Source: Acidimicrobiia bacterium
GTDB taxonomy: Bacteria; Actinomycetota; Acidimicrobiia; ATN3; PSLF01
Reading direction: 5' to 3'
NCBI GenBank assembly: GCA_040289475.1
Contig: PSLF01000009.1
Span: 1,325 to 65,324 of the forward strand
DNA: 64,000 bases
The notes beneath the pieces are model-generated. The model worked only from the letters and a program-made list of their open reading frames with translations. It searched no databases and was not told where the DNA came from. Of the stretch, positions 1 through 64,000 are shown in pieces; within the stretch, counting starts at the first letter, position 1, and the number at the start of each line of letters is the position of its first letter. Position numbers and translations under genes: made by a program.

Positions 1-66
1 CTTTCCAGATTCTTTTGCATAGGCGCTTAGCCAATTCGGAGCAGTGAAAAGATCGCTATATTTCGG

Positions 67-291
67 CTACTTGTGATCTGTATCCTTCTCTGGATCTGCA
101 GCTGGTTTGGTATTAGAGGTTTCGGTAGACGGGTTTTGCGAGGACTGCTTACTTCCTTCAGCTACTGCCTGGTCGAACTCTTTTTTAGCAAGGCCTATGG
201 ACCGCGCAAGCTGAGGGAGTTTGTTGGCACCGAATAAGAGAAGTAGAATTATCAATATTATCAACAGCTCGGGCATGCCCACAGATCCCAT
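67..291 (-). CDS. tatA: Sec-independent (Tat) translocase subunit TatA/E
   Basis: Small 74-residue protein with the TatA/E layout: a short N-terminal periplasmic stretch, one hydrophobic helix (about residues 8-21, rich in Leu and Ile), a glycine hinge (FGANKLPQLARSIG), then an amphipathic helix and a polar Gln/Ser/Lys-rich tail. TatA forms the pore through which folded, twin-arginine-signal proteins cross the cytoplasmic membrane. The length is normal for the family. The ATG is preceded by a purine-rich stretch in the 74-base gap to the next gene. A tatC gene would be expected downstream on the same strand, but only 66 bases remain before the window edge, so this cannot be checked here. TatA versus TatE cannot be separated from sequence alone. 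Confidence 0.9.
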   Translation of the reverse strand: MGSVGMPELLIILIILLLLFGANKLPQLARSIGLAKKEFDQAVAEGSKQSSQNPSTETSNTKPAADPEKDTDHK

Positions 292-365
292 GTTTCCCTT
301 CCTTTAGCGCTTGGCTCGCGCGAGCGACACTAGTTGGCTTCTCGCTGCATCATATCACAAGGGAA

Positions 366-1346
366 TCATGACCTCCCCAAGCCCGCTGCTTCAATGAACT
401 CCTCTGCTACTCCCAATTTCCAAAACGAAAACGGGACGGGACCGAATCCGCAGACGATTTCGGAGGCGCCTGCTCTATGGTACAAGTCAATCCGGTCGGT
501 AAGTTGTGCTGTTGTGCAGATGAGGCGGCTGGTTTTCGCTTCTTCATAAAGGGTTTCAGGGCTTTCGGGAGATCTCAGCTTGAACTCTTCCATCATCTCG
601 AAAAACCTGGTACGCAAAAGCTTCTCGTTCTTAGCGACGAGGCACGTGAGTCCTACGGAAACATAGGGAACTTCGAGGCCATGATCATGCGTTCTGCTGC
701 GTCCAGCTCGGTCCCGCAGCTCGCGTAACAAGGCGACCTTGGCTGAAAGCGACCGGGGGCTGATGGCCCAAGAGACGTTCCATCCGTCTGCATACAAAGC
801 AGCAATCTCGAGAAGTTTGGGTCCTCCTTTCCCGCCGACTATTGTCGTGACAGGGTACTGGGACCTTATAAAGCGAGAGACAAGCTCGGTTGTGGTTTTG
901 AGTCGAGCGAGTCGTTGTGATGCTGAGCCGAAGGGAACCCCTGCCGCCTCGAAGTCTGGCGGATACCATCCCGCCCCTAAGCCCAACCAGAATCGCCTGC
1001 CGGATCCGGAGGCGATCGTCTCTGCCGACCTGGCTAGAACTGCGGGCGGCCTCAAAACAGAACAGGCAACCAGAACGCCAAGATCGACCTTGTTCGTTGC
1101 TTGGGACAGGGCTCCTAGGGTTGCTGTGTACTCAAAGCTCGAGTAGCGATCTCTCGTGCCTCCGTACTTGGAGAGGTCCAAATACACGTGGTCGCTCATC
1201 CATAAAGAAGCAAATCCGACATCCTCGGCCCAGCGAGCTACTTCCAAAAGGCCCGTCCAAGAGGGGGCGGAACCGAGTGTACCTCCTGACCGGTGTGGTA
1301 GGGAGTAAGCATAGTGGGGAAGAGCCAGTCCGAACCTGATGCTCAG
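366..1346 (-). CDS. LLM-class (F420/flavin-dependent) oxidoreductase, probable CTG start
   Basis: Luciferase-like monooxygenase TIM-barrel protein. Visible family signatures are the N-terminal FGLALPHYAYS strand, VGFASLWMSDHV, and the central FWLGLGAGWYPPDFEAAGVPF, typical of actinobacterial F420-dependent LLM enzymes; the substrate is unknown. A TTG at 1247 would be the first conventional start, but the reading frame stays open and strongly family-like for 33 more codons upstream (FGLALPHYAYSLPHRSGG, first beta strand and loop). The only start-like codon there is CTG at 1346, which overlaps the upstream gene's TGA as CTGA, the same geometry as coupled ATGA junctions. With that start the protein has 326 residues, normal for the family. 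It probably forms an operon with the upstream hypothetical gene. The family call is secure; the start is inference. Confidence 0.8.
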   Translation of the reverse strand: MSIRFGLALPHYAYSLPHRSGGTLGSAPSWTGLLEVARWAEDVGFASLWMSDHVYLDLSKYGGTRDRYSSFEYTATLGALSQATNKVDLGVLVACSVLRPPAVLARSAETIASGSGRRFWLGLGAGWYPPDFEAAGVPFGSASQRLARLKTTTELVSRFIRSQYPVTTIVGGKGGPKLLEIAALYADGWNVSWAISPRSLSAKVALLRELRDRAGRSRTHDHGLEVPYVSVGLTCLVAKNEKLLRTRFFEMMEEFKLRSPESPETLYEEAKTSRLICTTAQLTDRIDLYHRAGASEIVCGFGPVPFSFWKLGVAEEFIEAAGLGRS

Positions 1347-1990
1347 CTCAGTGCCTCCAGGCCCTTTACGAGTACTCCAACGCCCTCAGCCGGGATCACA
1401 AATGTCTGTGAGTTTTTCCAACTCTGGTACGTCTTGCAGTGAGCACGGGGAGCGTCTGTCACAATAGCCATAGTCGCGCACCCCGCCTCTCCCATCTCCT
1501 GGATAAGTCTCTCGAAAGTACGGTTCGCAGGCACCCGAGAATGTCCGTCCCACTCCAACACCGTAAGAAATACCGACTGACCTCGATGCTCAATCACGAC
1601 ACCTGAGCGGTATCGGCGTGTTCTAAATTGCGTGGGTGGAATGGCGCGGACTATATCTTCAAGACTTTGCACTCGCTGCTCTGACGGAGCGGCATCGGTA
1701 ACGGCATGAGCTGCGGCCTCGACGAGTTCTAAAAGCGAGGACAATCGAGGGCAGGCCGAGCCGGACATTTGCAAATCACTATTCACTGACTGGGATTGAG
1801 AAGCAGAACTTTGCCTGTCTGTCACTACTGACTCGGCCAAACTGGCTTTGTCGATCCGTGTCGTGTTTCTTGCGATTTTGGACCGGGCTGCAGGGTGGTC
1901 GGCTCTCGACCTGTGAAGCTCGCGCTGGCGGCGGCCTGCGACATAAAGAAGTATTAGATACAGCAGGCCGATCGCGACCACTGCAAGCAC
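1343..1990 (-). CDS. Membrane-anchored hypothetical protein
   Basis: Not recognised. From the GTG at 1990 it encodes 215 residues: an N-terminal hydrophobic segment (about residues 1-18), a basic stretch (GRRQRELHRSR), a polar Ser/Thr/Gln-rich linker to about residue 80, and a compact mixed alpha/beta C-terminal domain (about 85-215). The linker suggests a membrane tether holding a cytoplasmic domain. The AGGAGG Shine-Dalgarno (2012-2017 on this strand) lies about 21 bases from the GTG. An in-frame CTG at 2005 sits 6 bases from it, so the true start may be CTG, adding five residues. The stop overlaps the next gene's apparent CTG start by four bases, implying translational coupling with the LLM oxidoreductase. 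Divergent to the formimidoyltransferase gene. Confidence 0.6.
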   Translation of the reverse strand: MLAVVAIGLLYLILLYVAGRRQRELHRSRADHPAARSKIARNTTRIDKASLAESVVTDRQSSASQSQSVNSDLQMSGSACPRLSSLLELVEAAAHAVTDAAPSEQRVQSLEDIVRAIPPTQFRTRRYRSGVVIEHRGQSVFLTVLEWDGHSRVPANRTFERLIQEMGEAGCATMAIVTDAPRAHCKTYQSWKNSQTFVIPAEGVGVLVKGLEALS

Positions 1991-2012
1991 GAATTCAGCG
2001 ATCAGAGAAATC

Positions 2013-2022
2013 CTCCTAGGAG
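2013..2022. promoter_or_regulatory. Palindromic Shine-Dalgarno shared by divergent genes
   Basis: CTCCTAGGAG is a perfect 10-base palindrome, so it reads as a strong ribosome-binding site on both strands. It serves the leftward hypothetical gene (AGGAGG) and the rightward formimidoyltransferase (AGGAG, about 12 bases before its ATG at 2035). The whole gap between the two coding regions is about 44 bases, so the promoters of both genes must lie within or overlap coding sequence. Direct sequence observation; function inferred. Confidence 0.5.
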
Positions 2023-2034
2023 TAGCTTGTCGTT

Positions 2035-3186
2035 ATGACTTTCGCATACCAACACATCGGCTTTGGCTTCTCTGCAGCGGATCGAGTTTGGCTGGAGGTC
2101 GTTCCAAATCTTTCTACTAACTCAGCCGCTTTTGTCGATTCTGTCCGCGCTGATCTGGAGAGGAGCCTAGCTGCCGGCGTATACGGTGGTAAAGGCTTCC
2201 GGAATTCGGGACAAATAGGCAATGTTGTTGCCGTATTGGATGTGCATTTCGACCCAGACCACCAGCGCAGCGTGTGGAGTATAGCTGGGAACCCACCCGG
2301 GATCGTTTTCGCTGTGCTCCAGCTCGCTGCTTTGGCATTAGATCGTATCGACCTTCGAAACCACAGTGGCGTGCATCCGCGCATGGGAGCTGTGGACGTG
2401 GTCCCCGTAGTTCCGTTACGAATAGCCGCCTTACACGACCAGGATTTGGGGCCGAGTCATACGCCAGATAGCCCTGAAACGCGGGTATCCCAATCGGCCA
2501 GAGAAGACCGTACTACGACAGATCTCGAGGGAATGTGGGCTCTGTGGGCGGCCAGAGAAATTGCCCAGCGTCTCTGGGTCGACTTTGGCATCCCCTCGTA
2601 CTTTTACGGGGCTGCCGCTACCTGTTCTGCCAGAGAATCCCTACCAAGGATCAGAAAGCCTTTCGAAAGGCTCGAAGAGGAGATTGGCAGAGGATGGCTT
2701 CCAGACGTGGGCGATCCTATAGCGCACCCTCGATGGGGCGCTTCGGCTGTGGGCGTACGTTCTCCGCTTGTAGCCTTCAACGTAACCCTCGCAACCTGTG
2801 CGCTAGATCCCGCTAAGCGGATTGCCGTCCAGATTCGGCGCATGCGGGACGAGGGCGAGCTGGAAGGAGTAATGGCTATGGCGTTTCCGCTTCCCAGCCG
2901 TGGGCGGGTTCAGGTGTCGATGAACCTCACCCTACCCGGAAAAGCAGGGGTCGAGGCGGCTTTCTCGGCGGTGCTTTCATTAGCGGATCGGGAAGGAGTG
3001 GACGTAGAGGGCGCCGAGGTCGTCGGCTTGGTCCCCCGGGCCGCACTCGAAGGACATAGTCAGAAGCTTCTGGAACTCTGTCCAGATCTCTTTGAGCACG
3101 TCCTTGAGGATCGGATCCTTCAGTGTGGTCTGCAGGTGGCTGATTCTGCGAGCTCAACCAAGCCTCTCCTCACCTTCCAGATTTAG
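2035..3186 (+). CDS. Glutamate formimidoyltransferase (FTCD N-domain type)
   Basis: Transfers a formimidoyl group from N-formimidoyl-glutamate to tetrahydrofolate in histidine degradation; some bacterial members act as formyltransferases. Signatures along the chain: LEVVPNLS near residue 20, DPDHQRSVWSIAG (about 75-88), GVHPRMGAVDVVPVVPL (about 112-128), a HPRWGASAVGVR block near 230 and FNVTLATCALDPAKRIA following it, then VSMNLT and EVVGLVPRAAL near the C-terminus. All follow the order seen in the transferase half of formimidoyltransferase-cyclodeaminase. No cyclodeaminase domain is present and no hut genes adjoin. At 383 residues it is longer than the minimal domain because of a variable insert around residues 140-170. 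ATG start is preceded by the shared Shine-Dalgarno. Confidence 0.82.
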   Translation: MTFAYQHIGFGFSAADRVWLEVVPNLSTNSAAFVDSVRADLERSLAAGVYGGKGFRNSGQIGNVVAVLDVHFDPDHQRSVWSIAGNPPGIVFAVLQLAALALDRIDLRNHSGVHPRMGAVDVVPVVPLRIAALHDQDLGPSHTPDSPETRVSQSAREDRTTTDLEGMWALWAAREIAQRLWVDFGIPSYFYGAAATCSARESLPRIRKPFERLEEEIGRGWLPDVGDPIAHPRWGASAVGVRSPLVAFNVTLATCALDPAKRIAVQIRRMRDEGELEGVMAMAFPLPSRGRVQVSMNLTLPGKAGVEAAFSAVLSLADREGVDVEGAEVVGLVPRAALEGHSQKLLELCPDLFEHVLEDRILQCGLQVADSASSTKPLLTFQI

Positions 3187-3206
3187 CCCGTACGAGTCGT
3201 TTTGGG

Positions 3207-3572
3207 CTAGACAGCTTTCTTTCCAAGAGATTCCTTTTTGAGGTCCCCCCGTTTTTCATGAGTGCCTTCGCGCTGTCGCCTCTGTTGCGCTCTAAGCTTT
3301 CGGATCTTGCGGCGCTCCCTCTCGGACATCCCGCCCCAAATACCGAATTTTTCTGCGTTCGCTAGGGCGTATTCCAAGCACTCCGTACGGACGACACAGC
3401 GGCTACAAACTGCCTTCGCTTCTCGTGTGGAGGCTCCCCTTTCGGGGAAAAAGAGGTCTGGGTCGACTCCCATGCAAGCTGCGTACGCCTGCCATGAAAG
3501 GTCTTCGTCGCCCACGACAGCCTGTTCGGGCACTATCTGGAACAGAATCGAAGATTGAGTTGCATTCGTCAT
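3207..3572 (-). CDS. WhiB-family iron-sulfur transcription regulator
   Basis: 121-residue Wbl protein, a family confined to Actinomycetota and their phages. Four cysteines (C33, C56, C59, C65; pattern C-x22-C-x2-C-x5-C) would hold the 4Fe-4S cluster. The GIWGG turn (77-81) and the strongly basic tail (RERRKIRKLRAQQRRQR) match the sigma-factor-contacting turn and DNA-binding tail of WhiB proteins. LFFPERG preceding the cysteine triplet is also typical. ATG start has a GGAG about 8 bases upstream. Divergent from glmS across about 240 bases that hold a 24-base dyad (3600-3623). Which WhiB subclass (WhiB1/2-like or other) cannot be decided by eye. Confidence 0.93.
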   Translation of the reverse strand: MTNATQSSILFQIVPEQAVVGDEDLSWQAYAACMGVDPDLFFPERGASTREAKAVCSRCVVRTECLEYALANAEKFGIWGGMSERERRKIRKLRAQQRRQREGTHEKRGDLKKESLGKKAV

Positions 3573-3599
3573 GTGCCCGGCTCCAAACGCATCGACCCC

Positions 3600-3623
3600 A
3601 CAACGGTGTAATTACGATGTTGT
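3600..3623. promoter_or_regulatory. 24-base dyad, possible operator between whiB and glmS
   Basis: ACAAC-GGT-GTAATTAC-GAT-GTTGT: 9 of 12 base pairs are symmetric, with perfect outer arms (ACAAC/GTTGT) and a perfect central GTAATTAC. It lies 28 bases upstream of the whiB ATG and about 190 bases upstream of the glmS start, so it could overlap the whiB promoter. A second TGTAATT follows immediately at 3622. Such interrupted dyads are typical of dimeric helix-turn-helix repressors; the binding protein is unknown. Confidence 0.4.
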
Positions 3624-3815
3624 AATTCTACGGATTCCACTTGAAATTGCAACCCCTCGGGCATCATTTATCTGGAGAGCGCTCTTGACGTCTGTGCCGC
3701 TCTTGCTCCGCTTTCCTGCAAATGCAGTAAATGGAGCGCAAGTCCATGGGGATAAACGTTCCGCTCTGCAATACTCGTCTTGTCCGAAAACGTCGGCTTG
3801 GAGGGGTCCGGCTCA

Positions 3816-5678
3816 GTGTGCGGAATCATTGGATATAGCGGTGCCCAAGACGCGATACCAGTTCTCCTTGACGGACTCGAGCGGTTGGAGTACCGCGGCT
3901 ACGACTCTGCAGGTATTGCCTGCTTAGACTCAGGCTCGATCTGGAGGCTCCGAAAGGCTGGCAAGGTAGCGGAGCTGGTCGCCGAGGTCTTGGCGCATCT
4001 CAAAGTACCGGGTAATTCAAGCGATTCGGAGGGCGGAGAGTTAGCTGCAGGTATCGCGCATACCCGCTGGGCCACACATGGTGCACCCAACGAACGAAAC
4101 GCCCACCCACACCTCGACTGCACCGGAAGGGTGGCGGTAATTCACAACGGAATCATTGACAACCACCAACAACTTCGAGCTTCGCTCACGAACGCTGGCC
4201 ACCGGCTGGACTCTGACACCGACAGCGAGCTCCTGGCGCACGTCATCGAGGACTCTTTGCGCTCGGGAGCGGGATTAGTGCGGGCGGCTCTCGATGTACT
4301 GGAAAAAACCGATGGAGCGGTGGCGATGGCGGCGATATCTGCGGACTATCCCGGCAAGGTCGTGCTCGCTCGGCGCGACTCCCCGCTTCTTGTCGGGGTT
4401 GGCGACGCCTTCTGCGTCGCAGCGTCTGACATTTCGGCTTTGTTGCCTTATACCAGGAGTGTGGTAGTGCTCGAAAATAACCAAGTCGCTCTAATCGAGG
4501 GGGATTCGTTGGAGGTGTTTGGATTGGATGGTAAATCGAAGGAGCTCGCAGTGAAGGAGATCACGTGGGAGGCTGCTAGTCCGGAGAAGGGTGGTTACGA
4601 AGACTTCATGCTCAAAGAGATCTACGAGCAGCCCGGTGCTATCGCCAACACGTTGATGGGTCGACTTAGGGGATCGAGGGTGCTCCTGGATGAGTTGAAG
4701 ATCGAGACTTCGGATGTCGCCAATATTTCCAAGGTGTGCGCAGTGGCCTGTGGCACCAGCTACCATGCTGCACTGGTGATGAAATACGCCACTGAGCAGT
4801 GGGCTCGCCTCCCCGTAGAGGTCGACTTGTCATCCGAGTTCAGATATAGAGAACCGGTCATCGATCCGGATGCGCTAGTAGTTGCAATTTCCCAGTCGGG
4901 GGAGACTGCAGACACCCTCGCGGCGCTTCGATACGCGAGGTCTGAGGGGGTAAAGACTGTAGCGATCTGCAACGTAGCCGAGTCCTCGATGGCTAGAGAG
5001 TCGGACGCAGTTCTTTATACGCGAGCGGGTCCTGAAGTTGGGGTGGCCGCAACTAAGACTTTCACATGCCAGCTTACAGTTGGAGCCCTCCTTGGTTTGT
5101 ATTTCGCGCAATCGAAAGGTCGGCTCGACGACGAAATTACAGGGCTCGTATCGGAGATGCGAAGGATCCCATCCGCGATCGAAGCAAACTTGGAACGGTG
5201 GGACAAAGAAACGAGATCACTCGCAGAGAAGCTAGCTGACCGAAGGGACATATTCTTCTTAGGACGCGGGCCGGGATATCCGGTTGCTTTAGAGGCGGCG
5301 TTGAAGCTGAAGGAGACTTCATACCTAAGAGCTGAGGGATACGCTGCGGGCGAAATGAAGCACGGACCCATTGCTCTCATCGAGCCGGGAGTTGTCGTCT
5401 TCGTTGTGGCCACAAGCTCAAAGACTCAAGAAAAGGTCGTTTCAAATTTGGAAGAAATTCGCGCTAGGGGAGCCACGACGGTTGTCGTATGGGATTCATC
5501 TTGCTCTGGGACTCCCCCGGAGTCCGACTATGTGATTGAGGTTCCCAGAGTTCCCGAGCTCCTGAGTCCTATCGTGAATATCGTGCCATTGCAGTTCTTT
5601 GCTTACCACGTCGCAAAGGCTAGGGGTCTTGATGTTGACAAGCCTCGTAACCTTGCCAAAACGGTGACCGTAGAGTGA
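3816..5678 (+). CDS. glmS: Glutamine--fructose-6-phosphate aminotransferase (isomerizing)
   Basis: Makes glucosamine-6-phosphate from fructose-6-phosphate and glutamine, the first committed step to UDP-GlcNAc and peptidoglycan. The start is fixed by chemistry: the glutaminase nucleophile must be Cys2, and GTG at 3816 followed by TGC gives M-CGIIGYSG, with GAGGGG about 10 bases upstream; an ATG-less extension to 3780 is therefore wrong. Domains: N-terminal glutamine amidotransferase (HTRWATHG near residue 75), then two SIS sugar-isomerase domains (AISQSGETADT; GRGPGYPVALEAALKLKE). The C-terminus ends with the family hallmark KPRNLAKTVTVE. 620 residues, normal. Heads a co-directional run, with acpS 7 bases downstream. 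Confidence 0.97.
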   Translation: MCGIIGYSGAQDAIPVLLDGLERLEYRGYDSAGIACLDSGSIWRLRKAGKVAELVAEVLAHLKVPGNSSDSEGGELAAGIAHTRWATHGAPNERNAHPHLDCTGRVAVIHNGIIDNHQQLRASLTNAGHRLDSDTDSELLAHVIEDSLRSGAGLVRAALDVLEKTDGAVAMAAISADYPGKVVLARRDSPLLVGVGDAFCVAASDISALLPYTRSVVVLENNQVALIEGDSLEVFGLDGKSKELAVKEITWEAASPEKGGYEDFMLKEIYEQPGAIANTLMGRLRGSRVLLDELKIETSDVANISKVCAVACGTSYHAALVMKYATEQWARLPVEVDLSSEFRYREPVIDPDALVVAISQSGETADTLAALRYARSEGVKTVAICNVAESSMARESDAVLYTRAGPEVGVAATKTFTCQLTVGALLGLYFAQSKGRLDDEITGLVSEMRRIPSAIEANLERWDKETRSLAEKLADRRDIFFLGRGPGYPVALEAALKLKETSYLRAEGYAAGEMKHGPIALIEPGVVVFVVATSSKTQEKVVSNLEEIRARGATTVVVWDSSCSGTPPESDYVIEVPRVPELLSPIVNIVPLQFFAYHVAKARGLDVDKPRNLAKTVTVE

Positions 5679-5685
5679 CGTTTGA

Positions 5686-6093
5686 ATGGACATTGTGTGT
5701 GAGGAAGTTATCGGAGTTGGCGTGGACCTCGTTTCGGTTTCGAGGATGCAGTCGGCTATATCCAGGCACCCGCGCATTCTCGACCGCCTGTTCAGCGATG
5801 CAGAGCGAGAGTATTGCTCACGAGCAAAACCTCCTTGGGAGAGGTGGGCGGCGAGGTTCGCCGCCAAGGAAGCTGTTATAAAGGCATTGGGCGCCAGCCC
5901 TGGTCGTATGCCGTGGAGAATGATTTCTATCGAGGGTGGAGAAGGCCGCCCGTACATCAGGCTTCTGGGCAAGGCGGCAAACTACGCACGCAGCGTTGGC
6001 TGCGATCGCATTGAGATTTCCCTTACCCACCATGAGGGAATGGCGGTTGCCGTGGCTGTCGCTATTCGTGGCGTAAAGATCCGTACGGACTAG
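5686..6093 (+). CDS. acpS: Holo-[acyl-carrier-protein] synthase
   Basis: Transfers 4'-phosphopantetheine from CoA to apo-ACP, activating fatty-acid synthesis. 135 residues, family length. Motifs: GVGVDLVSVSRM near residue 10 (Mg-binding Asp of the GxDxxxxxR block), WAARFAAKEAVIKALG around residue 55 (the WxxKEAxxK block; the Glu is a metal ligand) and a C-terminal ISLTHHEGMAVAVAVA strand. ATG at 5686, 7 bases after glmS; its stop is directly followed by the next ATG, so the genes are probably translationally coupled. Confidence 0.93.
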   Translation: MDIVCEEVIGVGVDLVSVSRMQSAISRHPRILDRLFSDAEREYCSRAKPPWERWAARFAAKEAVIKALGASPGRMPWRMISIEGGEGRPYIRLLGKAANYARSVGCDRIEISLTHHEGMAVAVAVAIRGVKIRTD

Positions 6094-7695
6094 ATGCTCC
6101 CGATCGTTCTTCCCGCCCGGATGCAGGAGGCCGATCGGCGGGCCATAGAGAGTGGCACGCCATCGGCTGTGCTGATGGAAAGGGCTGGTCACGCTGTGGC
6201 TGTGACAGTCGCGCGCATGCTAGGCGGGGTTTATGGCAGGCGTGTCCTGGTGCTAGCTGGAAAAGGTAATAACGGGGGCGACGGGCTTGTCGCTGCTAGG
6301 AAGCTGCACAGAATGGGCGCCTCTGTGAGAATTGCGCTAGCCCAGTCGCCGAGAGAGCTAGGGGGGGACCCGCTTGCTATGTACGAAAAGCTCGTACCTT
6401 TGGGAGTTCCTGTCGGAACTCCGGATTCGGCGGTGATAGAGCAAGCCGCTCGCTCCTCGGACATTGTTGTCGATGCGCTATTTGGAACCGGATTCAAGGG
6501 TGTCGCTGGGGGCATTGTAGGATCGTGGATTTCAGCTATCGACAATTCCGAAACCCCGGTTGTCTCTGTCGACATTCCGAGCGGTCTCGATGGAGCCGAT
6601 GGCAGCGTTAGGGGCCCTGTAATTAGGGCAGATATTACGGTGGCTTTGGCCGCACTCAAATGCGGTCACGTGCTGGGCAAGGGTCCGGAGTACTGCGGAG
6701 CGATCGAAGTGGCGGATATCGGAATCCCCGTGGATCCTGATGAGGCATCGGCTTTCTTGACAGAGCCCGAAGACGTTGCGGAAATGCTTCCTACGAGGTC
6801 ATTCGATGCGCACAAGTGGAGTGCTGGATCGGTACTGGTTGTAGGGGGAAGCAGTGGCATGTCCGGTGCCGCGGTCCTAGCTGCGAAAGCAGCACTCTTA
6901 GCTGGTGCGGGGATCGTCACACTAGCGGTGCCGGAGTCAGTCCAGCCTCAGATTGCAGCTGAACACCCTGAGTTACTCACTAGGCCCCTCCCCGAGTCGC
7001 CCGACGGCTTCCTTAGCGAGAACGCATTTCCGGATGTAGCTGAGCTCGCAGCCAGATACAGGGTGATGGTTGTGGGGCCTGGGATGGGGCGCGAGGCTAG
7101 CACAGGGAGGCTGGTACGACTCATTCTCAGCGAGCTTCCCAATCCAGTTGTTCTAGATGCAGACGCACTTAATTTGCTAGGCCCCGACGCTGTCAATGAA
7201 ATTGGCTGTCGGCAGGCTCCGGTCGTTATTACTCCGCACCCTGCTGAGATGGGAAGGATGCTGGGGGTGGAGGCCTCGAGGGTCGACGCTGAACGGATCT
7301 CGATTAGCTCAGAAGTGGCGTCGAAGTGGGGATGCGTCGTGTTGCTGAAAGGTCCGAGAACTGTTATTTCCGGTCCCGAGGGTGTTCCAGTGGTCAATGC
7401 GACCGGAGGACCCGAGCTTGCGACGGCGGGAACCGGAGACGTTCTGGCTGGTGTAGTGGCGGCTTTTATCGCAGCAGGAGCCTCGCCTTTGGCCGCGGCG
7501 ATCTCTGGTGCTTACGTCCATGGGGTGGCGGGCAGGATTGCCGGCGAGGAAAGTCGAGGGCGAGGGGTAACGGCGCCAAAGGTGATCGAGTGTGTGGCCT
7601 CTGCGATAGGTGCCGTTTTATCCGTCCGATCGGGAACGTTCGTTTCGAAGCCCCCAAATCCGTTTCGCCATTCACAGACGAGTCGACCCGTCTAG
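6094..7695 (+). CDS. nnrDE: Bifunctional NAD(P)HX epimerase / ADP-dependent NAD(P)HX dehydratase
   Basis: Repairs hydrated NAD(P)H: the N-terminal YjeF domain epimerises R- and S-NADHX, the C-terminal ribokinase-like domain dehydrates S-NADHX at the cost of ADP. 533 residues, normal for the fusion. N-domain: LVLAGKGNNGGDGLVAARKL about residue 50 and VVDALFGTG, SVDIPSGLDG. C-domain begins near residue 230: VLVVGGSSGMSGAAVLAAKAA, VVGPGMGR, PHPAEMGRMLG and the nucleotide/catalytic loop ATAGTGDVLAGVV. The ATG follows the acpS stop with no gap. The last ~25 residues (after ECVASAIGAV) are a polar tail of no clear function. Confidence 0.93.
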   Translation: MLPIVLPARMQEADRRAIESGTPSAVLMERAGHAVAVTVARMLGGVYGRRVLVLAGKGNNGGDGLVAARKLHRMGASVRIALAQSPRELGGDPLAMYEKLVPLGVPVGTPDSAVIEQAARSSDIVVDALFGTGFKGVAGGIVGSWISAIDNSETPVVSVDIPSGLDGADGSVRGPVIRADITVALAALKCGHVLGKGPEYCGAIEVADIGIPVDPDEASAFLTEPEDVAEMLPTRSFDAHKWSAGSVLVVGGSSGMSGAAVLAAKAALLAGAGIVTLAVPESVQPQIAAEHPELLTRPLPESPDGFLSENAFPDVAELAARYRVMVVGPGMGREASTGRLVRLILSELPNPVVLDADALNLLGPDAVNEIGCRQAPVVITPHPAEMGRMLGVEASRVDAERISISSEVASKWGCVVLLKGPRTVISGPEGVPVVNATGGPELATAGTGDVLAGVVAAFIAAGASPLAAAISGAYVHGVAGRIAGEESRGRGVTAPKVIECVASAIGAVLSVRSGTFVSKPPNPFRHSQTSRPV

Positions 7696-7738
7696 CTGAG
7701 TATCGAGCGCCTAGTGTTATGGATTAGCCACAAAAAGT

Positions 7739-8953
7739 TTGGATGGGCGAAGCACAGCGATGATCTCAGTGACAAGAAGAAGCGCAGGAGCGGCGAGGTC
7801 TTGGGCCGTGGTAGATCTTGACGCCGTTACTCACAACTTTAGGGAGCTTGAGCGGCTGGTGGGGGTGCCGGTAATTGGAGTCATCAAAGCTGACGCGTAC
7901 GGGCATGGGGCGATCCAGGTTGCCGAGGCATTGATACGTGCAGGTGCCAGCATGCTGGCTGTTGTGTGTATCGAGGAAGCCCTCGAGCTGAGGCTTGCAG
8001 GCATTGATGTGCCTCTTCTAGTCCTTAGCGAGCCGGCGGCGAGGGGCAAGGCGTTAGAAGAAGAGATAGCAGAGGGACTGGGGGCAGACGTTCACTTCGG
8101 CGTGTATTCGTCCGCATTCGTCGAGGCGCTCATCAGCGTTTCCGAGAGACTAAGTCGATTGGCCTCGGTGCACATAAAAGTCGACACCGGCATGCACCGA
8201 CTTGGAGCCAATCCCTCGGAAGCGTTGGGTCTATTGAGGGCAGCATCAGATAGCCCATGGATAGAGGTCCGCGGCCTATGGACACATATGGCAGTAGCCG
8301 ACGATCCTACCGACGACTTCACACATGAACAGCTCCGTAGGTTTAGACAGTTTCTCCAGGAGGCTAGAGTTGCCTTAGGGCGTGGACAAAGTTGGTCGTC
8401 AGTCAAGGTTCATGCTGCCAATTCCGCAGCGGCGGTTGCGTTTCCGGAATCCCGCTTCGATGCGGTGCGCGCCGGAATCTGCTTGTATGGCGAGCGGCCG
8501 AGCCCCGGCTTTCCGTTTCCAGATGAGCTGAGACTACGCCCCGTTCTCCGCTGGGAGTCTACGGTCGCTTTGATCAAGGAGGTACCTCGCGGATCCCGAC
8601 CTAGCTACGGACGGACGCGCGCTGTGGAAGGGACCGGCCTCGCTGTGATTCCGGTAGGATACGCCGATGGCTACATGAGGGCGCTATCGAACAAGGCCGA
8701 CATTCTAATTCGCGGGAAGCGTCACAGAATCGCAGGAACAGTGACGATGGACCATGTCATTGTAGAGTGCGCAGGGGGAAGCGATTCTAGGAGCCAAGTA
8801 CGTCCTGGGGACGTTGCCGTTTTGATTGGCCGACAAGGCGAGGAAGAGATAACGGTTACAGAGCTAGCTCAGAAAGCGGGGACGATACCGTACGAAGTGT
8901 TTACACGCATTGGAAACCGAGTGCGACGGTTGTACGAGAGAGAAGAGCAATAG
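7739..8953 (+). CDS. alr: Alanine racemase
   Basis: PLP enzyme making D-alanine for peptidoglycan. VIGVIKADAYGHG carries the Schiff-base lysine (K50 counting from the TTG at 7739); the second catalytic residue is the Tyr of PSYGRT in the C-terminal beta domain, followed by VIPVGYADG and GTVTMDH, all in family order. VDTGMHRLG and AVRAGICLYGERP are further conserved stretches. 404 residues from TTG; an ATG at 7760 gives 397 residues and is equally plausible because neither has a strong Shine-Dalgarno. Lies 43 bases after nnrDE in the same direction, a pairing common in actinobacteria and other bacteria. Confidence 0.95.
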   Translation: MDGRSTAMISVTRRSAGAARSWAVVDLDAVTHNFRELERLVGVPVIGVIKADAYGHGAIQVAEALIRAGASMLAVVCIEEALELRLAGIDVPLLVLSEPAARGKALEEEIAEGLGADVHFGVYSSAFVEALISVSERLSRLASVHIKVDTGMHRLGANPSEALGLLRAASDSPWIEVRGLWTHMAVADDPTDDFTHEQLRRFRQFLQEARVALGRGQSWSSVKVHAANSAAAVAFPESRFDAVRAGICLYGERPSPGFPFPDELRLRPVLRWESTVALIKEVPRGSRPSYGRTRAVEGTGLAVIPVGYADGYMRALSNKADILIRGKRHRIAGTVTMDHVIVECAGGSDSRSQVRPGDVAVLIGRQGEEEITVTELAQKAGTIPYEVFTRIGNRVRRLYEREEQ

Positions 8954-8961
8954 GGGTAACG

Positions 8962-9687
8962 ATGCCTGGTTGCGGGACCCCCTCAGGAGGAGATGCTTCG
9001 ATCGGGCATACCGAGAGTGGCGCTTCAAATCTAGAGTCTCTGGAAAAGCTCGCCCGGATTTGCACCAGATGCAGACTCGCAGAATCTAGGACCAACGTCG
9101 TTTTCGGCCAAGGAAAAGCCGATGCCGATCTGATGATCATTGGCGAGGCACCTGGCTACCACGAAGATCAACAGGGATTACCCTTCGTTGGTGCTGCTGG
9201 CCGTTTGTTGACCACCCTCTTGGAAGAAGTGGGGATTGCCCGCTCGTCAGTGTACATAGCCAACGTATTGAAGTGCCGGCCTCCTAACAATCGCGACCCA
9301 CTCGACGACGAGGTCGAAGCATGCAAGGGTTACCTATTTCGCCAATTGGAACTTGTTTCTCCTATCGTGATTGTCACCTTAGGCAATTTCGCCACAAAAG
9401 TTATCCTCGCGCGCACTGCCGGGATATCGCGGTTGAGAGGCCAAGTTTTCCCGTACAGAAATAACTCCGTCGTAATACCTACCTATCATCCAGCCGCCCT
9501 TCTCAGAGGAAGCTCACCGTCTCGTTTAGCCGATGCACGCTCCGACATGCGCTTGATCGCAAAGACTTTGGACGAAAGGCGACGCATGCAGTACGAGCGG
9601 CCTAAAAAGGAGGCATTTGAATGGGTAGAAAAAGGGACTCCGGCACGAGTGGGAGCACAAAGCGCATCCCAGCTCGAGCTGTTTTGA
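8962..9687 (+). CDS. Type-4 (family 4) uracil-DNA glycosylase, 4Fe-4S
   Basis: Excises uracil from DNA. 241 residues; the first ~30 are a variable leader. CTRCRLAESR (two cysteines) plus KCRPPNNRDP...EAC supply the four iron-sulfur ligands in the type-4 spacing. GEAPGYHEDQQGLPFVGAAG is the active-site GEAPG-ExxxGxPFVG block and PTYHPAALLR the C-terminal HPA motif. Common in thermophiles and actinobacteria. Start ATG has GGGG at 8953-8956, and the gene begins 8 bases after alr. The C-terminal ~40 residues after ARSDMRLIAKTL are poorly conserved. Confidence 0.92.
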   Translation: MPGCGTPSGGDASIGHTESGASNLESLEKLARICTRCRLAESRTNVVFGQGKADADLMIIGEAPGYHEDQQGLPFVGAAGRLLTTLLEEVGIARSSVYIANVLKCRPPNNRDPLDDEVEACKGYLFRQLELVSPIVIVTLGNFATKVILARTAGISRLRGQVFPYRNNSVVIPTYHPAALLRGSSPSRLADARSDMRLIAKTLDERRRMQYERPKKEAFEWVEKGTPARVGAQSASQLELF

Positions 9688-9741
9688 AGCTGCGGCCGGT
9701 CGACTATCTTTTTTCGTACCGACACAGGTAGGTCTGCGAAG

Positions 9742-10236
9742 TTGCAGACTTTGTGCCGCCTCAATAGCAGCGGGGCCGAAGAAACCGAGGCTTTGGGCGA
9801 AGCTCTCTCGCATCACTTGCGCGAGGGAGATCTGGTCGTCTTGAGAGGCCCGTTAGGGTCCGGAAAGACAACCTTGGTGCGAGGAATCGCACGGGGCCTC
9901 GGCTGCCCCGCCGTCTCCAGTCCGACATTTGTTCTCGTGATGGAGTACAGAGGTCGTAAAACCCTCCGCCACGCCGACTTCTTTAGGCTGGAGTCATCTG
10001 TAGAAGTCGAAGATCTCGGATTGGAAGAGATCATGGGACCAGAGGCCATAACTGTTGTCGAGTGGCCTGAGCCGCTTATGCCTTTTGCCGAAGCAGGATA
10101 TTTACAAATCTTGCTCGATTTTGGTTGTGCACCATCCGAGAGGTGTATCGAGGTCGCCACGGAAGGGGAAGCGTTTCGAAGCCGTTCTCATCGCATTGCC
10201 CAGGCTTTGGCTAACACTTTTCAGAAGGCGGTCTAG
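9742..10236 (+). CDS. tsaE: tRNA t6A biosynthesis ATPase TsaE
   Basis: P-loop ATPase that drives the TsaB-TsaD complex making threonylcarbamoyl-adenosine at tRNA position 37. Walker A GPLGSGKTTLVRGIARGL (about residues 33-50), then the family block SSPTFVLVMEY, HADFFRLE (Walker-B-like Asp), and VVEWPEPLMPF. 164 residues. TTG at 9742 is the likely start, with AGGTAGGT about 10 bases upstream; no better ATG precedes the Walker motif. TsaB begins 4 bases after the stop, forming a tsaE-tsaB-rimI-tsaD order widespread in bacteria. Confidence 0.94.
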   Translation: MQTLCRLNSSGAEETEALGEALSHHLREGDLVVLRGPLGSGKTTLVRGIARGLGCPAVSSPTFVLVMEYRGRKTLRHADFFRLESSVEVEDLGLEEIMGPEAITVVEWPEPLMPFAEAGYLQILLDFGCAPSERCIEVATEGEAFRSRSHRIAQALANTFQKAV

Positions 10237-10240
10237 GGCT

Positions 10241-11068
10241 ATGTTGGTTTTAGGGATCTCGTCGTCGACAGCCAAACACTCGGTTGCGGTCTGTGAGGAC
10301 AACAAGGTTCTAGGCGAGATTTTTGTCGGGACTCCCTTTCGGCACGCCGAGTACCTGCCCAAGGCACTTTCGGAGGTTTTGCTTTATGCCGAGAGAAAAG
10401 CTGCCGAGGTCGATGTTGTCGGCGTGGATATCGGGCCGGGGCTTTACACAGGGTTGCGAGCAGGGGTCGCTGTGGCCAAAGCGGTTTGCCTCGCTCTCGA
10501 CAAGCCGGTTGTCCCCGTTCCTTCGCTTTGGGCGTTGGCTTACGCAGGATCGAGGGCAGTTGGGGAGAAGTTGATCGCAGTGGTCGACGCGAGACGGAAG
10601 GAGCTGTTTTGGCAGGTCTGTCCTCCCTCCGTAGACGAGCTCGCAGACGCTCTCGCTGCTTACGTTTCCGATTGGGGAGCGTCGACGTCAGAGGAAGAGA
10701 TCGGGCTTAGACTGGGAAAAGAGGAAGATTTGCTAGCCGAGCTCTCTGAGCTCGGTCCAACGGCGCACCAATACGCGCTGTTAGGTGAGGGGGCTGTGGT
10801 GTTTAGAGGCCGAGCTCTCGCTACAGCTTCGAAGGCTGGACGCAAAGACCTTTTATCGTTTTTAGAAGCACTGCGAATCATCGAGGTGTTCAAATATCCA
10901 ACTGCGTCTGGCGTGGCCGAGTGTGCATCGCTACTGGCTAATGTGGAGCCAAGCCTTCTCTTGGCACCCGAGAATGTAGGTGCAATCTACATGCGGGGCC
11001 CTGATGCCAACCGACCCGCCGAGCGACGGGCCGAGGCTTTGGTCCCCTCCAAGATTTTCTTCGAGTAA
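10241..11068 (+). CDS. tsaB: tRNA t6A biosynthesis protein TsaB
   Basis: Inactive ASKHA-fold partner that scaffolds TsaD. MLVLGISSSTAKHSVAV at the N-terminus and VDIGPGLYTGLRAGVAVAK (about residues 65-83) are the TsaB signatures. The frame is open from 10055, but ATG 10241, four bases after tsaE, gives exactly the family N-terminus, so the longer version is rejected. 275 residues, slightly longer than E. coli TsaB, with a variable mid-section (about 140-200). Confidence 0.93.
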   Translation: MLVLGISSSTAKHSVAVCEDNKVLGEIFVGTPFRHAEYLPKALSEVLLYAERKAAEVDVVGVDIGPGLYTGLRAGVAVAKAVCLALDKPVVPVPSLWALAYAGSRAVGEKLIAVVDARRKELFWQVCPPSVDELADALAAYVSDWGASTSEEEIGLRLGKEEDLLAELSELGPTAHQYALLGEGAVVFRGRALATASKAGRKDLLSFLEALRIIEVFKYPTASGVAECASLLANVEPSLLLAPENVGAIYMRGPDANRPAERRAEALVPSKIFFE

Positions 11069-11080
11069 CGGGTTTTGTTT

Positions 11081-11665
11081 ATGGCGACTTCACTTAGAGA
11101 CAGTTCAAACATTTCACTTCCTGTCGAAGTCGTGCCAATGAGGCGCAAGCACCTTCAGGAAGTGCTCTCCATAGAGCAGCGGGTGTATCCGACGCCTTGG
11201 TCTTTAGCCCTGTTTCTTTCGGAGCTTTCCCTTTCCGCCAGTCGTGCTTACTTTGTCGCCAAGTCCGGACGGCGGGTGATTGGCTATGCAGGAGTGGTGA
11301 TGGCTGGGAGCGACGCCCATGTGACAACGGTCGCCGTCGATCCCCAATTCCAAGGACGAAGGGTCGGGACAATGCTTATGCTAGCTGTGGTCGAAGAGGC
11401 GATAGCTAGGGGGGCCATATCTCTTACCTTAGAAGTCCGTTCCACAAACGTTATTGCTCAGGCGCTTTACAAGAAGTTCGGCTTCGTGTCGGTGGGGCTA
11501 CGTAAGAACTATTACATAGAAACTGGCGAGGATGCCCTGATCATGTGGGCAAGAGGTATCGACACGGCCTCTTACAGGGCATTGCTCGAATCGATAAAGA
11601 CGAGCCTTTTTCGGGAGGGGATCTTGTGCACCGCCCCAGTGATAGGCTCTTCAGCTCCTTCTTGA
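11081..11665 (+). CDS. rimI: Ribosomal-protein-alanine N-acetyltransferase RimI (GNAT)
   Basis: GNAT-fold acetyltransferase; E. coli RimI acetylates the N-terminus of S18. VTTVAVDPQFQGRRVGTMLM is motif A with the acetyl-CoA pyrophosphate loop (QGRRVG), followed by LEVRSTNVIAQALYKKFGF (motif B) and the family-typical GLRKNYY. A C-terminal extension of ~35 residues beyond the GNAT core is unusual. The frame is open from a TTG at 11075, but ATG 11081 is preferred. It sits between tsaB and tsaD, its classic position. The real substrate in this organism is unproven. Confidence 0.88.
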   Translation: MATSLRDSSNISLPVEVVPMRRKHLQEVLSIEQRVYPTPWSLALFLSELSLSASRAYFVAKSGRRVIGYAGVVMAGSDAHVTTVAVDPQFQGRRVGTMLMLAVVEEAIARGAISLTLEVRSTNVIAQALYKKFGFVSVGLRKNYYIETGEDALIMWARGIDTASYRALLESIKTSLFREGILCTAPVIGSSAPS

Positions 11666-11734
11666 TGCGAGGATTACGCGCCTGTGGAGTCCTTGCATAT
11701 TCCCCAGTATGTCGACTAGGTACCTGAGGTAGCG

Positions 11735-12775
11735 GTGAGGACGCCTTTGGTACTCGGTTTAGAGACTTCCTGCGACGAAACAGGAGTTGGAGTGGCGCGA
11801 GGGCACACTGTTCTGCTTTCTAACGTCCTGGCCTCTCAGGAACGTCTCCACCGAGATTTCGGCGGAGTTGTCCCGGAAATAGCCGCACGAGCGCACCTGG
11901 AACACCTGGTACCTGTTGTCCACAGGGCCCTAGAGGACGCAGGAGTGGAGCTAAGAGAGATAGACGCGGTAGCAGTTACTGCAGGACCCGGGCTTGCTGG
12001 CGCACTCGTGGTGGGGGTCGCTGCCGCAAAGGCATTGGCAGTAGCTCTCGAAAAGCCCGTCGTGGCAGTCAACCATCTCGAAGGCCATATTTTCTCTGTC
12101 TTTCTTGAGTATCCCGAGTTCTCACCTCCGGCTGTTGCGCTCATAGTGTCCGGGGGACACACTCTTCTGATCCACATCGAAGAGATGGGAAAGTACCGGA
12201 TTTTGGGGGCCACTGTGGACGACGCGGTCGGTGAGGCTTTTGACAAAGTCGCTCGGTTGCTCGGCTTTGGATTTCCGGGAGGTCCGCTGATAGACAGGGC
12301 TTCGAAGGAAGGGGATCCACAACGATTGCGCCTACCCCGGCCGATGCGTGGCGAGGGGTTCGACTTTTCCATGGCTGGACTCAAAACAGCTGTAATAAAC
12401 GCCTTGCAAGAGCTGCATGATCGGGGAGCTCGAATTCGGCGCCACGATGTGGCCGCTGCGTTTCAAGAGGCGGCTGTAGATGTAATGGTGGAGAAAACTG
12501 TCGCCGCAGCAAGGGAGGAGGCTGCTGAAAGAGTCTTGGTGTGCGGCGGAGTGGCAGCCAATTCCCGATTGAGAGACAGAATGGAAAAAGTGTGCAAGGC
12601 CGAAGGGATCGAGCTGTTCGTCCCCTCGCCCAAGCTCTGCACGGACAACGGTGCGATGATAGCTGCTGCCGGAGCGTTCCGCCTCGAGGTTGACGGTCCG
12701 TCGCCCTTGGACTTTCGAGCAGATTCCGGACTACTGTGGCCTTTCGAAGCGCTTGTTGCGCCAACCGACTGCTGA
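11735..12775 (+). CDS. tsaD: tRNA N6-adenosine threonylcarbamoyltransferase TsaD
   Basis: Transfers the threonylcarbamoyl group to A37 of ANN-decoding tRNAs. 346 residues. LGLETSCDETGVGV at the N-terminus, PEIAARAHLEHL (the two metal-binding His of HxxxH), VNHLEGH, VSGGHTLL (nucleotide loop), FDFSMAGLKTAV and the terminal CTDNGAMIAAAGAFR are all present and ordered as in Gcp/TsaD. GTG start at 11735 follows an AGGTAG. The 69-base gap after rimI is the largest in the tsa group but no promoter or terminator is obvious in it. Last gene before the groESL promoter. Confidence 0.96.
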   Translation: MRTPLVLGLETSCDETGVGVARGHTVLLSNVLASQERLHRDFGGVVPEIAARAHLEHLVPVVHRALEDAGVELREIDAVAVTAGPGLAGALVVGVAAAKALAVALEKPVVAVNHLEGHIFSVFLEYPEFSPPAVALIVSGGHTLLIHIEEMGKYRILGATVDDAVGEAFDKVARLLGFGFPGGPLIDRASKEGDPQRLRLPRPMRGEGFDFSMAGLKTAVINALQELHDRGARIRRHDVAAAFQEAAVDVMVEKTVAAAREEAAERVLVCGGVAANSRLRDRMEKVCKAEGIELFVPSPKLCTDNGAMIAAAGAFRLEVDGPSPLDFRADSGLLWPFEALVAPTDC

Positions 12776-12814
12776 CAGTTCAATTTCCGCCCGATAGGAG
12801 AAAAGGCCTCGACA

Positions 12815-12844
12815 TTGACAGCGGCGATGGGATAGCAATAATAT
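12815..12844 (+). promoter_or_regulatory. groESL sigma70-type promoter
   Basis: TTGACA (12815-12820), an 18-base spacer and TAATAT (12839-12844): a perfect -35 and a near-consensus -10. The predicted start site falls around 12851, at the left edge of the CIRCE element, so repressor binding would block initiation. It lies about 160 bases upstream of groES. Confidence 0.8.
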
Positions 12845-12849
12845 CCGAA

Positions 12850-12876
12850 TTAGCACTCGATCATGTTGAGTGCTAA
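12850..12876. promoter_or_regulatory. CIRCE operator (HrcA binding site)
   Basis: TTAGCACTC, a 9-base spacer, then GAGTGCTAA: an exact match to the CIRCE inverted repeat with the canonical spacing. HrcA binds it and represses chaperonin genes until heat shock. It directly follows the -10 box of the groESL promoter. No second copy was seen upstream of groEL, and hrcA itself is not in this window. Confidence 0.96.
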
Positions 12877-13004
12877 CGAGCACGGTGTTCGCCTGACAGC
12901 CAGCTCTGGGCAGCCAGAGAATACAAGGTGGTTGAGGGGCGAGCGCCGAGCTGTGTTGTACAAGCATCTGTATAAGTCAGTCTTGAATTTAGGGAGGGAA
13001 GGAG

Positions 13005-13292
13005 ATGAACCTGAAGCCACTTGAGGACCGAGTAGTCGTCAGACCGAAGGAGGCCGAAGAGACCACGACTTCTGGATTGGTTATTCCCGACACCGCTAAG
13101 GAGCGTCCTCAAGAAGGAGAGGTGCTCGCAGTTGGGCCGGGTGCCTACCAGGATGGGCAGCGAATCCCCATGGATGTGAAGGTCGGTGACACCGTCATCT
13201 ATTCAAAGTACGGGGGCACCGAGATAAAGGTAGACGACGAAGAGCTTCTGATCTTGAGCTCGCGGGATATCCTCGCGATCGTTGAAAAATAG
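13005..13292 (+). CDS. groES: Co-chaperonin GroES (Cpn10)
   Basis: 95 residues forming the heptameric lid of the GroEL chamber. [20 protein letters not shown] at the start, the mobile loop [18 protein letters not shown] (about 22-39), EVLAVGPG and the C-terminal [17 protein letters not shown] are standard. A strong GGGAGGGAAGGAG stretch precedes the ATG. The groEL gene follows after 133 bases, longer than in many bacteria; transcription from the CIRCE-controlled promoter most likely continues into it. Confidence 0.98.
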
Positions 13293-13413
13293 CTAAAAAG
13301 AAATCCGATAGATAGCCCAACGTTGGCTTCCTGCGTCAATCGCACACCCGGGGTGGGGGAGTTTTGCCTTTGTCATAGGCGCAGGTACGCAGGAGTCGCA
13401 TCTGTCTTCTTGA

Positions 13414-15051
<1,638 letters not shown>

Positions 15052-15073
15052 CCGTTTTTTGAAGTTGCAACGG

Positions 15074-15113
15074 GGGCTCGCGCGCAAAAGACGCGCGGGC
15101 CCTTGGTGTTTTT
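15074..15113 (+). terminator. Intrinsic terminator after groEL
   Basis: GC-rich 11-bp stem (15074-15084 with 15092-15102, one G-U pair), 7-base loop, followed by TTGGTGTTTTT. Begins 23 bases after the groEL stop. Confidence 0.85.
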
Positions 15114-15191
15114 AAAAGAGCCCGGATCCTCATCGCACCTCTGCGCAGAGGGCCTGCGCACGAAAATTTTCTCAATTTTTCCTAAAGAGAG

Positions 15192-15289
15192 ATGGGTCTG
15201 AATCCGACACCCATTACAGACAGCACCCCGAAAATCCTGTCTCGGACCGTGGAAGGCCAGCCCGCTGGGGAGGCTGGCCTTCTTGTTTT
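15192..15289 (+). ncRNA. Candidate structured RNA (three hairpins ending in a terminator)
   Basis: Three consecutive stem-loops: ATGGGT/ACCCAT (15192-15197 with 15209-15214), AGACAG/CTGTCT (15218-15223 with 15237-15242, 13-base loop) and a perfect 10-bp AAGGCCAGCC/GGCTGGCCTT terminator stem (15253-15262 with 15272-15281) followed by CTTGTTTT. The groEL transcript already has its own terminator 150 bases earlier, so this second one implies a separate short transcript or a leader controlling downstream expression. No known RNA family was recognised; loops lack the C-runs of actinobacterial 6C RNA. A palindrome (15138-15151) lies just upstream. No convincing promoter was found. Confidence 0.4.
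15253..15289 (+). terminator. Second intrinsic terminator, no assigned upstream gene
   Basis: Perfect 10-bp stem with a 9-base loop, then a T-rich tract (CTTGTTTT). The gene-free stretch 15052-15461 contains this, the groEL terminator, a 14-base palindrome and a 32-codon ORF; nothing else was recognised there. Confidence 0.8.
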
Positions 15290-15351
15290 GGACCTTCTCT
15301 TTCTTTTTGCCTGCATGTGGCGCGTGGCACCTACCTTCTGCATTCCTCGAA

Positions 15352-15450
15352 ATGGATCCCCACAAGTTTCGGGTGTTAGACGACCCATCCAAGAAGCTTC
15401 CCCAGATGAATGCATTCGGAGAGCTGGATTTACCCCCCGTGGTAGCCTAG
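15352..15450 (+). CDS. Possible 32-residue small protein
   Basis: An ATG-TAG frame with protein-like composition (starts MDPHKFRVLDDPSKKLPQ, ends FGELDLPPVVA), rich in charged and Pro residues, in a different frame from the Nudix gene that begins just downstream. No clear Shine-Dalgarno precedes it and it lies after the second terminator. It could be a leader peptide of the Nudix gene or chance. Not recognised as a known family. Confidence 0.25.
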   Translation: MDPHKFRVLDDPSKKLPQMNAFGELDLPPVVA

Positions 15451-15461
15451 TCTTTCAGGCA

Positions 15462-16217
15462 GTGCTCGGCTCGCTTTTCGCCGATGGAGGCATCGAAGAT
15501 GGCAGAAATATCAAGGAGTGGTTACCTAACTTGAAAGCAGCGCGCAGAGCTGATTACCTCAGTAACCTCAGCACGCATCCGATTCTTGATTCAGAAACTT
15601 TTTTTTCCAAAGTAGCGCAGGCTACGCTCGATGTATCCGAAGATCTAGATTCCGACCGGGAGCTAGAAGAGCTCTCTGAAGCAAGGTCCGCGAACTTCCG
15701 CACTGCCTCGGTGCTCGTTCCCCTCTTCGGCGGTGACAAGGGACCGGGTGTGCTGCTTGTGAAGCGCTCCGACAAAGTGAGCCTACACAAAGGGGAGATA
15801 TGCTTTCCGGGAGGCAGCTTGGAGGAGTCCGACAGCGGTGCTCTGGAAGCTGCGCTAAGAGAAACTCAAGAAGAGATCGGTCTGAGCAGAGAGAACATAG
15901 AAATCCTTGGCCGCTTACCCGCCGGGTTAACTGCTGTCACCTCGTACCTAGTGATTCCGTTTGTCGGAGTAATCCCTTTCGAACCGGACAAGGTCACACC
16001 GCAGCCGTCGGAAGTTGCCGACGTTATGTGGGTTTCGATCTCGGAGTTGGTACGAGATGGATCTTATCGAACGGAGCCGAGGCGACTCCATGGGATAGAG
16101 AAAGCCATGCACTTTTTCGATCTTGCAAACGGTGAAACAGTTTGGGGATTGACTGCAAGGATTCTTCACGAACTGTTGGTGAGGGCAGGGGTTTTCTCGC
16201 TTAACTCACGGCGGTGA
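15462..16217 (+). CDS. Nudix hydrolase, CoA pyrophosphatase (NudL)-like
   Basis: The Nudix box is clear: GGSLEESDSGALEAALRETQEEIGL, with the REtqEE-x-G metal-binding glutamates (G-x5-E-x7-RE-x2-EE-x-G-like). SLHKGEICFPGG just before it and AAVLVPLF-like strands (ASVLVPLFGG) resemble CoA pyrophosphatases, which cleave CoA or oxidised CoA. The frame is open back to 15192, but that segment crosses a terminator and is not protein-like; GTG at 15462 (251 residues) or a TTG near 15531 are the credible starts. About 70-90 residues precede the catalytic domain, longer than usual and unrecognised. Its 3' end overlaps the convergent DUF554 gene by 17 bases. Confidence 0.8.
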   Translation: MLGSLFADGGIEDGRNIKEWLPNLKAARRADYLSNLSTHPILDSETFFSKVAQATLDVSEDLDSDRELEELSEARSANFRTASVLVPLFGGDKGPGVLLVKRSDKVSLHKGEICFPGGSLEESDSGALEAALRETQEEIGLSRENIEILGRLPAGLTAVTSYLVIPFVGVIPFEPDKVTPQPSEVADVMWVSISELVRDGSYRTEPRRLHGIEKAMHFFDLANGETVWGLTARILHELLVRAGVFSLNSRR

Positions 16218-16899
16218 CCACCGCCACGATGAGAGGTGTAGTAATTAGTGCTGGGAGGTAGTCAGCCACCGGCAAGTCCTCGACCTTCGATAGCTTCATC
16301 CCAATGCTTATAACTATCAAACCGCCTGCGGCTGTCATCTCTGAGACGAGCCGTTCTGAGAGTAGGGGAGCTACGAGTCCTGCTGCCAAAGTTAGTCCCC
16401 CCTGGAAGACCAAAATCACGGCTGCCGATAAGTAAACACCTGCGCCAAGCGCGGCAGCAAAGGCCATGGAGGCGAACCCATCCATGGCGGCCTTCACGAT
16501 CAGCAGCTCCGGATGCGCGTTGGCACCGTCCTGAATGGCCCCAAGCAGTGTCATAGGTCCAACGCAGAAAACCAGAGACGGAAGAACAACTGCGTCGTGG
16601 AGTCGGGATCTCGAGAGAGTCATCTGGTCCTTGGATCGAGAAACCAGAGATTCCAGTCTGTCATCGAGTCGTAGGCACGACCCCACAACCACTCCACTGA
16701 GTAGGCCTCCTAACATGATCAAAACGTTGCTGGTCTGCATAGCCTGACGGATTCCCAATGCGATGGTGAAGACGCCCAGAGCTTTTGGAATGACCTCTTT
16801 TACGTGTCGGGGAAGCGCCCTCCGGGCGAGGACCCCAACAGTTGTGCCAGTGAGGACAGTTGAGACGTTGACGGCGGTCCCTAGGCCTCGCACATCCAC
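16201..16899 (-). CDS. DUF554 (YqgA-like) integral membrane protein
   Basis: 232 residues with about six or seven hydrophobic helices. GLGTAVNVSTVLTGTTVGVL at the start, KALGVFTIALGIRQAM, and the central block KAAMDGFASMAFAAALGAGV with a conserved Asp in a glycine-rich helix are characteristic of the DUF554 family, whose transport or other function is unknown. The C-terminus GGLIVISIGMKL also fits. Eight bases separate it from the metG stop upstream, so it is probably co-transcribed with metG, with no obvious functional link. Confidence 0.85.
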   Translation of the reverse strand: MDVRGLGTAVNVSTVLTGTTVGVLARRALPRHVKEVIPKALGVFTIALGIRQAMQTSNVLIMLGGLLSGVVVGSCLRLDDRLESLVSRSKDQMTLSRSRLHDAVVLPSLVFCVGPMTLLGAIQDGANAHPELLIVKAAMDGFASMAFAAALGAGVYLSAAVILVFQGGLTLAAGLVAPLLSERLVSEMTAAGGLIVISIGMKLSKVEDLPVADYLPALITTPLIVAVVTAVS

Positions 16900-16907
16900 G
16901 CACCGTT

Positions 16908-18578
16908 CTAGCCTGAGACCGTCCCGATGCGGTCATTTTCCTCCTGGACGAGGGAGTCTTCTACTTTTCTGAAAAGAGGCTCCACTCCTACCAGAGGGGT
17001 CCCCCCTTCGATGCGCCCTGCCCGCCACCCCTCTGGCTTCTCCGGTGCGCCGTAGAACCCAGCAAGTTTTTCCGAGGAGAACGGCAGGAAGGGCCAGAAC
17101 AACACGCGTAATGACTCGACAACTTGAACTGCTGTCCAAACAACGGTGGCTGCCTCTTGGCGACTGGTCTTGATGAGTTCCCAAGGCACACGGCGGTTTA
17201 GGTATCCGTTGGCAGTCTGGGCTAGCGAAAGAGCCTCTTTGAGTGCGTTTCTGAATCGACAGCCGGCGAGCTCGGCACCAACTCTATCGAATGTGGTATT
17301 ACAAGTTTGCAAGAGCGCATGTTCTTCTTCCCCCAGCTCTCCGGGATGCGGAACACGTCCCTCGAAGTTTGAGCGCGCGAAGCTGAGCACGCGGTGAACA
17401 AAGTTGCCGTAGGTGGCGACCAGCTCGGTGTTGACACGGGTTTGGTACTTTTCCCAGCTGAAATCAGAGTCTTGAGTCTCTGGCATTTCCGCGCACAAGA
17501 CGAAGCGAAGAGGATCGGGAGGATGGCGCTGCAAGTAGTCCGGGAGCCATACAGCCCAATTCCTCCCTCTGGAAAACTGCTCGCCTTTGAAGTTCAAGTA
17601 CTCGTTGGCTGGAACGTCGTAAGGGAGAGCTAGCCCCTCGTAGCCCATGAGCATTGCCGGCCAAATTATGGTGTGAAAAGGGATGTTGTCCTTTCCTATG
17701 AAGTAATACGGCTTGACTTCTTCGCCGGCGTCCCAGAAGCGGTGCCATGCTTCTGCATCTCCGGTTCGTTGTGCCCATTCGACAGAAGCCGATAAGTATC
17801 CACAGACGGCTTCGAACCACACATAGATTCTTTTGTCTTGGTACCCTTCTAGTGGAATTGGCACTCCCCAGAGAATGTCTCTAGTAATAGGGCGTGGCTT
17901 GAGGCCTTCTTCTAGCATCCCCAAGGTGAAGTTGCGAACGTTTGGTTTCCAGTGCGCCTGCGCCGACACCCACTCTTTTAAGGGCTTTTCGAACTTGTCG
18001 AGTGCCAAGAAGAAATGTGCGGATTCTCTGACCACCGGGCTGGAGCCACATATTCTGCACTTTGGATGGATGAGTTCAAGAGCGTCTAGTGGCTTGCCGC
18101 AGTTATCGCACTGATCACCCCTGGCGCGTTCAAAACCACAGTTGGGACAGAGCCCTTCGACGTAGCGATCGGGTAAGAACCGACGGTCTTCTTCGCAAAA
18201 CAGGTGCGGGGTGGTGTCCTCGAAAATGTATCCCTTCTTGTAAAGGGTCAAAAACATGTCCTGGGCTATCCGCCGATGGTTATCGGTCCCAGTCCGCGTG
18301 TACAAATCCCATGAGACCCCAAGTTTTTCCCAGCATTCCAAGAGGACCGCGTGGTAGCGATTGGCTATGTCTTCAGGCGACACTCCCTCTTGGTCGGCCC
18401 TTACCGTTATCGGCGTTCCGTGTTCGTCGGATCCCGAAACCATAAGGACCTCGTTTCCTGCCAGCCGGTGGTACCTAGCGAAAATGTCGGCAGGAAGATA
18501 CACTCCGGCCACATGTCCGAGGTGTGGCCAACCTGATACGTAAGGCCATGCGACTCCAATGAATATTCTCTCGGGCAC
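16908..18578 (-). CDS. metG: Methionyl-tRNA synthetase
   Basis: Charges tRNA-Met. 556 residues. Class-I HIGH motif is HLGH in PYVSGWPHLGHVAGVYLPAD (about residues 12-31). A zinc-knuckle region follows (CPNC ... CDNC ... CRIC), placing it in the MetG1-type group with two zinc modules. The KMSKS loop reads GEQFSRGRNWAVWL (about residues 330-343): the motif is QFSRG, with both usual lysines replaced (first by Gln, second by Arg). The anticodon-binding domain is present; there is no C-terminal tRNA-binding (EMAP-like) extension. GTG start at 18578, with CGGAGGAAAG upstream. KMSKS variation is known in class-I enzymes, so this is probably active. Confidence 0.95.
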   Translation of the reverse strand: MPERIFIGVAWPYVSGWPHLGHVAGVYLPADIFARYHRLAGNEVLMVSGSDEHGTPITVRADQEGVSPEDIANRYHAVLLECWEKLGVSWDLYTRTGTDNHRRIAQDMFLTLYKKGYIFEDTTPHLFCEEDRRFLPDRYVEGLCPNCGFERARGDQCDNCGKPLDALELIHPKCRICGSSPVVRESAHFFLALDKFEKPLKEWVSAQAHWKPNVRNFTLGMLEEGLKPRPITRDILWGVPIPLEGYQDKRIYVWFEAVCGYLSASVEWAQRTGDAEAWHRFWDAGEEVKPYYFIGKDNIPFHTIIWPAMLMGYEGLALPYDVPANEYLNFKGEQFSRGRNWAVWLPDYLQRHPPDPLRFVLCAEMPETQDSDFSWEKYQTRVNTELVATYGNFVHRVLSFARSNFEGRVPHPGELGEEEHALLQTCNTTFDRVGAELAGCRFRNALKEALSLAQTANGYLNRRVPWELIKTSRQEAATVVWTAVQVVESLRVLFWPFLPFSSEKLAGFYGAPEKPEGWRAGRIEGGTPLVGVEPLFRKVEDSLVQEENDRIGTVSG

Positions 18579-18670
18579 CTTTCCTCCGAAGGCTGTTATT
18601 AGCTATCGGCATAGAACACGCTCGATAGTACCGCCGGGTCGCTGCCTGCGACACAGCCTTAGGTCATTAA

Positions 18671-18695
18671 GTACGGGACATAGAGTATGGGACAT
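18671..18695. repeat. Direct repeat in metG/guaB3 divergent region
   Basis: GTACGGGACAT and GTATGGGACAT, 10 of 11 bases identical, with a 14-base period, in the 255-base divergent gap between metG and guaB3. An inverted repeat CTATCG/CGATAG (18603-18608, 18623-18628) lies closer to metG. Tandem half-sites of this kind suggest a regulator; identity unknown. Confidence 0.35.
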
Positions 18696-18739
18696 TAGGC
18701 TAGCGGTGATAGAACGCTTGCTTACTTAGAGCTGCCATT

Positions 18740-18768
18740 CCGACAATGGTGTCCTTCTGCGCTATGCT
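18740..18768 (+). promoter_or_regulatory. Weak candidate promoter for guaB3
   Basis: CCGACA (18740-18745), a 17-base spacer and TATGCT (18763-18768), about 65 bases before the guaB3 start. Four of six matches at -35 and four of six at -10; plausible but not strong. Confidence 0.3.
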
Positions 18769-18833
18769 CTGTGATTAGCTGGTGTGAGAATATGGGCGCG
18801 GTAGTGCGAGGCGGACTATCAGGTAGGTGAGAC

Positions 18834-19991
18834 GTGGAGATCGAAGTAGGCATAGGTAAATCGGCCAGACGGGCTTACGGGCTAGACGAGATCGCTATTG
18901 TACCGAGCCGGAGAACTAGAGATCCCGACGACGTAAGCATTGTTTGGGAGATCGACGCGTTCCGATTTGAGCTTCCTCTAATAGCAGCTGCGATGGATGG
19001 TGTCGTTAGCCCAACTACGGCCGTGGAGATCGGAAGGCTGGGCGGACTGGCCTGCCTGAATCTGGAAGGTCTGTGGACGCGCTATGAAGATCCCGAGCCA
19101 TATCTAGACGAGATTGCCTCTCTTCCAGCCGAGCAAGCCACACGGCGAATGCAAGAGATCTACCAGGAGCCCGTAAAAGAGGAACTCATCTACAAACGCA
19201 TACAAGAGATCAAGGGCGCCGGCGTGGTGGCGTGCGGATCCCTCACTCCGCAAAGAGTGCGACAATTCTTGGACGCTGTTCTTCAGGCAGAGCTCGACAT
19301 CTTGGTCATCCAGGGAACCGTAGTGTCAGCAGAGCATGTATCGACCAAAACTGAGCCGCTCAACCTGAAGCGACTCATCCGTGAGCTCGACCTTCCGGTA
19401 ATAGTAGGCGGGTGCGCGTCTTACACCACGGCGCTCCACCTGATGCGGACTGGTGCTGTGGGGGTGCTCGTCGGAGTCGGACCCGGCCACGCATGCACGA
19501 CCAGAGGGGTCCTAGGTGTGGGGGTGCCCCAGGCCACAGCAATTGCGGACGCCGCTGGCGCCAGAATGCGCCATCTTGACGAGACTGGCCGCTACGTGCA
19601 CGTGATAGCGGACGGTGGGATGCGGACGGGCGGGGATATCGCCAAGGCGATCGCGTGTGGGGCAGATGCTGTCATGTTGGGCTCACCGTTAGCAGCAGCG
19701 CAAGAGGCGCCAGGGCGGGGTTTCCACTGGGGGATGGCCACTTTCCATCCGACCCTTCCCAGAGGGACTCGTATTCGAGTGGGGCAGAGGGCGCCTCTGC
19801 AAGAAATCTTGATAGGTCCCGCTCACGAGAACGATGGGACGCTCAATTTGTTTGGTGCGCTTCGAATGTCAATGGCAACGTGCGGCTACCAGAACATAAA
19901 AGAGTTTCAGAAGGCGGAGATTATGGTCGCGCCTTCCCTACACACCGAGGGCAAAAGCATTCAAAAGGCCCAGGGTGTGGGCATGGGTTGA
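18834..19991 (+). CDS. guaB3: GuaB3-family IMP dehydrogenase-related protein
   Basis: 385-residue TIM-barrel protein of the IMPDH/GMPR superfamily, lacking the CBS pair of true IMPDH. GIGKSARRAYGLDEIAIVPS at the start is the GuaB3 signature. The catalytic cysteine is in GHACTTRGVLGVG; the phosphate-binding loop is HVIADGGMRTGGDIAKAIACGA. GuaB3 is widespread in actinobacteria and cyanobacteria; published work on a cyanobacterial member assigns GMP reductase activity, so purine recycling rather than IMP oxidation is the best guess. GTG start, with AGGTAGGTGAG just upstream. guaA lies 2 kb away. Divergent from metG. Confidence 0.9.
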   Translation: MEIEVGIGKSARRAYGLDEIAIVPSRRTRDPDDVSIVWEIDAFRFELPLIAAAMDGVVSPTTAVEIGRLGGLACLNLEGLWTRYEDPEPYLDEIASLPAEQATRRMQEIYQEPVKEELIYKRIQEIKGAGVVACGSLTPQRVRQFLDAVLQAELDILVIQGTVVSAEHVSTKTEPLNLKRLIRELDLPVIVGGCASYTTALHLMRTGAVGVLVGVGPGHACTTRGVLGVGVPQATAIADAAGARMRHLDETGRYVHVIADGGMRTGGDIAKAIACGADAVMLGSPLAAAQEAPGRGFHWGMATFHPTLPRGTRIRVGQRAPLQEILIGPAHENDGTLNLFGALRMSMATCGYQNIKEFQKAEIMVAPSLHTEGKSIQKAQGVGMG

Positions 19992-20065
19992 GCGCCCGGT
20001 TGCGTTAATAACGGCCTGCTCCATTCGTCTATTTGTTGACCCAAAGATAGAGACCGAAAGGAGCT

Positions 20066-20635
20066 GTGGCTCACGGAGTTTGGTCCGTCGAGTCGGAGAT
20101 CAAAGTGATCTATAGGGCCGTGAAGCCTCCGATCCGCTTCTATGTGGGAGTCGGTGGGACGGCACAGCTCGTTGTGCTTGGCGCGACTCGACTGGGGCCC
20201 GTGGCGAAGCGGCCGGGAGTCGCTAGTGCCGCAGCGACAGCAGTGGCATTTATGGCATTTTTCTTAGCTGGGTTGGTCGCCCAGAGAGGTTCAAGGGGAC
20301 CTGCCAGAGTAGTGTGGGCTCTCTTCGGGAGTTTCTGGGCGGGGTTTGGGTTTTGGGTGGTGTCGGTTCCCTTTTCTCTAACAGCGCCCCTCCCTGTCAA
20401 TTCGGCGTCATTTCCGCTTCCGGCCTTTGTTTATCCGTTTCCCTTTACGTATCACGACTTCGATGTTTCCAGAGATCTTGCTGCGGTACTGTTCATGTCT
20501 GCGCTTTCTGGCCTCACCTCCGGAGGATTGGGACTGATGGCTGAAGCTTTGGGCAGTGCGTCGGTTGGTCGCGCGAGTTCCTATGAGACTGGAAACGACA
20601 CAAGCGCAAACGAAGATGTGTCGGAGTTGGGCTAA
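20066..20635 (+). CDS. Hypothetical membrane protein
   Basis: Not recognised. 189 residues from a GTG preceded by AAAGGAG. Hydrophobic segments near residues 28-45, 52-70, 82-104 and 145-165 suggest three or four membrane helices; the loop between the last two is Pro/Phe-rich (FPLPAFVYPFPF). The C-terminal 25 residues are polar and acidic (ETGNDTSANEDVSELG). Its stop overlaps that of the convergent pncB by four bases. Same direction as guaB3, 74 bases after it, so possibly co-transcribed. Confidence 0.6.
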   Translation: MAHGVWSVESEIKVIYRAVKPPIRFYVGVGGTAQLVVLGATRLGPVAKRPGVASAAATAVAFMAFFLAGLVAQRGSRGPARVVWALFGSFWAGFGFWVVSVPFSLTAPLPVNSASFPLPAFVYPFPFTYHDFDVSRDLAAVLFMSALSGLTSGGLGLMAEALGSASVGRASSYETGNDTSANEDVSELG

Positions 20636-22107
20636 ATTGCGGGAAGCGGCTCGATGAGCGAAGGATGGATGCGAACCTCGTAGCTTATATGGCCTGACCT
20701 TACCTCCTCTGGGAGTCGCTCGAGCTGTGATAGGCAGAGGGATCTTGCAGAATCGATATCTACGTCTGTCGTAGTTTTTCCGTCCGCCATGACGTCCGTG
20801 AGGAGGGGTTGAAAGGTTAGGACCTCCTCGTTCATACCGCTGTCGCTAAATTTTTCCCACTCGGACGCGCTCGTTATCCCGAGTAAATCAGAAGGGGTGC
20901 CGCGATCGTCATCAACAGCGAAACGGGCAGGCACCAATATATCGTATGCGAAGGTGTCATCGGGTTTTAGCGCTCGATACACCTGCTTGGGGCCCGGAAA
21001 GGTGGCTTTTTGAGGGGAAAGCTTTACAACGTCCCTGTCTGCATAACGAACCAGTTTGTAGACGATGTCGAGGTTTGGAGCATCGGATGATGTGGATAGC
21101 TCCGTACCGACTCCGAATGCGTCTACGGGGATACCTCCCTCTACAACCTCCGCGATCTTATGATCGGAGATATTTCCGCTGGCGAAAATCTGCATCCAGT
21201 TGCACCCTGCTTCGTCGAGTATTTGCCGAACTTTGATTGCGTACTCGGCCAAGTTCCCCGAATCGATCCTTACTCCCCTAAGCCTTACTCCTTGCGCTTC
21301 GAACTCCTTGGCTACTTTGGCCGCTTTCCGAGCCCCTTCCAATGTCTGGAAGGTATCTATGAGGAGAATGCTCCGCTCTCCAAATCGCTGTGCAAAGGCT
21401 CTGAACGCCTCCGTTTCGTCGCCGAAAGCTTGTACGAACGAGTGAGCCATCGTGCCTGCGGGGGGTATACCGTACAAGGCGGCCGCCTCAAGGTTTGATG
21501 TGGCCTGAAACCCGGCAATGTATGCGGCTCTTGCAGTTGTCGCTGCACTCTCTGGGCTGTGGGCTCTTCTGGCCCCGAAGTCCACTAAAGCCCTACCACG
21601 GGCCGCGATGTAGCAGAGGGCAGCTTTAGAGGCCACAAGAGTTGCGTGCTGGATTTTGTTTATTACGAGAGTCTCTACTATCTGGGCAATAGGGAGTGGA
21701 GCAGTGACCTCCAATACAGGCTCTTGAGCGAAGGCAACAGACCCCTCGGCCATCGCTCTCACGGAGCCGGTGAACGAGAAATCACCCAAGAACTCGAGGA
21801 ACTCGGACCTGTACAAGCCCAGGCTTTTTAGGTACTCGATGTCGGATCCACAGAATCGGAGAGTTTCGAGCGACTGAAGAAGTTCTTTCAGACCACAAAA
21901 AACAATAAAGGGTCTGCTCGGGGGCAGACGGCGGCAGAATAAGCTGAACACCGCTGGCTCAAACATGTTGAGATCGAAGTAGACCGAAGCCATGTTGATC
22001 TCGTAGAGGTCTGTAAAAAGTGCCGAAGTTGTCCGGTATGGGTGGGGAGAATTCACTCTCGATCCGCCGCTCATGGTTAGCTCTGTACTGTAGCCAGCAT
22101 TGGACAT
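20632..22107 (-). CDS. pncB: Nicotinate phosphoribosyltransferase
   Basis: Converts nicotinate and PRPP to nicotinate mononucleotide, the Preiss-Handler NAD salvage step. 491 residues. TSALFTDLYEINMASVYFDL near residue 27 is the NAPRTase opening, followed by LPPSRPFIVFCGL, the DFGARRAHSPESA block (about 175-187), ATSNLEAAALYGIPPAGTMAHSF with the conserved His, and the phosphate loop around GVRIDSGNL and FASGNISDHKI. An internal ATG 11 codons in is an alternative start. Only 24 bases separate it from the divergent guaA, so the promoters of both genes must overlap or lie in coding DNA. Confidence 0.93.
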   Translation of the reverse strand: MSNAGYSTELTMSGGSRVNSPHPYRTTSALFTDLYEINMASVYFDLNMFEPAVFSLFCRRLPPSRPFIVFCGLKELLQSLETLRFCGSDIEYLKSLGLYRSEFLEFLGDFSFTGSVRAMAEGSVAFAQEPVLEVTAPLPIAQIVETLVINKIQHATLVASKAALCYIAARGRALVDFGARRAHSPESAATTARAAYIAGFQATSNLEAAALYGIPPAGTMAHSFVQAFGDETEAFRAFAQRFGERSILLIDTFQTLEGARKAAKVAKEFEAQGVRLRGVRIDSGNLAEYAIKVRQILDEAGCNWMQIFASGNISDHKIAEVVEGGIPVDAFGVGTELSTSSDAPNLDIVYKLVRYADRDVVKLSPQKATFPGPKQVYRALKPDDTFAYDILVPARFAVDDDRGTPSDLLGITSASEWEKFSDSGMNEEVLTFQPLLTDVMADGKTTTDVDIDSARSLCLSQLERLPEEVRSGHISYEVRIHPSLIEPLPAI

Positions 22108-22131
22108 CTAATTTTGCGATAGAAGGTCGAG

Positions 22132-23760
22132 ATGCGCCGGCGTGATTGTGTTTTGGTAGTCGATTTCGGTGCGCAGTACGCGCAGTTGATAGCAAGGCGC
22201 ATTCGCGACGCCAAGGTCTACTCTGAGATCGTAGCGCCTTCGGATCTAAAACGGCGTATTGCGGCTGGGGGAGTAATAGGCCTAGTACTTTCCGGTGGCC
22301 CCAAGTCAGTGTACGCCAACGACGCTCCCCGTATCGACCTCACTGAACTGGTAGGCGGTGTGCCAATGCTGGGGATTTGTTACGGCGCACAACTTATCGC
22401 AGACCAACTGGGAGGCGAGGTTCGGCGGACCGGAGTCGCAGAGTTCGGCAGAACCATGCTGAGATCCGTTTCTGGCTCTGTTCTCTTGGGAGAACTTCCC
22501 GAAGAGAACATCGTCTGGATGAGTCACAACGATGTGATCACGGCTCCTCCTGGCAACGCGGTGGTCACCGGATCCACGGACGCGAGTCCGGTCGCCGCAT
22601 TCGAGGATCTTCGAAACGAGGTATACGGTGTGCAGTTTCATCCCGAGGTAGTACACACCGAACGAGGAGACGAGATTCTCAAGCGCTTTCTCTTCGAAGT
22701 TTGTGGTGCTAGCCCTTCTTACACGACGGTGTCCGTAATAGATGCTGCTGTCGAGGAAATCAGGGCGAGAGTGGGAGACGAGCGAGTTCTGTGTGGACTG
22801 TCAGGAGGTGTTGACTCCGCGGTTGCCGCAGCCCTAGTACACAAGGCGGTGGGAGACAAGTTGGTGTGCGTGTTTGTGGACCACGGGCTGCTACGCAAAG
22901 GCGAGGCAGAAGCTGTGGTGCGAACGTTTCGAGAACGAATGGGGATGAATTTGGTCGAGGTGAAGGCTGCAGACAGGTTTTTACAGCGTTTAAAAGGCGT
23001 GACGGATCCCGAGGAAAAGAGAAAGGCGATAGGCGAAACTTTCATTCGCGTATTTGAGGAGGTAGCACGCGGAGGTCTCGGTCCAGACAGTGCCCAGCCT
23101 CGTTTAAGAGTTTCTCACGAGAGAGAACCAGCTAGTCAACAAGCATCGCTTAGTAAAGGAGAGCTAAAAGAAGTCCCGCGGTTTTTAGTGCAGGGCACTC
23201 TCTATCCCGACATAGTCGAGTCGGGGACTTCACAGTCAGCCACGATAAAGAGCCATCACAACGTGGGCGGCCTTCCCGAGACAATGGACTTTGAACTGAT
23301 CGAGCCATTGAGAAATTTGTTCAAAGACGAAGTGCGGCGAATAGGCGAGGAGCTCGGTCTCTCTGAGGAGATCGTTTGGCGGCAACCTTTTCCGGGACCC
23401 GGTCTTGCCGTGAGAATCATTGGTGAGGTGTCGCCCGAGCGTCTCGAGATCTTGAGAGAGGCCGACGCCATCGTCCTTGAGGAGATCAAGCGGGCTGGCC
23501 TATATAAGGAGCTGTGGCAGAGCTTTGCCGTTCTCCCTGCCATCAAAAGCGTGGGGGTCATGGGAGACGAGCGGACCTATGCATATCCAGTGATCGTTAG
23601 GGCGGTCAAGAGTGAGGATGCAATGACCGCCGACTGGGCGCGCCTTCCTTACGAGGTTCTAGAGCGAATCGCGACCCGCATAATCAACGAAGTCGAGGGA
23701 GTGAACCGGGTCGCTTACGACATCAGTTCCAAGCCTCCTGCGACTATCGAGTGGGAGTAA
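22132..23760 (+). CDS. guaA: GMP synthase (glutamine-hydrolysing), with extra insertion
   Basis: Amidates XMP to GMP. N-terminal class-I glutaminase with nucleophile C83 ([12 protein letters not shown]) and VQFHPEV; ATP-pyrophosphatase P-loop [16 protein letters not shown] (about 220-235); C-terminal dimerisation domain ending PPATIEWE. 542 residues versus about 510-525 usual: residues ~314-348 (between [11 protein letters not shown] and [10 protein letters not shown]) are an insertion, polar and rich in Ser, Gln, Arg and Glu, within the XMP-binding region's helix-loop. The insertion keeps frame and both flanking motifs intact, so the enzyme should work. cheW begins 4 bases downstream. Confidence 0.95.
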
Positions 23761-23764
23761 GGCT

Positions 23765-24229
23765 GTGGACCCGAAAACTGAACTCACGCGCTATGTGGTG
23801 TTTCAGATCGGAAACGATAGGTATGCGTGCCCGCTGGAGAACGTGGCCGAGATCAGTCGCATACCAGCTGTCACGCCTGTCCCGCGCACCGATGACTTTG
23901 TTGTGGGAGTCGCCAACTTGCGTGGAAACATCGTGACGATACTGGATCTCAAGCCTTTGTTGGGCATTCCCGAAGATGAAGACAAGCCACTCTCGCAGTA
24001 CAGGATGCTGATAGTAGCGCACGATAACCTAACGGCAGCTATAGTCGTCGACCGTGTCGAGGGAGTTGTCACGATGGCCGTGTCCGATCTGGAGCCCCCC
24101 CTTCCCGGTGTTCCCGAGCAAATAAGACCGTGGATCTTGGGGCAATTCAGGCATGGGGACTCCCTTGCGGGCGCCATCGACCCCGCAATTATCGCTGGCT
24201 TGCGAGAATTGTTGGAGAAACCAGTCTGA
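23765..24229 (+). CDS. cheW: CheW-type chemosensory adaptor
   Basis: 154-residue SH3-like adaptor that couples receptors to CheA. RYVVFQIGNDRYACPLENVAEI opens the domain; PRTDDFVVGVANLRGNIVTILDLKPLLG is the conserved central block (GVxNLRGxIVxxxDL). GTG start follows guaA by 4 bases, so the chemosensory genes may be partly transcribed with guaA. First of two CheW-domain proteins in the cluster; no methyl-accepting receptor gene is present in the window. Confidence 0.93.
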   Translation: MDPKTELTRYVVFQIGNDRYACPLENVAEISRIPAVTPVPRTDDFVVGVANLRGNIVTILDLKPLLGIPEDEDKPLSQYRMLIVAHDNLTAAIVVDRVEGVVTMAVSDLEPPLPGVPEQIRPWILGQFRHGDSLAGAIDPAIIAGLRELLEKPV

Positions 24230-24313
24230 GGGTGGAGGAACAGGCTGAGTTGACTCGGTGTCCTGTCCGAAGGGTCCGCTTATACGAGTACGGCAAAAGG
24301 CTGGGAGCAACCA

Positions 24314-27085
24314 GTGAGTAGCTGGATGCAGGACGAGTCTCTTCTGCAAACCTTTCGTTCGGAGGTCTCCGAGCGGATCGCCTCTCTTCAGGCCGGACTA
24401 CTGCAGCTCGAGGAGACTCCCGACAATCCCGACGTCATGAATGCGATCTTCAGGGACGCTCACACCATCAAAGGCTCCGCCAAAATGATGGGCTTCGTGG
24501 CAATAAAAGAGCTTGCACACCGAATGGAAGACGTCTTGGGGGATGTAAAGGATGGCCGTCTGGCGCTGGGACCAAGTCTCGCTGATATTTTGCTCCACTC
24601 CTCCGACCAGATCGTTGCATTGCTGGACTCGCTGGATCGCCCCGACGAGATTCCCAACGCAGCGCGTGCATTGATCCGAGCACTTGAGGAAGCGCGGATC
24701 AGAGGAGGATCGGCGAGAAACACGCAGCGGTTAGGGGAAGCGAGGGAAGCCAAGTCCGAAAGAGCTGCCCAGGTCGCTCGGGAGCAAGGAGAGGAGAACG
24801 CCCAGCTTGCTTCGGCTTCTGCTGAACTGTCGGGCGGACGTAGTAGAGAAAACATGCCACCAGAAACGCACGCCGACCTTTCTCCAGAATCGATCGAAAT
24901 CCAAACTGCCGATCGTGCCGCTGCAGGAGGGCAGGCGGATCGGTCTCGTGATGAGAAAATACATCCTCGCAATTCTGAGCAGGCGAAGCGGCCCTGGCAG
25001 CAGAGAGGGGGTCGAGAGGGAGATGAGGGCGCAGCTAAAGGAGAACCCCGAAGGTCAGGGAGCGACCAGACCGAGTCATCCAGTCCTAGAGCCCCTTCTT
25101 CGCTCGGAGAAACTCTTGGAGCGGCTCGCATCGCAAAAAAGATCCATGTGAGGGCTCGGCAGCTCAAGGGATCAACAGACTCTGCAATTGCGGGGCCCTC
25201 TCCGTCGAACGAAGCAGCTATGCACGAGTCGCCTCCAGCAAAAGCCGGAGCAGAAGCTGGGGTTTCGGTGAGGTCGGAGACTTTCGTAAATCCGATTGGC
25301 CAGAGTATACGTATCGAGGCATCGAAGGTGTATGAGCTCATCGATCAGGCGGGAGAGGCTGTAATAGGAGAGGTCAGGATCGAAGAGCTCGCCAGACGTC
25401 TTTCCGATTTCATGCGAGATCTCGAAGCGCGAATGCGGCGATTCAGGCACAAGCAGGATTCGAACGCTTTTCTGTCGGCTCTGGAGGAAGTGCGCCAGAA
25501 GGTCGGATCGATAAGCTCACAGCTGATAGAAACCGTTCTCTCTCAGACCCGCAGCCTCGATCGCCTCCAAGAGCAGGCTATGGGACTCGCCATGCTTCCC
25601 ACCGCGTCGATCTTCGCTCCCTTCCCTCGCCTTGTGCGAAACCTCTCACGGGAGTTGAGCAAAGAGGTGGAGCTTGAGCTCGATGGTGGAGGGACCGAGC
25701 TGGACAAGCAAGTTCTGGAACAGATCGTCGATCCGATAAGACACCTTCTTATCAACGCTGTGGATCACGGAATCGAGCGGCCCGAGGAGCGCCTCAAGGC
25801 AGGTAAACCTCGCAAGGGGACTGTCCGAGTCGCCGCTCGCCAACGAGGGCGCCAAGTCGTTATAGAAGTTAGTGACGACGGAAGGGGTATCGATCCTGCT
25901 CGAGTGAGAGAAGCCGCCCTAAAGAAGGGTTTAATTCTTGACGCTGACGAGCTATCAGAGTCAGAGAGCCTCTCGCTTTTGTTTCGTCCGGGATTTTCAA
26001 CGGCCGGGTGGGTCACGGATACCTCCGGCCGGGGCGTGGGGCTCGACGTCGTAAAAGAGGCTGTAGACCGCTTAAAAGGAACGGTCGAGGTTTACTCGAA
26101 GGTAGGAGAAGGAACGACCTTCTCCATCACTCTCCCCATCACTCTTGCGATAGTGGACGTACTATTGGTCGACCTAGGAGGCCAGGACTTCGCTATTCCC
26201 GTTGCCTCGGTAGATGAAGTGTTATCGCCCCAAGATCAAGAGGTAAAAGAGGTAGCTGGGACAACCTGCGTCGTATGGAGAGGTCGCTCGGTAGCGCTTT
26301 TCGATTTGCACTCGATTCTAGGGGTGCCAGGCTACAACGAATCGAGCTCGCCTCAGAGCCGCTCCGAGGCTGGAAACGCGGCTTACATATCGCATCCCAA
26401 TAATCTCTCGGGCTCTGGAGATCCTACCGATGAAAGCGGCGGTGCCGGCCCGGCCCTGATTCTCAGCAGTGGGACTCGCAGGATTGCTGCACGGGTGGAC
26501 GCTCTGATAGGTCAGCAGGAGGTTGTCATCAAAGGTGTGGGTTCTTTCTTACCGAGAATCCGGCACATCGCCGGGGCTTCGATTTTGGGCGACGGGCGCG
26601 TCGTACTCGTACTGGATCCAAACGAGTTGATAGATACGGCACGGCGTCCAGGCGGATTCGGAGTAACTAGCCCCAGACGGAGAAAGCTGATCTCTAAGAC
26701 TGGCGCAGCTCCCCGTCGAAAACTGTTGGTCGTCGACGACTCACTCGCTATACGAGAAATGCTGCGTTCGATTTTCGAGGCTGCCGGCTACGACGTCGAA
26801 ATTGCAATTGACGGACAAGATGCACTTGGAATCTTGCAGACATCCAAGGTGGACGGGGTGGTGACCGACGTAGAGATGCCTCGCCTGGACGGATTTTCTT
26901 TGTGCGAAGCAATAAGAGCTAGACCCGACACCTCCGAGTTGCCGGTGATCATGGTTACTGGGCTCGAGAAAGAAGAAGACAAGAGGCGGGGTCTAGAAGT
27001 AGGCGCCAATGCATATATCGTCAAGTCCGCTTTTGACCAAAGCGCTCTCTTGGATGCGGTGAGAAGCCTTGTCGGATCGGCTTGA
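24314..27085 (+). CDS. cheA: Hybrid chemosensory histidine kinase CheA with C-terminal receiver
   Basis: 923 residues. Hpt domain at 1-110 with phospho-accepting H50 (RDAHTIKGSAKMMGF); a long low-complexity Glu/Arg/Ser/Pro linker (about 130-330) in place of a clear CheY-binding P2 domain; dimerisation helices (about 335-420); HATPase with N-box LLINAVDHGIERPEER (~476), G1 DDGRGID (~521) and G2 GRGVGLDVV; CheW-like domain (~609-790); receiver from ~803 with acceptor D852 (VVTDVEMPRLDG) and K904. The fused receiver may act as phosphate sink or output. GTG start with GGGAG upstream. Overlaps cheB by 17 bases. This architecture is frequent in pilus-type or alternative-function systems. Confidence 0.94.
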   Translation: MSSWMQDESLLQTFRSEVSERIASLQAGLLQLEETPDNPDVMNAIFRDAHTIKGSAKMMGFVAIKELAHRMEDVLGDVKDGRLALGPSLADILLHSSDQIVALLDSLDRPDEIPNAARALIRALEEARIRGGSARNTQRLGEAREAKSERAAQVAREQGEENAQLASASAELSGGRSRENMPPETHADLSPESIEIQTADRAAAGGQADRSRDEKIHPRNSEQAKRPWQQRGGREGDEGAAKGEPRRSGSDQTESSSPRAPSSLGETLGAARIAKKIHVRARQLKGSTDSAIAGPSPSNEAAMHESPPAKAGAEAGVSVRSETFVNPIGQSIRIEASKVYELIDQAGEAVIGEVRIEELARRLSDFMRDLEARMRRFRHKQDSNAFLSALEEVRQKVGSISSQLIETVLSQTRSLDRLQEQAMGLAMLPTASIFAPFPRLVRNLSRELSKEVELELDGGGTELDKQVLEQIVDPIRHLLINAVDHGIERPEERLKAGKPRKGTVRVAARQRGRQVVIEVSDDGRGIDPARVREAALKKGLILDADELSESESLSLLFRPGFSTAGWVTDTSGRGVGLDVVKEAVDRLKGTVEVYSKVGEGTTFSITLPITLAIVDVLLVDLGGQDFAIPVASVDEVLSPQDQEVKEVAGTTCVVWRGRSVALFDLHSILGVPGYNESSSPQSRSEAGNAAYISHPNNLSGSGDPTDESGGAGPALILSSGTRRIAARVDALIGQQEVVIKGVGSFLPRIRHIAGASILGDGRVVLVLDPNELIDTARRPGGFGVTSPRRRKLISKTGAAPRRKLLVVDDSLAIREMLRSIFEAAGYDVEIAIDGQDALGILQTSKVDGVVTDVEMPRLDGFSLCEAIRARPDTSELPVIMVTGLEKEEDKRRGLEVGANAYIVKSAFDQSALLDAVRSLVGSA

Positions 27086-28187
27086 CGAGCTAGAGAGAGC
27101 TGCAAATCGCATTCGCGTCCTGGTGTGCGAAGACTCGAAGACCGATCGCGAGGTTTTGGTTCGCCTCCTAATCCACAACGAAGGAATAGAGGTTGTGGCG
27201 GTGGCTGAGAGGGGAGAGGACGTCATACCTTACCTTGAACGTTTCGATCCTGACATAGTCACTCTCGACATCAACCTTCCAGGTAAATCGGGCATCGAGG
27301 TAATCGATGAGGTCATGGCCAAACACCCCATCCCCATCCTCGTTATATCCGGTCAAGCTGGAGATCCTAGTGTCGCAATGGAGGCACTTGCCGCAGGAGC
27401 CGTGGAGATTATTGCAAAGCCCGAAATTGACTCAGATGATGGCTTCGAGGCCCAAGCAGTGCGGCTCGGGGATCTTTTGCGAACCCTCTCGAAGGTGAAA
27501 GTTATCAGGCATCTCAGGGCGCGCCTTGGCGGTTTTGGAAAGTACTCGGCCATCGAAAAAGCCCGCGTAGAAGCTATAGAACCGGCTGTTGCTTCGCCGA
27601 AAAAGATCGTAGGGCTTGCGGCATCGACCGGTGGTCCCCAGGCGCTCAAAGCTGTCCTGGCGGAACTGGGACCCGATTTTCCTGCGCCGGTCCTCGTCGT
27701 CCAGCACATTGCAAAGGGGTTTACCGGTGGGTTCGTGGAGTGGCTGCAAACTGCAACTAGTCCCGAGGTCCGGTTAGCCCAAGACGGGGAGCCTCTTCGG
27801 GCCGGCGTGGTCTATGTTGGACCCGAGGATTATCACATGATCGTGCGAGGCGGCACGGTGATCCTGAAGCCCCCCGATCCCAAAGACAAGCACTGTCCCT
27901 CTGCGGACAAGTTATTCGCTAGCATGGCATCAGAGGTTGGAAGCGGAGCGGTGTGCGTGATACTTACGGGGATGGGAAACGACGGAGCGTCAGGTGCAAT
28001 GCAGGCCAAGGCGAAGGGTGCTTTGGTGATCGTACAGGACGAGCTATCCAGCGTCGTCTACGGGATGCCCAGGGCAGCTTTGGAGTCGGGAGCGGCAACC
28101 TATGTCGTCTCATTGGGGCGCATGGCGGACGCGATAAGAGCAGCCGTAAGTACCGATACAGAGCAAGCTTTACCGGAGAGCAGGTGA
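27069..28187 (+). CDS. cheB: Chemotaxis response regulator / protein-glutamate methylesterase CheB
   Basis: Demethylates and deamidates receptors when phosphorylated. Receiver domain (about 15-135) with acceptor D67 (IVTLDINLPGKSG), linker, then the methylesterase domain (about 185-360) carrying the triad Ser in LAASTGGPQAL, His in VVQHIAKGF and Asp in TGMGNDGASGA. 372 residues, normal. TTG start within the end of cheA (17-base overlap) implies coupling; no nearby ATG preserves the receiver start. The presence of both CheB and CheR implies methylated receptors encoded elsewhere. Confidence 0.93.
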   Translation: MSDRLDELERAANRIRVLVCEDSKTDREVLVRLLIHNEGIEVVAVAERGEDVIPYLERFDPDIVTLDINLPGKSGIEVIDEVMAKHPIPILVISGQAGDPSVAMEALAAGAVEIIAKPEIDSDDGFEAQAVRLGDLLRTLSKVKVIRHLRARLGGFGKYSAIEKARVEAIEPAVASPKKIVGLAASTGGPQALKAVLAELGPDFPAPVLVVQHIAKGFTGGFVEWLQTATSPEVRLAQDGEPLRAGVVYVGPEDYHMIVRGGTVILKPPDPKDKHCPSADKLFASMASEVGSGAVCVILTGMGNDGASGAMQAKAKGALVIVQDELSSVVYGMPRAALESGAATYVVSLGRMADAIRAAVSTDTEQALPESR

Positions 28188-28212
28188 GAATGCTCAAGAG
28201 AGGGAGGAACCC

Positions 28213-29184
28213 TTGGGCAAGGCCAAGATTTTAGTGGCAGACGACTCGGCTACGCTGCAAAAGGTTGTCAAGGCAGTGTTGAGCCAGCAGGGATACGACG
28301 TCGTCCTGGCTGATGATGGCTTAGAAGCAATACGCAAGTTCTACCAAGAGCGCCCCGACGCCGTAATCTGCGACATTCTGATGCCGAAGATGAACGGCTA
28401 CCTCGTGTGTCGCCTCCTCAAGGAGGACTGGTCTGCTGAGTCTGTCCCCTTTATCATGCTCACCTCCCAGGACGCTCCATCCGACCGTTACCGGGGCCTG
28501 AAAACTGGAGCAGATGCATACCTTTCCAAGGATTTCGACGCGTCCATGCTACTAAAGGCCGTGGACGAAGCCCTTGCCTCGGTGGCCGATCGAGAAAAAA
28601 CACCGCTGGCTGACGAGGAAAGAGCTGAGATGTCCGACGCCGAGATCCTGGCCCGGGTCGGGGACATGCTGGATCGTAAACTTTACGAGGCTACTCTTAT
28701 CGGAGAGGTCAACAAGCTGGCCGCTGTGTCCAGTGACTACGGTGATTTGGTCGCCAACCTACTGTCATTGATTGGATCATTTATCGAGTTTTCGATGGCA
28801 GCTATTGCTCTTATCGGTGAAGAAAGTGTCGGAGTCGCCGTAGCAGAGCCGGCTACCTACGAAGACTTCCAAGAAGTTGTCGCCCACATCGTAGACAATA
28901 TGAACGCGTATGGTGACAAGGCCCTGGCACCCGAAGATGTGAACGTCTGGGCCATTGATCCCGATCAAAATCTCGGTAAGGCCGAGGAGCCAATTCACCC
29001 TCTATCGACTTTCGTGTGTATGCCGCTGAGGACACAGGACTCGATTGTCGCTCTGCTTGCTATCTGCTCTAAGCGAGCCAATGCATTTGGCGAGAAAGAT
29101 CTTTCGACCCTGAGGCTTATAGAGCCTGCGGTAGCAGTGGTCGTGGACAACGGAAGGCTGTACGACCAGGCACGGCTAGGCTGA
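28213..29184 (+). CDS. Response regulator with C-terminal GAF-like domain
   Basis: 323 residues. Receiver at 1-125: KILVADDSATLQ, acceptor D54 (VICDILMPKMNG), T in MLTSQDAP and K in YLSKDF. Residues ~140-320 look like a GAF domain (LIGEVNKLAAVSSDYGDLVANLLSLI..., ending IEPAVAVVVDNGRLYDQARL, a classic GAF terminal helix). No DNA-binding or enzymatic output is visible, so it probably works by protein contacts or ligand sensing. TTG start with GGGAGGAA 6 bases upstream. It takes the place where a CheY would be expected; a diffusible single-domain CheY is not in the window. Confidence 0.85.
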   Translation: MGKAKILVADDSATLQKVVKAVLSQQGYDVVLADDGLEAIRKFYQERPDAVICDILMPKMNGYLVCRLLKEDWSAESVPFIMLTSQDAPSDRYRGLKTGADAYLSKDFDASMLLKAVDEALASVADREKTPLADEERAEMSDAEILARVGDMLDRKLYEATLIGEVNKLAAVSSDYGDLVANLLSLIGSFIEFSMAAIALIGEESVGVAVAEPATYEDFQEVVAHIVDNMNAYGDKALAPEDVNVWAIDPDQNLGKAEEPIHPLSTFVCMPLRTQDSIVALLAICSKRANAFGEKDLSTLRLIEPAVAVVVDNGRLYDQARLG

Positions 29185-29203
29185 AGAGCGAACCGAGTAC
29201 GGG

Positions 29204-30730
29204 GTGGCAGGCGATTCATTCGAATTTCTGGACGACAAAGTATTCAAAAGGATCGGCGATTTAATCGAGCACGCAACGGGGATCAGCTTCGATGAGAAGA
29301 AGCGTGAGATCCTCCGGCTTCACTTGAAAGAGCGGGCGATCGCTACCGGTTGTTCGAGCTTCTCTGACTACCTTGCGCTCCTTGAATCTCCTTCTGGTGC
29401 CAAGGAGATGGAGGAGTTGTCCAACAGAATCGTTGTACACCAGACAGAGTTTTTCCGGAACCGTCCGCAGTTTGAGGCGTTGGAAAAGCTCGTACTTCCC
29501 GAGTTGCTTGCCGAGGCAGCAGGGACTGGACGCACGCTTAAAGTGTGGTCTGCGGGTTGCTCTTCCGGAGAGGAGCCATACTCAATTGCGATGGTTGTGG
29601 CCAAGGTCTTAGGTTCGGGGTTAGGAGCTTGGAACGTGGAGATAGTGGGCACCGATATCTCCGGACCGATCCTGTCTAGGGCGATACAGGCTCGATATCC
29701 TGCCAAGGCGGCTCGTACGGTTCCCGAACCGTACAAGTCTTTGTATCTTCGGGAAACATCCGATGGCGGTTTCGAAGTCGCCGAGGAGATAAAAGCTCTC
29801 GTTTCTTTCAAGGTTCACAATCTCGTAAAAGAGGAGCCGCCTGCCGAAGTACTGCCCGGGGCCCAGCTGGTGTTCTGTCGCAACGTGACCATCTACTTCT
29901 CACAAGGATCGCTGCTGCGTGCCATATCCAACATGGAGGCCGCACTGAGACCGGGTGGCTACCTCTTCTTGGGACATTCCGAGAGCCTTCTTGGGGTAGA
30001 CCACTGCTTTGAACTAGTGGATTTAGCGGCGACGTTTGCCTATCGCAAGCCTAAGAGCCCTCAAGCCGTCCCACAAGCACTACAGCGTGCCATAAAGCGA
30101 ACAAGGGAGAGCGGAGCTGGGGCGCAGCAAGAGAGCGCAGGGAGGCCTCCACCTAGCGGTATCAGGCCGGGGATGTCGCGTTCTGCCGCCCCACCTCTAC
30201 ATCCGATGCGTGGGAGCGATGAGCTAGCCGAGGTCGGCTTGAGCACGCCCGTAGGTCAGGAGTTCAACTCTGAAAGGCATGTATCCTCTCTGAGGAGCGA
30301 AGATGAGGCTCGAGTAAAGGAAGTCGTTGCTGCTGTTCAGGGACGGTTGGAAAAGGGAGATCCGAGAGGAGCGCTGTCTCTCGTAGAAAAAGAAATCGCC
30401 CGCACTCCTACCAACGCGGCTCTTCATTTCTTACACGGCTCCGCCTTGCACGTTCTCGGAGAAGATGGCGCAGCAGCTGCGGCATTTGGGAAGTCCATAT
30501 ACTGCGACGCTCGTTTTTCTCTGGCGTACTTTTACAGGGCTATCTTGCATGAAGACCAGGGGAACCTCAAAGCCGCGACCCGGGACTATGCTGCTGCCAT
30601 GCGGCTTTTGGAGGCCGACTCGCCCGGAAAATGGGATCCGTACTTAGAGGCAATGGATCACTCTCAACTTGTAGAGGTGTGTCGTCAGAAGCTAGTCAAA
30701 CTGGCTAGAGTTTCGGAAGAAGTGAGATGA
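29204..30730 (+). CDS. cheR: Chemotaxis methyltransferase CheR with TPR-like tail
   Basis: Methylates receptor glutamates with SAM. N-terminal helical CheR_N domain, then the SAM fold with VWSAGCSSGEEPYSIAMVV (about residues 112-130), NVEIVGTDISGPIL and VFCRNVTIYF, RPGGYLFLGHSESL. From about residue 379 to 480 there are helical repeats (PTNAALHFLHGSALHVLGE, FSLAYFYRAILHEDQGN) of TPR type, as in CheR proteins of pilus-type and Myxococcus Frz/Che systems. A Ser/Pro/Gly-rich linker joins them. GTG start at 29204. The stop overlaps the next ATG (ATGA). Confidence 0.93.
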   Translation: MAGDSFEFLDDKVFKRIGDLIEHATGISFDEKKREILRLHLKERAIATGCSSFSDYLALLESPSGAKEMEELSNRIVVHQTEFFRNRPQFEALEKLVLPELLAEAAGTGRTLKVWSAGCSSGEEPYSIAMVVAKVLGSGLGAWNVEIVGTDISGPILSRAIQARYPAKAARTVPEPYKSLYLRETSDGGFEVAEEIKALVSFKVHNLVKEEPPAEVLPGAQLVFCRNVTIYFSQGSLLRAISNMEAALRPGGYLFLGHSESLLGVDHCFELVDLAATFAYRKPKSPQAVPQALQRAIKRTRESGAGAQQESAGRPPPSGIRPGMSRSAAPPLHPMRGSDELAEVGLSTPVGQEFNSERHVSSLRSEDEARVKEVVAAVQGRLEKGDPRGALSLVEKEIARTPTNAALHFLHGSALHVLGEDGAAAAAFGKSIYCDARFSLAYFYRAILHEDQGNLKAATRDYAAAMRLLEADSPGKWDPYLEAMDHSQLVEVCRQKLVKLARVSEEVR

Positions 30731-31413
30731 GCGCCGATCGCAAAGACGAGCCACCTGCACAGTCGCTTTACAAGCCTGACATTCAGCCAAGCACAGTGCC
30801 GGAAACGCCACAGATTGAAAAGGTGGAGTTGGAAGGAACGGAGCGATCCCTCGAGCGGGTGCAGGACCGATATCCGGTGATAAGGAGCCTAGAGGATTAC
30901 CCATCCCGAGTACGAGAAGACGAGCCCGAAGCATTCGAGCACGCCACGACCGAAAAGGTCCTTCTCTTCCGGGTCGCTTACTTGCGCCTAGCCATCCCAT
31001 TAGACCGGATAAGGATCGTACAGCGCGCCGAGGGAATAAAACCGCTCCCCGAGTCTCCGAGGCACGTTGTCGGTCTAATGGAGCTGGGTCCGTCAGAAGC
31101 TATACCTGTTGTAGACCTTGCACACTCCTTAGGGATCAGGAATACCACTGAGGGTGGTGGGGAGGACTCTAAACGAGTACAGCGTATGCTCGAGTCGACG
31201 GGCGGTGTCAAAGAGCATGTTCTCGTTTACAACTCCGACCGCGGGACAGTTGGATTTATGATCGATCGTGCCGAGGCAGTCGTTGAGGCAGCAACAAATC
31301 CTCTTCCTGCAGCCCTTGAGGGTGCGGAGGATTCTTCCCTCACAGGGCTCGCACGATTCGAAAACGAGACAGCGTACCTCATCGACTTGGAGCGTCACGT
31401 TCCCAAGCGATGA
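30727..31413 (+). CDS. CheW-domain protein with N-terminal extension
   Basis: 228 residues. The first ~75 are charged and probably disordered; from ~78 (TEKVLLFRVAYLRLAIPLDRI) a CheW domain follows, with HVVGLMELGPSEAIPVVDLAHSLG and a C-terminal FMIDRAEAVVEAATNPLP. The second CheW in the cluster, divergent enough that it could serve a separate receptor or array position. Starts by ATGA overlap with cheR. Ends 43 bases before the convergent GTPase gene. Confidence 0.85.
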   Translation: MSADRKDEPPAQSLYKPDIQPSTVPETPQIEKVELEGTERSLERVQDRYPVIRSLEDYPSRVREDEPEAFEHATTEKVLLFRVAYLRLAIPLDRIRIVQRAEGIKPLPESPRHVVGLMELGPSEAIPVVDLAHSLGIRNTTEGGGEDSKRVQRMLESTGGVKEHVLVYNSDRGTVGFMIDRAEAVVEAATNPLPAALEGAEDSSLTGLARFENETAYLIDLERHVPKR

Positions 31414-31456
31414 CGTCGAGGCCGGACCGAGGCGCTTTCAAGCTGCTATCAAGTGC

Positions 31457-32047
31457 TCAAGCTGAAGACGCAGTCGTGTCGTTGCTTTCCAGAGCTCTTT
31501 CCAGTTTTGGGCTTATTGCTAGGGAAAGGAACGCAAGAAGCGACTCTTTTACCTGACTTCTGTTTCGCACATCCGCTACAACTATGAAGTCCAAATCAGC
31601 GATGCCAAGAGTTACGGCTATCTCGGTTTTTAGTGCGTCTAAATCCCCCAAGGATGTCGCCTCGCTGCTCGGCGTGTTGATAACGACCAAAAAGGGCCAC
31701 TTCCCATCCTTAACGAAGTACCTGAAGTACTCGGCCGCCTCCTCGTACGATTCTTTTTGGCCAGCCCGCACAATCAAAATGAATCCGAGCATTCCCTCCT
31801 TCCATGCCTGCCAAAAGTCCCTCAGTTCTTCTTGAGTCCGCATGCCGTATAGGTAGATTACGAGTTCTTTGGAGATGGTGATACGGCCGAAGTCGATCGA
31901 GATCGTCCCCTTTCCACGGGGATGGGGTTCTTGGGTGGCAACCGTCATGTCAGCGATGGTTCTGACAAATGTCGTCTTGCCCGATCCCGGGGCCCCGGTG
32001 ACGACAACCTTAACTGGAGCTGATGATTGCTGGCCGAGAAGTGCCAA
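31457..32047 (-). CDS. Conservon-type (CvnD/MglA-like) small GTPase
   Basis: 196 residues. Walker A GAPGSGKTTFVRTIAD (about 18-33), then GTISIDFGRITISKELVIYLYG, the stretch shared with actinobacterial CvnD and MglA-related GTPases. The G3 motif, normally G-TPGQ-type in this group, reads GMRTQ, and no NKxD is seen (VINTPSS in its place), so nucleotide specificity is uncertain. TTG at 32047 is the only usable start because an in-frame stop lies 6 codons upstream. Conservon genes normally stand with a histidine kinase and a roadblock protein, neither of which adjoins. It converges on the chemosensory cluster; a functional tie is only inferred from position. Confidence 0.8.
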   Translation of the reverse strand: MALLGQQSSAPVKVVVTGAPGSGKTTFVRTIADMTVATQEPHPRGKGTISIDFGRITISKELVIYLYGMRTQEELRDFWQAWKEGMLGFILIVRAGQKESYEEAAEYFRYFVKDGKWPFLVVINTPSSEATSLGDLDALKTEIAVTLGIADLDFIVVADVRNRSQVKESLLAFLSLAISPKLERALESNDTTASSA

Positions 32048-32328
32048 AGATGCGAACCTCTTCTATCGAAAAAAGTTTCCTTTTACCGAAGCGATTTTGG
32101 CCGACAAGGGCACCTTCTACAGAATATCGCTGCCGATCACAGCCTCCTTTCTGTAACTGTGCCCTGAGGGGGCAGCTTCTTTGCCTATGTTTCGACAAGA
32201 CGGAAGCGTTTTGAACCCTAGTGTGGCATGAGTTATCAGAAGGCATAGTAGCGACTCCGGCGTTCACAATGCAGTTTGGAGCCGGCCTGCACTAGTCTTC
32301 ATGCGACAGCTAAAGGATCGGGAGGATC

Positions 32329-34614
32329 ATGCGAATAGTCGGTGATCCCGTAATGAGTTCGCTAAACGAGCAACAAAGAGAGGCAGTCGAGTCGGAAAGC
32401 GGACCTGTTCTAGTAGTAGCCGGGGCAGGGTCTGGCAAAACACGCGTACTCACACACCGAATCGCCTACCTCGTAAGCACGCTCCGAGCAGATCCTTCTT
32501 CGATTCTGGCCATTACTTTTACTAACAAAGCGGCAGAAGAAATGCTCCAGCGGGTTGAGGGGCTTTTAGGATCCCGCCTAGCGGGCGTTATGTGGGTGAA
32601 AACGTTCCATTCGGCATGCGCCCGCATACTGCGCGACAGCGCCAGGCTACTTGGGTTTTCCTCGAACTTCACCATCTACGACGAAGCCGACTCCCACAAC
32701 CTGATCAAAAATTGCTTGAAGGATTTGGGATACGATCCCAAACGGATTCCACCGGGAAGAGTGAGGCAGCTGATTTCGGCTGCCAAGAACGAGTTAGTGA
32801 GCCCATATTCATATCAAGCGGGGATGGAAGAGGGTCTCCCATTCAATCTTGGAGAGATCGCCTCAGAGTACTCTAGGAGGCTTCGAGACTCCAATGCAAT
32901 GGACTTTGATGACTTGATAGTGAACACCGTCAATCTTCTCCAAGAGCACCCCGCGGTTCGAGCTTCCTATAGCCAGAAATTTACCCATATTTTGATCGAC
33001 GAGTTCCAGGATACCAACCTCGCGCAGTGGGAGCTCGTCCGCATGCTCGGTTCGTCTCATCGCAGCGTATTTTGCGTGGGAGATCATGACCAATCTATTT
33101 ATCGATTTAGAGGTGCCGACTACCGCAACCTCGACAGATTTATGCAGGAGTTTCCCGAGGCCAGGGTTGTAAAGCTCGAACAGAACTACCGTTCTACCCA
33201 AGTAATTTTGGATGCGGCGAACGCGATTATTTCCAAGAACCAAAGCCGGGTTCACAAGAAGTTATGGACTGCAAAAGGTGGCGGCGACAAGATCGTTGTT
33301 TACGAAGCGTACGATGAGCAGGACGAAGCGTCATTCATCTGCCGGCAGATCGAACGATTCGTAGCAGAAGAGGTTTTTTCTTTTGGAGACGTGGCGGTTT
33401 TTTACAGGACCAACGCTCAAAGCCGGGCTATCGAAGAGGCAATGGTTGCGGAGGGGATTCCCTACCGGGTCGTGGGAAACGTCCGGTTCTACGAGCGAAG
33501 AGAGGTAAAAGACCTCACGGCATACTTGAGGGTTTTACTCAACCCCTTCGACGAGCTCTCGTTGTTGCGCATAGTAAATGTGCCTAGACGAGGCATTGGT
33601 GCAGGAACTGTAGACAAGCTTAGGAGAGCAGCTTCAGCGAGCAGAACCACTCTTGCATCTTTGGTAGAACAAATTGGCGAGTCGGATGGAATAGACGGCG
33701 ATGTCGCAGGGCTAGGCTCACAGGCGACACAGCGCGTCGCTGCTTTCGGTAGACTGCTCGCCTCTCTCCGAGACACGGCTAGTAAGGCTCAGCGAGTCGA
33801 AGAGATCGTCACGACTGTCCTCACTGAGAGTGGAATCATCGAGGAGTACGGGGCCGATGGTAGCCCTCAGGCGCTGTCCCGCATCGAAAACCTCGAAGAG
33901 TTTGTGGGCGTGGCCCAACGCTTCGACGAGCTAGCCGACTCGGGCGAGCTAGGAGAAGACACGTGGGCAGGAGAGTCGGCAGGATTGGGTCGCCTAGAAG
34001 CTTTCTTGGAGCAAGTTAGCCTTGTCTCCGCCTCAGACGAGGTCGAGAGAGACTCCTCTGCAGTGCAACTTCTCACTGTTCACAATGCAAAAGGACTCGA
34101 GTTTCCAGTGGTCTTTGTCGTGGGCTTGGAAGAGGGGATTTTTCCTCATTCTAGATCCCTGCTAGACGAAGAAGATCTCGAAGAGGAGCGCCGCTTGTGC
34201 TACGTTGCAATCTCCAGGGCGGCCGAGCGGCTGTTTCTTACGCATGCGGTAACCCGCAGCCTGTATGGCTCGATCATGCAAAACCCCCCTTCGCGGTTTT
34301 TGCGCGAGCTACCAGAGTCGACTCTCGACCGAAAGGGCTTCTATTCTGATGAGGCTGGCAGTGCGAGAAGCAGTGAAGGCCTTCTCAGCTGGCGAGGCAC
34401 GGCTACAGCTTCTGATAAGGGGCGCCCCAGCCGTGTTGCTTCCCCGGTATTAGTTGTAGGTGATGACGTAGTGCATGCCAAGTACGGCGAGGGGGTGGTC
34501 GTTGAGCGGTACGGCTCCGGAGATGCCGCCGAGGTTGTAGTGCGCTTCCCCGGAATTGGCGAGAAGAGATTTTTGTTGGGTTGGGCTCCGCTCAAGAAAA
34601 AGGGTGTGTCGTGA
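32329..34614 (+). CDS. pcrA: ATP-dependent DNA helicase PcrA/UvrD
   Basis: 761-residue SF1A helicase for repair, replication-fork rescue and RNA-polymerase backtracking. Motifs: Q-motif LNEQQREAVES, I GAGSGKTRVLTHR, Ia ITFTNKAA, II ILIDEFQDTN, III VGDHDQSIYRFRGAD, IV EQNYRSTQ, V VQLLTVHNAKGLEFPVVFV, VI EERRLCYVAISRA. The C-terminal Tudor-like domain (VVHAKYGEGVVVERYG) that binds RNA polymerase is present. ATG 32329 has GGGAGG 5 bases upstream. The 281-base gap before it holds a weak promoter, TTGAAC-17-TATCAG (32213-32241). The stop overlaps a small downstream ORF. Confidence 0.95.
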   Translation: MRIVGDPVMSSLNEQQREAVESESGPVLVVAGAGSGKTRVLTHRIAYLVSTLRADPSSILAITFTNKAAEEMLQRVEGLLGSRLAGVMWVKTFHSACARILRDSARLLGFSSNFTIYDEADSHNLIKNCLKDLGYDPKRIPPGRVRQLISAAKNELVSPYSYQAGMEEGLPFNLGEIASEYSRRLRDSNAMDFDDLIVNTVNLLQEHPAVRASYSQKFTHILIDEFQDTNLAQWELVRMLGSSHRSVFCVGDHDQSIYRFRGADYRNLDRFMQEFPEARVVKLEQNYRSTQVILDAANAIISKNQSRVHKKLWTAKGGGDKIVVYEAYDEQDEASFICRQIERFVAEEVFSFGDVAVFYRTNAQSRAIEEAMVAEGIPYRVVGNVRFYERREVKDLTAYLRVLLNPFDELSLLRIVNVPRRGIGAGTVDKLRRAASASRTTLASLVEQIGESDGIDGDVAGLGSQATQRVAAFGRLLASLRDTASKAQRVEEIVTTVLTESGIIEEYGADGSPQALSRIENLEEFVGVAQRFDELADSGELGEDTWAGESAGLGRLEAFLEQVSLVSASDEVERDSSAVQLLTVHNAKGLEFPVVFVVGLEEGIFPHSRSLLDEEDLEEERRLCYVAISRAAERLFLTHAVTRSLYGSIMQNPPSRFLRELPESTLDRKGFYSDEAGSARSSEGLLSWRGTATASDKGRPSRVASPVLVVGDDVVHAKYGEGVVVERYGSGDAAEVVVRFPGIGEKRFLLGWAPLKKKGVS

Positions 34615-34739
34615 GCAAAAGCTTTAGAGAAAAGCGAATAGATCAACCTAAGACCCGGAGGGTGGAGTCAGTGAATTTTCAAATCCAGCTGTCGGCGCGT
34701 GATTGGATTTCGCGTCTAATGGGTGTCGGCGATCGATGA
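34611..34739 (+). CDS. Possible 42-residue basic small protein overlapping pcrA
   Basis: GTG at 34611 overlaps the pcrA stop as GTGA. The peptide begins with a Lys/Arg-rich stretch ([16 protein letters not shown]) and ends in an amphipathic part ([15 protein letters not shown]). No family recognised. The overlap geometry resembles coupled genes in this region, but the frame may be chance. A GTG start of the mutase frame at 34723 falls inside it, which argues that the mutase really starts at 34768 or 34771. Confidence 0.3.
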
Positions 34740-34747
34740 TCGATCGC
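34729..34747. repeat. 19-base perfect palindrome
   Basis: GCGATCGAT, one central G, then ATCGATCGC: nine-base perfect arms, 21 bases before the mutase ATG. It could be an operator or a structured leader. It includes two GATCGATC-like cores. Confidence 0.4.
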
Positions 34748-34767
34748 TAGAGAGCTGGCGAGTTGGG

Positions 34768-35217
34768 ATGATGGCCGAGGCGGAAAGAAAATACAGAGTA
34801 GTAATTGCTAAGCCAGGTCTGGACGGTCACGACAGGGGGGCCAAGGTAGTGGCTCGAGCCCTGCGCGATGCGGGTTTCGAAGTGATTTATACCGGATTGC
34901 ACCAGACGCCCGAGCAGATTGCCGAGGCAGCCGTACAAGAAGATGCCGATGCCGTCGGTTTGTCGATTCTTTCTGGGGCACACATGACGCTGTTTCCAAA
35001 GGTAGTTGAAGAGTTGGCCGCTCGGGGTGCTAGGGATGTTCTGGTTTTCGGAGGCGGCATCATCCCGCCAGAGGATGTCGAACCGCTCAAGAATGCGGGG
35101 CTTGCCGAAGTATTTACCCCTGGTACTTCTTTGAACGAGATTGTGGAGTGGTTGAAGAAAGCATTGGAGTCAAGAACCGGCGCAACCAACCGTGGAGGGA
35201 AGAATGGATCTGCTTGA
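34768..35217 (+). CDS. Methylmalonyl-CoA mutase cobalamin-binding (C-terminal) subunit
   Basis: Stand-alone B12-binding domain of the mutase family. [18 protein letters not shown] holds the DxHxxG motif whose His ligates cobalt; [13 protein letters not shown] and [12 protein letters not shown] are the other nucleotide-tail contacts. About 149 residues, the size of small subunits that pair with a separate catalytic subunit. The frame is open from GTG 34723, but ATG 34768 (or 34771) better fits the family and avoids the upstream ORF. The catalytic subunit is not in the window. Its end overlaps sucC by 14 bases, linking mutase product succinyl-CoA to succinyl-CoA synthetase. Other B12 mutases (isobutyryl-CoA, ethylmalonyl-CoA) share this domain. 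Confidence 0.85.
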
Positions 35218-36358
35218 GTACCAGGGCAAGGCGCTGTTGCGCCAGTTCGACATTCCCATCCCCGAGGGAATCTTGGCGAGGAGTGCCCAAGAAGCTGGGG
35301 ATGCGGCCGAACAGTTGGGCGGGAAGGTTGCAGTCAAAGCACAGGTCCGAGTGGGAGGCCGTGGAAAGGCTGGCGGGATCAGGCTTGCGGAAGGCTCGGA
35401 TGAGGCAAAACGGTGTGCCGAGGAAATCCTCGGGATGGAAATAAAAGGACACCGAGTGGACTCGGTGCTCGTCGAAAGGGCTATGCGGGCGATTCAAGCC
35501 GAGTACTACACGAGCTTCATGCTAGATAGGGAGCGGGGTGGTTACCTCGCAATGTGTTCGGCACAAGGTGGGGTTGAAATTGAAGAGGTGGCTTCCAGAG
35601 ATCCCGCTGCGATCGCAAAGGTGCCGATTCACCCGTTACTTGGTTTCAAAGACTACCACGCCAGAGCGCTATCCTCCCTTGCTGGCTTGGCTCCAGAGGC
35701 TAGAAAAAGCTATCTGGAGGTTGTCTCCCATCTCTACGAGGCATTCTCGTCTCTCGATGCCGAGCTGGTCGAGATCAATCCACTCGTGCTCTCCGAGGAC
35801 GGCTCGCTTGTAGCTCTGGATGCAAAAGTCGCCGTAGATGACAACGCCTTCTTCAGGCACCCCGAGTTCGAGGAACTGAGAGAGATCTTCGCTACCGACC
35901 CTCAGGAGAGACTAGCTCGCGAGAAGGGTCTCAATTACGTAAAGATCGGCGGAACCGTAGGAGTCATCGGTAATGGAGCCGGGTTGGTCATGTCGACACT
36001 TGACTTGGTAGCCAACGCCGGAGGTAAGGCAGCCAACTTTTTAGATGTAGGCGGCGGTGCAAGTGCGGACGTGGTTGCGGCAGCATTGGAAGTTGTCTCA
36101 TCGGACGCCCAAGTCAAGTCGATTTTGGTCAATATTTTCGGAGGCATTACCCGCTGCGACCAGGTGGCAAAAGGTATTTCAGAGGCACTTGACAGGATCG
36201 AGCTGCGAGTGCCGTTAGTCGTACGACTCGACGGCACCAACGCTGCTGAAGGAAGAGAGATTCTCTCCTCGATCGGCGGATACGGCGGGAAGTTAAAGAG
36301 TGCCAAAACCATGGAAGAAGCAGCGGAGCTGGCTGTACAGCTGGCGGGTTCGCCGTAG
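35204..36358 (+). CDS. sucC: Succinyl-CoA synthetase beta subunit
   Basis: ATP-grasp subunit that, with SucD, interconverts succinyl-CoA and succinate plus [27 protein letters not shown] at the start, [19 protein letters not shown] (nucleotide loop), [14 protein letters not shown] with metal ligands, and [12 protein letters not shown] near the end. 384 residues from ATG 35204 (GGAGGG 4 bases upstream); the frame extends to 35192 but MDLLEYQG is the family N-terminus. Nucleotide preference cannot be read off by eye. sucD follows after 62 bases. Confidence 0.96.
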
Positions 36359-36420
36359 TACCTACGACTCCGGGAAGGCTCGAGGCTCGATTACTGGCGC
36401 GAATGGGCAATGGAGGATAG

Positions 36421-37311
36421 ATGTCGATTCTGCTCGACGAAGACACGCGTGTAACCGTACAAGGACTGACCGGAAGAGAAGGCAGTTTTCACGCCCTGAG
36501 AAACAAATCTTATGGAACCAAGGTCGTAGCCGGGGTCACGCCTGGAAAGGGTGGTAGCGACGTCGAAGGGATTCCGGTCTACGACACGGTTGCTGAAGCC
36601 GTAGAGAGGGAAGGGGCAAACGCAGCGTTGATATTCGTTCCCGCGAAGTTCGCTCCGAACGCAGTCTACGAGGCGGCGGACGCGGGCGTAGATCTTATCG
36701 TGTGTATAACCGAGGGGATCGCTGCTCATGACGAGGCTACCTTCGTCGAGTATGTGAGGTGTCTCGCGAGTACGCGCAATGGAGGGCATCCGGTGCTAAT
36801 CGGACCCAACTGTCCCGGGATCATGAGCCCGGGCAAGGCCAACATGGGCATCATGCCGACCGAGATCGCTACACCTGGACCCGTGGGTCTAATAAGTCGG
36901 TCCGGAACCCTTACTTATCAAGTGGTCCAAGAACTCACAAGGGCGGGGATCGGGCAGTCGACCTGTATAGGAATTGGAGGAGACCCTTTTATTGGCTCGC
37001 GATTCGTCGACTTGCTCTGGCGATTCGAAGAGGATCCTGAAACTGAGGCCATCGTAATTATTGGTGAGATAGGCGGTTCCGACGAGGAGCGTGCTGCTGC
37101 TTGGATACGGGACAACGCAACCAAGCCAGTTGTAGCTTATGTTGCTGGTTTCGAGGCACCCGAGGGAAAGCGAATGGGGCATGCGGGGGCTATCGTTTCG
37201 GGGAGCAAAGGCACCGCGAAGGCAAAAGCTCAGGCACTCGAAGAATGTGGGGTAGCCGTAGCACGCTATCCCTCGGAAGTCGCAGCGCTCATAGCCAAGG
37301 TCTTGGGGTAG
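36421..37311 (+). CDS. sucD: Succinyl-CoA synthetase alpha subunit
   Basis: 296 residues. The CoA-binding Rossmann domain starts with TRVTVQGLTGREGSFH; the phosphorylated active-site His is in GKRMGHAGAIVSG near residue 255. LIGPNCPGIMSPG and SRSGTLTYQVV are conserved. ATG at 36421 has GGAGGAT directly upstream. Ends 11 bases before the convergent NadR-like gene. Confidence 0.97.
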   Translation: MSILLDEDTRVTVQGLTGREGSFHALRNKSYGTKVVAGVTPGKGGSDVEGIPVYDTVAEAVEREGANAALIFVPAKFAPNAVYEAADAGVDLIVCITEGIAAHDEATFVEYVRCLASTRNGGHPVLIGPNCPGIMSPGKANMGIMPTEIATPGPVGLISRSGTLTYQVVQELTRAGIGQSTCIGIGGDPFIGSRFVDLLWRFEEDPETEAIVIIGEIGGSDEERAAAWIRDNATKPVVAYVAGFEAPEGKRMGHAGAIVSGSKGTAKAKAQALEECGVAVARYPSEVAALIAKVLG

Positions 37312-37322
37312 GGCTCAACAGG

Positions 37323-37925
37323 TCAATCTTCGAGGATCCTAAGCGACTGCTCGACTCGTTCGTCGACGGAGCCGCTGACCGTGTAGTACTGGACGTCGTA
37401 GTTGCGAAGGATGTCGAGAATTCGAGTGTCGATATCTTTTTGGAACTCGGGGTCTTCTGGGCGGAGCCCGTCGGGGACTATGGGGAACTCAATGGGAAGA
37501 TAGAGCACGTGGCTGTACTGGGAGCGCAGGTTCTCGCTCGCTATGTCGAGGCATGCCTCCCAGAGGTAGTGCTCCTTTCGGAACTCCTGGTTCTCTAGTA
37601 CCCAGCTGGCGTAGGCCATGACGTCGACGAGGCTGCGATCGCCGACGAACTCGGGATGGGTCTGCTCGGTGTGCCACTGTCTAAGGAAAATGAGGGTTTC
37701 GGTCTCTGGGGTGGCGTCCTTGTCCAGCTTGAAGCCAAGTTCGACTACCTGGCGGGCAACTTCAGGCAGTAGCGGAAGATCTAGAAGTCTGGCGAGCTCG
37801 TTACCTAGTGTGGTCTTCCCGGTCGAAAAGCTACCCACAATTGCGATTCTTCGTTTGCGTCGGCCGTGGACGTGACTTCTAATTGGCTCGCTACGCATAG
37901 TGTGCTCCTCGGATCCATTTCCCAT
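37323..37925 (-). CDS. NadR-like AAA/P-loop ATPase (AAA_28)
   Basis: About 200 residues. Walker A IAVIGSFSTGKTTLGNELAR-type (GSFSTGKTT), then LPLLPEVARQV, a Walker-B-like LIFLRQWHTEQ, FVGDRSLVDVMAYASWV and VLYLPIEFPIVPDGLRPEDPEFQ, matching AAA_28/ribosylnicotinamide-kinase-like ATPases seen in NadR C-termini. No nicotinamide-adenylyltransferase domain. The frame opens at 38003, but ATG 37925 has AGGTGG 7 bases upstream and drops a non-conserved leader. Substrate unknown; could be a nucleoside kinase. An NAD salvage link with pncB is only a guess. Confidence 0.72.
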   Translation of the reverse strand: MGNGSEEHTMRSEPIRSHVHGRRKRRIAIVGSFSTGKTTLGNELARLLDLPLLPEVARQVVELGFKLDKDATPETETLIFLRQWHTEQTHPEFVGDRSLVDVMAYASWVLENQEFRKEHYLWEACLDIASENLRSQYSHVLYLPIEFPIVPDGLRPEDPEFQKDIDTRILDILRNYDVQYYTVSGSVDERVEQSLRILED

Positions 37926-38153
37926 CTCGACCACCTCTCGTTGTCCAAAGCTGCTATAAGCTCGCTGCCTCGCCAGATCGCAGACGTGTATAGCAAAATA
38001 CACTAGCCGAGAGGAGCGTCGTTAGAGGTCCGAGAGGGTGCTCGCTTTCATCGGGGAGCTTTGAGCGTGCGATGCGAGGTGCGGCTCAGCCGTGGGGCGT
38101 ATCATCGTGCGCGAGAACACGTGCTGACTACCGAGTCCGGAGGGTGTGAGGGC

Positions 38154-38777
38154 ATGAAGAAGCGCTTTGCCATTCTGGTCTCAGGTACAGGCACCAACAT
38201 GAAAGCTCTCTTGGATGCGGTTAGCCGAGGTTTCGTTCCGGCTCAGCCGTGTCTCGTGCTTTCCGACAGGCCACATGCTAAGGCCCTCGCAGTAGCTCGC
38301 CAAGCACAGGTTCCTACATCGGTCCTAGAATTCGCAGCCTTTGGCTCTAGGGAGGAGTTTAGCGAGGCTGTCGCCGCCGAGCTGAAAGCTCACGGAGCCG
38401 AATTTGTGTGTTTGGCGGGCTTCATGCGAATTCTATCCAAGCCCGTTATAGAAGCTTTTCCGAACCTAGTAGTAAATACTCATCCCTCGTTGCTGCCGTC
38501 ATTTCCTGGCGTAGACGCGGTAAAGCAAGCCCTCGATTACGGAGTAAAAGTCACCGGCTGCACAGTGCACTTTATTGACGAAGAAGTGGATCACGGACCA
38601 ATCATCGCTCAAGAAGCGGTACCTGTTTTACCGGGAGACAACGAGCGCACTCTCCACGAGCGCATAAAAGCAGTCGAGCACCAGATATACCCCAAGGTCG
38701 CCAGGTGGCTGGCACTTGACCGGATAAGAGTTGTAGGACGAAAAGTAGACATAGACGACGAAGAAGAGGAGGAGTGA
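38154..38777 (+). CDS. purN: Phosphoribosylglycinamide formyltransferase (GAR transformylase)
   Basis: Third step of purine synthesis, using 10-formyl-THF. ILVSGTGTNMKALLDAV (phosphate loop) near residue 6, GFMRILSKPVIEAFPNLVVNTHPSLLPSFPG with the catalytic Asn/His, and GCTVHFIDEEVDHGPIIAQ with the catalytic Asp are all present. 207 residues from ATG 38154 (AGGGTGTGAGG upstream); the open frame to 38061 has no family match. The C-terminus is an acidic run (DIDDEEEEE), unusual. purH lies about 1.2 kb on, separated by two opposite-strand genes. Confidence 0.95.
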   Translation: MKKRFAILVSGTGTNMKALLDAVSRGFVPAQPCLVLSDRPHAKALAVARQAQVPTSVLEFAAFGSREEFSEAVAAELKAHGAEFVCLAGFMRILSKPVIEAFPNLVVNTHPSLLPSFPGVDAVKQALDYGVKVTGCTVHFIDEEVDHGPIIAQEAVPVLPGDNERTLHERIKAVEHQIYPKVARWLALDRIRVVGRKVDIDDEEEEE

Positions 38778-38814
38778 GTTTTCCCCCCGGTTGTGTAGGG
38801 ACTGCTGGGCAGCG

Positions 38815-39276
38815 TCAAAGGATGCCGAAGCGGACCAGCTCGGCTATCCACATCATGGTGACCGAAGCAACTGTTGCGACCGCCAATACGCGCAATATCC
38901 ATCTGGCCGAGCCCAACCTAACTCCGACCCTTCGGCCGGTTACTGCAACGGCCAGGAACATGAATCCTGCTAGGACTACGGCTGCAAACAGGTAAGGGCC
39001 CGCCGGGTTGGCGAGGAAGGCATCCCGCACTCGACCGCCTCCCATGTGAGCAAAGGATTTCGTCATCCCACAGGACGGACACGGAATCCCGGTAGCAAGT
39101 CTAAACGGGCAGAGGATCGGCCCTTTGCTCAGATCCTTGCGCGAGAGATACATCGACGCGAGGACTGCTACCGGCGATACCGTCGACGCGAGCGCATAAC
39201 CGAGCCGCTCTCTCCACACTGCACGCCTTACGGTGAGGCTCAGGGGGAGCCTCTCCGACAATTTGGGCTCATTCAC
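38815..39276 (-). CDS. DUF2752 membrane protein
   Basis: Domain signature ILCPFRLATGIPCPSCGMTKSFAHMGGG with the CPxCGxT core, flanked by hydrophobic helices (LGYALASTVSPVAVLASMYL; YLFAAVVLAGFMFLAVAV; ILRVLAVATVASVTMMWI). Three membrane spans, function unknown. The frame is open to 39396, but that would overlap the DUF4190 gene by 80 bases; GTG 39276 (153 residues) is a better start. Common next to DUF4190 genes in actinobacteria, as here. Confidence 0.8.
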   Translation of the reverse strand: MNEPKLSERLPLSLTVRRAVWRERLGYALASTVSPVAVLASMYLSRKDLSKGPILCPFRLATGIPCPSCGMTKSFAHMGGGRVRDAFLANPAGPYLFAAVVLAGFMFLAVAVTGRRVGVRLGSARWILRVLAVATVASVTMMWIAELVRFGIL

Positions 39277-39316
39277 GCTTCGGAACCAGTACTGATCTCG
39301 GCACTTACGGTTTGGT

Positions 39317-39769
39317 TCAAAACGCGGCCACAAGGAATATGAAGAGGAGATAACCCACTGACGTGACCGCCGCAAGACCTCCCAATATGGCTCCAATCCA
39401 ACCGGTTATCTTTCCGATTTTGGCTTTGTCCTCTCCTCCCAAGGTACCGAGCGATCGCGCAATCTCTTCTTCCGCCCTCTTTGCCATGATGATTCCCCCG
39501 ATGCCGAGCAATCCGAACAGGCCGCATGAGAAGAAGGCAGCTATCAGTCCGACAAGTCCTAGAATCATTGCCGTTTGGGCACTGGGAGCATCGGGCTTGG
39601 ATACGACGACTGGAGCTCCATACCCATAAGCAGGCTGCTGGTAGATGCCTGAAGGTGGCGGCATGGGAGCTTGTGGAGGCGGGGGTGCCGGCTGATACGC
39701 CCCGGGAGCTACGCCCGGAGGCGGTTGGTTGGGGTCTTGGGGATACCCAGATCCGTAGGGTTGCGTCAT
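39317..39769 (-). CDS. Pro-rich DUF4190 membrane protein
   Basis: 150 residues. Pro/Gln/Gly/Tyr-rich cytoplasmic N-terminus (about 1-55; e.g. PPPPQAPMPPPSG), then two hydrophobic helices (AQTAMILGLVGLIAAFFSCGLFGLLGIGGIIMA and ITGWIGAILGGLAAVTSVGYLLFIFLVAAF) joined by an acidic/charged loop. This is the DUF4190 arrangement common in actinobacteria, of unknown function. Pairs with the downstream DUF2752 gene, 40 bases away. Confidence 0.8.
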   Translation of the reverse strand: MTQPYGSGYPQDPNQPPPGVAPGAYQPAPPPPQAPMPPPSGIYQQPAYGYGAPVVVSKPDAPSAQTAMILGLVGLIAAFFSCGLFGLLGIGGIIMAKRAEEEIARSLGTLGGEDKAKIGKITGWIGAILGGLAAVTSVGYLLFIFLVAAF

Positions 39770-39956
39770 CTGCTTCTTCGCTTCCTATTTGAAACCGGTT
39801 CTTGGAGAATGGTTTGCTCACAGTAGCAAGCTCTACCAGGCTACCACGATTCAATGTTCTTGAACTGATGCCCGCAGATAGTATTCGAGTGCGTAATGAT
39901 TCCCCGGTCGGACGAGGATGTTGGAGCAAGCATTGGCAAATTCTCGAGGAGAAGCA

Positions 39957-41558
39957 ATGGATTCGGAAACAGATCTTGTGCGTGTGCAGACGGCGCTGTT
40001 GAGTGTTCACGACAAGGCCGCCGTCCTTGACTTCGCGCGCAGGCTTTCCTCCTGCGGGGTCCGGATCATTGCCTCTGCAGGAACAGCTTCTTATCTGAGG
40101 TCTAACGACATATCCTGTGACGCTTTAGAAGATGTGGCAGGCACGCAAGAGCTGGCAGGTGGGAGAGTCAAGACGCTCCACCCCACGGTTTACGCCGCGA
40201 TCCTAGCCGATAGGGCTGATCCTGCTCACATGGCGGATCTGCAGCGTCTCGGGGTTTCACCAATAGACCTCGTGTGCACAAGCCTGTACCCCTTCGAGGA
40301 AATAGTTGCTCTCGCAGGCGTTCTCACAGAAGACATCGTGGAGAACATCGACATAGGTGGTCCCTCAATGGTGAGGGCGGCAGCGAAGAACCACGCATGG
40401 GTAGGTGTCGTAACCGACAAGTCGCAGTACGAATCCGTCGCCGCTGAGATAGCAGAGACTGGCGGGCTCTCTTTGGAAACCAGAGTCCGGCTCGCCAGAG
40501 AAGCTTTCGTGCGCACATGCAGGTACGACGCCGCAATTGCCACCTGGATGGAGGGCCGCCTAAATGAGCTCGAAGAAGGTGTTATAGAGAGAACAGAGCG
40601 AGAACGAGAGGCTGCCAAGCTGCCGCGAGACCTGCTGTTGCCCCTCTGGAGGCGGATGCTCCTCAGGTACGGCGAAAATCCCCATCAGGCCGGCGGTTTT
40701 TATGAACTGTATGGGAGCGCTTCACTTTTGAGCGAGGCTTCTGTGCTCGGTGGTAAAGAGCTTTCCTTCAACAATCTCTTGGATTTAGATGCCGCTTGGT
40801 CTCTGGCTACCTCCTTTTCGGAGCCGGCGGCGGTAATCGTAAAGCACACCAACCCCTGCGGAGCAGCCACAGCATCAAACGTGGAGCGAGCGTACTCGAT
40901 GGCACTCGAGTGCGATCCGGTGTCTGCATATGGAGGTGTCGTAGCATTCAACCGAAAGGTCGATCTAGCCACCGCCCAGCGCATCACCGAGATCTTCACG
41001 GAGGTCGTTGCGGCACCGGACTTCGAGCGCTCGGCACTTTCCAAGCTTTCTTCTAAAAAGTCGCTGCGAATCGTGAAAATGCCGTTCGGGAAGGTTCCCT
41101 TCGAGCTGTTTTTGAAGTCGTCGTTGGGAGGTTTTATCGTTCAGACGCCCGACGAGCTCGAGGACGATTCCGAGTGGAAGGTGGTGTCGGCACTGTCGCC
41201 GTCTAGAGAGATGCTTGATGCCCTCCGCTTCGCTTGGAGGGTGTGCGCATCGACCAAGTCGAACTCCGTCGTGATCGCCCGCGGCACACAAGCTGTTGGA
41301 ATTGGGGCCGGGGACCAGTCGAGAGTGGGAGCAGCCGAAAAGGCCATAAAGCAAGCAGGAGAGCGCGCAAAAGGCGCTGTTGCGGCGAGCGAGGCATTCT
41401 TCCCCTTCCGCGATGGCGTCGATGTCCTCGCTGCTGCTGGCGTATTGGCGGTAGTACAGCCGGGAGGATCGGTGCGCGACGAGGAAGTGATAAGAGCAGC
41501 TGACGAAGCGGGGATGGTAATGATCTTCACGGGCCGTAGGCACTTTCGACACGGATAA
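39957..41558 (+). CDS. purH: Bifunctional AICAR formyltransferase / IMP cyclohydrolase
   Basis: Last two purine steps. N-terminal cyclohydrolase with ALLSVHDKAAVLDFAR, IIASAGTASYL and GGRVKTLHPTVYAAILADR; C-terminal formyltransferase with NPHQAGGFYE, KELSFNNLLDLDAAW and VIVKHTNPCGAA (catalytic Lys-His), ending FPFRDGVDVLAAAGVLAVVQPGGSVRDEE and FTGRRHFRH. 533 residues. ATG 39957 has GAGGAGAAG just upstream; an upstream ATG at 39918 lacks one. Followed by folD 24 bases on. Confidence 0.97.
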   Translation: MDSETDLVRVQTALLSVHDKAAVLDFARRLSSCGVRIIASAGTASYLRSNDISCDALEDVAGTQELAGGRVKTLHPTVYAAILADRADPAHMADLQRLGVSPIDLVCTSLYPFEEIVALAGVLTEDIVENIDIGGPSMVRAAAKNHAWVGVVTDKSQYESVAAEIAETGGLSLETRVRLAREAFVRTCRYDAAIATWMEGRLNELEEGVIERTEREREAAKLPRDLLLPLWRRMLLRYGENPHQAGGFYELYGSASLLSEASVLGGKELSFNNLLDLDAAWSLATSFSEPAAVIVKHTNPCGAATASNVERAYSMALECDPVSAYGGVVAFNRKVDLATAQRITEIFTEVVAAPDFERSALSKLSSKKSLRIVKMPFGKVPFELFLKSSLGGFIVQTPDELEDDSEWKVVSALSPSREMLDALRFAWRVCASTKSNSVVIARGTQAVGIGAGDQSRVGAAEKAIKQAGERAKGAVAASEAFFPFRDGVDVLAAAGVLAVVQPGGSVRDEEVIRAADEAGMVMIFTGRRHFRHG

Positions 41559-41582
41559 GTCTTTCGGAGTCGGAGGAGGCAT

Positions 41583-42473
41583 GTGAACGTAGCAATGAGA
41601 GAAAATGGCCCTTTGTCAGAGACGGTGATTCTCGATGGCAACGCTTTGGCCTCGGAGATTCGTAGGCGCTTAGCGGAGGAGGCGAGGGAGCTTCAGCGTC
41701 TCGGAAAACCAGCTACGCTCGGAACGCTTCTCGTTGGAGAGGACCCGGGTTCGGTCTCTTATGTGAGGGCCAAGCACAAGGACTGCGCAGAGGTTGGAAT
41801 CCGATCGGTGGAGAAAAAACTACCGGTTTCGGCCTCTTGCAAAGAAATCGAAGCCGTTGTCGACGAACTCAACGCCGACCCAGAGGTTTCTGGCTTCATC
41901 GTTCAGTTGCCGCTCCCTTCTCATGTCGATGAAGCGGCAATCCTACAAAGAATCGATCCCGCCAAAGACGTAGATGGATTGCACCCGACGAACTTGGGGC
42001 GACTAGCTCTGGACGATCCGACCTTCTTGCCGTGTACTCCTGCCGGAATTTGTACTCTACTCGTCCACTACGGGATCCCGATTGAGGGTGCAGAAGTAGC
42101 AATCCTGGGACGGGGACGCACTGTTGGGAGGCCGCTTTCTATGCTGCTCTCCTCACGTGGTAAGTTCGGCAATGCTACCGTCACGATATGCCACAGCCGC
42201 ACTAAAGACGTGATCTCTCATGTCAAAAGAGCAGACATAGTAGTCGCCGCAATGGGTGTAGCACGCATGCTAAAAGGAGAACATATAAAGCCCGGGGCCG
42301 CCGTTATCGATGTGGGGATCACGAGGACCTCAGAGGGTCTCGTAGGAGACGTCGATAAAGAGAGTGTGGAAGGGGTAGCGGGGTGGCTAGCCCCCATGCC
42401 GGGCGGAGTTGGACCGATGACACGGGCTATGCTTTTGCAGAACACTATCGAGGCAGCCCGCCGACGAGCCTAG
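41583..42473 (+). CDS. folD: Methylenetetrahydrofolate dehydrogenase / cyclohydrolase
   Basis: Interconverts 5,10-methylene-, methenyl- and 10-formyl-THF with [28 protein letters not shown] carries the conserved Tyr-x3-Lys pair, [19 protein letters not shown] the folate-site QLPLP, then [36 protein letters not shown] (nucleotide loop) and [14 protein letters not shown]. 296 residues from GTG 41583, or ATG 41595 if shorter; GGAGGAGG lies upstream. Supplies the 10-formyl-THF used by PurN and PurH. Confidence 0.96.
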
Positions 42474-42482
42474 GAGAGAGAA

Positions 42483-43397
42483 ATGCCCGAAGAACCCTCC
42501 ACGCTAGCCACACTGCTACACCGAGGCGAGTTCGTCGTAACGGTAGAGATCGGTCCTCCTAAGAGTGCCTCTGTCGAGTCGGTGAGGAAAAAAGCCAAAA
42601 CCTTGGTGGGATACTGCGATGCAGCCAATGTGACCGACAACCAAGCTGCCATCGTTCGCCTCTCTGCGTGGGCCGGTTCACTGGTTCTCGTCGAGGAGGG
42701 ATTGGAGCCCATTATGCAGATGACCACTAGGGATCGAAACATCATGGCGATCCAGAGTGATCTTTTAGGTGCATGGGCTTTGGGCGTCCGAAACGTACTG
42801 GCTCTCTCCGGAGATCCTATAAAAATCGGAAACCATCCGATGTGCAAACCGGTGTCAGAAATCGACTCGACCGGGCTAGTGCGCCTCCTAGCGGGTATGC
42901 GCGATACCGCCAAGCTTTTCAACGGGGAAGAGATCGATCCTGCTCCGCGCTACTTTATCGGATCGGCAGTAAATCCCACCCTTGACAGCAGCGACAAGGT
43001 GCGCCAAAAGGTGGATTCGGGGGCAGACTTTTTTCAATCCAACATCGTGTACGACCTGAGGGCTTTCAGGAGGTGGTTTGAGCCTCTAAGAGACGAAGGC
43101 CTGTTCGAGCGAGTCCCACTTCTGGTGGGGGTAACACCTCCCAAGTCGGAGAAGATGTTGCGGCATGTCAAAGACAACATCCCTGGTGTAAACGTTCCAG
43201 AAGAGGTGTTGTCAAGGATGGCAGGCAAGCAAGGTGACCGGGCGGCCGAAGAGGGAAAGGCAATTGCGGCAGAAGTTATCCAAGCCCTCAAGGGGATCGA
43301 GGGGGTAAGAGGCGTCCACATTATGGCAATAGCGTGGGAAGAGATAGTTCCAGAGATTGTCGAGGCCGCAGGACTTACTCCCCGTCCTCGTGTGTAA
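42483..43397 (+). CDS. Methylenetetrahydrofolate reductase (MetF-like)
   Basis: 304 residues, TIM-barrel of the MTHFR superfamily. FVVTVEIGPPKSAS is the opening strand; AANVTDNQAAIVRLS, MTTRDRNIMAIQSDLLGAWALGVRNVLALSGD and FFQSNIVYDLRAFRRWF match the family; PLLVGVTPPKSEKML is the late strand. It resembles the short MTHFRs of anaerobes and actinobacteria more than E. coli MetF. ATG is 9 bases after folD with AGGAGAG upstream. Would make 5-methyl-THF for methionine synthesis or, in other lineages, for a reductive C1 branch; no methionine synthase is in the window. Confidence 0.85.
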   Translation: MPEEPSTLATLLHRGEFVVTVEIGPPKSASVESVRKKAKTLVGYCDAANVTDNQAAIVRLSAWAGSLVLVEEGLEPIMQMTTRDRNIMAIQSDLLGAWALGVRNVLALSGDPIKIGNHPMCKPVSEIDSTGLVRLLAGMRDTAKLFNGEEIDPAPRYFIGSAVNPTLDSSDKVRQKVDSGADFFQSNIVYDLRAFRRWFEPLRDEGLFERVPLLVGVTPPKSEKMLRHVKDNIPGVNVPEEVLSRMAGKQGDRAAEEGKAIAAEVIQALKGIEGVRGVHIMAIAWEEIVPEIVEAAGLTPRPRV

Positions 43398-43427
43398 GCG
43401 GAGTGTGACGCTCTCCGGACGGCTAAA

Positions 43428-46400
43428 TTGACCGCTACCGACTGGAACCTCCTCAGTTTTAAGAGACTAGTCATTCTTGTACTGGCCGTAGGCGTGACTG
43501 TTTACGGGCTAGGTGTTGTATCTACCCCAGCCATGGGCGCGGCGACGTGGTCTACCATAGAACGAATTTCTCAAGCTTCAGGAGGAGGCAATACCGATGG
43601 AAACTCGGGGGAACCATCGGTCTCATGGAATGGGCGGTTCGTCGCGTTCTCTTCTCTCTCATCCAATCTGGTAACTGGGGATACAAACTCTAAAAGAGAC
43701 ATCTTCGTCAAAGACAGGCAAATAGGAACTACTGTCCGCGTCTCGGTCGACTCGAGCGGAACCCAGGCGAACGACCACTCCAGGCAGCCGGCGATATCCG
43801 GCAATGGGCGCTACGTCGCTTTTACTTCGGCGGCCTCTAACCTCGTGCCTGGCGACACGAACGGCGTCGAAGATGTATTCGTAAAGGACATGCAAACCAA
43901 TATTACAGAGCGAGTTTCTGTGAACAGCGCAGGGGACGAGGCAATTTTTGCGTCGGGATCTCCCAAGATCTCTTATGACGGCCGGTATGTGGTTTTTGCG
44001 TCGTTTGCAAACAACCTAGCCCCCGGTGACACCAATGGGACGTGGGACGTGTTCGTACGGGACCGGCAGGCAGGGGTTACAAAAAGAGTCTCGGTTAGGC
44101 CGGATGAGGTTCAAGCTAATGGTGCTTCCGAAAACCCAGCTCTTTCATTCGACGCTCGCTACGTAGCTTTCGAGTCTAGCGCGACCAACCTCGATCCAGC
44201 AGACACATCCTCATTCAAAGACATTTACTTGAAGGATCTTTTATCCGACACGATCACTCGGGTGTCGGTTCCGCAAAACCCTGCCGTGTCCACCGACAAC
44301 CACTCTTATGCTCCTACGGTGTCGGCTGATGGGTCGCGCGTCTCGTTTACCTCTTTCGCATCGAATCTGGTGGCAGGCGATCTTCCAGATACCTCGGATG
44401 TATTTGTACGAGATATGTCAGCTGGAGTTACTACGCGAGTGGGGCTTTCGTGGAGGGGGGATCCGGTGGAATCGGTAGCAGCTAAAGACTCGATGTCTTA
44501 TGACGGGAAGCGAGTTACCTTTCACTCCTCTAGCGCAGTCGTAGTACCCGGCGATAACAACATTTTTGCAGACGTTTTCGTCAGGGACACAGCAGCATCT
44601 TCAACCGCCATAGTTTCTTGGCGATCGGGAGAGCAGTTAAACGACAACGCTACGAACCCCGTTATCTCGGGAGACGGGCGTTACGTAGCCTACGAAACCG
44701 CCGGAACATTCACCTCCGCGTGGCCCGATTCCGACGGCAATCTTGACGTATATTTTGGTTATTCATCGGAGACTCCGCTAACGCCGGAACCATCTCCTAA
44801 TGCGCTGGGGAACTTTGTCCCAGGGCCTCCTCCCCCACCCCCTTCGAACCTTCGCAAAGTATCTGTGGGCGATACAACTGCTGGGGTCGCCTGGGACGAC
44901 AACAGCTCGGACGAGTTTTTATTCAAAATCGAGCGTAAGATAGCGGGCGGATCCTATGCCGAAGTGGCAAGAGTTGGAGCCAACGTTACTTCTTTTGCTG
45001 ACTCCGGCCTCGTCCCAGGGGCTCAGTATGTCTATCGAGTTCGAGCCGCTAACACCGAGGCTAATTCCGCCTACTCCAACGAGATAACCCTTACTACGAC
45101 AGGGGGGTTCCCACCCGCAAGTCCGACTGGTCTCACGGCATCGGCGCTGGGACCTAGCAGTGTTCGATTGGACTGGATCGACAACGCAGCGAACGAGGAC
45201 TCCTACAGGATAGAAAGAAGACAAACATCGGGGATTTTTGAGGAAATAACAGTCATAGGTGCCGACATTACGAGTTTTACGGATACTGCTCTCATACCCT
45301 TGACCACGTATACGTATAGAGTCAGAGCGTCTAACTCGGCGGGCTTCTCATCGTACTCCAACGAAGCAACGGTTACCACGCCCAGTCCTGCAGCGCCCGA
45401 ACCGCCCACTAGCCTCACAATCAGCCGCGTCGGAGCTACCGCACTAGAACTTACCTGGACCGACATGTCGAGTTCGGAAAGTGGCTTCCGAGTCGAGCGT
45501 TCTTTGGATGGAATCTCGTACACGGTGGTAGGAACCGTGGGAAGCAACGCGACTAGGTTTGAGGATTCGTTATTGGAAGGCTCCACCAAGTACTTCTATC
45601 GGGCGGTCGCGTTTAATTTGGGTGGGGATTCTCCACCTTCCAACGTCGTAAGCACGACGACTCGTCCCTCGGCCGTTTGTCGGTTGGACTCGGTTGTTTA
45701 CACGTCGGATGCCAGCGGAAACTCGGAGATATATCTGAGACAGGGTGGGTCGACGAAACGGGTGACATTCAGCGGTGTGAATGAAAAAGATCCCGTCATT
45801 GATCCTGATGGGACCCTTATCTGGTACACGAGCAACGAATCCGGCTTTGACAAGCTGTACACAATCAATGTCGATGGGCAAGGCAAAAGAATTCGATCAC
45901 CCGATCCCGCAGGGTCATTCTCGGACCGCTCACCCGCGCTCGGGAGAGAGCTCGGCGGACGGACCAAGGTTGCCTTCATCTCGGATCGCTCGGGGAGCCC
46001 GGAAGTTTACGTAATGAACGCCGACGGCTCGAGCCTCTCAAGGCTCACAAACTTTGGGGTGGGAGACCGGACAAGTCCTACCTTCACCCCTGACAGCTCC
46101 GCTATTGTGTTTTCCTCTTCGCACACCGGAACTTTAAGACTCTATACCGTTGCCGTTGTTGGTGGTCCGGTCGCGGAGCTATTTCCCGGGGGAACAGACA
46201 ATAGAGCAGACCCATCCCTGTCGCCTGACGGCTCCAAGATCGTGTACGTCAGCGACAAGTCAGGATCTTCGGCACAAGTGTATTTACGAGACATAGCAAC
46301 CGGTGTCGAGGTTGTCTTGACTTCTAGCCGATTGTTCTACAAGGCTCGTCCCCGGTTTTCGGCTGATGGCTCTCTCGTGTACTTTGTGGCCGCGGACGTA

Positions 46401-47861
46401 TCTACTGGACTCGACATCCGCGCTGTTCCGGTCGCCGGTGGGTCCGAGACAACGCTGGTTGGGACTACCGCCTCCGAGATATTGGGAGGTACCGGTGTCG
46501 CAGCCCCCTACGATTACGCGCCTTTGTCTAGCTACCTTGCAGAAGGTGCCACTGCTGGCGGCTTTGAGACCTGGCTCCTCCTCGCCAACCCGACGAACGC
46601 ATCAGGGTCGGCGTGCATTACGCTTCTGACCGATGGTGGTCCTGTACGAGCCGGCGTTTTTTCGGTGGGTCCCAAATCGAGGCTGTCGTTGAATTTAGGA
46701 ACTTTTGTCAGGACGTACTTCGCTGGGAGCGTAGTGGAGTCTCTCGAGGGAAAGGTGCTGGCTGAGAGAGCAATGTACTCGGGTGTCCCAGGGAAGCTCG
46801 GCTCGCACCTGTCAAAGGGAGCCCCCGAGCCCTCGACGATTTGGCATGCAGCCGAAGGAGCTACTGCAGGGGAGTTCGAGACTTGGATTCTAATAGCGAA
46901 CCCGAGCTTCCGGGTCGCCACTGTGGATGTAGCCTTTTTGAGCACCGGTGGAGTGGTAGGAACCTCGCGAGTACCCGTACCTCCTGGGCGAAGAGTATCG
47001 GTCCTCGCTGATTCCGTCGTTCCATCCAGTTTCGACGTCGCAACGAAGGTCACATCGGACGTGCCTGTTGTGGTTGAACGCGCCACTTATACCTCGGGTC
47101 CAACGAGAAGCGGAGCTACTGCCTCTCCAGCCCTTCCGGCTCAGGGAACATCTTGGTTTGTTGCCGAAGGCGCTACTATTGGCGGTTTCGAGACCTGGAT
47201 CCTGGTTTCTAACCAGGGATCGCAACCAGCGTGCGTGACGGTGACGCTCCTGGAGTTGTGGGGAGCGCACGATGTATATGGCCCGTCTACTCCGTTGTGT
47301 CTGGCCCCACTCTCCCGACGGTCCTTGAACCTAGGTGCGTTTACCTCCACTTTCGAGGTGGCTACAAAGGTCACCTCGGTTGCGGGATCTGACGGTTCTA
47401 TAGTGGCCACAGCTGCCAGGCCAGTCGTAGTCGAGAGGGCGATGTACAACAATCATCCTGTTCTGGGTAAAGGTTCTTCCTCTGCGGAAGCTGTTCAAGA
47501 AGGGGGCACGGAGTGGCTCACAGTAGAGGGGGCCACCTCGGGAGGTTTCGAGACCTGGGTGCTTTTGGCAAACCCAGGCCCCCAGGCCGCATGTGCGGAT
47601 GTCGTCTACCTTACCTCGACAGGGGCAGTACCGGATCCTAGGGCGACGCCGATCTGCCTTCTTCCTGGAACGCGGCGATCTCTCCGAATAAACGACGTTG
47701 TCGTTTCCTATGACGTTGCGACGTACGTAAAGTCGGTGTCCGGATCTGCGGGCGGTATAACCGCCATTTCGCCACAGCCTATCGTCGTTGAACGAAGCAT
47801 CTACACTCCTGCCATGCCCATCCGTGACGCTAACTCGGGACCCGGGTTTCGTCTCGCCTGA
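43428..47861 (+). CDS. Secreted beta-propeller / FN3 / repeat protein
   Basis: 1477 residues. Signal-like N-terminus (RLVILVLAVGVTVYGLGVVS, then TPAMGA). Residues ~30-460 hold TolB/WD40-like propeller repeats (NGRYVAFTSAASNLVPGDTN-type, about every 50-60 residues). Three fibronectin-III domains follow (~465-556, 558-650, 651-745; each ends YSNE or PSNV plus TTT). A second PD40 region (~750-1030; VYTSDASGNSEIYL, VAFISDRSGSPEVYVM). Then four copies of a ~104-120 residue unit, each opening with EGATxGxFETW (about 1038, 1141, 1245, 1365). No sortase motif or anchor seen. TTG start is weakly supported. Function unknown; probably cell-surface binding. Confidence 0.78.
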   Translation: MTATDWNLLSFKRLVILVLAVGVTVYGLGVVSTPAMGAATWSTIERISQASGGGNTDGNSGEPSVSWNGRFVAFSSLSSNLVTGDTNSKRDIFVKDRQIGTTVRVSVDSSGTQANDHSRQPAISGNGRYVAFTSAASNLVPGDTNGVEDVFVKDMQTNITERVSVNSAGDEAIFASGSPKISYDGRYVVFASFANNLAPGDTNGTWDVFVRDRQAGVTKRVSVRPDEVQANGASENPALSFDARYVAFESSATNLDPADTSSFKDIYLKDLLSDTITRVSVPQNPAVSTDNHSYAPTVSADGSRVSFTSFASNLVAGDLPDTSDVFVRDMSAGVTTRVGLSWRGDPVESVAAKDSMSYDGKRVTFHSSSAVVVPGDNNIFADVFVRDTAASSTAIVSWRSGEQLNDNATNPVISGDGRYVAYETAGTFTSAWPDSDGNLDVYFGYSSETPLTPEPSPNALGNFVPGPPPPPPSNLRKVSVGDTTAGVAWDDNSSDEFLFKIERKIAGGSYAEVARVGANVTSFADSGLVPGAQYVYRVRAANTEANSAYSNEITLTTTGGFPPASPTGLTASALGPSSVRLDWIDNAANEDSYRIERRQTSGIFEEITVIGADITSFTDTALIPLTTYTYRVRASNSAGFSSYSNEATVTTPSPAAPEPPTSLTISRVGATALELTWTDMSSSESGFRVERSLDGISYTVVGTVGSNATRFEDSLLEGSTKYFYRAVAFNLGGDSPPSNVVSTTTRPSAVCRLDSVVYTSDASGNSEIYLRQGGSTKRVTFSGVNEKDPVIDPDGTLIWYTSNESGFDKLYTINVDGQGKRIRSPDPAGSFSDRSPALGRELGGRTKVAFISDRSGSPEVYVMNADGSSLSRLTNFGVGDRTSPTFTPDSSAIVFSSSHTGTLRLYTVAVVGGPVAELFPGGTDNRADPSLSPDGSKIVYVSDKSGSSAQVYLRDIATGVEVVLTSSRLFYKARPRFSADGSLVYFVAADVSTGLDIRAVPVAGGSETTLVGTTASEILGGTGVAAPYDYAPLSSYLAEGATAGGFETWLLLANPTNASGSACITLLTDGGPVRAGVFSVGPKSRLSLNLGTFVRTYFAGSVVESLEGKVLAERAMYSGVPGKLGSHLSKGAPEPSTIWHAAEGATAGEFETWILIANPSFRVATVDVAFLSTGGVVGTSRVPVPPGRRVSVLADSVVPSSFDVATKVTSDVPVVVERATYTSGPTRSGATASPALPAQGTSWFVAEGATIGGFETWILVSNQGSQPACVTVTLLELWGAHDVYGPSTPLCLAPLSRRSLNLGAFTSTFEVATKVTSVAGSDGSIVATAARPVVVERAMYNNHPVLGKGSSSAEAVQEGGTEWLTVEGATSGGFETWVLLANPGPQAACADVVYLTSTGAVPDPRATPICLLPGTRRSLRINDVVVSYDVATYVKSVSGSAGGITAISPQPIVVERSIYTPAMPIRDANSGPGFRLA

Positions 47862-47882
47862 ATAGGAAGCGAGAGGTACTCA

Positions 47883-49346
47883 ATGGCCGCTCTTGCTAAG
47901 CGATCCGAAGATTTTCCCCGCTGGTATCAAGACGTTATTACTCACGCGGAACTAGCAGAAGGCGGCCCCGCACGGGGGACTATCGTCATACGGCCCTACG
48001 GGTACGGGATTTGGGAGCAGATCCAGAGGCAGCTCGACGAAAGAATCAAAGAAACTGGCCACGAGAATGCTTATTTTCCTTTGTTTATCCCCCTATCTTT
48101 CTTGGAAAAAGAAGCGGAACATGTCGAGGGATTCAGTCCCGAGCTGGCTGTCGTGACTCACGGTGGCGGAAAGGAGTTAGGCGAGCCTCTAGTGGTTAGA
48201 CCCACGTCGGAGACAGTTATCAACTACATGTTTTCGAAGTGGATTCAGAGTCATCGCGACCTTCCGGTTCTCGTTAATCAATGGGCCAACGTGGTGCGGT
48301 GGGAGCTTCGGCCTCGCCTTTTCTTGAGAACCACCGAGTTTTTATGGCAGGAGGGGCACACGGCTCACGCGACCAGCGATGAAGCGAGAGAAGAGGCCCT
48401 TCGAATGCTGGGAGTCTATCGAGAGTTCATCCGCTCCCGTCTGGCCATCTCGGCGATAACTGGGGAAAAAACGCCCAAGGAGCGTTTTGCCGGAGCGGAC
48501 AAAACGTACACACTAGAGGGGTTGATGCAAGACGGCAAGGCACTTCAGATGGGCACCTCTCATGAGTTGGGTCAAAATTTCGCTCGTGCCTTCGATATCG
48601 TCTACACGGCAGAGGATGGAAGCCGGCACCACGTGTGGCAGACTAGCTGGGGTGTTTCGACCCGCTTGATCGGCGCAGTGATCATGGCTCATGGCGACGA
48701 CTTTGGGCTCCGGCTTCCGCCAGCCATAGCTCCCGTTCAGGTAGTAGTGGTGCCTCTCGCCAGCGAGGATCCAAGACCGACTGAAGTTGCTCACCAAATC
48801 GCCCATTCGCTGATGGACCGAGGAATAAGGGTCAAGGTTGATACCGAGCTGCATCAGAGTTTTGGATGGCGCTCGGTCGCTTGGGAGATAAAAGGTGTTC
48901 CTGTACGGGTCGAGGTTGGTCCGAGGGATCTCGCGTCTTCTTCTGTAATGCTGGTTAGGCGGGACAAACGGGAGAAATTGAGAGCTCCTCTGGATAGGCT
49001 CGAAGACACCGTCGAAACCTTGCTACGCGAAGCCCAAGACGCACTTTTCAAAGAAAGCGACAAGTTCAGAAAGGAAAAGACTTATATCCCCAATTCGTTC
49101 AACAACTTCTTGGAGGCCATCCAAGAAAATCCAGGATTTTACGTGATGCCAATTTGTGGAGAGAGACGATGCGAAGACCGTCTCGCAGATGAAGCTTCAG
49201 CCTCTGTGCGCTGCATTGATTCCCCGGAGCTATCCGAGGCAGGCTATGACAACAAGATTGCCGGTATCTTGAACCAACGAAGGGGGTACTGTCTACTCTG
49301 CGGAGACGAGGCTGCTTATACTGCGGTCGTGGCGAAAGCTTACTGA
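47883..49346 (+). CDS. proS: Prolyl-tRNA synthetase, archaeal/eukaryotic type
   Basis: 487 residues. Class-II motif 2 region WELRPRLFLRTTEFLWQEGHTAH, YFPLFIPLSFLEKEAEHVEGF and VVRPTSETVINYMFSKWI are diagnostic of the type-3 (archaeal-like) ProRS without an editing insertion. Motif 3 is HGDDFGLRLPPAIAPVQV. The C-terminal domain has CGERRCEDRLAD and the zinc-like terminal CLLCGDEAAYTAVVAKAY, ending with Tyr as in that group. Bacterial-type ProRS is the rule in many bacteria, but some actinobacterial lineages carry this type. ATG start follows the secreted-protein gene by 21 bases. Confidence 0.95.
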   Translation: MAALAKRSEDFPRWYQDVITHAELAEGGPARGTIVIRPYGYGIWEQIQRQLDERIKETGHENAYFPLFIPLSFLEKEAEHVEGFSPELAVVTHGGGKELGEPLVVRPTSETVINYMFSKWIQSHRDLPVLVNQWANVVRWELRPRLFLRTTEFLWQEGHTAHATSDEAREEALRMLGVYREFIRSRLAISAITGEKTPKERFAGADKTYTLEGLMQDGKALQMGTSHELGQNFARAFDIVYTAEDGSRHHVWQTSWGVSTRLIGAVIMAHGDDFGLRLPPAIAPVQVVVVPLASEDPRPTEVAHQIAHSLMDRGIRVKVDTELHQSFGWRSVAWEIKGVPVRVEVGPRDLASSSVMLVRRDKREKLRAPLDRLEDTVETLLREAQDALFKESDKFRKEKTYIPNSFNNFLEAIQENPGFYVMPICGERRCEDRLADEASASVRCIDSPELSEAGYDNKIAGILNQRRGYCLLCGDEAAYTAVVAKAY

Positions 49347-49471
49347 AGCTCGTTCTGTTGGGGAGGTAGAGCCCCAGGTGTGCACCCCTTCCTGCTTCTT
49401 GGGACTATTAGCGATCTGTAGTTGGAGCACTGTGAATTTAGGTAGGTCGATCAGGGCAAGGTGGTATCGAA

Positions 49472-50404
49472 ATGAAAGCAACGATTATCGGGGCCGGTAA
49501 ATACGGCTCGACTACGGCACAGCGTCTTGCAGAGCTTGACATAGTTGACGAAGTAGTCATGGTGGACATCGTCGAGGGACTTCCCCAGGGGCTGGCCCTC
49601 GACATCATGCAGTCGCGTCCAATCGAGGGCTTTACCACGGTGGTGAGAGGTTCCAACGACTACGGAGCTACGGCAGGTTCTGACATCTGTGTCGTAACGG
49701 CCGGGGTTGCCCGGAAACCTGGAATGAGCCGGATGGATCTACTGGAGACGAATGCCAAAATCGTATCCGACGTTGTAAGGCGTTTTGTGGAGTTCAGCCC
49801 TGACGCAGTGATTATCGTTGTTTCCAACCCCTTGGACGAGATGACTGCTTTGGCAGCCAAGGTCAGTGGCTTTCCGAAGCAACGAATTATGGGCCAGGCA
49901 GGGGTTTTGGACACCGCCAGGATGCGGCATTTCGTCGCCGAAGAGTTCGGCGTGCAACCCTCGGAGGTGGAGGCAATTACGCTGGGATCTCACGGAGATA
50001 CGATGGTTCCGGTTCCGTCCCAAGTGAGAGTAGCGGGAAAGCCACTTCGTGAGATCGCAACCCCCGAGCAGATCGAAAAGCTGGTAGCCAAGACCAGAGA
50101 TGCAGGTGCAGAAATTGTAGCCCTCCTTAAGACGGGATCGGCGTACTTCGCTCCCTCCTCGGCTGCAGTGAAGATGGTGAGAGCAGTTGTACAAGACACA
50201 AAGGAAGTTCTCCCGGTGTGTGCCTGGGTCGAAGGAGAGTACGGTATCAGCGGTGTGTACCTAGGTGTGCCTGCGAGGTTGGGCCGGGGAGGAGTCGAAG
50301 AGATCGTCGAGATTCCCCTAGAAGACACGGAATACGAAGCCCTCCATAAAGCCGCAGAAGCAGTTAGGTCAAAGCAAGCAGACCTGGAGAAGCTCTCGGG
50401 GTAG
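49472..50404 (+). CDS. mdh: Malate dehydrogenase (LDH-like)
   Basis: 310 residues. Rossmann start TIIGAGKYGSTTAQRLAE, VDIVEGLPQGLALDI, the substrate loop RKPGMSRMDLL with the Arg that prefers malate/oxaloacetate over lactate, SNPLDEMTALA, and the catalytic His in LGSHGDTMVP. LDH-like MDHs are typical in several bacterial phyla. AGGTGG lies near the ATG. The 125-base gap before it has a short TGGGG/CCCCA hairpin only. Acts in the TCA cycle with SucCD. Confidence 0.95.
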   Translation: MKATIIGAGKYGSTTAQRLAELDIVDEVVMVDIVEGLPQGLALDIMQSRPIEGFTTVVRGSNDYGATAGSDICVVTAGVARKPGMSRMDLLETNAKIVSDVVRRFVEFSPDAVIIVVSNPLDEMTALAAKVSGFPKQRIMGQAGVLDTARMRHFVAEEFGVQPSEVEAITLGSHGDTMVPVPSQVRVAGKPLREIATPEQIEKLVAKTRDAGAEIVALLKTGSAYFAPSSAAVKMVRAVVQDTKEVLPVCAWVEGEYGISGVYLGVPARLGRGGVEEIVEIPLEDTEYEALHKAAEAVRSKQADLEKLSG

Positions 50405-50476
50405 GCCACCCTCAAAGAGTTTTATGACGAGTGGCCCGAGGAGCGGAGGAGAGTCTTTATGACGAAGGAATTCCTG

Positions 50477-52306
50477 TCATGACTCTGTATCTTCCTGCTT
50501 GTCCGCAGGAAGATCCAAGCTAATCACCCCGGTTTTCGAGTCCAGCCGGCTGTACTCCGTGAGCTGTATTTCGCTGGACACGACGGTTTGCACCGAATCA
50601 GATCCCAACGATAATCCTTCATGGGGGTCAAGGGCATCGCTTCTTAGGAAGGTTCGAGTTTTATCTGAACGACGATTTTCGGCTGGGTCCGCGGATGGAT
50701 TTGGCGGCCCCGCAGCAGCAAGGATGTCCTCTCCTTCGTGAAGGACTGCGAGCGCTTCAGACCCTAGACTCTGAGCAAGTTTTTCTCTTTGGGCCCTCAG
50801 CTTGATAGCTCTCATTACTTCCTCGGGAATCTCCGGTTCAGAGGAGGGATCTTCGATTCCTGTGTCGATGGCGTCAAGTAACTCTCCCAGGGATGTCTTT
50901 CTTGTGATCACCGCTGTTCTTGTGAGGCCGTATAGGATCGACGATGAAAATACGATTATTGCGGCATCGGCTGTGAGGCGAAAGCGGGATGATCCAAATG
51001 CCAGTGCCGATAAGACGACAAATCCTGCGAACATGAGATATAGCGGTAGAAATTCTCTCCACCGGTATTGCGATCGCCATGCTGCATAGACGGCGAAAAC
51101 GAGAAGAGGAAAGTAAAAGGCAATTCCGGCGTACGTGATCCAGGTGGGCCTGCCCCAGCCTTCCTCTAAACGAGCGGTAACATAGGGATCCCAAAAGTCG
51201 AGTCCTCTGAGTATCCGAGCGAGCACGACCGAGGGTAAACGTTCTAGGTGTGAACGCATGTACTGAAGCCCTCTGGCCGTAAAGAGGTCGTCGACTATCT
51301 TTTCGTTGTGACGGGGATCGCGCACTTCGTAGAGAGTCCGTCGATCGTTGGAGATGCCACCGTAGTACCACGACCCTGTGTAGACCCTGTCGTAGTAGGC
51401 AACTCGGTTGTTGGCTCCGGCTATCAGGGTCCCCAGCGAGCTCGAAGGGGCGATTGTTCTAAAGTTCGACCACGTATGGTGGAGCCAGGGTGTGTAGACG
51501 ACCAGAGCGGCAGCTATCGCGCAGCAGGCCAAAATTGCCCGTCTCGAAATCGACAGCCGCTGGATCGACACCATGACAAAAGAGATCGGTAGGAGGATCC
51601 AGGCCGCCCCTTCGGCTCGTGTCAAGGCCAGTGCCCCAACTAGCGCTCCAGCAATCGTCGCCCGGTAGAGCGCGGGCTTTTCTCGCAAAAGCAAGAGAAC
51701 GTAGACGAGGGTTACAGCTAGAAAAGCAAAGAGGGCCTCGGGGTACAAGACGCCGTCGGCCGCTATAAAAGGAGGATAAACAGCGGCGACGATACCGGCG
51801 ACAGCAGCGACTCGGGAATTGTAAAGCTTTCTAGTGACCAAGAAAATGGCGACGACCGTGGCCGCACCTATAGAGGACAACAGAACCCTGGCAATCAGCG
51901 GATTGCGGTTTGTTAGGGAGTAGGCAGAGGCCAGTGCGACGGTATATAGCGGAGGTCGAAACATCGTGGTTCTTATTTCCACAGCTGTTTCTCCGCGATC
52001 GTTGGTGACGGCCCATGGACGAGAGTATCCACCTCCGTCCAGCAATGAGCGAGCGACTTGGTCGTAGTCGTACATGTCTCTCAGCTCTGGAGCGATGAGG
52101 TAGTTGCCCAGGTGGAAGTTGTACGCGACACGGAATACAAACGCGAAGCAAAAAAGTAGGATGCATACCCGAACCAGTGGATAGGCCCGCAGGATTTCTT
52201 GGGTCTTCTCTACTACGGTGCGGCGGTCGTCCTCCGGACGGGCTACATAGAAGTCGTCGTCTCGAAAGTACCGCTCTTCTAAAGAATCAACGTTGCCTGT
52301 TTCCAT
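50477..52306 (-). CDS. GT-C membrane glycosyltransferase (PMT/ArnT-like)
   Basis: 609 residues with about 10-12 hydrophobic helices (LLFCFAFVFRVAYNFHL to SSSILYGLTRTAVI, about 50-450). The first extracellular loop has an acidic pair (ELRDMYDYDQVARSLLDGGGY), placed as in PMT_2/ArnT families that use polyprenyl-phosphate sugars. The last ~130 residues are soluble and charged, without recognised domain. Donor and acceptor unknown. ATG start; the adjacent enoyl-CoA hydratase is divergent. It opens the envelope-glycan part of the window. Confidence 0.75.
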   Translation of the reverse strand: METGNVDSLEERYFRDDDFYVARPEDDRRTVVEKTQEILRAYPLVRVCILLFCFAFVFRVAYNFHLGNYLIAPELRDMYDYDQVARSLLDGGGYSRPWAVTNDRGETAVEIRTTMFRPPLYTVALASAYSLTNRNPLIARVLLSSIGAATVVAIFLVTRKLYNSRVAAVAGIVAAVYPPFIAADGVLYPEALFAFLAVTLVYVLLLLREKPALYRATIAGALVGALALTRAEGAAWILLPISFVMVSIQRLSISRRAILACCAIAAALVVYTPWLHHTWSNFRTIAPSSSLGTLIAGANNRVAYYDRVYTGSWYYGGISNDRRTLYEVRDPRHNEKIVDDLFTARGLQYMRSHLERLPSVVLARILRGLDFWDPYVTARLEEGWGRPTWITYAGIAFYFPLLVFAVYAAWRSQYRWREFLPLYLMFAGFVVLSALAFGSSRFRLTADAAIIVFSSSILYGLTRTAVITRKTSLGELLDAIDTGIEDPSSEPEIPEEVMRAIKLRAQREKLAQSLGSEALAVLHEGEDILAAAGPPNPSADPAENRRSDKTRTFLRSDALDPHEGLSLGSDSVQTVVSSEIQLTEYSRLDSKTGVISLDLPADKQEDTES

Positions 52307-52459
52307 CCCTGCTCAAGAATATCGTCCGATCTCGGGGCCTGAGAGGTGATCAGCTGAAGCTTTTCTCGAGCTTTTGGCTACAGCGAGTTTGAAATCGAAA
52401 CCATATTTACAAGCTATGCTTTTACCGCCTTAGGCTCTACATGAACAGGAGGACTTGTA

Positions 52460-53233
52460 ATGGCGCTTGTCGAATCTTCCACCGAAGGTCGAATCCGTAT
52501 TGTGACAATAAACCGTCCAGACCAACGCAATGCGATAAGTCCCGAGGTCTCCACACAGCTTGAAGCTGCGATCTCCGAGTTCGAAAAAGACAATGATGTC
52601 TGGGTGGGAATTATCACCGGCGCCGGTGATAAGGCCTTCTCGGCTGGAGCTGACCTAAAGGCGATAGCTGCCGGAAGAATGCAGGAGATCTGGACGGCCG
52701 AAGGTGGGTTCGCGGGGATCACCAAACGATCCAGAACCAAGCCGATCATTGCGGCGGTAAATGGTGATGCGTTGGCGGGAGGGTGTGAGATTGCCCTAGC
52801 CTGCGATTTGATTGTAGCTGCCGAGCATGCCCGCTTCGGTCTTCCCGAGGTGCGCAGGAGCCTGATCGCAGCTGCGGGTGGGCTGTTCCGCCTCCCACGG
52901 CGGCTTCCACTTTCGGTGGCAATGGAGATGATTCTCACTGGTCTGCCGATATCGGCACGTAGAGCTTACGAGTTGGGTTTGGTAAACCGGGTTGTCCCGG
53001 CGGACCAAGTAATGTCGGCGGCCATGGAATTGGCTGGAGCAATTGCAGAGTGTGCACCAGTTGCTGTACGAGAGTCCCGAAGGGTTGTTGTCGAATCGCT
53101 TCTAGCTTCCGAGGAGGACCGTGGCTGGGAGTTGTCTGCCAGGGCGACAGCCACGGTGGTCGGTACGGAAGACTTCCTAGAGGGCCCCAGGGCCTTCGTA
53201 GAGAAGCGAGAGCCTCGGTGGAAGGGCCGATGA
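52460..53233 (+). CDS. Enoyl-CoA hydratase/isomerase family protein
   Basis: 257-residue crotonase fold. RPDQRNAISPEVSTQLEAAI, GDKAFSAGADLKAIAAGR (oxyanion hole), AAVNGDALAGGCEIALACDLIVAAEHARFGLPEVRRS (second oxyanion loop with the Glu of LPEV) and GLPISARRAYELGLVNRVVP are all in place. ATG preceded by AGGAGGACT. Could be a fatty-acid beta-oxidation hydratase or another crotonase; substrate not readable. A short methyltransferase gene follows. Confidence 0.9.
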   Translation: MALVESSTEGRIRIVTINRPDQRNAISPEVSTQLEAAISEFEKDNDVWVGIITGAGDKAFSAGADLKAIAAGRMQEIWTAEGGFAGITKRSRTKPIIAAVNGDALAGGCEIALACDLIVAAEHARFGLPEVRRSLIAAAGGLFRLPRRLPLSVAMEMILTGLPISARRAYELGLVNRVVPADQVMSAAMELAGAIAECAPVAVRESRRVVVESLLASEEDRGWELSARATATVVGTEDFLEGPRAFVEKREPRWKGR

Positions 53234-53273
53234 CTCAAATTGAGGTTGATTAGGTAGCACATTCCAAACGAGG

Positions 53274-54194
53274 ATGCGTCACCTGATCTGGCACTCGTAC
53301 TGGTTTTACCGTCGAAAGATCTCGGGCGCACGCCGCATCGACGGTTTAGTACTTGATGTCGGATCTGGGAACTCTCCTTTTCCTCGTGCCGATGTACTCG
53401 CAGAGAAGTTTTTGCTGGACGACTCCAATCGCATTTGGGGTCAGAAACCGGTACTGTCGGCGCCGGTGGTCGCCTGCGATGCGGAGGCACTGCCGTTCTC
53501 CGACAAAACGTTCGATTTCGTAGTCGCCTCGCATCTGCTTGAACACGTCGACCGTCCCGACAGAGTGATGTTGGAGCTGTCACGTGTGGGTAAGGCAGGG
53601 TACATAGAGTGTCCCGACGAAGCCTATGACAAACTGGATTCCCCTCCCTATCACAGGTGGTTTGTTGAGCAGCGCGGCGACCGTCTGGTGTTCAAGCAAA
53701 AACAGAACGCGGTTTTTGACGAAGGAATCAAGGCTCTCACCCACGATACGCTGTACAAGGATCGAGGATTCTGGGCGGTCTTTTGGAGAAGATTGGAGCG
53801 ATTTTTTGTGATGTACCGCTGGGAAGGAAAGATTGACTTTGAGGTCCACTATCTCTCACTCCCCACCGGTGAAAAGGGAACTGCAGAAAGATCTGTTTTC
53901 GATGACGAGCAGTGGCTGCTAAAGCACGGGTTCTTGGTCGTCAAGCCCGAGGAAGGGGCACCAAACTCTGGGCTAGTGGATGCAGTTTTCAGGCTCACAT
54001 GGAGAGCGCTCTCACTGTCGGTTAGAGGAAGAAGGCCGTATCCACGAGTAATTGACTTGGTCGTGTGTCCTGCTGATCGTTCGAAGCTCGATAGATCCGG
54101 AGTATCGGAGAACAAGCGAGAAGGTACGTTGGCGTGCGGCGAGTGTGGACGGCTCTTTCCGGTAGTAGAGGGCATACCGCATCTTTTCGTGTGA
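53274..54194 (+). CDS. SAM methyltransferase with Trm112-like zinc tail
   Basis: 306 residues. Class-I SAM domain: VLDVGSGNSPFPRADVLAEKFLLDD (motif I), CDAEALPFSDKTFDFVVASHLLEHVDRP (motif II/post-II). Residues ~255-306 resemble a Trm112/zinc-ribbon: LVVCPADRSKLD and LACGECGRLFPVVEGIPHLFV carry CxA-x-C / CGEC pairs. Trm112-like tails occur in several small-substrate and lipid or sugar methyltransferases. Located among glycan genes, so a surface-polysaccharide or quinone role is possible. ATG 53274 follows GAGG. Confidence 0.78.
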   Translation: MRHLIWHSYWFYRRKISGARRIDGLVLDVGSGNSPFPRADVLAEKFLLDDSNRIWGQKPVLSAPVVACDAEALPFSDKTFDFVVASHLLEHVDRPDRVMLELSRVGKAGYIECPDEAYDKLDSPPYHRWFVEQRGDRLVFKQKQNAVFDEGIKALTHDTLYKDRGFWAVFWRRLERFFVMYRWEGKIDFEVHYLSLPTGEKGTAERSVFDDEQWLLKHGFLVVKPEEGAPNSGLVDAVFRLTWRALSLSVRGRRPYPRVIDLVVCPADRSKLDRSGVSENKREGTLACGECGRLFPVVEGIPHLFV

Positions 54195-54310
54195 GAGAAT
54201 CCAAATGGGGATGTTGTGGTGGCGGCCTTCCTTTCGCCTGCAAGAAGGGATGGGCGGGCGGCTTATGGTGCCACCACCAGATTCGAGGCGAAGCAATCCT
54301 TTCCGTGGCC

Positions 54311-54329
54311 CGACTTTCCTGGAAAGTCG
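54311..54329. repeat. 19-base perfect palindrome at convergent gene ends
   Basis: CGACTTTCC, central T, GGAAAGTCG, directly next to the stop codon of the leftward epimerase (TAG at 54332-54334) and about 120 bases after the methyltransferase stop. Nine-base arms, one-base loop and no T-run: a poor intrinsic terminator but a striking symmetric site. Confidence 0.4.
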
Positions 54330-54331
54330 AG

Positions 54332-55330
54332 CTACAGACAAAGAGCTGACGGAAAAAACGGAGAATCCGGTTTTTTACTCTCGGACTCGTACCATTCGAT
54401 CGTGCGAACCAGCCCTGCCTCGAAGGAGATTTGCGGCTCCCAACCCAACAGCTCTCTGGCTTTGGAGTTGTCGCAGTACATCCGCCAGATTTCCCGCGGC
54501 CTATAGGGAAGCGCACCAACTCTGAGCTCGACCGGGTTTCCCAGGAGTTCCAGCACTGTAGAGGCAACATCTTTCATCGATCGCTCTTGGCCGCAGCCCA
54601 CGTTGATAACTTCTCCGAGCACCGAGTCATCGGCTTCTGCGGCTTTTATGAATCCGGCGACGATGTCGGAAACGAAGTTGAACTCTCTGGTTTGTACACC
54701 TTCGGTGATTTCGACGGGTAGTCCCCGAAGTGCCCTGGCAATAGTTTCAGGGATGATACGATCGGGGCTCTGCATGGGCCCAAAGGCGTTGAACGGTCTT
54801 ATTGCCACCGTGGGGATGCCGTAGGCGTCCTTGTATATCAAAGCGAGTCGCTCTGCCGCGTACTTTGAGACGCCGTAGGGGGATACAGGGTTGACGGGGC
54901 CCGTTTCCCGAAACGGCACGTCCACGTCTCCATAGACCTCGCTGGTGCTGGCATAGACGAGCCTTGTCGGGGGATGGCTCGCGAGTGCCTCCAAAATGTT
55001 TCTAGTACCTTCGATGTTGGTGGTTGTGCACTCGGATACCCGATCGAACGAACGGCCCACGTGAGTGAAGGCTCCGAGGTGAAATACGTAGTTAGGTTTT
55101 ACTCGTTTGACGACGCGAGCCACGGCGTAACTATCGGTCAAATCAGCGTCCTCTAGCCGAATTTTTCCTGTGAGGTCGGCGAGTCGAGGAGGGTACAGAG
55201 CGGATACGTCGGACACCAACGCAACGACGTCAGAGCCGAGATCCATGAGAGCTCGCGTCAAATGTGACCCGATAAATCCCGCCGCCCCTGTTACCAAGAC
55301 CGTGCTTTCTTTGAGGGACCTTGCGCTCAT
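54332..55330 (-). CDS. NAD-dependent sugar-nucleotide epimerase/dehydratase
   Basis: 332-residue extended SDR. VTGAAGFIGSHLTRALMD (NAD loop), DADLTDS, FHLGAFTHVGRSFDR, YASTSEVYG and the catalytic YGVSKYAAERL. AIRPFNAFGPMQSPDRIIPETI follows GDP-mannose/dTDP-glucose 4,6-dehydratase and UDP-glucose epimerase families. The exact substrate is uncertain. ATG start; GT2 is only 8 bases upstream, so an operon is likely. A 19-base palindrome follows the stop. Confidence 0.9.
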   Translation of the reverse strand: MSARSLKESTVLVTGAAGFIGSHLTRALMDLGSDVVALVSDVSALYPPRLADLTGKIRLEDADLTDSYAVARVVKRVKPNYVFHLGAFTHVGRSFDRVSECTTTNIEGTRNILEALASHPPTRLVYASTSEVYGDVDVPFRETGPVNPVSPYGVSKYAAERLALIYKDAYGIPTVAIRPFNAFGPMQSPDRIIPETIARALRGLPVEITEGVQTREFNFVSDIVAGFIKAAEADDSVLGEVINVGCGQERSMKDVASTVLELLGNPVELRVGALPYRPREIWRMYCDNSKARELLGWEPQISFEAGLVRTIEWYESESKKPDSPFFPSALCL

Positions 55331-55338
55331 TTAGATTC

Positions 55339-56076
55339 CTAGACCCGAGAAGCAGATCGTATCGATTTTCTGATCTGAAGAAGCTCTTTGAGTATGGATG
55401 GGAGGTCTTTTAACATCGACAGTTTACTGTCGGGATCGTTTTCCCAGTGAATGGGGACCTCAAGCACCGTTATTCCTAGCATTGCTGCTTTTCCCAGTAT
55501 CTCTGCATCGAAAAGCCATCCTTTAGTGGTCTGGCTTGAGAAGAGTATCTCGGCGACGTCAGAGCGAAACCACTTGAAGCCACAAAAAATATCGCGGGGA
55601 AGCTTTGGGACGATCGCACGCGTGACGCTCAGACAAACCTGTCCAGCCAGTCGTCGTGGCAGCGACTGTGGCCGTACAACTGAGGCACCCGACGCTAACC
55701 TAGATCCAACTATGATTCCGAACTCCTCTTCTCTAGCGAGTTTCCAAAATCTTGGGATTTCGTCAGGGGGCGTCGAAAGGTCGGCATCAATGAAAAACCG
55801 CCAGTCACCATTAGCCTCCAGCATTCCGCGCCTTACGGAAAACCCCTTCCCCTCGTTCCTCGAGTTCACAAGCACACGGACTTTGGTGCCAGGCGGACAT
55901 ATTTCGCGAGCAATTGAGGCTGTGTGGTCCGGGCTGGCGTTGTCTACGATGATGATTTCGTTAGTCTCTCCCACGCTTCCCAGTGCTTTCGACACTTCCT
56001 CGATGGCGGTCGCAATCTTGTGCGCCTCGTTGAAAGTCGGGATGATAGCTGTGATGCGTGGATGTTCAGAGGACAT
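55339..56076 (-). CDS. GT2 glycosyltransferase (DPM1/ALG5-like)
   Basis: 245 residues. IPTFNEAHKIATAIEEV opens the GT-A fold, EIIIVDNASPDHTASIA and WRFFIDADLSTPPDEI (DxD-type metal site, DAD) follow, then GFKWFRSDVAEILF and GWLFDAEILGKAAMLGI. Closest in pattern to polyprenyl-phosphate sugar synthases (dolichyl-phosphate-mannose or glucose), which make lipid-phosphate donors for GT-C enzymes such as the two in this region. No C-terminal membrane helices, so soluble or peripheral. ATG start; weak Shine-Dalgarno. Confidence 0.88.
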   Translation of the reverse strand: MSSEHPRITAIIPTFNEAHKIATAIEEVSKALGSVGETNEIIIVDNASPDHTASIAREICPPGTKVRVLVNSRNEGKGFSVRRGMLEANGDWRFFIDADLSTPPDEIPRFWKLAREEEFGIIVGSRLASGASVVRPQSLPRRLAGQVCLSVTRAIVPKLPRDIFCGFKWFRSDVAEILFSSQTTKGWLFDAEILGKAAMLGITVLEVPIHWENDPDSKLSMLKDLPSILKELLQIRKSIRSASRV

Positions 56077-56211
56077 ACTTGCGAGTTCCGGTCAGCTTGG
56101 ATCTTCAGTCCTTCTTGAGCCGAGGCGAGCTAGCGAGCATCGCAGCTTCGATCGGTCGCGTAGAAGCTAGCACTGGAGCCTGAACACTTTCCCTCGAGCC
56201 AGAGGCACAGT

Positions 56212-57225
56212 TCAGGTAGTGGAACCTTCTTGTTTGATCGGTCTTGCCTTGACGACACCTCTAGCATGTAGACCTTTGCGGCTCGGAAGAAACGAGACCA
56301 ATACCGGCTCGTCGTTAGGGTCGCCAGCTGGATCGAGCGGAAGCACTCGATAACGCCAGTCAACCGCAGCGACCACGCAAGCAGTAGCCAAAAGCCCGAT
56401 TGCTATTCCAGCTACCGAGTGTGCAAGCATCTGCTTTAGGGCATAAGAGGAGTCGATATTGCCTTTGAGATCGATACCCTGGATCACCATGATCAAGGGT
56501 ATCGAGGCTACTACCACCGCTGTAATCCCTAGTAGTTCTCGGGAGTCTACTTTTCTCCACAGTAAAACGAGTAGCAGAGGCACGAAGAAAACCCCCCAAA
56601 TGTCGGCGAAAAAGTAGGCGACCGCGACTGCAATGCCAATCAGTATCGCAACCCCGATAGGATGAACTTTTCCAGGCTCTCGCGCTCTGGTTGGCAGGTT
56701 CGTGGGTCGAGCAAGTGCTACGGGTAATCCTTCGCGGGGAGGACGCCGCGTACCACGAGGCGGTCTCATGCCTGGGGGAGGCATGCGTCGGCCAGGAAGC
56801 TCGGGTGCAGCCCGGCGACGCCGTGGAGCTCTTTCCGAAGGCTCGACACCGGCTCCGGTCTTTGAGGCAGTTGTCGGCGTATCTTCGGACCTAGCCGGCG
56901 CTGCGGGGGGAGCTATAGGAGGAGAAGGTTGACCCGGAGATGCTGGTGGTACTTGGGGAGCGACAGGGAGAGTTGGCGGTACGGGTGAAGCCTCGGGCAC
57001 GCGAGGTTGTACCGCGCCCCTCTTGGTCATTCGCCGCTGCTCGTCGGGGATCGTGGCGCGAATTCGATCCGCGAGACGCTTCCTGGCGAGCGCGCGTTGC
57101 TCGGCAGGAGAAAGCGTGGCCTGCTCTTCTGGAGTGAGAAGTTGCTTCTCCTCCTCCGAGCTAGGTTCTCTCTCTGCCGGGTGGGGCTGCCCCCCGGGCT
57201 CTTGACCGCTGCCGTTTTCCGTCAT
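56212..57225 (-). CDS. Pro-rich hypothetical membrane protein
   Basis: Not recognised. 337 residues: a long Pro/Ala/Arg-rich, Glu-rich cytoplasmic N-terminus (about 1-185; EEQATLSPAEQRALARKRLADRI, PPGMRPPRGTRRPPREGLP) that looks disordered, then three to four hydrophobic helices (IGVAILIGIAVAVAYFFADIWG, PLLLVLLWRKV, ITAVVVASIPLIMVI, AGIAIGLLATACVVAAVDW) and a short basic tail. ATG with GGAGG six bases upstream. Co-directional with the AftD-like gene ending 150 bases upstream. Possibly an envelope accessory protein. Confidence 0.7.
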   Translation of the reverse strand: MTENGSGQEPGGQPHPAEREPSSEEEKQLLTPEEQATLSPAEQRALARKRLADRIRATIPDEQRRMTKRGAVQPRVPEASPVPPTLPVAPQVPPASPGQPSPPIAPPAAPARSEDTPTTASKTGAGVEPSERAPRRRRAAPELPGRRMPPPGMRPPRGTRRPPREGLPVALARPTNLPTRAREPGKVHPIGVAILIGIAVAVAYFFADIWGVFFVPLLLVLLWRKVDSRELLGITAVVVASIPLIMVIQGIDLKGNIDSSYALKQMLAHSVAGIAIGLLATACVVAAVDWRYRVLPLDPAGDPNDEPVLVSFLPSRKGLHARGVVKARPIKQEGSTT

Positions 57226-57375
57226 GAGATCCTCCAGTTCTTAGCAAAACTTCGTTGCCTGAAAGACTTGTTGCAAAAATTATTTTTCGCAGCAAACTGC
57301 GAGACGCCTCGCTTGAATTCTCATCTTTGCTACTAGGGTCGTACAGCCTCTGACGTGACCTGAGCCCTCTCCTCC

Positions 57376-60300
57376 TTATCCCCGCTGCTGCGGAGGTAGT
57401 CCAGAATCTTCGGCAGAATCCTGCATATCGTGATTACTACTGCTCGACGACGGCCCCGACTCTGAAGTAGGGGGTGGCTCCGGAGCCGATTCTCGATTCG
57501 GCAGCGGCCTCGTATCCAAATACTCTCCTCTGTCATGTGGAGGAACAGGGCCCGGAGGTGGCACAGGACCCGGACCTGGGCGAGGGCCACGCGGAGGGCC
57601 ACCTGGGCGAGGGCCACGTCTTACAGTCGCCGCAAGTAATGCTCTTCGCCGCGCTGCTTCTACCCAGCGAATTTGGAGCAGCACAAAGATGGAAACGAGC
57701 AGCGTGAAAGCCGTGACAGCGATTCCAACGAAAATCAACTGTTGTGGGCGATACTCAAGGTGGATCGTGTAGCTGCCGGTCTGCTTGATCCGCCAGGCAT
57801 TTGCGTATCCGTTTATAAGCTTTGGTTCTTGGGGTTCGATGGGAACTGAGGTCCCGTCGCTACGCACAATTCTTCCCCGCCAGCCTGGATTGATGTTTTC
57901 CCCGAGGATCAGGTAGTAGGGGTCATCGGTGGCACCAGACACCTTGAGATCCCAGCTATAGCGTCCGTGGTTCGTCACCTCAATGAGCGGTAGGTTGCGT
58001 CTCGTAGTTGGTGGTGGCTGAGTTATCGACGTCAGAGAGACTCGGTCGATTAGGAGAACTCCAGAAGGTGACGTAAGGAGCATGTGGTCTCCGCGTCCGA
58101 GAGTGATAGACGCAGCCGCGTTACATGGCACCCCTCGGACAGTTCGGAGGCTCAGCAAGTCGTCCACTTTGGCGGCAGCCCGGAAACGCACCTGCTGTCC
58201 GTCGACCCATATTGTGGAATCTGGAACTACGCTGGCCCCCTTGGTTCGGATTTCATCTTCGCTCGGCGCAGGGCCCAATGCCTCACAAGGTGTAACGACC
58301 TCGGCGTCATCTGCAGGGACAGCATTGGTGAGCCCTGGAATTCCCAGCTCTGCAACTGCAGTCGGCATGAGGATTGCCTTGGGATCTCCCCGTACAGGAG
58401 AGGTGTCGGCAGTAAAGCGCTCTCTGATCTTGTCGATCGTGAACGTGATTGACGTCGTGGTGACGGGTGCGTCTAGAACTCGCTTGTAGTGCTGTAGTCC
58501 AAGCTTGTCTTGAGGAGGCGCCTCGAAGGAAAACGTCTTTTGCTGTCCGTTGGAGAAACTTACTGTCGCTTCCTCAATGCCCGAATGGAGCTCGTCTTCT
58601 TTGAACACGAAGTCGAACTCCGATATTTGGGTGGGAGCGGAAAGATCAATGTTGATCGACTCTCCGACCATCTTCGAGCCAATAGCTGGCTGCCAGTATG
58701 TCTCGGTATTGCCGTCGACCGCGGACATTGCACGATACTTGGGCATTCCTAGCCACCTTGAAGAAGACGCGGCTTTTGATATTGGACCTTTCACTCCCAA
58801 CAACGCGTCGACGGTTGGATCGGGTGTTGCAGGCGATAGACTAACTCCGGCAAGGGGTGCAAAGACCCTCTGCCCTGGTACGTAAAAGACCCGTGCAAGT
58901 TGGGCTTCTTCATCGGAGCGCATGAAGTCGCCGGGTTGATTCTTAGCACGCTGAAACACGTACCCAAGGTTGAGAGGGGCAAATGCGGAATCTCCGCCGG
59001 GAGCTCGCCTGAAGACGTCATCTGGGGTTCTGAGAAGTTCAAGAGGGTAGATGCCAGGGATGTCGATCTCGGCAATTCCTACCGGGGGAAGATAACGAGC
59101 GTTGCGCCCAGTAGCACTTATCCCGTCGATTCTAAAGCGTAGGCGTTGAGTATCCACAGGTTGGCCCAGAGAGAAAGTCTGTGGACCATTGGTAGGCTGC
59201 AGATCGAGGGGTATTTCTCTTCCAGAATCCGGGATCACGGTGAGCCGCGTAATATTGCGGCCATCTTCTTGGAACTTGAGGTAGATGGTGAGTTGGTCGA
59301 CAGTACGCCTGTCGTCGAAGGTGATCTCTAACTGGGCACCAACGGGATTGCCGAGACCCCCTACCATCCAGGCTGTGTTGAGGTTGCGATCGAAGGCCAT
59401 GGCCGGACGGTTCTCTGGAAGCTCGTACCAGAATGATCCATAACTGGAGGCTCTGATCGATTTCACCCCCCTGAACTCCGCGACCGTTTGTTTTCTAGGA
59501 GCCTCGACTTCGTCGAAGACTGTCCAGTTGCGATCGGCAACGCCTCCACGACGAAGTTCCTCCCCCTCTGCGAGGGTATAGGAGTAGTTGTTTTTGATTA
59601 CTCCGAACTGCCATGCCCGGCGTCTATTCGAATCTGTGATGATCACGCTGGGCTGGGAATTGAGCGTTTCTTGTAGTTGGGTCGAGGTTTGCGAGGCAGA
59701 GAGGAAGAAGGGGGGGTTGTCATCCAGGTACCCAAAAGCGGAGAGCGTCAATACTCCGAAGTTGTCGCCGGAGATTAGCAGGGGTTGCTCTACACGCTCG
59801 GCCCTTACGATCGGAAGGGGATCTGGCACAATGAAGTACTCAAGAGGCGCGAGCTTTGCCTCAACTTCTGGGTATCCGAAGTCTTGAGAACGGAGCTGAG
59901 AGCGGTCGGTCGTCGGAGACCACTGTCCAGGCTCTCCGAATTTCCCCCCTCCGGGACCAGGGACTAATCCTTGACGCCCCAGCATGTCTATGACCACAGC
60001 AGGTCTGGGGGTGTCCCAACGCGCCCAGTCAAGGTCGTGCCTCACTATTACATCACCGGCTCCCAAGTAGCGCGCTATTGGGAGAAGCGTATTGGGCTCC
60101 AAGGTGCCTTGCTGGATGGCGCCATCCAGCGCACCGGTCAGGTTAGCTCCGTACGGTGATCCATAAGGGACGAGCGTCCTCAGCAGAGTCGGCCGCTTGA
60201 TCATCGATTGATTGATGTCGTCGAGGGTGACTCCCCACTGATAGTAAGCGAAGGGTTGGCCCGGAAACATGAGAAGCCGATAAGACTGCTGTTTGGCACC

Positions 60301-61851
60301 GGTTCCGGTCGGTTGCTCTTTGCGGATCTGAGATTCCGTCAACATGAAGCCGTTTATGCGCTTCGCTGCTTCCTTCCAGTACTCAGGGATCCCGTGTTTG
60401 ACCGACATGTTGGGGTCCCACGCTCTGAACGTCCAGTATCCGTAGGTGTTTACGACGACGAGGGCGAGTACGATGGCAATAGGAATGTAAGGTTGCCATC
60501 CCGGCTTCACGCCCCTTACTTCGCGTGTCTCGGCAATGCGTTTCTGGACGGACTCGACGCCAGCGGCAAGCAGTGCCGCAAAAGCCAATGCCAGCATGGG
60601 AGCAGCTTTGTACGTGTTGCGGAAGGCCATCGCCGGCTGCCAGTGGTCGTAAAGGTAATTGAGCAGCCTGCCATATGGACTTGGCTTCTGAGGCGGAAAC
60701 ACTCCAACCATCAGTAGGACAGAGGCGACCATGAGCATTCCAAAGTAGATGCGGTATCGCCATCGGATGAGCCATGCCGAGATCAGTGCGAGGACGGGGA
60801 CGGCAAAGGTGGTGATAACCAAGACCGGATTGGACAGGTAGGACAATGCCCCCCTATACCACGGCCCAAAACGGTCACCCCCGTAGAAGAACCAAAATCC
60901 GAAAAGGCGAATGCTCTCCGAAAAACTGGACGTGAGATTGGTGAAGTACGCTGGCTCGGTAAAGGTGAGGATGTTGAGAGCCAGCTTGCCTTGAATGAGG
61001 AGAGGCACTAGCCACCATATTGAAAGCAGTCCCATCAACACTAGGCACTTGGCAGCGTAGAGAAGAGCTGTGCGGAAGGTCGAAGTACGCAGTACGTACA
61101 CGTGGTAGAGGAAGTACAGCACGGGGGCTACAAGCACGAAGATCGTCGATGCCGCGTTCAGTCCAGTCATTAAGAAGAACGCCAGTCCCACCAGCATCGG
61201 ATATTTCCAGCCCCGAGGTCGCCACATCCCTTTGATGAAGAAGTTGAGAAGCCACGGGAGCATCACATAAGGCAGCAGCATGCCGCTCGTGCGAGGGAGC
61301 CACATCATTACGTACGGGTTGAACATGTAAAAGATGGCCGCCACCCAATGAAGCGACGTGCGTCGCTTTCCTCGCAAAGTATCCATTAGGCATACAACGC
61401 CCCATCCTGCTATAAGCAAGAGGAGGGACTGCCACAGGCGCTGGGATATCCAAGTCGGAATACCGATGACGCTCGTCAAGTAGAAAAACGTTCCCATTGG
61501 GAAGACGTATGAGATCGCTTGGTGGGGAATGAATCCCAGGTAAGTCCCCGGATCCCACCCGGATATAACTCTTTGCATAAAGAACAGCGGATCGACGTAC
61601 AGATCGAACTTCGTGTCTGGAACAACAGCGCCCGGAAGCTGCGTGAACATGGCGAAACCGGCTATGACGAAAAGCCACACCGGCAACGGGATCTTCGACC
61701 AAGTAAATGGTTCTCGTACCCGCCTTACCGGCACGGCTCCAACGCGAGCTGGCCTCAGCGGCGGGCGTTCCGGCCTCTCACGCCTTTGAGGCTCTTGCCG
61801 CTGGGGCACTGCAGATTTTGGCGCTTCTGGCTCCTGTATTGGACTTGCCAC
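57376..61851 (-). CDS. AftD-like alpha-(1->3)-arabinofuranosyltransferase (DUF3367)
   Basis: 1491 residues. Pro/Arg-rich start, then a GT-C membrane domain (about 55-480; VPDTKFDLYVDPLFFMQRVISGWDP in the first loop, with the acidic pair for lipid-phosphate donor). Two discoidin/F5-8C-like carbohydrate-binding modules follow: about 797-910 (RASSYGSFWYELPENRPAMAFDRNLNTAW) and about 1020-1150 (KYRAMSAVDGNTETYWQP). A single C-terminal helix near 1400 (LIFVGIAVTAFTLLVSIFVLLQI) and a disordered Pro/Gly tail finish. This is the layout of mycobacterial AftD, which adds arabinofuranose to arabinogalactan and lipoarabinomannan. GTG start. GT4 ends 29 bases upstream. Confidence 0.85.
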   Translation of the reverse strand: MASPIQEPEAPKSAVPQRQEPQRRERPERPPLRPARVGAVPVRRVREPFTWSKIPLPVWLFVIAGFAMFTQLPGAVVPDTKFDLYVDPLFFMQRVISGWDPGTYLGFIPHQAISYVFPMGTFFYLTSVIGIPTWISQRLWQSLLLLIAGWGVVCLMDTLRGKRRTSLHWVAAIFYMFNPYVMMWLPRTSGMLLPYVMLPWLLNFFIKGMWRPRGWKYPMLVGLAFFLMTGLNAASTIFVLVAPVLYFLYHVYVLRTSTFRTALLYAAKCLVLMGLLSIWWLVPLLIQGKLALNILTFTEPAYFTNLTSSFSESIRLFGFWFFYGGDRFGPWYRGALSYLSNPVLVITTFAVPVLALISAWLIRWRYRIYFGMLMVASVLLMVGVFPPQKPSPYGRLLNYLYDHWQPAMAFRNTYKAAPMLALAFAALLAAGVESVQKRIAETREVRGVKPGWQPYIPIAIVLALVVVNTYGYWTFRAWDPNMSVKHGIPEYWKEAAKRINGFMLTESQIRKEQPTGTGAKQQSYRLLMFPGQPFAYYQWGVTLDDINQSMIKRPTLLRTLVPYGSPYGANLTGALDGAIQQGTLEPNTLLPIARYLGAGDVIVRHDLDWARWDTPRPAVVIDMLGRQGLVPGPGGGKFGEPGQWSPTTDRSQLRSQDFGYPEVEAKLAPLEYFIVPDPLPIVRAERVEQPLLISGDNFGVLTLSAFGYLDDNPPFFLSASQTSTQLQETLNSQPSVIITDSNRRRAWQFGVIKNNYSYTLAEGEELRRGGVADRNWTVFDEVEAPRKQTVAEFRGVKSIRASSYGSFWYELPENRPAMAFDRNLNTAWMVGGLGNPVGAQLEITFDDRRTVDQLTIYLKFQEDGRNITRLTVIPDSGREIPLDLQPTNGPQTFSLGQPVDTQRLRFRIDGISATGRNARYLPPVGIAEIDIPGIYPLELLRTPDDVFRRAPGGDSAFAPLNLGYVFQRAKNQPGDFMRSDEEAQLARVFYVPGQRVFAPLAGVSLSPATPDPTVDALLGVKGPISKAASSSRWLGMPKYRAMSAVDGNTETYWQPAIGSKMVGESINIDLSAPTQISEFDFVFKEDELHSGIEEATVSFSNGQQKTFSFEAPPQDKLGLQHYKRVLDAPVTTTSITFTIDKIRERFTADTSPVRGDPKAILMPTAVAELGIPGLTNAVPADDAEVVTPCEALGPAPSEDEIRTKGASVVPDSTIWVDGQQVRFRAAAKVDDLLSLRTVRGVPCNAAASITLGRGDHMLLTSPSGVLLIDRVSLTSITQPPPTTRRNLPLIEVTNHGRYSWDLKVSGATDDPYYLILGENINPGWRGRIVRSDGTSVPIEPQEPKLINGYANAWRIKQTGSYTIHLEYRPQQLIFVGIAVTAFTLLVSIFVLLQIRWVEAARRRALLAATVRRGPRPGGPPRGPRPGPGPVPPPGPVPPHDRGEYLDTRPLPNRESAPEPPPTSESGPSSSSSNHDMQDSAEDSGLPPQQRG

Positions 61852-61880
61852 AAAAACCCCCGGAATCGTGCTGAGAAAGT

Positions 61881-63053
61881 TTATAACGAACTGCCCAAGC
61901 TTTCAGAGGAACCGTGGAGTCTCCCCGCGGAAGCTCGGGTCAGGACATCGAGTGTCTTTTTGGCAGCGTCTCCCCATGTGAAGGAGAGTGCCCTGCGCGC
62001 GGCTGCTTGTGCCATGGCACGCCGCAGGTGCATGTCGTCCAGCAAACGGACACAGCGCTCCATAAACTCTGTACGACTCGTGCACACAAATCCTGTTCTC
62101 TCAGAGATCACTGACTCTTGCAAACCTGACTTACCAAGGGCGACTGTTGGACAGCCCATTGCTGCTGCCTCCATAGTCGAAATCCCCCATCCCTCTATAT
62201 CCGATGCCGTTACGGCGATCCAAGCTGAGGCCAGCAACTCCAACTTGGTGTGGTTGTCCACAAAACCTGTAAAGGACACCTGTCGCTCGACGCCTAGTTG
62301 TCGAACTAGAGACTGTAGCCGACATTTGTCATCACCATCACCTACGACCATTAGCCGAAGAGAAGATCGGGCCCGAAGGAGGGGCGAAAGAAGCTCAAGA
62401 AGCAGGTCTACTCGCTTGTAGCGCTTTAGGCGCCCGAGGTATACCAAGGTCGGGATTTCTGACTTGAAGTCGATATTACCCTCTAGGATTGCTGCTTCGT
62501 ACTTGTCGAAGGGCGGTTCGACAGCGTGGTCGGTTCCATTGTGAACGACCTCAATGTGGGCTTCCGGAATCCCCAGCTGCACGAGTTCACGCTTAGAGGT
62601 TTCCGATACCGTAAGGAAAGGCAGGTGCCGGTAAGCAGCGGGCATCACCTTGGCCTCCAAGAACTTTCCGAAAACGCGCGCAACACCCTTGAATTCCATC
62701 TCGTATTGTTGCTGGCAGACGTGGTGGACCATGACGACCGTGGGTTTGCGCGTAACAAGCTTTGACATCCAAGGGACACCGTTAACGACCTCTAGAACCA
62801 CATCTGCTTGCCTAGCCGCTCCCTGGATGAGTTGAGCAGCCACGGCAAAATACACGGTGTACTTGGAGCCTAGCCGCTTAATTCGTAAGCGGTCACTTGT
62901 CTCCGTTTGCACCGCTCCAGGGTAAGACACGGTGAGGATGTCTACTCGATGGCCCCACTCGATCCAGTATTCGACTTGCTTTCGAAGGTTGATACCAGCC
63001 CCACCGCCTTGTGGGTGTGCCCAGTCTCTGTCGCAGATCACTAAGATTCTCAT
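61881..63053 (-). CDS. GT4 glycosyltransferase
   Basis: 390 residues, GT-B fold. MRILVICDRDWAHPQGGGAGINLRKQ is the N-terminal domain start; LVYLGRLKRYKRVDLLLELL is the donor-domain opening and WGISTMEAAAMGCPTVALGKSGLQESV the nucleotide-sugar EX7E block. The frame is open to 63110, but ATG 63053 has CGGGAG 4 bases upstream and gives the family N-terminus. Sugar unknown. It is in tandem with the AftD-like gene and divergent from the last gene over 92 bases. Confidence 0.87.
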   Translation of the reverse strand: MRILVICDRDWAHPQGGGAGINLRKQVEYWIEWGHRVDILTVSYPGAVQTETSDRLRIKRLGSKYTVYFAVAAQLIQGAARQADVVLEVVNGVPWMSKLVTRKPTVVMVHHVCQQQYEMEFKGVARVFGKFLEAKVMPAAYRHLPFLTVSETSKRELVQLGIPEAHIEVVHNGTDHAVEPPFDKYEAAILEGNIDFKSEIPTLVYLGRLKRYKRVDLLLELLSPLLRARSSLRLMVVGDGDDKCRLQSLVRQLGVERQVSFTGFVDNHTKLELLASAWIAVTASDIEGWGISTMEAAAMGCPTVALGKSGLQESVISERTGFVCTSRTEFMERCVRLLDDMHLRRAMAQAAARRALSFTWGDAAKKTLDVLTRASAGRLHGSSESLGSSL

Positions 63054-63145
63054 CTGACTCCCGAGCCGTGGTTCCGAGACTGTACAGGCAACTCCGCCGG
63101 TATCGATCACCTGAGCGGATAGAAGTTTTGCCTTAGGAGGCTATG

Positions 63146-64000
63146 TGACTGTGCAAAAGGAGAATGCCACAGGCCATCCTCGGAACTCGATGCCAAAGTT
63201 GCCCTGGACTCAAAAAATCTTTTTACCAAAAGGGTTGCTGGCGGCGGCTCCTGCTGTTGTTTACGCCATCGTATCTGCTGTAGTACTCCGCCCGCTCCTT
63301 CAAAAGCGGGGCTATCCGTTTTCATTTGATATGTCATTCGGGCCTCATATGAAGGTTCCTCCTGAGGCTTACGGTTTGGGATCTGAGTTCGGAAGGCGCC
63401 TCCCCGATTTCATCTGGATCTCACTGATATCTCGGGTAATCCCTGCAGAGTTCGTGGCAAAAGGGGTGTTGCTTCTAATTCCGTTTGCGGCAGGTACGAC
63501 TGGGTACTGGGCATCACGAAGATTGCTGGGTAGAGCTGGACTAACTACTGGCGGCGCCATTTATGCAGGACTGCTCTACGAACTGAATCCTTTCGTCTAC
63601 CAGCGTTTCCTCGCCGGCCACTGGCACATCCTGTTAGGTTACGCGTTTTTTCCAACGATCCTTGTGGCTGCTATGGAGCTGGTGATGTCAGAAGCGGGCT
63701 CGGGCAGGCAAAAACATGCCGAGCCCGAAAAGCCAAAAAGTAAGCACCGTTGCTCTGCGTTGTGGCCTGTCACTTTATCCTCGGCCATTCTGGGGATTAC
63801 CAGCTTTGCGGTTTCGGTTATGGGACTTCTCGCTCTGTTGCTAGCAATTGGTGTGGCAGGCGCGAGCAGATGGACGAATGGGCGCGGGGAGAGGGAAGGC
63901 GGCAAAAAAGAATGGGGCGGATGGAAGGGCTGGAGCGCGAGCCTTCGACCCAAGGCCGTTCTGAGCGTTGCTGCTGCGGCAGTGTGGTCGTCCGCCAACG
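63146..64000 (+). CDS. GT-C-like membrane protein, partial at right edge
   Basis: The frame is open from GTG 63146 (AGGAGG 4 bases upstream) to the window end without a stop, at least 285 residues. Hydrophobic helix near residues 30-48 (LLAAAPAVVYAIVSAVVL), then AEFVAKGVLLLIPFAAG, a block YELNPFVYQRFLAGHWHILLGYAFFP that resembles first-loop regions of AftD/YfhO-like GT-C enzymes, and further helices. A charged Lys/Glu loop sits near 205-220. Next to GT4 and AftD-like genes, so an envelope-glycan role is likely but unproven. A GTG six bases later is an alternative start. Confidence 0.75.

Follow-up and report, generated by a model that had tools for sequence, protein, structure and literature searches.

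The chemosensory gene cluster between guaA and uvrD

We analyzed a 64,000-nucleotide stretch of DNA from an Acidimicrobiia bacterium (hereafter, the window), which belongs to a draft genome of 1.97 Mb in 24 contigs that is 96.8% complete. The window harbors a chemosensory gene cluster in the order guaA-cheW-cheA(Hpt/REC)-cheB-REC/GAF-cheR(TPR-like)-cheW, followed by a convergent gene for a P-loop GTPase and then by uvrD. All the genes from guaA through the second cheW lie on the plus strand and are packed close together, with overlaps between cheA and cheB and between cheR and the second cheW. The upstream boundary gene guaA (22132..23760, +), an open reading frame also found next to cheA in the majority of relatives from the class, ends 4 bp before the first cheW, and because of this short gap the two genes probably form one operon.

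Our gene calls are based on Pfam profiles, the GAF and TPR parts being weak by sequence. The genome encodes just two free-standing CheW adaptors, the first of them at 23765..24229 (+; PF01584, E = 8.6e-31); the second (30727..31413, +; PF01584, E = 1.6e-15) carries an N-terminal extension of about 75 residues. The hybrid kinase CheA-REC (24314..27085, +) has 923 amino acids with one Hpt, a HATPase, a CheW and a C-terminal REC domain according to Pfam; the Hpt histidine is conserved, and alignment indicates intact catalytic boxes as well as intact REC sites both in this kinase and in the REC-GAF protein. The methylesterase CheB (27069..28187, +; PF01339, E = 2.7e-59) combines a REC with a CheB_methylest domain. 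The REC-GAF response regulator (28213..29184, +; PF00072, E = 1e-26) is the candidate output protein; its GAF models fall just below threshold, but its AlphaFold model (mean pLDDT 84.6) supports a REC plus GAF architecture, with a fragment of a dual-sensor histidine kinase (6ob8) as the best full-length match in the PDB. The idea of a hidden effector domain in this protein was rejected, as the fold search returned REC and REC-GAF proteins. The methyltransferase CheR (29204..30730, +; PF01739, E = 2.7e-52) ends in a TPR-like tail, recognized through a weak TPR_16 match (E = 5e-4) under the curated cut-off. The convergent gene (31457..32047, -) encodes a degenerate Ras-superfamily GTPase in which the P-loop is kept while switch II and NKxD are lost, and an open reading frame for a UvrD/PcrA-type helicase (32329..34614, +) forms, by synteny, the downstream boundary of a class-wide guaA-che-uvrD locus. 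All seven genes of the set described in an earlier note, from the first cheW to the GTPase gene, are thus where that note had placed them and are borne out by Pfam matches. Its statement that no MCP, single-domain CheY or fli/flg gene is nearby holds for the window insofar as searches returned no MCP, single-domain CheY or FlhA match there. Nor does the cluster contain a GGDEF, EAL or DNA-binding output gene or a PilG/PilH-like gene.

Chemosensory complement of the genome

A genome-wide search found CheA and CheW-domain matches in this cluster alone, hence it is the only chemosensory system of the genome. However, the earlier description as receptor-less holds for the window only, since the genome encodes three MCPs, all on contigs other than that of the cluster. 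Each of them has several N-terminal membrane-spanning stretches, forming a polytopic, membrane-embedded input region, and none of the three matches a Pfam ligand-binding domain. Exactly 147 residues follow the signaling tip in each protein, an identical length that would be consistent with one array type; by its length, the segment could belong to class 40H but falls short of a full 44H receptor. The genome also encodes 27 receiver domains, several of them in short receiver-only proteins, none of which lies in the window. Flagellar genes and a canonical CheY elsewhere in the genome had been named as findings that would place this CheA in a flagellar system: several short receiver-only proteins do exist, and FlhA, the sole flagellar marker searched, is absent.

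Conservation of the locus and class of CheA

Across our sample of 60 relatives, the same type of CheA is found between guaA and uvrD throughout the class or, where a contig breaks off, next to one of these two genes, and the locus occurs in three states: a full cluster, a stripped form, or no CheA of this type. The full cluster is present in the window, in its order-mate G001 and in three genomes of family f6 (G010, G020 and G015). In G001, the cluster proteins are 44-68% identical to those of the window and the receptors 45-62%. The f6 clusters have the order MCP-cheW-cheA-REC-GAF-cheR, with no cheB seen, and Frankiales MAGs possess a cheW-MCP-cheA-REC-GAF arrangement at a different locus; in the f6 and Frankiales loci, an MCP gene lies directly upstream of cheW-cheA or cheA. 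The REC-GAF gene accompanies this type of CheA in the f6, f15, f18, f20 and Frankiales loci too.

In a tree of 95 rows, the CheA of the window shares a group (SH-aLRT 99) with those of G001, f6, the Frankiales and the stripped loci, and this group is distinct from one of seven CheAs from flagellar genomes of the class (99) and from the Firmicutes flagellar CheAs (96); this tree is unrooted and quick, and it delineates an actinobacterial clade apart from the flagellar CheAs rather than any Wuichet-Zhulin class. CheR-TPR proteins and multidomain response regulators mark alternative cellular function (ACF) pathways (PMC3447774), and the cluster contains such a regulator in its REC-GAF protein. 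Tfp CheAs usually have several Hpt domains (PMC10782961), whereas Pfam recognizes a single one in the window CheA, in contrast to what is expected of the Tfp (Pil-Chp) class. The earlier suggestion of an alternative-function system is in agreement with the absence of FlhA, the separate CheA clade, the TPR-like CheR tail and the multidomain response regulator, and these sequence traits support the assignment of the system to an alternative, non-flagellar type. The flagellar assignment was rejected, as there is no FlhA and the CheA lies outside the flagellar clade.

The GTPase encoded beside the che genes

Using a three-sequence profile against the 60 genomes, we found GTPases of this family in 17 of them. 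In all five genomes with a full cluster (window, G001, G010, G020 and G015) the GTPase gene adjoins the che genes, although these genomes represent two lineages, the order of the window and f6, rather than five independent cases. The che-linked GTPases, together with one G005 copy near guaA, form one clade (support 98/95) apart from the pil-operon and the conservon-like GTPases in the tree. G005 keeps this copy though no che genes were recognized there, which counts against the pilus-control reading proposed below. In G010 and G020, the che-linked GTPase is the only member of the family that was found; the pil contig of G020 is cut, so that what is established there is a single GTPase.

The f6 GTPases keep canonical motifs. 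Those of the window and G001 sit on a long branch, have no switch I insertion and are altered in switch II and NKxD: in the window protein the P-loop is kept, GTPGQ in switch II has become GMRTQ and NKxD is lost, so that the set of G motifs of the MglA family (P-loop, PGQ in switch II and NKxD) is incomplete in it. Its predicted structure (pLDDT 79) has a Ras-type fold, and its TM-score of 0.61 against MglA (6izw) is like the scores for Ras and Rab and hence not MglA-specific. A PDB sequence search likewise gave Rab and Arf proteins as the best hits, with no MglA among the best 60 matches listed. The comparison with MglA made in the earlier note is borne out in part, the window protein being a degenerate ortholog, and because of this degeneration a direct role of the window copy in a GTPase cycle is unlikely. 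Membership in a conservon was also considered and rejected, since the clade is separate from the conservon-like GTPases of the class. No roadblock or HisKA kinase gene adjoins the window GTPase.

A type IV pilus operon with MglB-like and DUF4388 genes at its head

The earlier note had proposed a genome-wide search for pilT, pilB and roadblock/MglB partners, and we indeed found a pilB/pilT operon with one roadblock gene at its head. This operon, on contig C8, opens with genes for a roadblock (MglB-like) protein, a DUF4388 protein and an MglA-like GTPase, followed by two more open reading frames, PilB, PilT, PilC, a pilin, PilD, PilM and PilN/PilO-like proteins, where the names PilC, PilD and PilM/N/O reflect sequence appearance and gene order rather than Pfam calls. 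PilB and PilT both carry MshEN domains, and the pilin carries an N-methylation motif. The genome has no second roadblock gene, and its intact MglA-like GTPase is encoded here and not beside the che genes. Hence the genome has the PilB/PilT machinery that goes with Tfp-class systems as well as the pair of an intact MglA-like GTPase and an MglB-like roadblock protein that goes with Frz-Mgl control. DUF4388 is presumably the PATAN domain. Genes of the MglA family and those for PATAN proteins occur now and then as neighbors (PMC4316618).

G001 has the same operon head of roadblock, DUF4388 and GTPase genes. In G000, G001 and G010, the full che cluster is accompanied by a pil operon that opens with MglB-like and DUF4388 genes, the GTPase being absent from that of G010, and the pil operons retrieved from G035, G037 and G045 contain no roadblock gene. 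PilT exceeds the cut-off in all 16 CheA-bearing genomes without FlhA, but this co-occurrence is weak evidence by itself because PilT is common in the class even without CheA. Furthermore, the che and pil genes are physically unlinked in the genome of the window, which counts against an output to pili. The co-occurrence with pili is outweighed as evidence by the linkage of the GTPase to the che genes in two lineages.

Comparison with known systems and proposed function

In the Frz system of Myxococcus, FrzE is the CheA and FrzZ the output regulator; the frz and mglA genes lie apart in the genome, and the link between them was discovered by genetics. Frz acts via MglA/MglB to switch polarity (PMC3441718), and its CheR-TPR protein is FrzF (PMC3447774). 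The system in the window shares with Frz and MglA/MglB of Myxococcus xanthus the two CheWs, the CheA-REC hybrid, CheB, CheR with a TPR-like tail, a separate response regulator, and a non-flagellated cell with type IV pili and with a Ras-like GTPase and a roadblock protein in the genome. It differs in having a REC-GAF protein where FrzZ is REC-REC, in the lack of an MCP gene in the cluster, in the degenerate GTPase gene adjoining the che genes and in its actinobacterial CheA clade. With the Pil-Chp/Tfp systems of Pseudomonas and cyanobacteria, it has in common the CheA-REC hybrid, PilB/PilT pili and the PATAN-like DUF4388 gene in the pil operon, but not the pilG/pilH/pilI/pilJ cluster, and it has instead a single Hpt, the TPR-like CheR tail and the linkage to an MglA-like GTPase. 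Wsp-type ACF systems likewise combine two CheWs, a CheR with a TPR tail (TPR-like in the window), CheA-REC, CheB and a multidomain response regulator; the window cluster, in contrast, has no GGDEF output, has a GTPase neighbor and lies at the guaA-uvrD locus. Actinobacterial conservons (CvnA-D) also bring together a roadblock protein and a Ras-like GTPase in an actinobacterium, but the four-gene operon CvnA-CvnB-CvnC-CvnD is not matched at the window GTPase, beside which no CvnA-type kinase or CvnC gene was recognized and whose clade is separate.

Given the TPR-like CheR tail and other ACF traits, the precedent of Frz and MglA/MglB, the synteny and the co-occurrence, a Frz-Mgl-like action on type IV pili appears to be the most likely function. 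We give an even chance to a Frz-like or ACF-like pathway that controls these pili with the MglA-MglB module as its likely target. While gene content, synteny, orthology, motif loss and co-occurrence are established here, we infer from them how the array would assemble, how phosphate might flow, how the pilus would be reached and what the GTPase may do. The three MCPs encoded elsewhere would assemble into arrays together with both CheW adaptors and the hybrid kinase, and CheR and CheB would tune these receptors. The Hpt of CheA would donate phosphate to the REC-GAF protein as well as to the kinase's own REC domain, the latter being a possible phosphate sink. Acting most likely through MglA, MglB and DUF4388, the module encoded by the first genes of the pil operon, the output would alter the polarity or the extension and retraction of the pilus, in the way that Frz works via MglA/MglB in Myxococcus. 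The che-adjacent GTPase may be the old MglA-like partner of the guaA-uvrD locus; in the order of the window, which has a second, intact MglA-like GTPase in the pil operon, the che-linked copy would have drifted until, with its P-loop kept, it probably lost the normal GTPase cycle, and it may act as an adaptor or decoy.

Alternatively, the system could be an ACF system unrelated to motility, of a Wsp-like or developmental kind, that governs biofilm formation, second messengers or differentiation independently of pili. The TPR-like CheR tail, the multidomain response regulator and the CheA-REC hybrid would fit such a system (PMC3447774), as would the missing flagellum (no FlhA) and a GAF domain that could bind a small molecule. 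However, the cluster encodes no output of the GGDEF, EAL or DNA-binding type, and the GTPase linkage and the MglB-like/DUF4388-headed pil operon of G000, G001 and G010 also speak against it; we see it as a minority possibility. Pilus control of the Pil-Chp kind, in which CheA would act through a single-domain or REC-GAF regulator directly on PilB/PilT and the GTPase would be a relic, seems unlikely to us. In its favor, the genome has the pil operon and a number of short REC proteins, the window GTPase lacks key motifs, and stripped relatives have CheA-REC and PilT with no GTPase of the che-linked clade. Yet the single Hpt, where Tfp CheAs usually have several (PMC10782961), the absence of a PilG/PilH-like gene from the cluster and the retention of the GTPase gene beside it in two lineages are at odds with this route.

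Two further explanations appear far less probable. The cluster might be decaying toward the stripped state of its relatives with little function left, as the degenerate GTPase and the many relatives in which MCP, CheW, CheB and CheR are all gone from the locus may suggest; but the catalytic boxes of CheA are preserved, as are the receiver sites in this kinase and in the REC-GAF protein, none of CheW, CheB, CheR and the receptors is missing, and both cluster and receptors are conserved in G001, making decay very improbable. Flagellar (F-class) chemotaxis with its flagellar genes missed in a draft of 24 contigs is scarcely credible: flagella are common in the class, with FlhA in 12 of the 60 genomes, but FlhA was found neither in this genome, 96.8% complete as it is, nor in G001, and the CheA does not fall among the flagellar CheAs of its class. 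The Frz-Mgl-like action on type IV pili is thus our preferred reading.

Motility research in this phylum has centered on flagella. A survey of actinobacterial flagella found ACF systems in six species (PMC10746217). In the open-access literature, we found no description of this locus, nor any account of a chemoreceptor-free CheA or of actinobacterial che clusters with a linked GTPase. With a Ras-type GTPase gene next to the che genes in two lineages of actinobacteria, and with MglB-like and DUF4388 genes heading the pil operon in one genome of these (G010), the locus would make an independent, testable case for chemosensory control of pilus polarity.

Stripped forms of the locus

As a rule, chemosensory kinases are taken to depend, without exception, on an array of MCPs. 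In 12 genomes, the locus is stripped to guaA-cheA-(REC-GAF)-(HisKA kinase)-uvrD, with MCP, CheW, CheB and CheR all missing from it in many relatives. An MCP is undetectable in all 12 of these genomes, FlhA is absent from 11 of them, and PilT is over the cut-off in every one. They are the truly receptor-less relatives, and a CheA with no detectable receptor calls the MCP-array rule into question; as a by-product of our analysis, these loci are more unusual than the cluster in the window itself. Tentatively, and with less confidence than in the Frz-like reading, the guaA-uvrD locus might be read as an MCP-driven, GTPase-linked system that was reduced in these relatives to a receptor-independent CheA-REC still serving type IV pili, the genome of the window keeping the full receptor-driven form with its MglA-family partner. 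If the locus was so reduced, the neighboring HisKA kinase and the REC-GAF protein might be what drives or reads the stripped kinase. One MAG in the stripped clade bears the name Acidimicrobiales.

Chemosensory and pilus genes in the window's genome and its relatives

Outside the window's genome, che and pil genes are directly linked at two loci, namely, L122 (about 3309-13166), where DUF4388 and PilB/MshEN-like genes lie inside the che operon, and L131, where the che operon is followed by PilB and PilC genes. A PilB-like ATPase on contig 8 of the window's genome (857 aa; L016:1462-4035) contains MshEN, double zinc ribbon and C-terminal REC domains, and the REC domain appears to carry Glu at the phospho-acceptor position. 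Between the pil-operon GTPase and pilB, a 423-aa proline-rich protein without a Pfam match is encoded (L017:10788-12059). The family f6 relative G015 has, apart from its che-linked copy, a second GTPase (L222:7548-8539) with a roadblock gene downstream.

At the guaA-uvrD loci of 12 relatives (L073-L076, L078-L082, L084-L087), CheA-REC is present while cheW, cheB and cheR are absent from the locus, and we found no MCP match in the genomes concerned. A HisKA kinase of ~274-306 aa is encoded downstream at these loci in families f10, f15, f18 and f20. Three relatives (G007, G055 and G057) harbor FlhA and a CheA match, yet lack an MCP match. The cluster at L117 (QEUQ01000001), from a MAG named Acidobacteria bacterium ATN3, matches that of G001, an order-mate of the window's genome; this MAG is probably misnamed.
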